The notes beneath the pieces were generated by a model. That model was not told where the DNA came from, made no database searches, and saw nothing but the letters and a program-made list of their open reading frames with translations. Of a DNA stretch of 64,000 nt, positions 1-64,000 are shown piece by piece. Made by a program: the position numbers and the translations under genes. Every line of letters begins with the position of its first letter. Positions within the stretch are counted from its first letter, which is position 1. Location: NCBI GenBank assembly GCA_021904315.1, contig CM038918.1, positions 8,757,349 to 8,821,348 of the forward strand, read 5' to 3'. The DNA comes from Sphagnum magellanicum (lineage: Eukaryota; Streptophyta; Sphagnopsida; Sphagnales; Sphagnaceae).

Positions 1-879
1 GCAAAAGGTGGCATAACATCAAAATGCCTTGGCATCTTCACATCAAAAACCTCCTTCCCACTACCCATAAATCCGTGATCCCATAAATGCCAATGATGTC
101 CCCCCCTTGCACCAACATAGCTAACCCAAATGTAGGTGCAACAAAAATAGAAGAAGGGTAGGTGGGCGGGAAAGACTATGCAAATTGGACTTGCTCAACC
201 CAACAAAGGTTAAAGATCCATGTGAAACACGTAAGATCCATAACTTGTCCCAATATTCATTTATGAACACCTTCAAAAATCCCTCTTACAACTATGGTGT
301 TTGTGCAAAATCCCATAACGCACTTTCGCTCATTAACATTAGGCTCCTCCATCTTGGATGAGTTGGCATCCCAAATCATGCCTAGATCACCATCTCAAAA
401 TGGATGAGAACATGGAAAACTCTTATGGTGGTTGATCATCATGCTAAACAATAAAAAAATGTTGTCTTAGATCCAAAATGTCATCCACCAGGCATGTGGG
501 TTTAGGGGTCCTTAACATGTGCCAACCTGTGATAAACCTTGACATGACCATCTTGATATGATTAAGTCCATTGGTCTGAATCCTACACCCCTAGCAATGT
601 GATGTTACTTGGTAAGGCGCGTTAATAACCCCAAATTATCAATGCAAGCAACAACTCAGGATGTTATTGTCACAACATCATAATATGGTGCATGGAGGCT
701 TGCCAGGTTTAAAGATCCTTCTCCACATAATAGTATTAGTGAACCTTGATGCTAGATTAAAGGACCACTAAAAGATCGAAACTAATGCTTCCAAAAGCTC
801 TCTCAAGCAAATCCCATCCTTAAGAATATGCCATTGGGTACCTTTAGAGTCTAAAGGTCGTAAACCAAATGGTCCATGG

Positions 880-3490
880 CTTAGATCTGCAAGTACCTAT
901 GGGTTTGATGGTAGAGTGTGCCAAACCTAATGAATATAATGTCTAGTTGATGCTTGAAGTTTCGACAACATTCCCCACGATGTTGGAGGATCACGTGAAC
1001 CCTGAATGAATGGCCCAACCTAAGCACCTGGCATCTCCAATTCATGAATAAGGGGGCTATCCATAACATGGACATGGCTTAAAAACTAGGCCCTTTTCAT
1101 CTTGTGTGGTACACCTTAAAGGATTTTCACCCCCATCGATGTCAAAATCTGGTACAAGCATGGCTCCAAATCAGCATCGGTCAACCTTAGACCCTCCATT
1201 TCTACTTTGCCCAACATTAAAAGTTGAGCTCTTAAATCCAAGAGTATCCTCTGGGCTGATAATATTGTCCTGAAACCCCCTCTCATATAATAAAACACCT
1301 TTTTAATTCCGCAACACCACCACATCGGTAAAACCCCTCTTCAATCAATGGGTGGATGTGCTAAAAATTCCTAAAGTTTGGTTGTTGCGGCATGCCAAAG
1401 TGGTACCACCATAACAGGTGGTTGGTTGATGAGTACCTTGACAACAAATATTCTGACAATAAGTAGTCCATCGACTAATGGACCAACAAGTAGGTTAACA
1501 TGTAAAGTGGTTGATAAATATATGTTGCCAACAAGTATCTGATTGACTAGTGGTTTGCCAAATAAAACCTCTTGGAAATTCTCGACAAGTGTATCCACAC
1601 AATCACATAATGTGGCTACCATTCGAAATACTATGGTTGATCAAAAGTTAAGCATTGCCAAAGTCGTAATGGAAAATAATGGTGTTTGGCACACCAACCT
1701 AGCCACCCCTAACATACTATTGGGCACTTGAATTCTTGAAGTGGAACTGGAGAATCTAATGGTTATAATTGATCCCCTACTGGGGTTGGATGTGTCCATT
1801 GAGATGCAAATTGTGTCAGTCAACACAACGGACTATGATATATGAACTTGGTGTTGGGCTTCCCCACACTAATAATCTAATTTCTCGTCAACACCTTGTG
1901 GTTCCTACATTTGAACACTTGCCCTAATAATTGGTGCAGTTGTCGAAACCCTAACCAAGGTTTTATTACTAGCTACCTCTAGAACATGATCATTAGGAAT
2001 ACCCAATTGGATTTCATATGACCTTAAAAATCTAGCCCTACAAAAAAATCTAAGATTAAAACCTTGAACTAAAAATCACTTAGCACAGGTGTTGTGGGTG
2101 TCACCTATGCCACCATATTGGATGTTGTATTCATCACCAACGCATCCAAACATGCAAACCATGCTTCCATGGCATTGGGTTGGTTTGGATCTAACTTGGT
2201 GACCGGCCCTTTATTGGCCACACCTTTTGCCTTTTGGCCTTTGCCAGAACTTAGGGACTTCCCCACATTTCCCGTCTGGGATTAACCTTGCCGTAGTTCT
2301 GGATGAAGTGTGAAGCAATGGTTTGCATCATGGCTATACACCTTGTCATGGGAGTAAGGTTGGTTGGGATTAGGGTTAGAGGTGGTTGTTTGAAGAGGAT
2401 TAAAACAATCCTTTTTCTAATGTAGCCCATCGCACCTCCAACATTTATCCTTTCCCCCTTGTTCAACAATGTAAGATGATGAACCCCCATCGAGTTCCTA
2501 TTTGGGCCCCTTGCCCTTTTGTGGTGTAATCTTCAATGTTTGACCACATGACTGTTGAATCAATGAAGTAGGAGAAGGTTTTATGGTTTCCTTACTAAAC
2601 CTAGGGTAACAACATTCTTTCCACCATGTTGAGCTCAATGCGCTCAGATACTTAAAAAACCAATGCCAACATGGGCTACCCAGGCTAGGTGAAAATTATG
2701 TTGCTTTAGATCCTTTTTCAAAATCCCAAACCAAAACTAGATAACCTTGGCTTTTGTGATCCCCTTGATCACATTGATTAACCTCCACATTTGCATGTAC
2801 GCCTTTCATAAACTTTCATGGGGTCGACATTGAAACTTTTGCAATGTACAAAATTTCTTAGTTTTCACACCCTAGTAATTGGTGTTAAACTCCTCAAAGA
2901 ACTCAATGACATGGTTAAAAACGAAAAGAGCTCATGCCTTGACAGTTGATATGCTACCACTACCCCCAAGAGTAGAAGGACCCACACCAGCCCCTATGAT
3001 AATGGTCGAATAAATAAGGGTCAACATAATTAACCAACCCTTGGTGATGGAAAAGTAATTTGACAACCAATACCAACACCACTTCTCAATGTTAACCTCA
3101 TGGGCATCAAAAAACTCATGATAGTCATCCGTGGGTGGAAATGTTGGAATAAACCTTTCCATGCCAGGAAATGTGTAAATTGTTGTAGATTCTATAGCTG
3201 CTACATATCACATTAGGTATCAAAATTTTGGATGAAATCATCCAAATTGATGGTGTTAGCCACCCCCAAAAATTGACGGGGCCTTTTGGAGGCACGATAC
3301 ATGTCCTCCAACCCCACACAAGTGGTACCAACACTATCTGTGGTAGTTCTGCTTCAAAATTTAAGGAATCTCCTTCAAGTGATAATGTAGGTGGGGTAGG
3401 TGGTTGGAGCTGCACCCCTTGCTTAATAAACCTTTCAACAAACCTACATTCGGAATCCAAATCCCAACACATGTTCATGATGAAACCCTA
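880..3490 (-). mobile_element. Fossil LTR retroelement, gag-like region (probably Ty3/gypsy)
   Basis: On the minus strand the region carries a zinc-knuckle-like motif (about 2415-2450, C-W-R-C-D-G-L-H followed by K-K-D-C), then a stretch ending in HCFTLHPELRQG (about 2300-2340). That arrangement recalls the end of gag in some plant LTR elements. Upstream reading frames (about 2930-3480) could be the start of gag. No reverse transcriptase, integrase or paired LTRs are recognised in the window, so the borders are approximate and the family call is an inference. It is clearly broken, with many breaks, and looks old. Confidence 0.4.
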
Positions 3491-6400
3491 ATCCGAGTCT
3501 CCATGAAAACCTTAAACCTTTAACCCTGGAATTCTATAACCTTGAAACTTCACTCTCACCAAGATTGCTACATTCGTATCAACTCAACTAATCCTACAAG
3601 GATGTTGACATGTTATAATTTTTCCTAATCTTAAAATCCCCCAAACCAAAATGGTGACCAGGGATGTTGCACCTATATGGTGAGGGCACCTCTATGTTCT
3701 AAGGGGCCAAGCACGCACTTGGGGCCTTCACAACCATAAAAAAACAAATGCAATCTCACCGGTCATTACTCCGGTTTCACTGCCACAACAAGTTTATTAA
3801 TCATCAATCCGATCCCACCCAACAACAAAGACAAGCACTAGGTACAACCTACCCACAAGTAAACCCTAATATCAATGTCTAGGCAAATCAGGGGTCAAGC
3901 ACAACCTATTTAATAATCAAAATTGGGTGGTAGCCTTGTCACATACTCGGCCATTAACGACACCAACTACAACCTTTTGGCTCATTACCTATTACAATTA
4001 GCACATGTGGGAAGGCTTGTAGCTTTTTACCTAAAAATTTTTACTGAACAATATGCACAAATTTGCAAGAGATCATCACATGAGATTGTGTTCACCCTGT
4101 GATGTAGGCCAAAGGCACACAACTTGATAGATTTCCATACCCCCTAATAAAGAACTAAGAATCCCAAACATAAACATAAGAAACAGGTGCAAGAATTCAC
4201 AACACCAGGGGGAAAAACTCTTTAACACAAACACACCTTCACCCCTATAAGCTCCATTTGGACATTTATGACAAAAGGTATGCAAAAATTCAAAACTTAA
4301 TGACGTGGTTTGATCGCACCACATGTTAGTATTAATAGCACCTATAAGTAAGTCACCCATGTGTTGCTCATGTGTTTTGTGCCCTTTCACACACCTCACG
4401 CTTCCTTACCCCCTCGCGCCACACCACCAAAAATAGGGTTGGGAAATGACGCTCCACCAACCTAACTGAAGCCTCCTAAAATGATAGCCTCCTTCACCAC
4501 AAGAGCTATGATGATGGCACCTAAAGCAGGTGTCATATGCGAGAGATATCAATTTTTGAGATTTTACATGAAATAAATCCCAAAAATAGGAAATTTAGTC
4601 TCTTGACTCCCAACATCACAATTTCCAAAACTGGTTGTAGGCCCACTATTGCATAGAACTTGCCAAGATGAATCTGATGACGTGAAAATTGTCAAAATCC
4701 AAGCCCATATGTGGAAAATATGATTTGTCAAAAATCACAAATGGATGGAAATTTTTCATCCAAACATTGGATGAAAAAATTAGAGTAAATTTTTTAAATT
4801 AAAAATAATATGATATGATATGATATTATTTTTTTATTATTTTTATTATTTTGAAATGTGTCAAGTTTGGATTAGATTCAAACCTAATCCCCCCTATTTG
4901 AACCTACCTTTAACCGCCATGTAGCCCACAAACCTTAGGTTCAAAAATTCAATTAAAAAAAATTAAAATTAAAAAAGAAATGGCTCGAAGCAGGTCTAAA
5001 TTGGACTGTCCTAACCTTATTTGCCTGGGCCTTGCCCAAGCCTAATGGGCCACTGGCGCCTTGCTAAGCCAACACCTTAGTTGAACCGAATCTCGGTAGC
5101 AATGGCCATTGAGGTTTCATTCGCACATGAATGCGATGGTGTGCTACAACAACGAATTGCAACAACAGCTTGAGCCATTGAGCTCCCTCCTTTCCTTTTT
5201 TTTTTCCTTCTTATCTTTTTTTTCTTCTTTTCTTCCTTTGTGAGCTACATCAACAAGCTTGCTACTACCACTCCTCTTTCTTTTTTTCCCTTCTTTTTCC
5301 TTCTTTTCAATCTTTTCATTTTTCTTCTTGCTTCTTCTACATTGCAGCTTCTAGCAATGGTGATGGTAGTTCAAGTTGTCACTGTCGCTGTTGTTCCTGC
5401 AAATGAATAATGAAGAAAATAGGAAAGGAAAGGTAACATTGTGCACTCACACTGAGCTACAATAAGTATAAACAAACACAAAAGATCATGCACTGGACGC
5501 CTAAGCAAAGCTCAAAAGAACAAACACCACAATCTTATGTAAAAGTAAACAAAATAACCAGGAACTCAATGCAATCAATCACAAATCTAGCTCTAGCACT
5601 ATCAAGCTAAATCAATTGCAATTTTTTTAATTTTAAAGTCCTATTCACCTACAAAACACAAGAATCCAAGTACCAACAAAAAAACCTCAACAAACCCCTT
5701 ACATAATGAAAACGCAAAAACATAGCAAAACATAGCAAAGCTATGGTGTGCTTCAAAATCCAAATACTAGATTCTGATCACACACTATCCTACTTATCGT
5801 AAACACCAAAAAGTTGGATTCATGTTCACACTGGAACTAATTCCAAACTTACTTACCCCAAATTACTTACAATAACTACAATAAAATTCCTAACAAAGTT
5901 GAAGCTAAATGGGAAAGTAAGCAAACACATTTCTTTTTCAACAAATAACACATCTAACTTTTTAATGGTCTTTTTGAGACCAACTATTGAAGATTACAAG
6001 ATGCTTCATCACTCACAAGTTTCACACAATGATACTTAGCACTCATGAAGACTTTGGGGACAAGAGTCATTTTACCAGTTTGCACAATTTATTCATGTTG
6101 CCTCTACTTTATTAATTGTCCAATACCTTGTATAAGATATTAAATGTTACAAAAAGAACGACCAATCAAAATGTAGACAATTGAATTCTTGCAAAACAAA
6201 AAAACTTAATTAGACCAACAAATAATAAATGAAAAACCAATGTTCCAAAAAAAAGGCTTACAATTGTAGATTCAAGTTTCAAATCAACAACTACAACATA
6301 AAAGGTTGCAACAATGTACATGCTTTGTACAACCCACAAAACTTGAAAATAAAGAAAAGAAAAAACCCTTCTAGATCTTCCACACAAAAAAATTTCAAGG

Positions 6401-7985
6401 CACAAAAGTATCAAAATGCAGAAACAACATAATGTTCTTCACAAATTTTGGCTTTGGGAAAATGCCATAAAAATCTAAACACTAAACCACAATTCAAAAG
6501 AAAAGAAAAACAAATTAATTCAAAATAGGACAATAAAAATTACTTGGTTAAAGGATACTTGCTACCATCTTTTTTTTGCTACTTACAAAGCAAAAGATGA
6601 AAGCATATCCACTATATTATTAATAGAAGATTCATCTTCTAAAAGATTAATAATCAATGATCTTGTTGTATCAAAACTACAAAAGACTCTCCATTCATCA
6701 AATGCATTCTTCGTTCATAATGCAATGTGCTTATTGACTTGTCAACCACCTTTATTTACATTGTCAACTTCCTTTTCATCAAGATCCCTAACATGAATAT
6801 CAAGCTTTGTCCCCTTTTAGCTTTAGATCCAGAAAGCATGGCATCACCAAAATTGGAAACAAGAGTCATGTAACAATTTAATGTACAATACATCAGTTGA
6901 CCACACTAAATTACTAGCATAAGATGTAGAATCAAAACAAAACCCAACAAGAGGACCACTAGACATTACACAAAAACAAGACAAAATAAAAGAAAAATAC
7001 AAAAGAAAAATGGAACGAATACTTTACAAGAACCTATTCATAATTGCACCACATAAATACACACAATGCACATACAGGAAAAATTATTTAAAAAAATAAA
7101 TTAAATTAAACCAACACACAAAAATTGACCATAAAAACATGAAATAAAACACAAAAGTTCGAATCCTTATAAAATACATGAAATCCACATAGATCATCGC
7201 AAAACCAAAAACTTGCAAACAACACAAAACACACAAACATTAGAACCACCTAGAAATATTACACAAAAAAAAAAGATCCATGTAGCAAAAGAATCGCGAT
7301 GCAGAAGCATCTGCAATGTAGGAACATCTACAATGCAAGAGCAACTATAATGTAAAAAGAACACAAAAGCCATGGAAATCACCATAAATAGAAACACAAT
7401 CGCAACACTAAAGTTGCAAAGATGAACCCACAACACTTCTACAATGAAGCATCACACTCAATGAAACAACACAAAACTCATGGCAATGATGATGATTTGC
7501 GAGCGAAAACCACCAATAGCGCCTCAATGTGTAAGGAAACAAAACCAAAAGAATAGGTCTTGATGCACTTCAAAGCTCACAACAAATCAATGATAGCAAA
7601 CCTTCTCCAAACCGCAAAGAAGTAGTCATAAAAACAATGCACACAACAACGATGTGCAATGACATAGCGAAAAACAAATGCAACATAAAGAAACAAGTAG
7701 AAATGAGCATCACTAGCAAACATTTCGCCTACCTTGTAGAATCCGCTTCCAGCAAATAGAAACTGGTGTCGTTGCCGTGTGATGCGCTTTTAATGAAAGT
7801 AGAAAGATGTCCTTGCGTCACGCTTTTGGCTTTCGACAAAGCAACCTAGGCTGTCGGATTGTAAAATTGCGCATGCATCTGACGATGGAACAATGACAAC
7901 ACTTTCGGTGGAATAATTTGGGCCATGAGATGGACTCAACTAAACTCGACGTTTCTAAGGCCACTGGTTCTGATTCGCACAATGT
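3491..7985. other. AT-rich spacer, no gene recognised
   Basis: No convincing coding segment is seen. The stretch holds a pyrimidine-rich tract of T and CTT runs (about 5185-5340), a low-complexity AT block (about 4780-4860) and long A-rich sequence (about 5600-7500). Short open frames here are A/T-rich and match nothing I recognise. The part next to 3490 could belong to the neighbouring retroelement fossil (leader or LTR), but no paired LTR was found. Confidence 0.5.
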
Positions 7986-7991
7986 GAGTTT

Positions 7992-8005
7992 AAACCCTAA
8001 ACCCT
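7992..8005 (+). promoter_or_regulatory. Telo-box upstream of the bS16 gene
   Basis: A double AAACCCT unit lies about 330 bases before the first recognised bS16 codon. Telo-boxes (AAACCCTAA) are known promoter or 5'-leader motifs of plant translation and ribosome genes. The same motif is found upstream of PWP2 and of the captured coiled-coil gene in this window. Its function here is inferred. Confidence 0.5.
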
Positions 8006-8335
8006 GCCTGCCTCCCTCCCTGCCTTCCTGGTTTCTTTCTGTAGACATGAAGCAAGCGAACGATGTCGTACAAAGAAGAAAGCACTTAAACGTAATTGAG
8101 GGCAATGAGATGCTGTTTTCACGGCATAGCAATTGGATGCTCACTCATGGATTGCATTTTATTTTTGGATGCAGTGTGAAGAATTGAGTTGGATGTTACC
8201 GTAATTGTTCTTCTCGTGCAATGGTCTCTCCAAAAGGTTGGCATCCGTCCATTGGAGCGCCCACACTTGCTGCTCTGAGGTCCTCACCTGCTATATGAAC
8301 TCAAAGTTGGATCGGTGGGGGGAGTCAAAGGGCCA

Positions 8336-9057
8336 GTGAGGGTCAGGCTTGTGCGGTTTGGCCGAAAGAAATTGCCTTTTTACCGAATCTTTGTCGCTCA
8401 CAGCCGTGCACGCCGCGATGGCAGGCACATTGAACTCCTTGGTCTACAATCCCATTGCTAGTGTGCCTTCTTGTTTTTTTCATTTATCCCCTATAGAGAC
8501 GACCACTGGCAAGTCCTTTCATGACAATAAATGGATTTCTCTGTTGGATCAGGGGAGTTTTGATTTTATTTCTGTCGTCAACACCTTTCACGTCTTCTCT
8601 GTATTTGTGAAGAAACTAGATATGCTGGGTCAGGATTCTGGGGTTTTGAAGGGGAGCTTCAAGTTTGGTAATGAGAATTGAATTTAGGGTTTGGGGCTTG
8701 CTTGTGTTGCATATAGGTCTGTTTCTGAATGTAAGGAGGATTATTTTATGGAATGGTTCATCGGTGTGAGGATGGGGATGGTGATTTGAATTCAGGTAAA
8801 GATGGTAACAAGGAAATCAGCATCAAGAGCGACAGGGTCAAGTATGCCCTTCCCCTTCTACTTGACCTATAAAGAAACTCATAAAGAGGAGCATTGTTTT
8901 TTTGTAGACTTATAGGTCTCAGAATTTAGGTTTGAAATTGGGTCACAAAATACAGTTTGCTTTTGGCAGGTATTGGTTCTCTGTAGGAGCACAACCAACA
9001 GATACTGTCAGAGGACTTTACAGAGCAGGTCTTATGAAACCTCCTACTCAACCTTAG
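8336..9057 (+). CDS. RPS16: Organellar 30S ribosomal protein bS16 (nuclear gene, 3 exons)
   Basis: bS16 is a small-subunit ribosomal protein; a nuclear copy would serve plastid or mitochondrial ribosomes. Exon 1 (8336-8460) encodes [36 protein letters not shown] and YNPIA. Exon 2 (8796-8841) encodes [15 protein letters not shown]. Exon 3 (8970-9057) encodes [20 protein letters not shown] and MKPPTQP, then TAG. Introns 8461-8795 and 8842-8969 have GT/AG ends and matching phase. Together the pieces cover the whole bS16 core, whose N-terminus is normally close to the RFGRK motif. Oddities: between HIELLG and YNPIA (about 8442-8446) the frame breaks as if two bases were missing (family pattern LG-x-YNP), and no ATG lies in frame after the TGA at about 8275. 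The start may be in an upstream exon, or the gene may be newly damaged or the assembly wrong. Plastid versus mitochondrial target is unknown. Confidence 0.82.
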
Positions 9058-12000
9058 TACTCAAGAGAGGGCAGAAATATCAGGTCATTGGATGCATCTG
9101 AGATTGCCCACATTCTATTCCCTCAGGTACCCACTGCCCCATGCATCTAAATTTTTTTAGGTTAATTGTAAACAGCCATGTGAACTGGCAGAGAGTATCT
9201 GTAAATACTGCATCTGGAACATTGCCATTTTGTCGGCCACAAATGGCATCTTCATTGACAGATATTCTTTCCGTAGGCCCTTGCTATACATGTGGTTTCC
9301 CGGACTCTAGGACTCTTTACAGGAGAAAGTTAGATTTGAAGGTGGTTTTGTCAGTCAGGTACAGCTAGAGAGAGAAAATCTCAGCCTGCTTCCTCTTGTC
9401 CCATTGATCAGAAAAATACAGCTACCAGTGCCTACCACTGAGGGTAAAATGTGGGTATAAAGATGGCCTATTGAGATATGTCAAACAAATGCTAACTAGT
9501 GAGTGGCTGTGCCATTGACCCAAGTATATTAATATCAAACCTCCTGTAAGTTCACCCATCCCAATATAATTCCAGTTGAATGGGCTTGACTTCATAATTC
9601 TAATGGAAAAAGCCTTTTTTTTCAAAAGAATTTTTCCATGGACAAAAATCACTTTATATTCTATAATTTCCCTCAGTTGGTACAAAAATTGTGAAACAAC
9701 ACACACACATACCACCTTGTAGAGGGTGGGGCTTTCCAGCCAAAAGTAGAGCAGAGATCCCTCGGTTTGGGAGAGATATGGTGTGGTCGAAAAAAAAAAC
9801 ACATATCTTAACATGTAGGTTTTCTTAAGCAGGACATCTCAAACTAAACATTCGGAGCCCGGATGAAACATCTGGAGTTCGGTGACAGGGCTGGTATTAA
9901 CATATTCTCATATGCATAAAATGAAATTTGTAACAAATCATGGATCAACTACTTTCCAAAGAAGAGCAAATGAGGACCTGCTTCTTGAAGCTTCAAATCC
10001 TTTGCAGCCTTCTTGACATAGTGGGTCCACATAATTAACTTGTTAAGCCATTGGAAGGTGACTTGAGGATGATAATTAATCTCCTTTCAGCACACAAAGT
10101 GGACCTAGAATTCATATCAAGCGAATGGATGCAAGAGCAGTGCCACTTGCCTCAATGTTCATATAATCGCTGAGGTTGGATTTGCCAAAACATTCCATAT
10201 CCAATCATGTTAATTGTCATAGGATTCTCTTAGAAACTTGGATAACACATGAAAATGGAGCTAATTGAAAAAGTTAAGAAATATGGACAATAGATGGACC
10301 TGGGGAAGTGAAATAATGAATCAATGGACCTGAAAAAACGAGTGTCCTCATCTCAATTGAACCTCTCTACAATTAAACCTCATTTCCATGCTATAAAAAG
10401 AAGAGAAGTTTGTATTTGGAATGGAAAGAGGTTCAATTGAGATGAGGATAGTTTCGAGGTAAAGAAAATTGCTGAGTCAATGCCTAGATGTCATTCACAT
10501 ACCAAGGCAAAATCCCAAAGGCACCTACATGAAGTAACGCATTTTCAATGATCAGATCTTGTCTGATTTCCCGATTTTTCTCTGCTTTAAGTGAACAGCT
10601 TTTGTCATGCATCAATACTTGGATGGTCAGGTTGTGTCAGATTTCCCTATTAAATCCTGGTTTGGGAGAATCCAATTGACATTTATGCCTCTTACCTTGA
10701 CACTATACTTGCATTCCCAAAAAAAGGGGCATAGGACAACAAGACGGTAGCAGTTTCCAGCCCCACATTTCAGGAATATCCTCCAGGAATGTCCTCCACC
10801 TGTGAGCCTTACCCATCACAAAGCACAAGGTGAACATTATCATCAGCCTAAACATTTGCAGATCATGAGGTGGTATAAGTGAGAAGCACCTTATGCCTAC
10901 AAGATGCCTCCTAAACCTACCTGTACATACCCTAACCTTGCAGCTTCTATGTGTACAGTGATTACTACAGACAACAGAAAACATAAAGGTCAACAATCTG
11001 AAAGTTTAGGGACTAAAGAATCAGTACTTAATTCTAGTCAGGCCTCCACTTTGGACGAACACCTCACATCTAGACCTACAGAAAGAGGGTAGGGATGCAT
11101 TCCCAGCTCCTAGCTTAGGAGGACATACTACTAAGATAATCACATAAGCACTTACAAGTGCTCAGTTTAAGCCAGGAATTGCATTGTCACACCACAAGAA
11201 ACCTAACACTTTGCAAGCGCCATCTGCATTAATGGACACTGGCAAAATAAACTAGAACTACTCCTGATATTTCAATCAGTCTAACCTGGGTAGCTCTTCC
11301 CATTACTTGGATGCTACATATTATTCATTGTAGCAAACTAATAACACATTAACGATGCCACAGAGCAGTGGAGTTAGTGAGATACTGTCTTCAAAATGAA
11401 ACATAAACCATGCTACAAATAACTAACAAATTCTACATGCTTTCAAGAATATGCCAAAACATCCTTTTAACATATCACTACCAACTACTAGATCTATATT
11501 ACCAGAATTCAGTTCCCTCTAATGTACAAGCTCTGGGTTGTCACTTCACTTCTTTGGCTCATATGCACTCTATAGACTATCTACCTGCTGGCAACAAAAC
11601 CACTGTGTTACCTACTGTTGTTACAGGGAAAGCTCGGTAGTTTTGGACTAGAGGTCGAAGAGACAGTTTTGGTGCTTTGCCCACCTGACACATCCATTTG
11701 TGTGTCACCTGCTTCCTCTCCACTGTTTACTACACCTAAATTTGCATTGTCTGTACACAAAACCATTTGACACAGGTGTAAGTGGTGAAAATAAGAGTAC
11801 TTCAATTGCCCATTTAAAAGTCAAGAACAATCAGCAACTTACAATCCAGCCAAGATCTTCAATGTACATGCTAAGTATGACCAAATTACATATAAATCTT
11901 TCCCAGCCCCAAGACTTCTCACTGAATCTACATAATATAAGAAGGTACATCACGACATACCAAACAATGAGACTATAGAAGGTCTCTTGGGTTGAGTTTT

Positions 12001-12332
12001 CTTCTTCAGCTCTGCTGCTCATGCCAAGATAGGGCTTAAATCAGCATTACACAATTGCTTTTTCCTTCCAGCAGGTCAACACAGGAAGAAAGCTGGATGA
12101 TAGGAGCCCATAGATCCCTTCCCACACTATCCATCAAAACCCTCAAACGGGAATGATGCTACTTCACTGAAGGAGTCATTCAGCCAATTAGCAACCATGT
12201 CTGTACAAATACCTTCTACAGTCAAAACAAGCATACTGGAATGAGTATGAAAGATTTGAAGGGCATGCCACACATTATGATTGGCCAATTCAAGGGATGC
12301 AAGGCCTTCCTTGAAGTAGCATCCATGCAGTT
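9058..12332. other. Spacer between the bS16 and NDR genes, no gene recognised
   Basis: Open frames here (for example 9422-9814 and 10703-10996 on the minus strand) have no recognisable domains and no supporting splice pattern. The stretch contains a hairpin at 10345-10448, listed separately. The part near 12127-12332 may be 3' untranslated sequence, or an alternative last exon, of the NDR kinase gene. Confidence 0.5.
10345..10448. repeat. Inverted repeat with 22-bp perfect arms (foldback)
   Basis: Arm 10345-10366 is the exact reverse complement of 10427-10448, with 60 bases between. Inside the loop, TTTCCAT (10383-10389) can pair with ATGGAAA (about 10421-10427), extending the foldback. It could be a small foldback transposon or a hairpin-RNA locus. 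Neither flanking target duplications nor a known microRNA were recognised. Confidence 0.7.
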
Positions 12333-18023
<5,691 letters not shown>

Positions 18024-18311
18024 TCCTTGTCGATCCTCTTTCCTGCCCCTGCTGATGGTCAGAGAGGCAGAGAGTATGGAACCCTTAGTATATATCAAGC
18101 ATAATGGTTGCTCCTCCTCCTCTTTCTGCCAGCAATTGTACACACTATTCTGGATCTCGCTCGAAAACCACTCTATCTCTTCTCAAAATCTCGCTCGCGA
18201 TCTCTCTCCCTTCTCCAAATCTCTCCTTTCCCTCTCTCTTCTTCTCCTCCTCTCTCGCGCTCTTCTTCCCAAACCTGCTTTGCCCTAATTCCTTACCCTT
18301 TCTCTCTGGCT

Positions 18312-18735
18312 GAGACCAACGACGAACGAGACCAGCAACGAACGAAAATATCACGTCCGGACTGACCAGAGTTTCGTTGGTTGGCATGACTTTCTCCCTC
18401 TCTGCGACCAACGACAAACGAGAACAGAAACGAACGATGATACCTCCGGTCACTAGTCCGTCCGGACTGACCAGATAGTTTCGTTGGTTGGTACGACTTT
18501 CTTCCTTTCTGAGACCAACGACACACGAGACCAGTACCGAACGACACTATGACGAACGATGATACCTTTGGCCACTCGTTCGTCCGGACTGGCCAAGTAG
18601 TTTCGTTGGAGGGTATCTCTTTCTCCCGGGCTGAGACCAACGACGAACGAGACCAGAAACGAACGAAAAAAAACTCCGGCAACTCGTTCGTCCGGACTGA
18701 CTGACGAGATAGTTTCGTTGGTTGGTACCTACCAT
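18312..18735. repeat. Minisatellite of about four 93-122 bp units upstream of the NDR gene
   Basis: Units begin at GAGACCAACGAC-like blocks near 18312, 18404, 18511 and 18633. Each continues with an ACGAACGA block, CGTCCGGACTG, and a TTTCGTTGG block. The array starts about 290 bases upstream of the chosen NDR start codon, in the promoter or leader. It also creates a long spurious open frame on the minus strand. The units differ by substitutions and small indels, so the array is not very recent. Confidence 0.85.
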
Positions 18736-21700
18736 TTTTGTGTTTTCCAATTTTTTTGGTGATATCGAGAATTTGGCGATTTTTTCCCCCAAAAATAGCA
18801 AAATTAGCTGTATTTATAACGCTGGAATAACTCACTATCCAAAATTTTCCCAATTTTTTCATCAAAATAATAATAATAATAATAATAATAATGTGTGGAG
18901 AAAAAAATTTGGAAACTTGGTACCCAAGCAAGGTTTTTTTTTTTTTTTTTTTTTTTTTTCCAGTTTTGTGATATTGAAAATTTGGAGAATTATTTCCAAA
19001 AAACTTAGCAACACACGTGTAGGGTTCCAAATTGAACAAAATTTGATCCCTTTACCTTTTCCTCAATTGTTTTTGAAAAAATGACAATATTAGTTGACAC
19101 CCATTGCCCAATTAAGGTTTTATTGAATTTATTGATATAAAAAATCTGAAAAAATATTTTCACAAAGACTTAATAAAATTAGTTGAATATGTAACACTAA
19201 AAGGGAAAAAAGAAAAATCCAAATTTTCCCATTTTTTTATTTTTAAAATAACAAAAAATGTTGAAAAAAATCATTATACCCAAGAATGAAAAGGAAGACT
19301 AGGAAAAACTAGGAAAAAGATAGAAAGATCAGGACTATGATTAGTATGGATGGATGAAAATTTGAATTAGACAAATAAAGGACAAAAAGACTCAATGTAT
19401 TATCCAATTTGGACAAACTAAAACTTCAACTTCAATGGATGAAAGACAAAAAGTGTAGGTTGAACATCAATTCAAATGAATGAAAACTTTAATTCAATGA
19501 AAGAAAGATGAAATGATTTAAATTTGTCATCCAATCTAGATGAATGAAAATGTTAGATCAATCCTATGCTTAGTCATTAAAAAAGTGACATGATCTTACA
19601 CCCAAGTGATCTTCCACCTAATCCTTAAGAATGGGAAGATCTTACAACTAGAGATTTTATGCTTACTTATATGTTTAAGATCCGTTGCATTCTTAAACTA
19701 GGCATAAGATCATTCCCATTCTTAAATAATCAAAATCAAAACCCTCCTTATCTTGCACCTCATGATTTACAAATGTTGAGGTTCACCATAATGCTCACCT
19801 CATGCTTTACAATAGTGTAAAGCTAGTCGGTGGGGTATGAGGATATTCTTTAAAATGCAAGGATAGATTCAACTATTGTCTCATCTTAGACCCTTTATTT
19901 TGGATGTATGCCTTTAGACAATGGTTTTATCCTACACATTGTGTTACAATATATTTAGGTTTGTATGTGCGAATTTTGCAAGTTTTCATTTAGTCTTAAA
20001 TGACACAACAAGAATCCATACCAAATTCTTATCATTTTTTACTTACCTACATCATTTTGAAACTTATTTTTCCTTACATCATGACCTACATGCAAACCTT
20101 TTGGTGAACCAATCACATCAAAATGAGGAAGGTTGACTCATCAAAATATAAGAACAATGAAAAGAAAGTCATTGTAAACTAAAATTCAAAATCAACTTTG
20201 GAGATTCAAATGAAGAAGCCAAGCCCCATTAGTCCAATTGGGAACATGACAAAATCCTTGTTCTTAGTAGAACCAAGAAAAATGAACATGTTAAGAATTT
20301 GGAGAATTTGAATGCTCAAGACCAATTCAAGACAACATTGACCCCATGGAAGTGAATATTAACACTTGTTATGAATGTTTGTTGCTCAATGTACACTTGA
20401 AGAACAATCTTACTTACAATGAAAGAATTGAACAAAACCAGGAAAGGGAGAAAAAAACAAAGAAATAGAATATCATGTGTGGAACCAAATGTTGAGTGTT
20501 GATATGCAATGCAAAAGACAAACATACACAATTAAAGAACATCAATGTTGAAAATGAAAAGGAGAGGACCCACGTGAAGATAAACTAGGAAAGCAAAAAA
20601 AAAAGAACTATGTTTGAAATCAAGCACCAAAGATGAATGTTCATGTGTAAATGTTTGTGAAGATAAAAACACCACCACAAATGTGCAAAAGCAAAAGGAG
20701 AGCATAGACATTTGCAAAAGCAAAAAGGTGGCCATGCATATGCATCTTGCAAAAAACGGCAATGCATACCTAGTTTCCATTCCATGTATGAATGGGCATG
20801 TAAAATTTTACATATTTTGGTATCCTCTTTTCATTCATTACATTAGTTAACTTGAATAAGATTTTTACAATATGTTCTTGAAAGTTGGAACCCTTTTAGA
20901 ATTATAATAACGATTCAAATGTGTCATTAAAGTTATTCGAATTAGCAATTTCAATTGTACAACCAATTGTCTCTCTCCACAACTCAATGTGTCACACTTG
21001 TATAAATATTATACACAATTCAAGTTTACCCAACATTTTACCCATGTGTACCTACAAGAGAAATACAAGGTAAATAATAAAATACTTACCCTTACCTTAA
21101 ACCCTATAAACAAGGTAAATGTCAATCGCTTACTTTTATTGATCATTTTGCAACGTCAAATATATATCCTTGCTTTCACTTGACTTGTAAAAGAAATTAA
21201 GCTTACATCAATGGTGAATAGAACATCTAATATAAATGTTGTGTATCAATGTATACATTGATCAAATGTCATCATATTTAGTCTAGTCAAGCCGAGTTTA
21301 ACCTCAATTATTTGGCCCATTTTTAAATGCTTTTCCATCCACTCATCCCATTGCATGGGTTTTATATGAATAAAAAATAGATGAGTTCATCCACTATTAT
21401 CCGCCAATAATCACCTTTGGTTGTGGATCAGGCTTTGGTTATGGTTCCAATGGCATGAAACTCATTCTCAAGAAGTGAAACAAATGAGTTGAAATCATTC
21501 TCGAGAGCTGATTTAAGAGGACCTTGCAGCAGCACACTATGGGTACGTAACATTGTTGTAGTGAGGAGAAATGAGAAACTACATATTGGCACCTAAAAAC
21601 TATACATTGAAGTATGTAAAGAAAAAGGGAGGGCTGGTATGAAGAGTTTCATCAATGCAATGCAACATTTAGAAAAGAAACACAAAGAAACTTAAGACAC

Positions 21701-23242
21701 ATGACCAATACTTCATATTGCAAATGTGTGGAATTCATGGACATACAATTGACATACACAAAAGTATAGTACTAACACAAAATGCAAATGAAAAGAAGAC
21801 TCCTCACAATCACATAGCACTTTGAATCAAAGAACTGAAAGAAAATTTGGCAGCTTGTGCACTCTATAGCCAAGAACAACAAAAGCCAGGAACAAAAACA
21901 GAGCCCCAAGAGTGATCAAGGTGGTTCTTAAAGTTCATAACTCATACTCACAGTATTCAAGAAAAATCCAAGACCTGGATTTGATATATAATACCTTTCA
22001 TAAGAATAGAGAAATCTCCATTCTCATGATGAAGAAAAAACAGCAAGGTTAACACTTCCTCAGGCAGCAGCCATAGAAAGAGCCACACTAGAAAAGACAG
22101 AACAAACAAACAAAACAGAAAACACACACCCCTATGAACTAAAGTGCAAGTCTCACACCTGTTCAGGGACCATCAACAGAAGTATGTATGAGAGTGACTT
22201 AACTACCACAACTTTGCCACGGAGTTCATCAGCTCCCTACAGTGGCTTAAGGCCAGTGACAAGCACCAACTTGTGAACTGAGTTTCTCTTGCAATTCCGG
22301 AAGCAACGGGAAGACTAGCCATACAGTAGGCTAGCAACAGACCAAAACAAGGACAAGAAAAAAAAAAAGACCAACAGAAAGGGAAAAGAAAAACTAAATG
22401 AGAGGACAACAGGGAAAAACTACAAATAAGTGGGCTAGTTTTGATATATAACCACAGTTCTCAAAAAAAACTGAAGAAATCTACCACACAAGTACCTTTA
22501 TAACCACCCAACCTTTATGGCTTCTTTGAGGTTTTCAAAAAGACTGGAACTGACAGTTCTTTCATTCTGATTTTATTCAAAAACCCAAACCTGTCAGTTT
22601 TCTGATGCTAAACTATTTTAAAAATCTGAACTGGCAGTTATTGACAAAATCAAATACCCACCCATCACAGGTAATAAACTAGAGACAATCTCCTCTGGTA
22701 AAGATATTTTTGTGAAACCAAAGTCGACCAGTACCCAAGTCATGTAGAGGCGAGAGCCTCAATTTAATTGTTCAGAAACCTTTGCATGTGTGCAAGTATG
22801 TAAGCTCAAACCCAGTTACTGCTACAGATTCTCATCCACACTAGATTGGGTTTTAACTCAGTCTCAGTGACAAGATTTGTGTCCTCTGCTTGCTGCGTAC
22901 AGATTCCTTATACTTACATACCAAAGGATGGGAGGTTCAATCTGTGTCCTTATCTCTGTGGCAAGCAACCCCACTAAACTTATAAAACAACCTTTGATTT
23001 GTTGTTTCTCTTAACTTGCAACTGACTAGTTCTGCACATTGACAACATGCCACCAATAAAACCAACAGAGAGGAAGAAGATTCTTTTGTAACCAACATGT
23101 ACATGCACATCAATACAAATGCAATGTATGTTCTTTTCATGAGGTCAAAATTGATACCCACAACAAAGGTGGAACATTTCTGTGGCAATAGAACCAAGGG
23201 ATTGCTTTTCAATGGAGGAAGAGAATCTGCCACGTTGACACT
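18736..23242. other. AT-rich spacer between the NDR and PWP2 genes, no gene recognised
   Basis: It contains two to three loosely related copies of an AT-rich unit (about 18737-18800, 18950-19030, 19100-19250), an (AAT)n microsatellite (about 18868-18892) and a long T run (about 18935-18960). The rest is featureless; the part near 22900-23242 should include the PWP2 3' untranslated region. Open frames such as 20532-20780 are composition artefacts as far as I can tell. Confidence 0.5.
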
Positions 23243-26200
23243 TCACAACTTCATCGCAACAACACCATTCACCTTGTTGGAGGAAAAACCAGAGCACAGA
23301 AACTGGAGCATGTACTGATTGGATGAACACATGCCAGCCAGCTCCTCATGACGTTGAACAAGGCGTTTAAGAAGCGATCGCAATCGTGGTAATAGCTCCC
23401 TCTGTTGTGCCTCCAGCATTTTCCCATGCCAAACACACAACTCCTGTACCCATGATAACTTTTTAACTGAACTGAAACAAGAGTTCCACAAAAAGAAGGC
23501 CCTTTTTCAAGAAGCAAAAGGGTTCCTGGCCTCTTCTCCAAAGGGTAAGTTGTCCCATCCTATTCCAGAATGCTACCCCAAGAATTTCTCAACTCAAATT
23601 GCTAGAAAGCATGCATCTCTTTTGCCATGCTATGCTACTCAAGCTGGCAGGTTCAAAGTGCCTGGTCAATTAATATGCCATGTGTTTCTACATGCTTCAA
23701 CAGTCAATACTGCAATGTCTAAACCCAACAGGTGACAATGGTGCAGAAAATACAATACACAACCCTAGCATTTCAGAAACATTATATGCAGAGGAAGCAA
23801 GTAGAGAACAAACCTCACACCACTGCAGAAGAAATTCCAGATGAGGAGATTTGTCCAGGAATTCTGCAAGTATGGTGCACAGAGTGCCTAAATGGGAGGG
23901 AGGTATTGCACGGGTGATGTCTGAAATCTCCCAAGGCGGCACTGCCTCCACACACTTTCTAATAAGACTGAACTCATTGAGTCGTAGAGCCAGTATTAGT
24001 GCACGAGCATGTTGATTCTCTTGCAAGGCCTCATCTACTGCCTGCACTTTCACCATAATCACATTAGAGTCACTCCATCCCACTTTTCATCATGCACCTC
24101 CTTGTACAGCACATGCTCCAAAACCTATCAGGGACACTAAATCAACAGGCACACCTGTCTGCAAGTTCTTCAGCAAAACTATATCCATGAAGAATGGTGT
24201 TCAACCATTGCTGCAGGATCTGCTAACATTCCCTGCAGCTCTAGTACAACGACTCTGATATACTGCTTGGCAACCCTGAGCTTCACTTGCCTTGACCTAC
24301 TTAAAAATAACCATCACATGCAAATCAGCCCTACTAAGAACAGTGATATATCATCAGAAAATTAAACTTGCTGCTGCATTACGCAGTCTGTGGAAATGTA
24401 AGAATGAGGATATCACCTCTGGTGTGACATCAATATCAAAATCAGCAGGATCAAACACAAGATTGTCATCCATGGAATACAGAAGTAAACCCTCGGTTGT
24501 TGCAGCAGCAAATGATCTCCCTGTGGGACAAAGTTGAAGACTCTTGGTACGCACAACTGGACGTGCCTTGTTGCTGCCAGTTCCTGGCAACCCAAACCCC
24601 AACCTCTTTTGGGACTGGCGATCTGTTCCATCTTCCTCATCGCTGTCATCATCATCAATCAAGTCAAGTGGTCCTGCACTTGTCATGTTTTTGGAGTTCA
24701 GAAAATCAAGTACCCCATCCAAAGAACGGTTGTGCGTTATTTGGATCCTTCTGAGCAGCACCTGTAAAACATGACAGGTAGCTCTTGAACTGTTTGTATC
24801 TCCTAACTCAAAAAGTGCACAACATGAGACTTTCTATCTTTCCGTCCTTCTACCCAAAAAAATAAAGACATGGTGCTTCTCAATACTTATGATTGAAGTC
24901 CACATGTGTAGAAACCATGAGATGACCTGATGATAAGGTTGAAGAAGTCTCAAATCAAATGTTAAGAGACCATCAGATCAAACTTGCAGGAGGAAAAAAG
25001 AACCCCTAACTGGAAAACAGGATAATAGATTAAAACATGAAAAGCAGGGTGAACCATAGCAAGTCTCTAGTAGGTTCAGTGACTATCAACATCAACATGT
25101 TTGGCAGTGAGTAGTTACCACAACATTCCCACTGACCTCATCAGCTCCTGCATTACATACTGGTTTCTGTTACAAGTCTGGCAGTAGCAAGAAGACTCAG
25201 CCATGATGCTGGCTAGTTCAGTGAACAAAGACACTAAGACACTATAAAAGCACCCAGGAAGAAAGAAGCAAAACAGGAAAGAGGAAAAGGAGAGCAATCA
25301 CACTGAAATTTACACAGGAAACTCAGCCACAATGCTGGCTAACTCAACAAAAACTAACCCCATGAAGAAAGAGGAACACAAAAGCAAAGACAAAGGGAAA
25401 AGGGTAAGAAATGGAAAACCCCAAAAAAGGAAGTGGATAAAGAGGAGTGCAAAAAGGGAAAGAGACAAAGTAATAACCTGGTCCACCACATCATACATGC
25501 AGATAAATTTGCTGCTTCCTCCTGCAATGAGAAATGAGCCATCAGCAGAGTAGCTAAGGCAGGTGAAGCATTTCCCTGAGCTTGTGTTAGCAGCAGTCCT
25601 GCGGTCACCCATGCGCCTTCCACCTGCAATGTCACGGCGGCCCTCAATGGTGCCCATAAGCATTGCATCAATGGGGTTCCACAAGTGGATTTGACCATCA
25701 AGTGTGCTGCAGGCAAGTTGCTTGCCATCAGGATGGTATGCCAATGTCAGCACATCATGAGTGTGTGTGAGTGTTTCAACATTGCCCTTGCCTTCAAACA
25801 CATCCCAAAGTCGAACTGTTTTGTCCCATGATGATGATGCAAGAATTTCCTGCAAAACAGATACACAGCAAGAAGCATGAGACCCTTCCCTGTATTCTTT
25901 ATGGAAAACTGTATCCTGTAAACAATTTTATATTAATGCCAACTTACATGGACAGGAGAAAAGGACAAGCCATGGACTGGTCCCTCGTGGCCACTCAGCA
26001 TGTCCAGCAATCGTCCTGTTTTCACAGACCAGACAAAAATCTGCAGACAAGTTTTCAGTCAAGCTATCAAACTCCACTTCAAAATATAGTACACCAAAAC
26101 TCATAGCAATACAGTTAGAGGCCTGAACCTCCTTCAAGTTTCCTTTTCATACCTGAAGAAGGAAGACAGCAATATCATGTCCACTCTTCCTAATTCAGGA

Positions 26201-28410
26201 ACATTCCTACCCCCAGCTTGATCCTGGCTATCTCACAACTTCCACCTTGCAAGAATTCCAGGCAAAGAGACTAAGAAGATACTGCGGTGACAAAAATGTC
26301 AAACGATCGCTACCCCCAGTAAGTTCCCAAAAGTCTGTTACTGTACCTGAAAAGAATCGAGAGTGCCTGCACATATAACTTCACCACTCTGGTCTGCAGC
26401 CAATGATACAAACTGGACTGGAGTAGGAGTTGTGAAAGTCCTGAAGTTACGGTATCGCACCAAGTCATAAGCACGTACAGTTCCATCCAACGATGCACTT
26501 ACTACTACATGATTTGTTGGCAGAAAAAGAACTGCTGTAATTGCACTGGTATGCTCTGCAAAAGTCACATAACAAGAGCCTGAAGCCGCACTCCAAAGCT
26601 GTGCCATCCAGTAAAAAATAGTTCAAAACCACCAGCCTCTGGCAAAACAATTCAATTTCATTTCCTCTTTTGAGGACCTGGTATCCCTAAACTAATTACA
26701 CTTGGTGATATGCAACGGCATGGAACTGTAGCAAAATCTTAGATTCTTGACAGAACCCTAAACCCTACACAACAAGGACAGATGTTTGTGCTAAATTTTC
26801 GAGTTAAGAAACATAACCTTTTCTCTGCAGCAATTTACTCATGCATCAACAATTGTTGGAAGTTTCGAAAGTGAATCAATTCCATTGCAAACCCTAAACC
26901 CTAGATCCTGTTGTAAAATTGCCAAGCTAGTGCTCTCATTGTGTGAGAATAATGCTGAAATCTCAACATATCACTTCAGCACCAAGTGTTGCACTAGGAT
27001 AACACCAATTGTGCCATTAGCTCCAAAGCACTAACCTCACTACTTCCCTGTTTGTGAGGCAAATCTCAGGCCCTCATTCAACCAAGTACGGCACAATAGA
27101 TGATTGGAAAGGCAAAAGACCTAATTTTTGCTAATAAGGACATTTCATAAGCCAGCACACAGACAATATTTATGGAGATTCTAGACCTTAAGCTTGTTGT
27201 CATCTGCACCGCTGGCAAGGTACTGAGAATCTGGAGAGAATGCCACACAATTGACATCGAAAAAGTGGCCCTGCTGCTTCAAGATTTGTGTCTCAGTTCG
27301 CCACTCCCAAACAAGAAGCTGCCCTAAGTTTGCACACCCAAATGCAAGCAGATTGCCAGTGCTGTTGAAAACAGATGTTGTGATCCTTTCAGTTGAAATG
27401 GAGAGCATGTGGATGCATGTGAAATCTGGCAGCTGATACAAACCAAAAACGCCGGATGAGAATCCTGCCACCAATAAACCCAGGCCCATGTGGTAATCAC
27501 AAGATGCCAATTTAGCACTTTGCATGAAGAAATTCTTCTTTGATTGCCTCCAGTGCCCAGTTATAAGGTTTGTTTCTGTTTTCTGCCGCCTCCCTGCTCC
27601 CATATCCTCCTCCTGCTGCATTTGCCGCCCGTCCTTGTGCTGTTTCTGACCGTCCAAATCCATGTCATCCTTCTCAGTCTGCATTCTCCGCTTCCTTCCA
27701 GCTCTTGCATGATCCTTATTCTCATCTGCTTGCAGCAAATCCGCATTCGGAAAATACCTCCAATCGAAGAGAGCACCATCTCTTGAAAGGGTATACAACC
27801 CCACGTCATGAGCTGACACAAGAGGTTTAGCAAAAAACACACCTACCAGCACATCTCGATGCCCAGAAAGCGTCACTGCATGCTGGTCAGGTGCTCTATA
27901 GACAGAAAACAGCTTGGTGGACAAGTCTTTCGAGCCAGCGACAATCCATCTACTGTCAGAGCTCCAACCAAGGCATGTGATGGAATCATGACAACCAGCA
28001 AGAGTACTAATCAACTGAAAAGGAGCAAACTCTTTCCGAAATCCAGGAGTCCGCCAAATCTGCAAGAGTTTTCCTACACCCGCAGCGAATAAGGTACCAT
28101 CAGGGCTGAACTTCAAAGCTGTGACAGGTCCCTTAAACGAGAAATGGTGAAGCACCACATGAGTATGAAGGTTGACGAGCAAGGACCGTCCGGTTTCGTC
28201 TATGGACAAAAGCAGAGAGCCACTGGGAGATACGGCTATCCTGCTAATGTTCCTCCCATTCTCGAATGGCAGAGTTATGGACTCCGACTTCTGCAGGTCT
28301 GTTACAGAGATCCTATTCCCCACCAGCGACAGCAACACTGCATCTTTCTTGAATTCCACATTGCCACCCCTGTAGGGAGCTCCCAACAGATTACTGAATT
28401 TGAAATTCAT
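23243..28410 (-). CDS. PWP2: PWP2 (UTP1), periodic tryptophan WD40 protein of the SSU processome, 7 exons
   Basis: PWP2 is a subunit of the U3 snoRNP (UTP-B) complex that processes pre-18S rRNA in the nucleolus. Exons (minus strand): 28410-27187, 26598-26347, 26040-25948, 25849-25478, 24761-24417, 24041-23814, 23443-23243. All joins are phase 0 with GT/AG ends, giving about 904 residues, close to the usual length. Exon 1 starts MNFKFSNLLGAPYRGGN and carries the first WD repeats plus a charged Lys/Asp/Gln-rich insert (about residues 230-275). Exons 2-4 carry further repeats, for example VSASLDGTVRAYDLVRYRNF, LSGHEGPVHGLSFSPVH and SSSWDKTVRLWDVFEGKGN. Exons 5-7 carry the family's C-terminal region: RSLDGVLDFLNSKNM, GPLDLIDDDDSDEE, FAAATTEGLLLYSMDD, HLEFLLQWCE and CSSNQYMLQFLCS. 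No break was seen and the gene looks functional. Intron 1 (about 590 bases) contains extra AAACCCTA motifs. Confidence 0.95.
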
Positions 28411-28448
28411 GTCTTCCTTCTCCTCATGTGCACGAATTCCAAGCTCCT

Positions 28449-28557
28449 GTCTCCTCCTCCTCCTCCTCCTCCTCCTCCTCCTCCTCCTTCTCTTATTCGT
28501 TTCCGATTCTCAAACCATTTCTCTGTTGCCACCATCAAAACTCGCGCGCGCGCGCGC
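28449..28557. repeat. CTC microsatellite and (CG)n tract in the PWP2 leader
   Basis: A (CTC)n run (about 28455-28488) and an alternating CG run (about 28543-28557) lie 40-150 bases upstream of the PWP2 start codon, probably in its 5' leader. Read on the PWP2 strand they are GGA-rich. They create spurious glycine- or proline-rich open frames on both strands. Confidence 0.7.
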
Positions 28558-28698
28558 ACACAACAAAATACAAAGACACACAAAGGAGGAACAAACTTGT
28601 GACGTAACAAGACTTGCACACAAGTTACAACGTAGATGCTGTTCCTGCTGCAACACGACCGCTGCAGCAGCAGGAGCACGAGAATCGGGGTTCAGGAA

Positions 28699-28720
28699 TT
28701 AGGGTTAGGGTTAGGGTTTT
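28699..28720 (-). promoter_or_regulatory. Telo-box cluster in the PWP2 promoter
   Basis: Three overlapping CCCTAA units on the PWP2 strand lie about 290 bases before the start codon. Telo-boxes are typical of plant genes for ribosome components and ribosome biogenesis, which suits PWP2. The regulatory role is inferred from the motif and its position. Confidence 0.6.
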
Positions 28721-29947
28721 CCTCTCTTTAGGGACAGTGAACTCACAAACGAACGAACGAAAGAACGCCTCGGTCGATGAAACATCTGACTATGGATGAA
28801 CTCTATTGCATTTTTTAATTGTAGGCTATGGCCCTAGGGTAGGGCCGACCCCAAAATAAGTGGCCTAGGAGGAGGTGGTAGCCAAGGGGACAGCCTCACA
28901 TTTGGGGAAGTTCTAGGACTGGTGAGGAGGAAGTACCTATTCATACCTAATATAGTGCCCTCCAAATCCACTAAAATTTTCTTCAAGTGCTTTTTTTGGG
29001 TTTTTAATGTAAATTCAACTAATTTTGCTGATTTTTTTGAAAATTTTTGCCAACTTTTTTTAATCTCACAAAATGGGGGGAAAAACCTTGCTCACCACAT
29101 TGCATGATTGCAAGTGTTGAAAGTTGTCCCTTGATTTTGGAAATGTAGTGCAATTGTTTCATACAACATTTTTGAAAACATGTTTGTCAACATTTTGTAG
29201 TGTTTGGACTCAATGGACAAGATGATGTGCATGTTTGTCATTTTGGAATTGTCAAACCCATGAACAAAAGTTATTCCATTTAAAGTGATTTTTTTGTCTA
29301 TGGACAAAAATATCAATCAAAAATTGATATTTCAAAGTTGTATATTTTAGAGCTTTGAAAAAGTTTGGTTTTTAATTTCTTTGTATTTCTTCATATGTTA
29401 TGGCATTTCTCACAACATGATGAAAAGGCAAAGAAAATAGGAAAACAAAAAGGAATAAAGGAGAGGGAACAAGGGAACAACATGATTGAACACAACATTA
29501 CATGATCAAGTTGCAAATCAATCATAGTTTGAAATCGCAAGTAGGAATTAAGCAATGGTTGTATGGAGATGGAACAACAACAGGGACCAATAATGTTGAA
29601 CTCCATATCAATGAACAAGCAATATGGTAGTCTTGAAGAAAATCAAAGTTCAAAAGCTATTGATTCAAATTGAACAGTTACACCCAAAGCTTATGAATAA
29701 TCAAAAATTTCTTATTGTCAAAAAAGAAAATTTATGAGTTTGTAGAACCCATCAATTTCAAATTGTGTTATTGCAACACTCAACATGTACAATAGGTTAA
29801 TGTTTAATATGTAAATGAAACAACATCATAACTTATACAACCTTTGAACACTTTTGTTCAAAGCAATGAAACTTAAATTCAAAAGCTACTAGATTCATTG
29901 AGTTGATAAATCATAGTTTTGCCTTTGATCCTATTGAGACCTCCAAC
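28721..29947. other. Spacer between PWP2 and the chromovirus fossil, no gene recognised
   Basis: Moderately AT-rich. A T-rich block at about 28970-29080 loosely resembles AT-rich units near 18740-19250, possibly a diverged dispersed repeat. Open frames on both strands (for example 29092-29316) match nothing recognised. Confidence 0.4.
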
Positions 29948-32900
29948 GTTCACGAATGTCAATGCCATGGGGTCATTCATTTGATTATTAATAAATTTGT
30001 GTCTAGTTTTTTGTTTAATTCAAATTCATTATTAATTAACTTCTAATTAAGTTTTAGTTCACCTCCACTTAACTATTTTTAAGTTTTAATTCACTTTTAG
30101 TTAAGTCCTAATTCATTTTTAATTAAATCCTAGTTCATTTCTAATTAATTCATAATTCACTTTTAATTCACTTCTAGTTAACTCTTAATCTATTATTTTT
30201 TTAAAAATAATTTACTTTTAATTGAAGCTAAGTTTATTTTTAGTTGAATTTTAGTTCACTCTCAATCATGTTTTAGTTCACCCATAGTTCGCACATGGGC
30301 ACACATGGGCCACATGTAAATTGGAAGTTTTTTGAGAAACTTCCTTGAGTTAGGCACCCAAGGGATATAAATAAAGGTAGAATTCCCCAATACATTTAAC
30401 ATGTTCAACACCAATTTTGGTACGTTTCTTATCACAACCTTGTTTTTTTTTTTTTTTATAATCAAATCCTATTGATTTCTTGTTTAACATTTGTCATGTT
30501 CTTATTTTTGGTTTTCTTATTTCACAGTCTAGATTTGGGATTAGGCCTACCTTTATTTTCATCTTAGTTTAGGAAATTTCGTAAATTTGGTTAAATTTGG
30601 TTAGTTTTATGCCCGTGACAGTTTGAACAAACTCCCATTAGGTTTATTTTTATTCTCTTATTTTTGTTATCCTTTTGTTTTGAAATCATGTCTACATCCA
30701 TCAAAGAAGTTTTCGCTATCGTTAGGATTCACGAATAGGAAAATCAAGCATTACGTGAATATCTTGTTCATTTATAAACCAACCAAACTTCGACTTAGTT
30801 GGGATGTGTTTCCACAACACAACCCCAACCGAAAGAGCCACAAATCAACCTACCTAACAAGTTTGATGGCACATGTTCAAAGTTTTGAGGTTTTGTCAAC
30901 TAAATGCATATGATCATGTTTGATTTCATCCTCATCGGTATCCAACTGGCCCAGCCCAAATTAGACTCATTGGCACTTTGTTATCAAACACAACCCTTCT
31001 TGGTTCACACATTTGTTGGAACATTAATCACCCTTACTCAATAACTTTGAAGTATTTTTTAAAGAGTTCAGTGCCACTTTTGGTGATTCGGACAAAGAAC
31101 GCACATCTAGCATCAAGATACGATCTATTTGTCACATATCACATTCAATTTCGATATATGCATCGAAGGTTAAATAGTTGGCTTGTGATATTTCATGGGG
31201 TGAAATAATGTTCATAAGTTAGTTCCAATTTGCGTTACAAGGTGATGTGAAGAACTTGCTACTCACTTTACTAAACATGTCAACATTAAATCAGGCGATT
31301 GCACAAGTTATTCGATGTGACAATAGGCTTTTTGAACATCAACAAAATTAAAAAGGCATCATGAACCACCACTGACAACACAAAGGAGTTTTCCACCTAC
31401 AATGCCAGCTCAATCTTCAACAACCTCGCCAAAAGATGACCCCATGCAAATTGATACAATAAGATTCAAGCCCTTCACAGAACATGAAAAACAACGTCGA
31501 CATACAAACAATGTTTGTTTGCATTGTGGAGAACCAAGTCATATTGTTCATGAATGCCCAAAAAACAATGGTCCACATGTAGCAGACGCCATCTCTATTA
31601 CTAATCCACAATTAAAATAGTTGAAAAATGAACATGTCGAATTTTAGTAAAGATCGTGAAGCTAGACCTTAATGCATATGAAGAGTCTTCATTTTTAAAC
31701 ATCACAACACATGGCTTCAAATTGTGAAACCCTTATTAGAAACATGCAAAATTTGAAATAAAAAAAATGACCTAGATGGTATAAAAAGGCCTAGGTGCCC
31801 CAAGACTTTGTTTGTTGGGGCAAAAGCCTTCATTAAGGTTGCTAAGAGAAGAGATGCATTTTTTATTTATGTTTTTCCTTCACCAAATGTTAAACCACGT
31901 TCCCATGAGATTTTTTCCCAATATTAAAAATTCAAATATGTGTTTGAAAAGAAAAATGTGGACATCTTGCCCAACCATTGCATACAACTACACCATTAAC
32001 CTTGAGGAAGGGGCGCAACCTCCATTCACACCCATCTACAATATGTTTCAAAACAAACTTATAGCTCTTCATGAATACATTAACGAAAATTTCAAAAAAG
32101 GGTTCATTCGACATTCCAAGTCTTTAGTTGGTGCCCCAATCTTGTTTATTAAGAAAAAAGATGGTTCCTTCTGAATGTGTGTTAATTACCATGGGCTGAA
32201 TCAACTCACCATCAAGAATTAATACCCTTTACCCTTGGTCTCAAAGTTGTTGGACCAACTAAATCATGCTAAGGTGTACACCAAGATTAATCTATGTGGA
32301 GCATACAACTTGGTGTGCATTCGAAAAGGTGATGAATGGAAGACAGTGTTTAGTACATGTTCTGTCCATTTCGAATATGTTGTGATGCCATTTGGCCTCT
32401 ACCAATGTGATTGTTATTTTTCAACATCTAATGAACAATTTCTTTTATGAATACTTAGATAATTTCGTGATTTGTTACATCAATGACATCTTCATTTTCT
32501 CAAAAAACACGGAAGGGTATGAACGCCATGTACATTTGATTTTGGAGAAGTTTTGGGAGGTTAGGCTTTACACCAAATTGGAAAGTGTGTGGATTCCATC
32601 AATCTAAAATGGAATTTTTGGGTTATGTCATCTATGGACATGGCATTCACAAGGATAAGGTTCAAACAATTATTGATTGGGTTACTCCAACTTTTGTTCA
32701 AGATGTCTAATGTTTTCTTAGATTTGTTAACTTTTATCAACACTTCATTCCCCATTATTTTTCAATAATGGCCCTTTTATTCAGTTGACTAGAAAAGATC
32801 AACCTTTTTTTTGGGGAGTTGAAGTTGATAATGTTTTTCAATTTTTGAAGCTTCTTTCACATTCGCCCCACTTTTGATTCATGCAAACCCTTCCAAACTT

Positions 32901-35403
32901 TTTTTCTTGGAAATAGATGCTTCCAACTTTGTATGAGGCATCATACTTTCACAACTTGGAGAAGGCAATCTTATCACCTTCCATTTTCATAAGTTTTCTC
33001 TTGCATGGATTAATTATGAGATTCATGATAAAGAAATTCTAACCATCGTGGATGCCTTTGAAGAGTGGCATCATTTGTTTGAAGGACCTCAACATGAAAT
33101 CAATGTGTATTCAGACCATAAGGACTTGTAATATTTCACGACAACTTGTGTTTTGAAATGAAGCCAAGTTTAGTGGGCATTATCTTTATTTCAATTTCGA
33201 TTTGTCATCACATATCACCCTAGGCACCGGCAAGGGAAATTTGATGTGTTGTCCTATTGTTCATGCTTCACGCCTAAGGAGGAAGATATAACCTACAAGC
33301 AACAATGTGATGTTATTTTCAAGCCCAAACATCTTTGATTGCAGGTGTTATCAGTAATTCTTGATGACACAACCTTTTTTTATCAAATTCATGAAGATTT
33401 GAAGAAGGACCCTCTTATTATCAGCATTCAAGGCCAAATAAGGTGTCATCATCAAGTCTAGGATTTTTTCGGTGATCATGCCAAGTTCAAGTTTCAAAAT
33501 GGTCTTTTTTATTGTGACGGTCTTTTGTATGTTCCTAATGGCCCTGCACAACTTAAAATTCTCCAAACTAAGCATGATGTTTTGGTTGTAAACCATTTTG
33601 GATTCAACAAGACCATGAAGTTAGTGTCTCGGTATTATTGGTGGCCATAGTTTTGGAAGTATGTGAAGGAGTTTGTTGGATTTTTTTATGTTTGTGTTCA
33701 ATTAAAAAATATTCGTCATCGCTTTCATGGTCTCCTTCAACCATTACTAATCCATGTATCCCCATGATATTCAATTTCCATGGACTTTGTCACAAGCTTT
33801 CCATTTTTTAGTTCTTATGATTCCATCTTGGTGGTGGTGGACCGTTTGATGAAAATGGTTCCTTTCATTCTACATACCAAAATAATAATTGGCGAAAGAA
33901 TAACCAAGTTATTATTTGATTATGTTTTTCAGTATCATTATCTTCTTTAAAATATCATTTTTGATCATGGGCCTTAATTTGCATCCAAGTTTTGGAAGCA
34001 ACTCTTTGAGCTTTTAGGTGTGAAGGTGAACTTGTCATTAGTTTTCCACCCCCAAATGAATGGGCAAACAAAATGGGTCAATCAAATTTTGGAGCAGTAT
34101 TTATGGTGCACAATTAATTATCATCAAGATAATTGGTCAAAACTTTTGGCCATGGTAGAATTTCCTTACAACAACACAATGCATTCATTAACCTAGCAAA
34201 CACCTTTATTTGCAAAACATGGTTTGCACCCCAAGTTTGATATTCAAGGTGTGCACAAAGTCATGAATCCGGTAGCTAAGGATAGAGCTATGTGGTTAGT
34301 GAATGTTCGTTCAAGCTCAATTTGTATCTAACCTTGAAAAACACAAAAACGATATAAAAACAATGTTGATGAACATTAAAAGGAATAACTTAGTTTCAAG
34401 GTTAGGGACCAAGTTTGATTTCAATGATAAAATATCAAAACAATAAGACCATTAGAAAAGTTTGATCATTAGAGGTTAAATCCATTATTCATTATGAAAC
34501 AAATCAATGTTGTGGCTTTCCAACTCAAGCTTCCAGGTTCTATGAGAATCCATAAGGTGTTTCATGTTTCTTTGTTGGAGCCTTACCATGCGTCTACCAT
34601 TCCATGAATAATCCATGATCCCCTTCCACCTATTGAAATTGATGTTGAACAAGAATATGAAATGGAGGACATTTTGGATTCAAAGATTTATAATCATCAA
34701 CTTTAATATCTTGTTCATTGGCATGGGTATGATGTGAGTGAGCACACTTGGGAACCAATCAAAAACCTATTTAATGCCATGGAGAAGTTTCATGAATTTT
34801 ATTAACAATATCCAAGCAAGCCCAAATCTGCTCTTCATGGAACTCATCATTGGAAGGGGAGGTGATGTCATAAATGTCAATGCCATGGGGTTCATTTATT
34901 TGAATGTTCATCCATCATTTGTAAAAAACTTGTATCTAACTTTTAGTTTAGTTATAGTTCCCTTTTAGTTAATTATAGTTAAGTTTTAGTTCATCTCCAC
35001 TTGATTATTAGTTCATTTCCATGTGACTCTTAGTTAAGTCCTAATTCACTTTTCATTAATTCTTAGTTCACTTTTAATTAGTTAAGTTTTAATTCATTTT
35101 TAGTTAACTCATAGTTCACTTTTAGTTAGCCTTTAGTTCATTTTTAGTTAATTCTTAATCCATTCTTAATTAATTGTTAATTCACTTTTAATTAAGTATA
35201 AGTTCACTCTTAATTGAATTTTAGTTTATTTATGGTTCACATGTAAATTGGAAACTTCTTAAGATTTTTTTTGAATTAAATGCCCAAGAGGTATAAATAG
35301 AGGTAAAATTCCCCATTACCTTTAATATGTTCAACACTAGTTTTAGGTATGTTTCTTGTCATAACCTTATTTTGTTTTTATTTATTTTTGCAATAAATTA
35401 TGT
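29948..35403 (+). mobile_element. Fossil Ty3/gypsy chromovirus with LTRs, interrupted in its 3' LTR region
   Basis: Parts in order: 5' LTR about 29948-30620; gag about 30900-31620 with a zinc knuckle (CX2CX4HX4C, about 31520-31560); reverse transcriptase about 31970-32760; RNase H about 32900-33270; integrase about 33550-34250; a C-terminal chromodomain about 34650-34805 (LVHWHGYDVSEHTWEP); a polypurine tract at 34852-34862; 3' LTR 34863-35403. The two LTRs share AATGTCAATGCCATGGGG near their starts, a block of TTAGTTCACTTT-like internal repeats, and a GGTATAAATA-like region, but differ at many positions, so the element is old. It is broken, with at least about ten breaks. The 3' LTR stops at the target-site duplication of the CACTA element, and its remainder is not recognised beyond 45331. 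The chromodomain identifies a chromovirus. Confidence 0.9.
35401..35403 (+). repeat. Left target-site duplication (TGT) of the CACTA element
   Basis: The three bases TGT just before the left terminal inverted repeat are repeated directly after the right one at 45329-45331. CACTA elements produce 3-bp duplications. Confidence 0.85.
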
Positions 35404-35680
35404 CACTACTAGAAATTCTGTCATATGCAACCACCATGTTTGCAACTGGGATGCAACTACCTATCACATGCAACTATCCTTGGTTTTTTATGCAACTACA
35501 ATGGATTTTTGCCCCCTTTTTGGGTGTGTATGCAACTATGGTGCAACTATGATCACCTTCATCCCAACCTTTGGATGATTTCTGTGATATATCATCGTAT
35601 ATATTTGATATGCATATATTCATAGTTGTATGTGCAACCAAAATATGCAAACTATGGTCTTTTGGTAAGCTAGGTACACA
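35404..35680. repeat. Left terminal inverted repeat and subterminal TGCAAC motifs
   Basis: After the 13-bp terminal repeat, (A)TGCAAC motifs occur about eight times in some 250 bases, mostly in the forward orientation, with one inverted GTTGTATG-like copy. These fit the subterminal arrays where CACTA TNPA-like proteins bind. Confidence 0.8.
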
Positions 35681-36227
35681 TTTTTTGTAGGCATGTCTAG
35701 GATTAGGGTTGCCTACAAATGACAATCCCATTGATAAGGTTTAGGACATAGGTGAAAAATAACCTAATCTATTTTGCCACCTACCTAAGATAATGTAGTT
35801 ATCCCCAACTTTTAGTAGCTTGCTCCACAAACATTTAGAAGACAATTGAGAATGGAAGATATCAATTTTATTTACAATAGTTTATCACTTGATGAAGCAA
35901 AACAATGTATATGTGTATTCAACAATAAGGTCCAATTAATCCCCTCAAGATTACAATATGTGGGTTTGAGGGTTTAAATAATCTATTTTATTCCAACAAT
36001 TATCCAATACAAGTGAGGGTCTCATGGCACATATACACCTTATAGTCCATGTAATGCATTGTTAGCTCTGGGTGTGCCACCTACACACCATTGTGATCCA
36101 ATGCTAGTAACTCTACTCGTCTACAGTTTATCCACTCACTTGTTACTCACTTCTTGTTGTAGTAGGAAACTAATAAAATGCTAACCACACAGGTATGAGA
36201 AATGAGTTTCATCAGACTCTTAGAAGT
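35681..36227. other. Transposon interior, no gene recognised
   Basis: Lies between the left subterminal repeats and the last exon of the captured coiled-coil gene. No coding signal is seen. Confidence 0.4.
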
Positions 36228-38405
36228 TTAACATCTTAAGGGATGGTTGAACTTTCTGGACCTTTGCAACACCTGAACTGCTTGAACCAAGCTCCTCACA
36301 GAGTGCTCATTGTTGTCTATGGTTTCATCCCTGGGAATTTTCTTAAAATGCTTCACGTGAAGAGAGGGCCAATTGGTGGACCCAACAACAGTCTCCAACC
36401 CCTTCATTCGATCTGATAACACGTCTAGTGCCTGCACAGAATAGAGGTAAACTCATCCTCAACAAGTTGCAGTGATTATGAGAGGCAATATTTCAAAGGT
36501 TGCTAAAAAGATAGTGAAAAACAGAGCAGTTGCATGTATATATGCCACAAGTATGTAAGTTTACTTGGTAATGATATTTCCAAATTCAGATATCTTTTTT
36601 TCAATCCCATCCTATCTAATTTCTTAGACAAGAAAAAGCTGACCTGATTTAGCTGAGTGACCTCAACTTTCCAGTCTCTCTTTTGTTGTTCAATTTCTTC
36701 CTGGATAACACCCAGGCACCATTTTTTCTCGGTATTCAGGTGATTTTGTGATTATTGTATTTGTTCCACTGTTTGGGAGAGAGTGTTGAGAGTGTCCTCC
36801 ATCTGCATGTAGTCTGTATTTAACCATTTGCAATGACACTGGACACAAAGTGCTACTAGAGTTCCGAGACTATACTCAATATCTAACCTGGGGGGAAGCG
36901 TCAGCAAGCACAGAAGCATCTTTCACCTCAGATATGTTGCCACTTTACCTTGGAGATGTTGCAAGTGATGTCTTCATGCATTTGGTGATTGGTAGTCATC
37001 AAATTAGGCATGAGAGATTAATGTTGCTTAAGTGTGGAAAACAACCATCTCTTTTCTTCCTGAAGTTCCTGGGTGATATCTTTGGCTTTGGTAACCTCAA
37101 CATTCATTGTATGTCACCATCCAGCAATCGCAAACTCAAGTTCATTGCCGAAGTGGTTTTGGACTTCGTGGGTGTGCTGTATTGCCAACTTCCGCTAATG
37201 CTCCAAGCTATCCTTCTCTCTCTCCAAACCCTCCTGCTTTATCATCAGTGTGCACACATATTTCCATGATGAGGATGATTTTATTCACAAGTTTCACAGT
37301 AACAGTTCAGATGAATAAGTTGCAAATTACACATGTACCTGCAGCTGCATGGTTAGCTTCTGAGTTTTTCCCATTTCTGAGTTGAAAGAACCCAGAAGCT
37401 CAGCCAAAACTTGTTGGGCCCTAAGTGCAGATGCAGAAGCTTCTGAAATAGCAAGTGATGCCACATGTTTTTCTTTGTGCACAACTGACATTGCATTCAG
37501 GAGTTTTGAGGTCTCTCGTCAAGACACTATTGCACCTCCTGGTTTCTGTTTTGGGCTTCTGTAACAATAATCAGTGAATGTTCTTTCACCTTTGCAAGCT
37601 CCTTGTTGACTTTGATGGACTCGGTAGCAACAGCAACTACCATATCTCTATCAGTTGCCAGATTCTCCTGGATCATGCATGGACCAGGACATGTGGTTCA
37701 AACATCCAAAATTTTGTAACCTGAGAAATGTTGTCTCTCTCTTATTTGAGGAGCATCATCATGCAAAACCAGTAGCAGACCTGAGGTTCAGCACTCCTAT
37801 ATTCTTAGAGGATTTTATGCAAATTCCAACCTGAAGCTGCAGGTTGTTCCATCGTGTATTCGCAATCTCCATGTTGAATGATCCCAACATTTCAGTAAGG
37901 AAGTTTGTTGCTTTTGTCGCTGATATGGCGGCATCTGCAGCTGCCTTAACTGCCACTTGCTTATGTTTTTCTACAACTGACAACGCTCTTGGCAAACTTT
38001 CTGGACCTTCTTTCTGTTAAACATCAAATGAAAATTTTCTTGAACCAATTCGACCTGAGAAAATGCTATTGTGATGATGGTGATGCCTCTTCTCACAAGG
38101 GCGCTCACTCACTGGATCATGAATTGTGGCAAAACTCCAATGAGTCGAGGAGAGAAGGCATTCACGTAACTTACCCCTGCTGCTGCCACACTAAGTTCAA
38201 GCTTCAAGTCTTTGATCTCTTGCTTCACGGAAACAGTCATTGCCAGTGTTTTATCGTGCGATTTTTGCAAGCGCTTCTTCACCTGTGCTTTGACTGCACT
38301 TATCATTTCACATTTGATATCGATGCAGACATCCTTTAGTTGACGACGTATGGATGCACTCTCCCTCTCAAGTGCTTGTTGGACGATGCCGCATTCCGTC
38401 TCCAT
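36228..38405 (-). pseudogene. Captured multi-exon coiled-coil gene, decayed (unknown family)
   Basis: The apparent first exon (38405 to about 38177) starts METECGIVQQALERESASIR, ends in VAAAG, and has a GTAAGT donor. Later exon-like blocks with splice borders are at about 38013-37832 (ends NNLQLQ), 37680-37560 (ENLATDRDMVVAVATESIK), 37500-37340 (ends LTMQLQ), 37170-37040, 36800-36650 and 36430-36228. The two blocks ending in LQLQ and MQLQ are paralogous: both read SVV-x-K-x-K, then Ala-rich sequence, then LGSFN. The predicted protein is helical, Lys/Glu/Gln-rich and coiled-coil throughout. At least two later blocks contain in-frame stops, and one exon (37560-37680) lacks a clean continuation, so I call it a pseudogene. 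A telo-box sits 16 bases upstream of the ATG, so the promoter seems to have been captured too. I do not recognise the parent gene. Confidence 0.6.
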
Positions 38406-38420
38406 TATTCATACGTCCAG

Positions 38421-38435
38421 GTTTAGGGTTTAGGG
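38421..38435 (-). promoter_or_regulatory. Telo-box upstream of the captured coiled-coil gene
   Basis: A double CCCTAAA-type unit on the gene strand, 16 bases upstream of the ATG at 38405. It suggests that the host promoter or leader came along when the transposon acquired the gene. Confidence 0.45.
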
Positions 38436-38562
38436 TCTCAAGAAGCACCTGATCTGCAACCGATTTTGGCTATTGCTGTTACAGTGTGATGTTTTGCAGA
38501 ATGCGTATAGACTGTGTTCCTAAGACTCAAAGATCGACAATCTCATTTTGAGTTTTTTTTCA

Positions 38563-38870
38563 GGTGGAACTTGAAAGTGTAAGAAAGCTTGCAGCAAGGA
38601 TGCAAGAGGACAGTAAAGAATTAGAGAAGGAAAGAGGCAGCAGGCGAGTGGAAGGTGTCCAGGAGAGACTTCTCATTATGGAGAAAGTGGAGAGTTTGTC
38701 ACACCTGTACCTAGGAGGCTTAGAGGAGGTTCATGCTAATGTCTTCAATGTGAAGCTTGGTTGTTGTGACCGCGTTGATAAATTGGAAGATCAATGGAAA
38801 GAGTTTTAGCAGCAAGAGCAGGAGATTACTGTTGCCTCCGAATATGAACTTGGATCCGTGCCTCAGCAAG
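38563..38870 (+). pseudogene. Captured coiled-coil exon on the plus strand
   Basis: The exon-like block follows a TTTTTTTTCAG acceptor and ends at a GTAAGT donor. It reads VELESVRKLAARMQEDSKEL, then QERLLIMEKVESLSHLYLGG, a cysteine pair (LGCCDRVDKLEDQWKEF), an in-frame TAG, and QQEQEITVASEYELGSVPQQ. It is coiled-coil-like and opposite in strand to the neighbouring captured gene. It may be a fragment of a different gene or of a divergent partner. Parent unknown. Confidence 0.5.
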
Positions 38871-38959
38871 TAAGTTGCATCACTCTCCCCTTCAGCTTCA
38901 AGACCCTGTGAAGGACATGTCTCGTTGTAGGACGATGCCAAAGAAGGCAGCGATATGGA

Positions 38960-39315
38960 TTCCAGAACAGTAATGATCGCGATCTGAATCTCTGCCAGTT
39001 TGTTTAAGATGCTCAGGTTTTTCGTATCTATGCGGAGAACCTACACGATGTAGATTTCCATAGCAATAATGCTACCGATCTGAATTTCTACGAGTTTGTT
39101 TGAGATGCTCAGGTTTTTCGTGACGACTTGGGGAACTTGTACGACATAGATTTTGATAGCAATGATGATCTCGATTTGAATCTCTGCGATTTTGTTTGAA
39201 AGGCTCAGGGGCGTCTTGACGATTTGGAGAGCCTGTGCAACGCTATAAATTTCCATAGTAGTAATGATATCGATCTGAATTTCTGCGAGGTTGTTTGAGA
39301 TGTACACACCAGGGA
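38960..39315. repeat. Tandem repeat, about 3.7 units of 96-99 bp
   Basis: GATCTG/GATTTG anchors fall at 38981, 39077, 39173 and 39272. All four units keep a similar block ending TTTGTTTGAGATGCTCAG. The minus strand stays open across the units (consensus near LSISNKLAEIQIEIIIAMEI), but on the plus strand, the direction of the adjacent exon, every unit has a stop at the same place. The 96-base period is divisible by three, so it may derive from a coding repeat of 32 residues. Confidence 0.75.
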
Positions 39316-40613
39316 GCACAAGGAAGAAGAAGAAGGTATAGAGAGCTTTCTACCTTCACTGCCTTTTCAACTTTCTTGAGGTCCTTCATTTCAAGCTTCA
39401 AATCAGTGCCTTCGTATAGATGTTATGTGATGGCTATGCCCTGATAAGAAGCAAAAACGTCCAGTAATTGATTGAGTCTGGCCAGTTTTGTTTTCACCTT
39501 TAGTTTTGGTTGTTTTAATTGGCTAATGTTGTGTGCTACCTGACTACAAATGTTCAGACTCCAATGCATGGCGGAAGGTTAGGAGTGCTACTGCAGCAAG
39601 TCCATCAGGACCATCTTTCCTTTTGCATTCTTTCTCAGTCTAGATGGGTTCCACTCAGTATCGTGAACTTCATTTGCTGAAAGAAAATCCTAGGTTATGA
39701 TATTTCCTTAATTCATGAATATTGTCACTTTTATTGGTATGGAGTGTCTGTGATGTTGCTCTGTAGTTTCCTCGCAATGCTTAGGTGTGGACTAGAAACT
39801 TTAATTTGGGTGAAGGACTGGTTTGGACCACAGTTGTACTAAGAGAATGTGCTAGATGGTCATTTTCTTTTTTTGCAATCAAATTTGATTTGCTGAAATG
39901 ATATTTGTTTGGGAAACATTGTATGCTTGTTGGTTGTGCAGATACTCCCTTGTTGGCCGCTCCTTCTATTCTCCAAACCTTGGTACCAGACAGTCACTGG
40001 GAGATGGACTGGAAAGCTGGCGCGGTTTCTACCAAAGTATACGCCCAACTTAGATGGGCTTGTCCTTAAACATTGGTAAGAGGAGAAGACCCTTGACCTT
40101 CAAGTGGTTGTTGTACTTTGACTTGTGCAACATGTTGCAAGCAGACTTTGGCAACTTATGGCAGCATTTAGATGTCAGGTCAGATTTCTGCTTTCAGCAC
40201 ATACTGTCCAAGAAATTTGGCAATTTTGTACCCTGTGATGGCAAGTACTTGGGATTCACCAATCTGGATGCTGTGGATTCTTCAAATATGGAGTGACTTC
40301 TAGATCTCATGGCTTGTGGGTTTGTCATAGACATGTCATCAACTGCCTTCATTGAGCCAAAAACTGTGATGGAGTTCATTCAGGATCTTCTGAACAAGGA
40401 TATATCAAGGGGATTAATGGAGAGGGCTTTCCACGCTTTGGGGTAGAGAGCGCAGCAAAATATATATTTTTTCAAATATTTAGAAAAATGCCGCAAGTCC
40501 AACCAAGCTAAGGTAAGCCTCACATTGCGAGCCGGGAGTGTCTATAAAAGAAAATGGCAAAAATCAAATAGAATAAAAAGATTGTGTCTCCGCTCTGCGC
40601 TTTGTTTCCTTAA

Positions 40614-40692
40614 GCTTACTTGGTGAAAATGGTAAACACAACAGACTTAAAATCTGTTCCTATGGGTTATCGGTTCCAGTCCAATAATGAGC
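40614..40692 (+). tRNA. trnL-UAA: tRNA-Leu(UAA)-like, mitochondrial type
   Basis: Acceptor arms 40614-40620 and 40686-40692 pair except for one position. The anticodon stem (40641-40645/40653-40657) is perfect and its loop holds TAA at 40648-40650. The variable region is long, as in class II tRNAs. The T stem has one mismatch, so this copy is slightly decayed. Inside the NUMT; probably not expressed. Confidence 0.8.
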
Positions 40693-40694
40693 AT

Positions 40695-40773
40695 ACTTGC
40701 TTGGTGAAAATGGTAGACACGACAGTCTCAAAATCTGTTCCTATGGGTTGTCGGTTCGAATCCGATAGCGAGT
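40695..40773 (+). tRNA. trnL-CAA: tRNA-Leu(CAA)-like, mitochondrial type
   Basis: The seven acceptor pairs (40695-40701/40767-40773) all form, one as a wobble pair. The T arm (40750-40766) pairs fully. The anticodon loop holds CAA at 40729-40731, with one mismatch at the inner end of the stem. It is 79 bases long and lies two bases after the Leu(UAA) gene, which it closely resembles; the two are a tandem pair. Confidence 0.8.
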
Positions 40774-40803
40774 ATCCTAATGTCTAAATTGGAAAATAAA
40801 AGG

Positions 40804-40875
40804 GCGAGTATAACTTAATAGGTGAAAGTGTCAGATTGTGAATTTGAAAACACGGGTTCAAATCCCGTTATTCGC
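40804..40875 (+). tRNA. trnH-GUG: tRNA-His(GUG)-like, mitochondrial type
   Basis: All seven acceptor pairs (40804-40810/40869-40875), the anticodon stem (40831-40835/40843-40847, one G-T) and the T stem (40852-40856/40864-40868) form. The anticodon GTG is at 40838-40840 in loop TTGTGAA. Sequence details differ from plastid trnH, pointing to a native mitochondrial gene. Confidence 0.85.
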
Positions 40876-41206
40876 AAGAAGAACAAATCATCTATTAGCT
40901 TAAATCTTGACAATCTTCGGGAGCACTACTTTTCGCAACAAAAAAGATTTTGTAAGAATTTTCCAATTTTTGCTGTGATTTTCCAAATGGGAAAAAAAGC
41001 TTTGCTATAAAGTGCCCCAGCTTTGTCGATCAAGCTTGTGGCCTTAATTAGCAAAGTGGGCCCCTTAGTTATTGGGTGGTTATCCTTTGGTGACTAAGTC
41101 ACCCTATTAGATCCTTCCGTTTCTTGTCCTATAACAAATCAAACATAAAAGGATAAGGCCACATTGCGCCCATGCTCGGACATCATCAGCCATTTTTGCC
41201 GATAGA

Positions 41207-41541
41207 TTACTCTGCTTGTATTGGCTGATATAAACAAAAACATAAAGAATTATACGGATAAAAGATAAGCTCAAAAAGTTGTTGAAATACTGATATTGTT
41301 TCTAAATCAACAGCTCTTTTTATATCCATATGATTGACTAAAGTAAATTGGAGTTGTCCGTATAATAAAACTAGATTTTGCTTGTAGAAGGTTGAAGGTA
41401 ACAATTGTGACCATGTATTGTCTGGTGTTTTTCTAATTAAGTACAAGATACAAGTGGGACCTGCGCTAAAAGCCGATTGAATAAAGGTTTGATTAGAACC
41501 TAGCTTATATACCTGTGCTCTTGCAAAGTGGTCATCAGTAA
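41207..41541 (-). pseudogene. rpl10: Mitochondrial ribosomal protein L10 (rpl10) fragment
   Basis: The minus-strand frame reads GFTDDHFARAQVYKLGSNQT, then FIQSAFSAGPTCILYLIRK, TPDNTWSQLLPSTFYKQN, and LLYGQLQFTLVNHMDIKRAV, ending QPIQAE and a stop. The GPT-x-I-x-Y segment, followed by a G-x-L block and an I-x-x-A-x-L-x-T-x-x-x-x-Q helix, matches the order of the L10 fold. Plant mitochondrial genomes are known to carry rpl10. A stop lies just upstream and the N-terminal part is missing, so this is a fragment in the NUMT. The rpl10 call is from motif memory, not alignment. Confidence 0.6.
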
Positions 41542-44500
41542 ATCCCTAAAAGAAAATCTTGATTTTGGATTTGGCAGCAGCCTCTGTTGAGACATTTCTG
41601 AAGTTCACTTCATACCTTATTGGGTGTCTGTATCATGATTGAGGAATTTCTTTGCCCATGGAATCAATTAAACTCAATTTGTGCACTAAAGGGGGACTGG
41701 ACTTGCAGATCAAAAAAACCTTGCATGGTGTGAAGGTTGAGGTCACACTTCGTGGAAGTATGCGACGGAAATACCGAGTTTCAGGGTTCACGAAACTAGC
41801 CACAAATGAGCTTGTGTATGCAGCATCCTAATTTGTACCTTTAATGTGGTATGCTCATCTTTTCAGTTTGCAATTGGATGGAGTCTAGAAAAGGTCAAAG
41901 TAGTCATGGGTGTTTTAGATAGAGGCCACCTAATTCACAATGAGTTCTTCCTGTAGATTCCTTGTTGATGAGAGGGGGACTATGAAGTCTTTCACTGAAT
42001 ACTTTAAAAAGACATATGGGTATGTCATTCGCCACCCATTCTTGCCATGCCTTCAAGTTGGCAATCAACAAAGACCCAACTATCTTCCTATGGAGGTGTG
42101 CAAAATTGTGGAAGGTCAACAGTACTCAAAGCGCTTGAATGAAAAGCAGATTACAACTCTCCTGAAAGTCACCTGCCAGCGACCTTATGAATGTGAGAAG
42201 GATATTTTGCAGGTTCTTGTTTGCTTTGAAGTCTGCCTATGGCTGTTCTTGTTAATCAGGAGTTAGTTGATGTCTCTTGTTTTTTCAATTTGTATGGACT
42301 TTGTGCGGATGGCTCTCTTGAACGCTTTCAAATGTGCAATATGCCTATGCATCTTTGTGTAATTCCATCATTTGAATTGGCATGTGGGTCTTTTGTGGGT
42401 GGGTTGCAGACTATGAATCATAATGCATACCATCAGGATCCATATGCACAAGAATTTGGTATTCGCATCAGTGCCCACCTTGCACAAGTGGAGGCTCGTA
42501 TTCTACCAGCTCCTCGAGTTTGTCTTTTCCCACCACATGCTTGTGTATCTGACAAGTGCCTGCTAGATCTAACATGTTGCAATTGATTCTTACTGTATTT
42601 TGGGTGACTTTGTAGCTCAAGTATCATGATACTGGGAGAGAATAAGAATGCCTTCCTCAAGTAAGACAGTGGAATATGATGAACAAGGTATGCAAAATTG
42701 TTGTGTTCAGGTGATGACAACTTCTTTTGTGCTTGCTGGATTGAAGCTGCTGTGATGAAGATGTCTTGCAGCTATTGTGCAATTAGAAAATCACGATTTG
42801 CAGGAGAAGTTGCACCAGCTCCTGTTGTCAGTCACTCATTTATGTTGCTTATTTCAGATTATGATTCTGGATGTGTGCATGTTGTCTGCTTTGGCCTGTC
42901 TCATGCCAATGTTAAAATCGTGGTGTGACCATCTTTCAGGATGCTAACTAGCTCTTGGGACCTAATGGTGTCAATGTCACTAATTTGCCTCTATTGTTGG
43001 TCCAGAGATTAGGTGATCTGAGATGTAGTGCTGGCTTATCAATGGGTTTTTATTGGTAATTGATATCTTCTCTGATTTGTAGAAAATGGTGAATGGTGGA
43101 GTTGTCAACCACTAGGCCTGTCTCAATTTTTCAAGAAGTGTTCAAGAGAATGTTGTTGCTGCATTTTGCTCTGAGTTGGCTCAAATGTGCCATACCTCTG
43201 GAATGGTAATGCGTTCCACTGTCTCAATTGTCAATTTGTGCTTGGATTGCATTCCTTCTTGCAATGTTCTAAAGCTAGTATGTTGTATGGAGCAGGATTT
43301 TCATCTTGAGCCAATAGTTCCAATTCAGAGTGTGCGCCCAGAACATTCAGAACGTGCTCTTACACATCTGTGTGAGGAAGTTAAGAAAAGGACTAAGGAC
43401 AAAGACTTAGATCTCCTTGTGGTGATTCTGCCTGATAGCAATGGATCACTTTATGGTGTGTAAGCTGTTCAATGAGCTTTTTGTCAGAATTTGAGAACTT
43501 CTAGATCTGCTTGTTGATGGTCCTAAGTATGTGGTAGCAGTCAATTAGCTGCTTTATTTATACTTGCATTTAGGGATGTCTGTGCTTTACTCAGATGTAT
43601 GGGGGACTGTTTCTGCTTTCTTATAGTGTAGTTGTGGATGTAGGTGACTTGAAGAAGCAGTGTGAGACTGTCCTCGGGGTAGTGTCACAATGATGTTTAA
43701 CCAAACATGTTTACAAGATGAGCAAACAATATTTGGCCAATGTGGCTCTAAAGATCAATGTCAAGGTACATTGTTTGTGATATGACCTTGTCATTGTTTA
43801 AGTCCTGTCAAAGGTTGAAAGTCTTGGAGAGGAGAATTGCACAGTTGCAAGGTTGATTTGGGTGGCTACTCATGTGTTACTGGCTTGTTGGGAGGACAGG
43901 TTGGGGGCCGGAACACTGTCTTGGTTGATGCACTTTCACGAAAAATCCCATTAGTAAGTGAAATTCCCACCATCATATTTGGTGTTGATGTCACACATCC
44001 ACATCTTGGAGAGGATTCAAGCCTTTCCATTGCAGCAGTGAGTTTATCTTAATCAGAGTTTTTGCCACCTGATGATTTTTAGCTTCTTGTGTTCCCACAG
44101 AAATCACTACATTCCGTTCTTGAATGTAGCTCTTGTAAGTTAAGGGTTGGAAGTTGTAAAGCATGGTTGTTGCTTTCTTGGAATTCTGGATGGAAATAGG
44201 TGGTAGCTTCACATGACTGGCCTGAAGTCACCAAGTATGTTGGTCTAGTTTGTGCTCAAATACACTGACAGGAATTGATTCAAGACCTCTACAAAACTTG
44301 GGTGGATCCCTAGAGAGGCCATTGTACAGGTGGCATGATAAAGTAATACTCCTTTCTTTGGACCTTTTTCTCCCTCAACTCAATAATGGTGATGTGGAGA
44401 TTGGTTCATTATCTTCATGGGGGAAAATGTCTTGCTCCACCTTTCAACTGAGGTTTGAGGAAAAAGGGATAGCACTCAAGCCAGGCCATTGCAGACATTT

Positions 44501-44737
44501 TCTTCTTTGGCATCAATTGGTAGTCGAGGCTTGAAAAACACATTTCTGTTGCACAATGCTCTTTTGCTATTGCTGAACCTTGGAAAATGTTCCCACAATT
44601 TTGTAACTTTCCTTTTGGAATATACAGTTCTTTGCCTTGTGCATGTGTTTCTCAGTGATTGTAGAGTTTTGTTGATCGATCTGTTGTTCACAGGCATTCT
44701 TGGCAATTCTAGATAGCACATTGAACAAAGCAGATGA

Positions 44738-44773
44738 AAACCCTAAACTCTAACCCTAACCCTAACCCTAACA
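44738..44773. repeat. Interstitial telomere-like repeat inside the CACTA element
   Basis: About four CCCTAA units, with a further short run at about 44882-44901. This is not a chromosome end because the transposon continues to 45328. It may be a variant of the plant telomere motif or a leftover telo-box-type leader. Confidence 0.7.
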
Positions 44774-44814
44774 GTGGGACCATGTGACACATGGCGATTC
44801 AAACTCTCAAAATA

Positions 44815-45328
44815 TTAGTTGCATTTGCAACTACATTGTGCGTTCACTAGGTTGCCACATGGCATGATCCTGATAATTAAACCCTATAACCCTAACCCTA
44901 ATTTGTGCCACGTGTACAATGACATAGCATGGTTGATCAAGCCTTAAATCCAACACGTGTCCACACCCCAATGGCTACGACTTGGACGGTCTAGATTAAT
45001 CAAAGTAATTTTTAAAACTAAATATTTAATTACAAAATAAAAGTACACGTGTTCGCATACAATTGGGTTAGCGAATTAACATGTAATGCAGTGTGAACGC
45101 AACCCCTATAGTTGCATGCAGTCACACGACCAACTGCTAGTATAGAGCATGGGTGGATGAAACCGTATAACCTAACCATATGTACTTGTATTATACGACT
45201 GTCGCATGCAACTGCAATTTTCATGCAACTTGTTTTAGGCAACTGGGCGAATTTCTAGTTGCATGTGTCGCATGCAACTGAAAACCAGTTGCATAAGACA
45301 GTTGCAAAATGCCAAATTTCTAGTAGTG
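44815..45328. repeat. Right subterminal TGCAACT motifs and terminal inverted repeat
   Basis: TGCAACT or its complement AGTTGCA occurs about ten times, densest at 45190-45310, just inside the terminal repeat ATTTCTAGTAGTG (45316-45328). Mirrors the left end. Confidence 0.8.
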
Positions 45329-45331
45329 TGT
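45329..45331 (+). repeat. Right target-site duplication (TGT) of the CACTA element
   Basis: Directly follows the right terminal inverted repeat and equals the TGT at 35401-35403. Confidence 0.85.
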
Positions 45332-45354
45332 TGAATTTGAGTTTTAAGGTTAAT

Positions 45355-46260
45355 GGAATAGCCAGTAATAGCCATTAATAAAATAACAACCGATAGCCAT
45401 TAATAGAATAACATCCAATAGCCATTAATATAATAACAACCAATAACCATTTATAAAATAATAACCAATAATTATTAATAAAAATACCAACTAATAGCCA
45501 TTAATAGAATAACAACCAATAACCATTTATATAATAACAACTAATAACCGTTAATATAATAACAACCAATAGCCATTAATAGAATAACCACTAATAGCCA
45601 TTAATAAAATAGCCATCAATAGTCACCAATAAAATAACTACTAATAACCATTAATAAAATAACCATCAATAACCATTAATAGAATAACCATTGATAATCA
45701 CTAATAGCCACCAATAAAATAGGTACCAATAGCCATTAATAACCACTAATAGCCCCAATAAAAAAAAATTAATAGCCATTTAGTATAATTATCTAGGATT
45801 GCCAAAAATAATCTAGGGTGAAATAATTTATAATAGAGAAAAATAATTTAAGGTAAAATAGCCTATAATAATCTAGAATTGTCAATAATAACATAAGGTG
45901 AAATAAAATTTAATAGCCAAAAATAACTAATAATAGCATCACATAATTGAAAATAACCTAAGATGAAATAACTTACAATAGCCAAAAATAACTTATAATA
46001 GTGCAAGTAGCCTGAAGTGAAATAATTTACAATAGCCAAAAATAACATAAAATAACCAAAAAAACTTACAATAGTCAAAAATAGCTTAAGGTGAAATAAA
46101 TTAAAATAGCAAAAAACAACTTAGAATAATCAAAAGTAGCATAAGGTGAAATAGGCAATAATAACCAAAAGTAATTAATAATAACCATAAATAACCGTAA
46201 ATAATGTATTGTGAAATAATTTAAGTTAATGAAAAATAACCATATAATAACTAAAAGTAG
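45355..46260. repeat. 25-bp AT-rich minisatellite
   Basis: About 15-16 units of the type GCCATTAATARAATAACMA plus six bases, at an exact 25-base spacing in the first 250 bases. They grade into a diverged block (45760-46260) of AATAGCCAAAAATAAC-like sequence. The array begins some 25 bases after the CACTA element. Confidence 0.85.
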
Positions 46261-49200
46261 TTCAACATAAGTAGTATTATTATATTAACAAGAATCTTAT
46301 CCATTTACTAAATAATTTTTTTTTCAAAAGAATGGTCATTGAAATGTTATTGAATAATGATATTCAACTTTTTTTTTCTTCAAATGATTTTACACTTTCA
46401 AAAGGAAATAAATGTAATTATGTACATTATTGAATTTTTAAAAAAAATAAACTCGAATCATTTCATTTAAACAAAATTTCAATAAAATATGAATTTTCAA
46501 AGTTTAAATTTTTATAATGTTTAAAATGAAATATTTGATAAATAGAATGTAATGTAACATATTATCACAACAAGTGGGGTGGTTTGATGGTAAGGGTGTT
46601 TACTTCCATTATTAAGGTTAAGGGATCAAACTTCATGAGTGATGTTGTGTGTGGTCAACAATGGTAAATTGATCAAATATTCTCTTATTTAATTCCATAG
46701 AATAGGTGCGTAGGTTGATTACGTGGCCTACCTACATAAGGTTAGGTTTAAAACCTAGCCTAGGTAGTGACACGTGTCAATAAATCATAGGTGGAAATCA
46801 TGAAATTATCAATAATATTATATATTAAATAATTTAATTTAAACTAATTTCCATGCTGACTAGTTAATTAGTTACTAAGTGAATGGTTTGGTAAATTTGT
46901 ATTTCATTTGAAAGTAACCTTGTTTCATTAGGTAATAGTGAAACAATTCATTATCCGTAGCAACTGGTCCCTATTCACTAGGGGGTTAACCAATTTCACC
47001 AAGTAAAAATGTTTAAATTCACTCAAAATCTAATGAAACCTAGAGTGAACTAGGACGCATTTTGTTATAGTGAAATAAGTCACTCTGAAAAATTATTTAA
47101 TGTACATGTTAAAAAAATAAAAATTGAAATCCACCCAAAAATGATTATGATATGGACTTATGAGAATGTGGCTCATTTTAGGCCATTCAAAAGTCCATAA
47201 TTCTTTTTTGGTTAACTTTTTTTAACAATTTTTTTACATATATGTTTTTTTTGTTTTAACATATCATATATTGAACCCTTATAATATATTTCAAATAAAA
47301 TTCATACACAAAAATGCATGTATATAAAGGCACAAATAATAAACCAATCCATATTTTTCAATTTTAAAAGTCCATTACTATATATTTGATGTATATATGT
47401 TGCAATTTTTTTTATAAATGTTTTATTCTTTAATTTGATAATTTAAATCTAGCCACAAATTTGGAAAATTATTTTTTAATGCCATGTTAATAGCATGTAA
47501 ATGCACAACATTCTACAAAAAATTGGATTGTGATGCAGAAAATGAACCACCTTACCTTGCAACCACCCATAAACATAATGGTTACAATTAATGTCTAAAC
47601 ATAATGGTTAAAATTTGGTTAATTTTTGGATAAACCTAATGGCCAAATTTAATGGCTACACTTAATGGTTAAACTTAGGTAAATAATATGTAGGTAGGTG
47701 GGTATTTAAGTAAATAGGTTGTATGAAAATGAAAAAATATAAATAGGTAAATAAATAGGTAAATAGGTAGGTAGGTGAAAAGGTATAAGTATATAGGTGG
47801 GTAGGTAGTTGGTAAGTAGTGGGTGGGTGGATGATGATAGGTAAATAATTAATTAGGTAAATAGCTGGGTGAACTCAATTAAAGTAGATACAAAGGGTAA
47901 CATGTTTGAATAAAGAATATTGACCATCTTAATTAAATGTTATATTCAACTAAAGACCATTGACCATTTTGACTAAGGTTGTATAACTTAACTAGATGTT
48001 ATATACTCAAATAAATTTCTATAATCAAGTTGATTTATTAAAAAATACATGTGTCATCCAAGCCTTTAGCCTTTAATCAAAATGTATACGTCCATCAGTG
48101 AATGTCTTAAAAAAACCATGATTTGTAGTAGTGCATCATCCACAAAATTAAAAGAAAACATCATTTGAATGCCACATTCAAAATTAAGAAACAAATGAAC
48201 ACATGCAATAATGTGATGTTTACAAACATATATGTAATCATTAATCATGCATGAAAATGTTGAAAAAATGAATCAAATCGATGAAAATAACAAAAAAACA
48301 TTTTCAGATCACTCATTGTGCACAAAATCATGTAAAAAACACAAGTAGTTAATGAACAACAATGAATAAACAAAAGATTATGTACACTATAAAATTGCAA
48401 AAACAAAAAGATGAATAGGTACCCAAAAAAATCAAAATACCTTTAATTGCAAATAAATTTTGATGATATTATCAATTAATTATGCATGGTAACCAATTTG
48501 AAGCCACCAATCACTGGATATAATCTTTTCGTTACCATGACTTCATGATTATATCTAGTAAACAATGGCCTTTCACATGTTACTAAGTCTATAAACTTGG
48601 GTAACATACACTAGGTTAATAATAACATAAGGTAACCAATTACTATCATAGGTTATGTAGGTATGTAAAGTAGGATAACAAGGTAATATAAGTAGGAAAA
48701 ATACCTAGCATAGATACCTAAGTAGGTTATGAAAGAATGTGCATAGTAATATGTGGTGACAAATCATATCATTTATTTAAATAGTGATTCAATGGTTAAA
48801 TATTTGTTTATTAAAACATGGAGGTGAGGGGTTCAACCTAATGTTGGGCAATTATTTGTTTTTTGGAAAATCTTTGGGGTTGATTCTTTTTTATTATTTT
48901 TTGGGAAGAACCTTCACATAAGGTTTCATATTTTTTTAAATTCCATAACCTCTTATTAAAGTTGTGTTTTTTAAAAAACCATATGGTTTTAACTTTTTGA
49001 CCAAAAGTCAACCTAAGTAGTGATCCAAATTTAAGGTTAAGGGTTAGGCTGTGAAAACAAAAAAATGGTCATTATGATTACAACCAAGTACATATGTTTT
49101 CAAAAAATGCATGTGTTTCAATTTGAAAATAATGAATCTATCAATGTGAAAAATTTACTTGTAACAATTACATGTTTATTTACTATTCACATATGCAACA

Positions 49201-51480
49201 TATTTCTTCATAATTGAGCTTTTGGGACATTTGACCTTGAGAAACATGAAGGAACTACCTCTTACAATACCCCAAGAAATAATACTTAAAACAAGTACAC
49301 CAAAACTAACTTAATCCTTTGACATTTTTCAAAAATAATTCCAATTGTGAATAATCACTTCATGGCTCTATTGTTGAAGTTATGCACCATCACTTAGGTT
49401 AAACCAAATTTGACTTTAGAGTCACATCAAAATCTAAACAAATTTGACTTCAAATTCTAACACCATATGTTTCAAATTCAATCAAATATGACATGAAACT
49501 CCAACAATATTGAAGTAAAAAAATCTAACCAAATTTGACCTCAAATCCCAACCAAATCTAAGTGCAAACTTTGAACAAATTTGAATTCAAAATCTAGCCA
49601 CATTTAACCTTAAATTCTAGCCAAATCTAACTTCATTTTTTTGTGACATATGACCTCAAATTCTAGCTAAATGTGACTTCAAACTTCTACCACATCTTTA
49701 TTCAAAATCCAAGGATTCATCCAACCACAAATTGACTTGCGACACAACACACATGGGGATTCAACATTCAACTATAAAAAGGAATAACAGCTCCAACACA
49801 TGACATAAAGTATGTAAATGACTTCAATCGGAAACATATGACTCCAACACAAAATAACAATTCCAACACAAGACATAAAGTATATAAATGACTTCAATTG
49901 AAAAAATATGACTCCAACAACAATTTCCAACCAACATTTAACCCTAATTGAACCATAGCTAAAGATCATGAGGCCAATATTATGTTCTACCCATTTCGTC
50001 ACAAGAAAATAATAATAGATGTGAGGTGAAAAAATACCCAACATTGTAATGTTGTGCAAGTATTCAACTTCAATATAGTAGCACACCTTCAACCAACATT
50101 AACCCACAAGGGTGGGAAGGTGAATCCCAACATTCCTAGATGGATTCTCATTTTAAGAGTTGGAGTCTCATGGTGTCCTAACTTTTGAATCTTTGGATAA
50201 TAAACATGTTTAGTTTCATCCAAATGCTTCTTAATAATTTTGGAAAGGTTTTGAATATCATATGTTTAATGTGAAATTATTCCATATTTGATGATTTAAA
50301 CCACAAGTTGTGACCAAAAGAATGGTCAAAAATCAAATTTGGCTCTTAACCATCAAACATTTGACAAAAGGGTCAAACAACTAAATTGTAAGATATAACA
50401 TTGGAAATTTCTCTTAAAGGATTACAAATTTTCCCTTGATAATTCATAAATTGGAATCCATATATGTGGGAATTATGGTAATGCAAAGTTGTGCAATTCA
50501 TAAATTGGCAATTTTTTTGGGGAATCCAAAGAATATTTTTTATTTTGATGCATTACCATTATAATAAAAAAATACTATAGAAAGGAGAATGGTAAGTTTT
50601 TTCAAGTTCAGACTATGGTGTGTCTTGTGAATGTGGGTTGCATTTGGTTTGTTTATGAACCATTTTGGCTTCAATTTGCATTAATGACATTTTTTCTTAG
50701 TTTGTGTAAATTGATTTCACTTTGAATTCAAGCATTTGAATTCGTCTTAATTCCATATTGGAATTCCCATGCATTTTTTATTTGTGAAAATTATTTGGAA
50801 TGTGTTTTAGGTTTGCAATTTGTTGCAAAATTGAAAATTGATTTGGTTTTTACCTTTAATACCATTTTACTAACCTAGGGGTGCATCACACATAACGCTA
50901 AATACGCAAACATGATCAAGTCATGACCAAGACATGAAAATACTTTTCATTTGGACAAGGGTTTTGTCAATAGCTAATAGTTCATAATAAAAATTAAGAT
51001 GGAAACCTGGAAATGTCCATTGACACTCAAGGTCCCCTATAAAAATCCGTTTTTCAAATCCATGTCATAATGATGTGAACAAAGGATAATCTTTTTGTTA
51101 TTTTCACAAGAAAGGATTCCATCTCTTGGAACTTATAATATCCTTTTCATCCTTTTTACCTTAGTTACAACTTCTTTCAATATTCAACCATTGGGTGTAT
51201 GCATGTTACAATGGACCCAAATATAATTGAAATTGGATGTACAAAAACTACTAAAAGTATCACAAGTTTAAATTCATTTACTTTGAAATTTTTTAAGGCC
51301 TAAGTAAATTTTAGAATGTGCTACCATCCTCACCATTTGTGCATTGACAAGTTTTATGGACATCATTTGTGCCTTCGCTTTTGCTTGCACCAAATGTCAA
51401 CATTCCATTATGGACTTACCCTTCATAAGGTAAATGACCAACAAGCCCCCACCACTTTGACACATCAATAGGTTGCAACT
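46261..51480. other. AT-rich spacer, no gene recognised
   Basis: No protein or RNA gene is recognised. It contains a TAGGTA/GGTAGG-rich simple region (about 47685-47880), AAATTTGACTTCAAA-type repetitive sequence (about 49390-49720), and a partly duplicated segment (about 49795-49920) with ACATAAAGTATRTAAATGACTTCAA twice. The two blocks at about 46571-46660 and 48785-48850 vaguely resemble tRNA-derived SINE heads but are not convincing. Confidence 0.5.
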
Positions 51481-54400
51481 AAATATCAACATTTCTTAGT
51501 TTGCACACAACACTACAATTGACTCACAACCAAATGACCACCCATTCTTCAAGTGCAAATTTTGCAACATGCTACAACCCACTAACCTCTTGCCCATTCA
51601 ACAAGAGCTCACTCAAATTCAACCCTTGCAAGATGGAGTTGGTGATGACCTCCTTTTCTAACATTTTTATCAAGAGCTCCAACTTCGAAGTGGATCCTAA
51701 AAAGAAATGAACATTCAACACATATGATGCAATGGGTGAAGAAGGTCCAAGGTTCCAAAACATTGGTTGGTTTAGGTGTTATTAATAACATAAACGACTT
51801 CTTTAAAGACTTATGGATTCAACAATTCTTAGGTCAATCTCAACCAATGCCTACCCCACTTTTGAATGAAACACTCAAACACATTCACATGGGCAAAAGT
51901 TATAACAATGTCCCCAACAATAAGGAGTTCCACAATATGCACAACATCACCAACATTCACCTACATGTCAACAAGGACCCTATTTCTCTTGCCCTCAACA
52001 TTCAAAAATAGTCCATTATTCCATGTTTCAAAAACTTTTTCCCTGTCAAAAACCTTCTTTCCATTAAAGACCTTTGTGCTTGTAGGGATTTTATTTCTGT
52101 TGCCCCCAACACTCAAGAGTAGCCCATTAATCCAAGTTCCAAAAACTCTCCCCCATTGAGGACCCTATTCCCAAAAAGACCTTTGTGCTTGATTCATCAC
52201 TCTTACAAGTCTAGAAGAGTGATTTTTTTCAGTTAGTTGTCCGCCTTGACTAGCATTTGGTTGGTGTTTTTCGTTAGTGATTAAACCTTGGTGGGGATTT
52301 TTTGATATGATGAAATGACGTATAAACATAATTCTTTAAACTTCCTTTCATGACCTAGCTATCTAAAAATTTGAGATTTTCATAAACAATTTAAAATTAA
52401 GCCCACTTTGATCACAATATTATTGGGATGGGTGGTCAGATGAAGTTTAATATAAATCGGATATCAACACAAGAGTACACTAGTTGATTTCTTGTGAGGA
52501 AAATGCAATACTGAGTTTGGTCATACAGACACGGTGTGTGATTAAAAAAAAACCTGCAAAAAAGTACATTAACATTCAAGCAAGGAGGCCCCCTCTGAAA
52601 CTCAGAATACCATCATCAGTTTCATCCTGTCTTTACTTTTCCATGAGTGACTCCATTGCTGCTACATATATATTTGCGCTGCTCCAACCTGTACAACTAC
52701 AATAATTACTTTGAACCTTGTGCATTAAATGTTGAGTTTCAGCATTTCATATTGAGATTTAATAGAATTTCCTTACTTTGTGGATACCACATAAAGAGGG
52801 GATAAGATGTGAAAAGAGGCCCAAAGACAAAAAAAAAATGTTAAATTGGCCTAAGATTATAAATGGAGTCAGTACAAAAGTACTACTGCAATTTTTTCCC
52901 CAGTCTACCCTTTGCCCCATTCATATTTTCTAAAAACAATTGGGTGATACTTAGGCACATTTTGCACTCATAACCTTCATGTTATGAATGTTCCAAAGTG
53001 CACATAACATACTCAATGACATGTTATGTACCCCTAAGCGAGAGAGAGAGTCTTCCAGGTGGTATCCCCCAAAGGTTACCTCCAAACAAACTCTTGGGTA
53101 ACAAAGGGGTTATCATTACTAAGTTTCTTTGAGCATCCAAAAGGTTGTAATATCCATTTAAAACACTTCAATTAGAGATCTCCAAGCTGCTTTGAGAACT
53201 GCAAGGTTTCCACTAGAATTTTTGGTTTTGAGGATTACCCCCACAACTAACAATTAACAACTAATATTTGAGCTTTCATACCTAATCTTGCATAAACCAC
53301 AAACTTGCTTAATACCTAAACTTGGGATCTAATTAAGTTTTGGTCATTTAAGAAAGGTGCTAGTTAATCAATTACTTATGTCTCAAATGGAATTGTCATT
53401 TTAGGTTTAGGGTCGTTCTTGGAGAAATCTAAGGAATCTTCAATTTTAAAGAACAAAAAAATTAACAAAATAGCTCTGATTCTAGCTCTAACAATTTTTA
53501 CTTCAGATAACTCTGAGGTAAAGTGGAGGTGGGTGAACTTCAGCACCGCACCGCCTGGAACTAAATTTGAAGAATCAATTTCAAATTAAGTTATAATTGT
53601 ACACTCATTTTGCTAATTAGGCAAATTAGGACTAATCTATATACCTTAATGACCTATTAACCTCAGTACTACAAGCAGGAGGTATTTGGGGAAAGTGAAC
53701 AACAGAGAATGTTGAAACAAAAGCTGAAAGTAGTAGGCCTGGAGGAGATGATGAGAATTCTAGTAACTCACCGCAAAATCTTTTAATGATTTGGTTGCAA
53801 TATTCCCTAGTCTTAATGAACATATGAACTTTTAGACTTGTTGTGGAAGCAAGCGACGTTCTACAACAGCCATAACAACAATCCATGAACATGAGTATGA
53901 ACTTTTTGGGCTTGAAGAAAACACATACCCAAAATGCACCATGAAATTTTTACCCCAAAACTGCTCTCCACAGCAACGCCTGGCATTGGAACCCACATGA
54001 TTGATCATCAGTGGACAAAGGTTGAGACGGAGGAGGAAAGCCCCGAAAGCCCAGAAGCCTAAAAGACCTTAAAATCCTTGCACCTCACCATGATTTTTCT
54101 CAGCAACTCATTGCACTACAACTGTCCTATATTCTTCAAGAAGAATAAGCACCACAGCACAAGAAGTAACAAGAGTAACCCTTATCAGCACAGCTTCTCT
54201 AGTTATGGTACCAAAAAGCTACTGAGACTCGCAAGCAAATGGATTTTATTGTGCTATTCCATTAAATGCCTAGCCCAAGATCCTCACTCCAAAATTGTAT
54301 GAAGAGCTAGATAGCATTAGAAATCAAAGAACTTGTGTGAATAACCCTTGACATAAATCAAACAGACCTTGGTTCTTGTCAGTCATAGCCACAAGACACT

Positions 54401-54900
54401 TGACAGCAATTTGTGAAATCAGCTGCACAGAGACATAACACAAGACCCAACAACAAAAGAAGGCTGAGGAAACCAGCACAGGTCAAAGTGTGTTTGTCAA
54501 TCTAGAAAAGGGAAGGAGTTAGTGTAAAGCTTTTTGTATGCCAGACCACAGAGATAATATGACATAACAGGTCTAGGACCTTCTGTTTGTTCATGTGTAC
54601 AGAAAACATGAATTTCACCTCAAAATTTCTATGCAGTCTGGTCAACCAGAAACCAAGAGAAGCAAAACCCAATGGCAACAAGAACTGGGTGACAAATAAT
54701 AAGACAGCAGGATACTGTACTTGGGAAAAGGACCACCAATAGATTGTGGCAGGCATGGAAAAGTGACTGAAGCTTGGAGCAGTCATATACTATTACCACA
54801 AACTCTGAGAGAAAAAAAGCCAGGTGCCCTCACCTAAAGGTACAAATGATCCAAAGCTTCTTCACTATACACAAGAGCATTTGTGCTATTGACAGTGTCC
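51481..54900. other. Spacer upstream of the zinc-finger gene 3' end, no gene recognised
   Basis: It includes a roughly 105-bp segment present twice in tandem (about 51970-52080 and 52081-52190), both ending AAGACCTTTGTGCTTG. It also includes a dispersed repeat copy at about 52620-52767, listed separately. Open frames at 51724-52011 and 54078-54302 show no known domain. The last few hundred bases may be the 3' untranslated region of the zinc-finger gene. Confidence 0.5.
52620..52767 (+). repeat. Dispersed repeat, copy 1
   Basis: About 148 bases similar to 58279-58418 in the same orientation. Shared blocks include TTTCATCCTGTCTTT, ACCTTGTGCATTAAATG and TGAGATTTAATA. Likely two members of a short non-autonomous repeat family. 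Confidence 0.75.
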
Positions 54901-55083
54901 CCGTGGACAACCAGGAGAAGAAGCTCCCACAGCCCAAATGAAGAAGGTTTATTACATCCCTGCACTCTCAGGTTGCTGCTGTTGAGGTGTTGTTGAGCAA
55001 CTGAATGCCCTGCTTATATAGAGAGCCATTTGCTTTCTTGTATTTTCTGTACCAGATCCACCTGATGAAGGCCCTGACAGTGT

Positions 55084-57551
55084 TCACCCACTATTGCTGA
55101 CAGTGTTATTGAAACCATGGATCACCTGTTGGAAACATGCTGAGGGATGGTATTGCACGTAGTCAATGGTGTCACTGTATCGCACAAGGTCACCAAACAC
55201 TGTTGGGAAAGATGGTCTAGATCCAGGGAAGCCAATTGCAACGGGGCCAGCATAGAAGATCGAGCCTGGAGGAGGAGCTTGCATACCTTCTGGCATCGGT
55301 GGAGGATTCGCACATCCCTGCAAAGAAAAATTAGGATGAGGATATGCCTGACCTGGAACAATCCTACCCATCATGGGCATTGGTGACATTCCTCCATAAG
55401 GAACCAAGCGTCCCATGTGAGGCGGTGGCGTTGCAAAGTGTGAGCCATGCGTCTGCACCAGTTGTGCCATAGAGGGTGGTATCATCATTTGTGATGCATG
55501 TGGTGCTGCAAACAGGTGTGATCCATGTGGTGATGCAAACAGGCGTGATCCAGGTGGTGGTGCAAACAGGTGTGATCCAGGTGGTGGTGCAAACAGGTGT
55601 GATCCATGAGGATGTTGCTGCTGCAGCAGCTGCGAGCCAGGAAGAAGAGAGTGTTGTGTGGTGCTGTATCCTGCCATCTCACCACAGTCGCGGTGGGCAT
55701 TTGCTGCAGCAGCAGCAGCTGCTGCTGCAGCCATGCGGTGGGCCTGCAGCTGTGCTCGTCTATCCTCTTTACGCTCTCGCTTGTGAGCATTTTGATGGCC
55801 ACCTAGTGCCTGAGAGCTTGAAAACTCCTTCTTACAAAAGTGGCAATCGTACTTGCGATTTTCCTTGGAGGTCACTTTTGTAGAACCTGAGCAGACACTT
55901 ATACCTTCTGTTGGCTGGTTTGTGACGCTTGGCATTGACATGGATGAACATTGCAGCTTGCCAGCTTCTCCTCCAATATCCTTGCTTGGTTCCACTCCCA
56001 CAGCTGCCTCCTCCTCCTCACCAGCATCTTCTGGCCTTGTGTCAATGTCTAAAGCCCCTTCACTAGAAGAGGAAGGAAGAGACTGCTGTGACCCCTTTTG
56101 CTGCTGCTGCTGCTCCTTCCCTCTATTGCTCCTGTCAATATCCTCTGTGCGGCCTTCCTCTTCTTTGTCTTTGCTTCTGCCTGACATAGATCGCCAGTTC
56201 ATCTCAAAACCAAAGAGTCTCACAGCTTCTCCTCCTCCTCCTCCTCCTCCTCCCCTTGCCACTCTGCTCTGTTCTGCACCTCCTCCCATCGATAGCCAGG
56301 GCTTCCTGGTCTCTAACTGGACGAAATCTATACCACCACAAGAAGCTTGAGCTCCTCTTGATCCAACTTCTTCTTCGCCACCGCCTGTCTTTCTGACAAA
56401 ATCCTGATGATCCCTTCTGCAACGGCGGGCTGAAGAAGCTCTTGGTGATGAGCATGAGGATGGATCCGGACAATATTGTTCTGACCTATATTCTTCTTCT
56501 TCTTCCTCTCCTACATCATCGCGGAAGAAGCAGCCCCCCAGATCAAGATCTGCAGAAGAATCCTCTGTAATCTCCTTGAAGAAAGAAATTGCACGCCGTA
56601 GCTGCTGCTGCTGCAGTGTACTTTGATCGTCGCCTCTGGACGGAAGAACGCTGGCATTGAGTCCTTGTGTCTCTTTCCCGACTGCATCGTCGTGATCCAG
56701 TTTTCCTCTCTCAGCTCCACATGCTAGGATCGAATCCTTTTGCATTTTTGCATCTACATCTGCATCCTGCAGCAGCTGTCTCACACTTGATAAGGATCTG
56801 TACACTACAGATCTCCATTTCCTCTTCGCAACAAAGCTTCTTGTGCATGGTATGTAGAGCGAAGAAAAATAGATCTCGCTGCTCTCTCAATCATCTTTTT
56901 AGCAAGAACAGTCTTTACCTGTTGCCGAAGAGGAAGCTGCGGGAATGCATCGTCGTCGTCCTCCTCCTTATCGCCGCTGATAGAGATTTGGGAGGAGCCT
57001 CCTCGACGACGCGAACATGCGAGAAGCGATGGCTCCAGAAACGCCGCAGAACATTGTCCTAAGTTCTTCAACTCCTTTCGCCTCCTATCTACCTGCTTCC
57101 CCGTGGTCATGGTGATCCTCGAGTGCAGCTGCACGCAACTCTTGTGCGAAAGAAGCGGCTCTTCTTGTTCTTGTTCTTCTTCATCTCCTTCTTGTTGTTG
57201 TTCTTCATCATCTGCAGATTGCTGTTGCTGCAAGCCTACCGCTAGTAATACAGAGTGAGTTGCGAGGAGGAGCTTTGATCTTTCTTCAAACTCGTGACCG
57301 CCGCGTCCATGCGCTTCTTCTTTTTCTGCTGCTTCTTCTTCTTCCCTATGCCTTTTACTACTGGAACTCATCGAGGCAGCAATCTCATACTCCTCTTGCT
57401 CCTGCTGGCCGTCGTCACAGCTATTCTCACTCTCACTGCGACAAAAACCCTCGTCGTCGTCGCCTTCTTCTTCTTCATAACCTTGTTTCCGCGAGCCTGA
57501 AGATCTCCTCCTCCTGAGCAATGAGAAGAATTCCACATCTAAGTTTGTCAT
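55084..57551 (-). CDS. QALGGH-type C2H2 zinc-finger transcription factor, 2 exons
   Basis: A plant-type C2H2 regulator in the nucleus. Exon 1 (57551-56919) starts MTNLDVEFFSLLRRRRSS and is acidic, with Glu/Gln runs. A 152-base intron (56918-56767, CAACAG/GTAAAG donor, CTGCTGCAG acceptor, phase 0) joins it to exon 2 (56766-55084), giving about 771 residues. The single finger reads YDCHFCKKEFSSSQALGGHQ then NAHKRER: C-x2-C-x12-H-x3-H with the plant signature QALGGH. A basic stretch follows, then poly-Ala and a proline-rich C-terminus with tandem GSHLFAPPP-like repeats. A short LDLGG segment (about 56540) could be a weak EAR-type motif. The intron is inferred: without it, exon 2 has no ATG before MQKDSILACG. 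The protein is unusually long for a single-finger family member. Low-complexity tracts could be polymorphic. The exact subfamily was not determined. Confidence 0.87.
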
Positions 57552-57599
57552 AAAAGAACACTGTCACACATTAAAAAATCCTCTTCATTCATTCTTGCT

Positions 57600-57760
57600 C
57601 GCTACTCTCTCGCCACTCTCAATCTCGTCGCGACGAAATCACAGTCAGACAGATAGATCCTCTCGCTCTCTCTCTCTCTCTCGCAAACGCTCCTCGCGCT
57701 CTCTCCTTCGTTCTCTCGCGACAGCTCGGGCGTCAGAGAGGAGACATGCAAAGACGACCT
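57600..57760. promoter_or_regulatory. CT/GA-rich leader or promoter of the zinc-finger gene
   Basis: A CTCTCTCTCTC run (about 57665-57690) and CTCTCG-like blocks lie 60-200 bases upstream of the start codon. Similar pyrimidine/purine tracts are common in plant core promoters and 5' leaders. The function is inferred from position only. Confidence 0.4.
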
Positions 57761-58278
57761 TAGCGAAGGGACTGCAGATCCCGGCGTCAGAGACATGCAA
57801 TATGCAAAGACCTTAGCGAAGGGCCGGTAACAGCTGGGAGTAACCGTCTCTTTGTGACAACTGTCCCTTACTGCAAGCCTCACAGCATGAAAGTGGGGCC
57901 GACTTATGTGGGCCGGACAATTTGTCAGCTGCTGTGTCAGTCCTTAGTTAAGGGTAATCTACGCATGTCAACTTGCATGGATGCGGTCCTATGGAGAGTG
58001 CTCTCGGGGGTGGTGGGGGGACAGGACAGTGTGGTTGCAAATCAATTTCAGCCATAGATTTTAAAATTAATTCCTGGACCAGATTCTATTTCCCTAAATC
58101 AATTGACTCACCAAAGGAATCAGTCCAATACTCTATTACCTCTATACCAGAGTTGGTCTGGTGGTATAGGCGATTAGGGGGCGAGAACAACGGCCAGTTT
58201 CCCCATTATAGGGTATCAAACACCTCCTAACTGGGAATGAAAATTTTACAAAACAAAATAACTGGGACCCAAACCTCA

Positions 58279-58418
58279 TTTCATCCTGTCTTTCCTTTTT
58301 CCTGAGCGCCTCCATCCACAAGCTGCTATATAACCTGCAGAACTACTATAGTTTATTCTCAAACCTTGTGCATTAAATGCTGTGAGTTTCAACATTTCAT
58401 TATGAGATTTAATAAAAA
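58279..58418 (+). repeat. Dispersed repeat, copy 2
   Basis: Partner of 52620-52767, same orientation, differing by substitutions and small indels. The two copies flank the zinc-finger gene at 5.7 kb spacing. Confidence 0.75.
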
Positions 58419-58419
58419 T

Positions 58420-59500
58420 GCTCAGAGGGGATGCTCAGAGGGAAGTATCGGCTCTGGGGAGAAGTATCAGCCATGCACCTACGCAAGCTGGGTCCGGGCC
58501 TGAGGAAATACCAGCCCCTTGTACCAATTTTATGGCCGTAACCGAGCCTAAAATGGATCTCGAACCCAATATCAAGACCAAATTGGTATGAAAGTTTTTT
58601 AAAAGTAGGTACCCAATGGGGTACCAGTACCAGCCTGGTATGAAAAGAAAATTTGGAAAATTCAATACCAGTACCATGTTGGTATGCTGAGAAGTCTAAA
58701 CCGGACCAAAACACCGGTTTACAGGACCAGTTACTGACTGATTGATTAAGGGACCGGTCAGTACTTACCGATTGACCCCAGGGACTAGTTTCAGCCACTA
58801 GTTTTGGGTGGGGTGGGGAGTACAGGGCCATACCAGAGTGAAACCAGGACCCACCAGAATACACCAGCCTACTCACTAGAGTCAGTGAACCAGTACCTAC
58901 CAGAGTAACCCAAGACCCACCAGTTTGAACCACTTCGTAGTTACTACCCACCAGGGCAATATGCAAGAAAAAAGCTTTGGATAGATGAATGGATGGATGG
59001 ATGGATGGATTAGTGTGTGGACAGAAAATAAAAAGCTTTTTCATTGTATTTTTCAGTAAAATAATAGCTAAGCTAACCATGGTGATTGGCTACAATAGTA
59101 GTAACCATCCCACATGTATCTATTTTCTACCTAACTATGGTGATTAGCTTTGTACTAACTACTAACCATCTACATGTATCTCTCTACCTACCTTGTTAGG
59201 CACCAAGTGCCTTATCCCTAGGTCGGTAGTAATCACTTTACATTCCCTACCTAGTTTACCCTATGATACCTTCCTCATTCATTACCTATAGGTAACCCTT
59301 GTGGAACCTTGGTAACTAACTCGGTTGTGGATGGATGAACCACAAACTGGATGAACCATGACTGAGTCACAAACATTGTTCCAATTGCATCGTGCATGTT
59401 GGGTAGGTAGTAGGTAGGTAGGTAGGTACTGGGTCCACATGAGTGGACGGCACCAGATAAGGGGAGGGGCCGCGGCGAGGGGAAAGAGGGAGGACCAATA
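58420..59500. other. Spacer with ACCAGT-rich degenerate repeats, no gene recognised
   Basis: At 58470-58960 the sequence is dominated by short ACCAGT/GGTACCAG-like motifs in irregular order, giving a spurious 223-residue open frame on the minus strand. A GGAT tetramer run is at 58988-59010. The block at 59150-59295 resembles 62985-63130 (shared CCATCTACATGTAT, GTAGTAATCACT and CCTATGATAC motifs). Confidence 0.5.
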
Positions 59501-59850
59501 AAAGAGGGGGTTCATTTTGGGCCACAAGTTTGGAAACGGCAATCTTGGGCCACTAGTTAGTTACATGCATTTGTAGCCACTAGTTTTGGTACCCGAGACT
59601 TGGATTTCACTTTGACACTTTCTTTCACACTTTGTTTGACACAAGGTGAACTGAAATAATTTTTTAAATAATTATTTATAATTTATAATTTATAATTTAT
59701 TTATTTATTTATTTATAAATTATAAATTATAAATTATAAATTTATTTATTTATTTATTTATAAATTATAAATTATAAATTATAAATTTATTTATTTATTT
59801 ATTTATAAATTATAAATTATTTATTTTAGGTCAATGGGTTGTTGGACATT
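59500..59850. repeat. Repeat family copy A containing an AT palindrome array
   Basis: Starts with GGGGGTTCATTTTGGGCCA, continues with GGGCCACTAG, TTTCACTTTGACACTTTCTTT and an AT-rich core, and ends TTATTTTAGGTCAATGG. The same order of landmarks occurs at 61070-61290. The core (59671-59822) alternates TTTATTTATTTATTTA and TAAATTATAAATTATA blocks with a 45-base period, and is strongly self-complementary. Confidence 0.75.
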
Positions 59851-61069
59851 GGTTGGTTTCAAACCCTAAAACTTAGTAGCATCATCAAATGGGTTTTGTC
59901 GCATGTGGCAGTGATTTAAGTACTTCACAGGACTTTTGGAAACAGGAGGAGGAGTTTGATTAGAGTGTAGAGGCTTGCAGTGAGTTGGTATTGGCTTCTA
60001 TGTGGTGGGTTTGTTTGTGTGCTTACACATGGCAGCTCCTTTTTGATGATTCCTCACCTTCCAAACACCCAAGTGTGCAAAAGGGGAAGCCCAAAACTCT
60101 ATGGGATGTGCTTTATTCTTGAACAAGCTAATGAAAAAAAACACAATAAAAAAACATGGGAAGGAAGTGCCCCTTTATGGAGAGAATTTGACATCTAGTT
60201 TGTGCTATAACTTGACGTCCTTTTAAATTGGCCCCTTTTTTTCCTAATATGTACTTTTTTGAATCGGTGGTGTGTTTATATTTTTAAAATAAATATTTGC
60301 AAGGGTTTTGAATTTATGATCTCTTCAAAAACTGCCTACTTATCATCTATCCATGAAGCAAGGTAGTTTGTTTTGTTTGGTTTTGTACCGATGAGATCCA
60401 CCAAACCGGGGATGCTTCAGATCACGTTCTCGATCTCTTTGGAAAGCTCTCAAGGAGGAGGGGGGGGGGGTGCATCAGCTTGGTTTCATGGTGTTTGGAC
60501 TTGCCATGTAAGAAGTTCTTGAATATTGAATGATTTCTTCACTGAATTAAATTAAAGCATAGCTGAAAATTTTCAGAGGAATTGGAATGTGCCTTTGGTG
60601 TTGTTGGAAAGATCTTGATGAGCAGGATTTAATGGAATTTATGTGGGTAAGATTTGGATTCAGATATTGATTTTTTTAACGTGATTTTTGGCACTGAAAA
60701 TTCAAAATAAATTCCAAAAAAACCAGGTAACACTTGGGCCAAAGGCACGGGCCACACTAGTTAAATTGAAATGAGAAAAGAAGTGGTCCATGTATATGAA
60801 CTTCAAAAGATTAAGTGAGAAAATTGAAACAAAATCTGGGAAACTATAAACACTCCTATGTCACTTGACACACCTAGTCTTGAGTTAGATGATGCATTTT
60901 AGCCATATAAAATTTTTTAAATAAAATTTTAAAAGGAAAATAAAATAAAATAAAATAAAATAAAATAAAACCCTACGTGCTGGGTTCAACAGTTTAATGG
61001 CTTGTAGTACGTACCCACGTACTGGGTCACATAATTTGAAGGGACTAGATGGCAGGGGGAGGGAGACGG
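59851..61069. other. Spacer, no gene recognised
   Basis: Contains a poly-G run (about 60461-60470) and an (AAAAT)n run (about 60940-60969). The frame at 59980-60198 has no known domain. Confidence 0.45.
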
Positions 61070-61290
61070 GGTTCATTTTGGGCCACCAGTTTCGAAGGGC
61101 CATTTTGGGCCACCAGTTCGGAAGGGCAATTTTGGGCCACTAGTTTGGAAGGGCAATTTTGGGCCACTTCTTTTGGTTCCACAATATTGAATTTCATTTG
61201 GGACTTTCTTTGACACTTTAAATATTAAATAAATAAATAAATAAATATTCTATTTTAGATCAATGGATTGGTGAAGATGGAAAATATTAA
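61070..61290. repeat. Repeat family copy B with a 27-bp tandem array
   Basis: Four units of ATTTTGGGCCACCAGTTT plus nine bases, at 27-base spacing (about 61074-61170). Then comes a GGACTTTCTTTGACACTTT block, an AAT/AAAT run, and TTTTAGATCAATGG. Related to 59500-59850. Confidence 0.75.
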
Positions 61291-63700
61291 AGGCCAAAGA
61301 AATTAATTGCATTAGGTACAAAAGTATTGACACACATGTTTTGTTCCCACTCGTTCCCCTTAGGTTCCCCTTTGTGGTTCTAACATGCCCTTCTAAAGAA
61401 CTTGTACCCTATCATGTTATGTTGAATTCATAACCTGCCATACCATGCCCATCCTCATGGAATGCATGCAAAACAACATGCCATGCCATGCCCCATGCAT
61501 GTCAACATAGGATCTTCCTCCCACTAGGGTTTACGTTTTGGAACACCTTAATTTTGTGCCTATGTTCTTGTTGTGTTTTCATTTTTGTTTTTCAAGTTTT
61601 GATCTCATTGCACCTTTGATTGTTCAACTCTTTGAGTAAAGATTCAATGTTGTTGGCAAATTCAATTGTGTAACAACGTTTCATATTTCAACTATTATAG
61701 ATTTGGTGTGTGCTTATTTTGAAACACAATTTTGACATGAAAGTTTCAATTTTGTCCAAGTAGTTCATCCAAGATTGGTTGTCATGGAGTTCTTCAAGCT
61801 TTCTACCATTGATGCATTTTCACAAATGTTAGCAAATATATAGTACTATGAACTCACATTTTGGAGATTTTATTTAATATGATTGTAAAGAAAAAAAAAA
61901 TAGAAATGCAAGATGGGTTTGAAGGATTGTTGAAATATTATGTGAAATTAACATCTACTTGATTTATAAAGCAATGGGTCACTTTCAAATTCTATAATGA
62001 ACTTCTATCCAAAATATTTTCATCATGTGTGACCCTATTAAATGGGGACAAGGATTGCCTTAACTTTCGATGAGTGTATTGTGGAGGGGAAAGGTCAAGT
62101 AAGATATGATTTTCTCACCACAAGTTTAAAGGGTTTTTACATGTTCCCATCAACCTAAAAAAATAAAATCCCATCTATATTCCAGTGTTTCCCAATTTTA
62201 TTAATGTTTAATTATCGAAAGAACTAAAGTGATAAATTGAGAATAATGATGCCTCCTCTATTCAATTGAAGTTGAGGACCCAAGGTGATGTAAATGGATA
62301 AAAAACTTTTAAATTTTTTCCCATCAATGGTGGGCATATCTATGTTTAGGTGTGAAGGTTGAAAACTTTAAAACATTGTTTAAAAAACCCTCATTACAAT
62401 ACAAAACATTAAAAAAAAATTGAATGCCAAAGTCAAAAGTCAACATGAAAGTACATCAAAATGTTATGTCCATGGTGGATGTGCCATAAGAAGAGTTAAA
62501 TGTTGATGAACCCAATGTTACAAAACAAAATGATTAACAAGATCAAGCTACCTTTTTCAACTAATCAAGTTACAACTACAATTGTTGGTTGTATATGTGA
62601 AATCATCATGGAAATATTTACTTCATTTGATACCCATTTGCATGGAACTACCATGCACAAAAACATGATAACAAAAATGGCACTAATATTGAAGGCCTTA
62701 AAATCTTCCAAGACATGTTGAGAGGCAACATATCTTGGTGTACCAAGTTTGTTTCATCCCAATATGGGAAAGGATAATCAAAAGTGAACTTAAGATGCAT
62801 TCACACATCCATCCATTCCATTACACCCAGATGTTATTCTATGAGACTTGCACACTTCGAAAGACATTCAACATGCCCAAAATCACTACTTGAACTTGCA
62901 AAGGGTGAAGTTAATCAAAACATAATGATCACATGGGAATCACATGTACTTCTACCAATCAAAATACCACATGCTAGTGCTTAATTTTGTATTAATTATT
63001 AACCACCTACATGTATTTATACCTACTTAATTAAGAACCAAATATTTTACCTTTAAGTAGGTAATAATCACTATTTAATTATCTTATGATACTTACCCAT
63101 TCACTACCTATTCACCTATGGTACCTACCCACTTACATAAATAATAATCACCATTGTTGGGTGGTTTTCAAAAATCAGGTGAGAACCATGTTGCTTTTCA
63201 AGCCGGTTTTAACCTTGACTTTTGCAAGTTATCATTAAATCCCATACATCGGTTTAAAATTGGGTACATTAATTTTTGTTAAACTAAAAATTGCGCATAA
63301 AAAAAGTTAAGTGTCAGGGACATGAAAAATCACAAGAACAAAGGTTAGAAAAAAGGTCTAAATCTAACTTTCAAACAATGAACAACACAAGATTTTGTGA
63401 TTCAAAAAAAGAACACAAGAATTAATAATAAAAACACAAAATGTGCAAAACAAACGTGAAAATGAATATTTATTATGCTAACATATGTAAACATGAACAT
63501 GAAAAAAACCTAACATGGTGTAAAATTATGCTTAAAATTAATGTTGAACAAAATGAAAGAAATGAAGGGTCATATTTATATTCATACCCGTTAGGGGACC
63601 TAGGTCAAGGAGGCTTCCAAAGAGGTTTCTATGTGTGCATCATGTAAAAAAACATATTGAAAACCTTTTTAATTAAAACTTAACTAAAAATTTAACTAGG
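61291..63700. other. AT-rich spacer, no gene recognised
   Basis: No gene, RNA or transposon domain is recognised. The block at 62985-63130 is related to 59150-59295. Open frames (for example 62500-62721) are A/T-rich with no known motif. Confidence 0.45.
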
Positions 63701-63779
63701 ATGTAGTTCAAATTTGATTATGAATTAACTATGACATATGCAAACATTAGACACCATCTTCCAATAGATGGAATTCATC

Positions 63780-64000
63780 CATAATTTCCATCCATAACTT
63801 TTAGTTAAGTTCTAATTAACTTTTAGTTAAATCCCAGTTAAATTTAAGTTAAGTCAGAATTAATTTTTAGTTAAATCCTAGTTAATTTCTAATTAAATCT
63901 TAATTAACTTGTTATTAATTCTTAATTAAGTCTTAGTTAATTTTAATTAACTTCTAGTTAAGTCCAAATTAATTTTTAGTTAAATTTCAGTTAACTCATA
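63780..64000. repeat. LTR-like fossil fragment at the window edge
   Basis: The sequence is made of TTTTAGTTAAGT/TTAATTAAC-type short repeats like those inside the chromovirus LTRs at 30000-30260 and 34930-35220. It is probably part of another member of that family continuing beyond the window. Fragment only; age and completeness cannot be judged. Confidence 0.5.

Follow-up and report, generated by a model that had tools for sequence, protein, structure and literature searches.

A probable non-autonomous CACTA transposon in a moss, with ARGONAUTE-like, coiled-coil and mitochondrial cargo

What kind of element occupies positions 35404-45328 (9.9 kb) of the 64-kb stretch of moss DNA analysed here (the window), how did gene fragments and mitochondrial DNA come to lie inside it, and could this cargo act on the host? 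The accessible part of one source characterizes CACTA transposons by their CACTA ends, subterminal repeats and a 3-bp target duplication (PMC8978399), while 5-nt duplications are given for rice and maize CACTA elements in the consulted sections of another (PMC8903248). In Sphagnum genomes, about 30% of which is repeats, CACTA is the commonest classified type, at 6.8%, according to the portion consulted of PMC9946827. The ends of the element and the repeats within it are as follows.

35401-35403, no strand: left target-site duplication TGT (flank comparison)
35404-35417, plus strand: left terminal inverted repeat, 14 bp
35426-35640, plus strand: left subterminal array of TGCAAC(T), in a single orientation throughout
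38951-39302, no strand: tandem repeat inside the element, 96-bp unit, 3.6 copies
44810-45314, no strand: right subterminal array of TGCAACT, in both orientations
45315-45328, minus strand: right terminal inverted repeat, 14 bp
45329-45331, no strand: right target-site duplication TGT (flank comparison)

The terminal inverted repeats start CACTACTAG. An earlier note on this DNA had claimed that they are perfect over 13 bp, and the identity in fact extends to 14 bp, the terminal repeat CACTACTAGAAATT being found 14/14 at either end. The TGT duplication claimed in the same note is present at both flanks (3 bp), and a 5-bp duplication is absent from the element ends. Exact 13-mer inverted pairs spaced 0.5-20 kb apart number 163 in the window; equal 3-bp flanks occur in two of these, and of the two only the element's pair begins with CACT. 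Subterminal TGCAACT arrays, likewise claimed, stand far above expectation: the outermost 240 bp hold six copies on the left and seven on the right, against 0.022 expected per 240 bp at the rate seen outside the element and about 0.056 at the shuffle rate. Another eight copies lie in the interior of the element and five outside it, giving 26 in the window (mean of shuffles 14.8; 26 or more in 2 of 100). The left copies run in one direction, the right copies in both. A further end-like site, with one mismatch, lies at 48121-48133. The pattern of the element ends had 0 matches in bacterial or archaeal contigs and in viral contigs.

On its left the element is flanked by the 3' LTR of a decayed Ty3/gypsy element (paired LTRs at 29955-30456 and 34873-35383, 71%), and this homology ends at 35383. 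When an empty site was looked for within the window, the right flank proved not to continue this LTR, with 177 of 200 shuffles scoring equally. It is from the target duplication that we infer movement of the element.

No transposase was found when the element was scanned over its full length in six frames against Pfam at E up to 0.1, a scan in which a known CACTA transposase was not included as a control. The same scan placed ArgoL1, PAZ, ArgoL2 and Piwi above the cut-off and three chance matches below it. Because a transposase is missing, the element is taken to be non-autonomous, which does not exclude it from the CACTA group. What lies between the CACTA ends is instead fragments of host genes. 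One is an ARGONAUTE segment, itself interrupted by mitochondrial DNA.

39942-44342, plus strand: ARGONAUTE (AGO1/AGO10-like) gene segment, 11 exons (spliced model)
39942-40075, plus strand: ARGONAUTE exon 1
40331-40410, plus strand: ARGONAUTE exon 2, cut short
40411-41485, no strand: mitochondrial DNA inside the ARGONAUTE segment (left edge within 40411-40613; right edge about 41485, at most 41509)
40614-40693, plus strand: tRNA-Leu (UAA), trnL-UAA
40694-40777, plus strand: tRNA-Leu (CAA), trnL-CAA
40804-40876, plus strand: tRNA-His (GUG), trnH
41207-41485, minus strand: mitochondrial rpl10, last ~92 codons and stop (protein matches)
41709-41815, plus strand: ARGONAUTE exon 3
41957-42212, plus strand: ARGONAUTE exon 4
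42410-42517, plus strand: ARGONAUTE exon 5
42616-42687, plus strand: ARGONAUTE exon 6
43083-43205, plus strand: ARGONAUTE exon 7
43296-43455, plus strand: ARGONAUTE exon 8
43644-43765, plus strand: ARGONAUTE exon 9
43900-44037, plus strand: ARGONAUTE exon 10
44200-44342, plus strand: ARGONAUTE exon 11

Pfam matches to short single open reading frames were weak for several of the ARGONAUTE pieces, and a spliced model was used instead. It reads in a single frame for about 480 codons, from linker 1 into PIWI, and matches residues 286-772 of chain 7sva_A, 'Protein argonaute 10', which we take to be an Arabidopsis protein, at E 1.2e-223; the ARGONAUTE cargo that had been proposed is thereby confirmed. 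Nine of its ten introns are bounded by GT..AG, the tenth having lost its donor to the mitochondrial piece. With the Pfam scan, the model also bears out the earlier description of host gene exons with introns and no transposase. Neither the N-terminal part nor the remainder of PIWI was found: upstream of 39937 none of three ARGONAUTE proteins matches the window (tblastn), and only one of the three extends, weakly, beyond 44343. Six in-frame stops (40051, 42643, 43113, 43691, 44266 and 44311) and no frameshifts interrupt the frame; the copy is too damaged for the element to make an ARGONAUTE protein.

By similarity, the fragment is closer to AGO1/AGO10 proteins (63-74% identical to the best-named matches) than to AGO5, MEL1 and AGO7 (about 47-53%), and no AGO4-named protein is among the best 120 of 767 ARGONAUTE matches. 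The top match, in a search confined to proteins of at most 840 aa, is from the clubmoss Diphasiastrum (74%). In a tree of 24 sequences, none of them from the AGO4 clade, the fragment falls outside both the AGO5/AGO7/MEL1 branch (100/100) and the AGO10 branch (100/100); it is nearest to Diphasiastrum by path and lies inside no supported group, so that 'AGO1/AGO10-like' is a statement of similarity.

The second cargo, towards the left end, is coiled-coil.

36057-37986, minus strand: piece of a coiled-coil gene family, genomic (matches 37986-37828, 37643-36946 and 36446-36057)
38180-38405, minus strand: candidate first exon of the same coiled-coil gene, ATG at 38405 (by-eye open reading and splice-like end)
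38561-38878, plus strand: exon of the same coiled-coil family, one in-frame stop (TAG at 38807)
39348-39416, minus strand: coiled-coil exon, which in the S. jensenii protein P0125 directly precedes the 38561-38878 exon

Five protein matches to this cargo are among the matches listed from 7999 candidates scored. The three that carry a species name are all from Sphagnum (two S. jensenii, one S. troendelagicum; 84-92% over 11-14% of the query), and the other two are at 41% and 29%. On the strength of this one cargo gene the window very probably belongs to a peat moss (Sphagnum). No Pfam family scored above the cut-off, and the candidate first exon has no protein match. In tblastn, P0121 and P0124 (41% alike) match the minus strand at 37986-37828 and 37643-36946, and P0122, P0123 and P0125 match it at 36446-36057. 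The two sets can be joined as one family because P0124 matches both, its residues 49-172 matching window positions 37518-37021 and its residues 295-388 matching P0123 just ahead of the 36446 exon. P0125 also matches 38561-38878 on the plus and 39416-39348 on the minus strand, neighbours within one protein that lie on opposite strands here. The pieces are thus out of order and on both strands, and must be rearranged or derived from two family members; the piece at 36057-37986 is additionally interrupted by stops in frame and by one or more frame breaks. The tblastn matches correct the earlier claim of 'coiled-coil genes' to pieces of one gene family. The ten cargo proteins had no match at E 0.01 in the window outside the element (tblastn).

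The mitochondrial DNA named in the earlier note is indeed present, with three tRNA genes and the C-terminal part of rpl10, and lies not beside the ARGONAUTE sequence but inside the region of its exon 2 and intron, with nuclear sequence on both sides. The rpl10 part is 84% identical in amino acids to the nearest long protein (P0126) and 92% to a 79-aa fragment, and the named matches are liverwort and clubmoss mitochondrial proteins. The piece stands where about ten codons of the end of exon 2 and the splice donor are lost, and probably replaced part of the intron as well. Its CpG ratio of 0.76 exceeds the 0.30 of the whole ARGONAUTE segment, mitochondrial piece included, in keeping with an organellar origin.

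Both nuclear cargoes have decayed in a similar way. The ARGONAUTE fragment was compared with 37 ARGONAUTE proteins at 199 positions where 95% or more of the aligned residues are conserved; 182 are unchanged and 17 changed. Ten of the changes are explained by C>T or G>A only and none by T>C or A>G only (10 vs 0, P 5e-4), the others being five transversions, one multi-step change and one ambiguous case. In the coiled-coil cargo 25 of 177 positions differ, or 22 once rows past the exon end (36260, 36254 and 36251) are dropped: 13 C>T or G>A, two reverse transitions, five transversions and two multi-step changes. The 23 C>T or G>A changes of both cargoes fall at six CG, eight CHG and nine CHH sites, so that CG and CHG account for 14 of 23 against 5.2 expected (P 9e-5), with the direction of change read off the proteins of other species or of family members, and with related differences not counting as independent. 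This lean is the trace expected of cytosine methylation in DNA that is not under selection. However, CHG is not lowered in the element (observed/expected 0.99; the neighbouring gypsy element has 0.23), and any heavy methylation must therefore have been of shorter duration than in that older element.

The element is very probably a non-autonomous, gene-capturing CACTA transposon of the Pack-CACTA type; the earlier note had already read it as non-autonomous and gene-capturing, and this is well supported here. It would have been assembled stepwise and moved by a borrowed transposase, with its cargo decaying as methylated, unselected DNA. Assembly may have proceeded by capture, or by the filling of breaks during repair with nearby and stray DNA. 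For capture, aberrant excision of neighbouring Pack-CACTA copies has been proposed as a route, as described in the sections consulted of two sources (PMC13317346; PMC8903248). An autonomous CACTA relative would have supplied the transposase that moved the element, and the cargo would have decayed after that movement or already earlier. For the mitochondrial piece the most likely point of entry is a double-strand break, before or after capture, as the loss of exon codons and the splice donor at the site suggests.

How far the present content travelled together is a separate matter. Further insertions or repair could have added to the element after it landed, in which case part of the cargo, the mitochondrial DNA in particular, would not have moved with it, a possibility compatible with the reading preferred here but in itself somewhat doubtful. 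The mitochondrial piece does interrupt an exon-intron junction of the ARGONAUTE segment, and its higher CpG ratio implies that it may be younger than the rest. Around the ARGONAUTE and coiled-coil pieces, however, the inverted pairs (24) and direct families (20 of 35) listed reveal neither terminal repeats nor target duplications that would mark a second element, and both look like plain gene fragments, as captured cargo does. It is highly improbable that the two ends belong to different CACTA elements that face each other by chance: although they are 9.9 kb apart around unrelated cargo, and a one-mismatch end-like site lies at 48121-48133, the perfect 14-bp repeats, the matching TGT flanks and the subterminal motif common to both ends all argue for one element. 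Organellar DNA within nuclear DNA is a known assembly hazard, and mitochondrial contigs might have been joined to nuclear sequence in error; this is scarcely credible given the divergence of the rpl10 part, a divergence measured against the matched proteins and not against a named Sphagnum mitochondrial sequence.

The remaining question is whether the captured Pack-CACTA cargo could act on the host. An ARGONAUTE fragment is unsurprising as cargo in itself, because gene-capturing elements pick up many different genes. It has nevertheless been supposed that the segment, if transcribed, could give rise to small RNAs directed at the host's transposon-silencing gene; such RNAs would lower an AGO1-type gene and so weaken silencing. 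The stretch kept is long, from linker 1 to PIWI, and mostly unchanged at conserved residues, so that pairing with the parent gene could still take place over much of its length. It is chiefly the AGO4 clade, however, that carries out RNA-directed DNA methylation of transposons, whereas the fragment resembles AGO1/AGO10; its frame is broken by six stops, and the cargo shows no inverted duplication that could form a hairpin. Apart from the ends, the longest inverted pairs with both arms inside the element measure 24 nt among the pairs listed, and no long inverted repeat was seen in the cargo; the single longer palindrome, which is imperfect, lies in the right subterminal array (45224-45306). The idea thus found no support and is very unlikely. 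A related and still less probable proposal is that a moss CACTA element, having taken up the greater part of PAZ-MID-PIWI from an AGO1-type gene, adjusts host AGO1 by acting as a natural decoy RNA or a source of small RNAs; if true, the silencing machinery would be turned on itself by a transposon.

CACTA elements that capture genes are already known from plants, and captured gene fragments are reportedly carried by one in soybean (Zabala and Vodkin). NUMTs, nuclear copies of mitochondrial DNA, offer a parallel for the third cargo: here too a short, diverged mitochondrial piece has entered nuclear DNA, and sequence was lost where it joined, although the moss piece, unlike NUMTs, sits within a captured gene fragment inside a transposon. 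The element shares its CACTA ends, lack of a transposase and host gene fragments, sometimes from several loci, with Pack-CACTA and Pack-TYPE elements of Arabidopsis, rice and maize as the consulted parts of their descriptions present them (PMC8903248; PMC13317346). It differs from these in its moss host and in carrying mitochondrial DNA and an ARGONAUTE segment, and its 3-bp duplication sets it apart from the 5-nt duplications given for Pack-CACTA of rice and maize in the portion seen of PMC8903248. A Chenopodium CACTA element with captured fragments is similar in its terminal inverted repeats, subterminal repeats and 3-bp duplication, but its fragments, in the accessible part of that account, adjoin a transposase-associated domain, which the moss element lacks (PMC8978399). 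A literature search with most subscription journals outside its coverage found no ARGONAUTE fragment captured by a transposon, no CACTA element with mitochondrial DNA and no CACTA gene capture in a moss or other bryophyte. The element thus provides a closely mapped case of CACTA gene capture from the bryophytes, among which CACTA elements can be abundant, and shows organellar DNA within a transposon's captured gene. Given RNA data, it would also make it possible to test cleanly whether silencing genes, once captured, act back on their parents.

The CACTA element lies between a decayed retroelement and a tandem-repeat tract. Features of the window outside the CACTA element include:

23700-28509, minus strand, WD40 gene (WD40 matches for 27181-28509)
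29955-35383, decayed Ty3/gypsy-like element with an LTR pair
48121-48133, minus strand, end-like site CACTACTACAAAT, one mismatch relative to the end of the CACTA element
55084-56886, minus strand, C2H2 zinc-finger gene

The WD40 gene presumably resembles PWP2. The LTRs of the Ty3/gypsy-like element are 71% alike, their homology ending (35383) 20 bp before the start of the CACTA element, and CHG sites are strongly depleted within it (observed/expected 0.23). Reading by eye, the sequence contains a reverse-transcriptase-like stretch and a chromodomain-like one (34560-34800); a Pfam search of 31785-32174 returned no family. The right end of the CACTA element is adjoined by AT-rich tandem repeats with a 25-bp unit (~900 bp in all, 45349-46260). 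Short telomere-like CCCTAA/CCCTAAA runs occur close to the cargo borders, at 44739-44772, 44876-44901 and 38418-38433 (the last spotted by eye).

Allowing up to two mismatches, the CACTA end has five matches, the two true ends included, against 2.2 expected, and 8 of 100 shuffles reach five. The site at 48121-48133 is perhaps a lone CACTA end, or else a chance match.

Five database proteins related to the rpl10 piece in the element (P0141, P0143, P0144, P0152 and P0159) are short and share a common start, MVTI, which is not seen in full-length rpl10, fused to the rpl10 C-terminus. Their junction may differ from that of rpl10 in the CACTA element (41207-41485). P0141 is present on eight contigs, the largest of 72.7 kb, and these proteins perhaps represent a dispersed family of rpl10 fragments.
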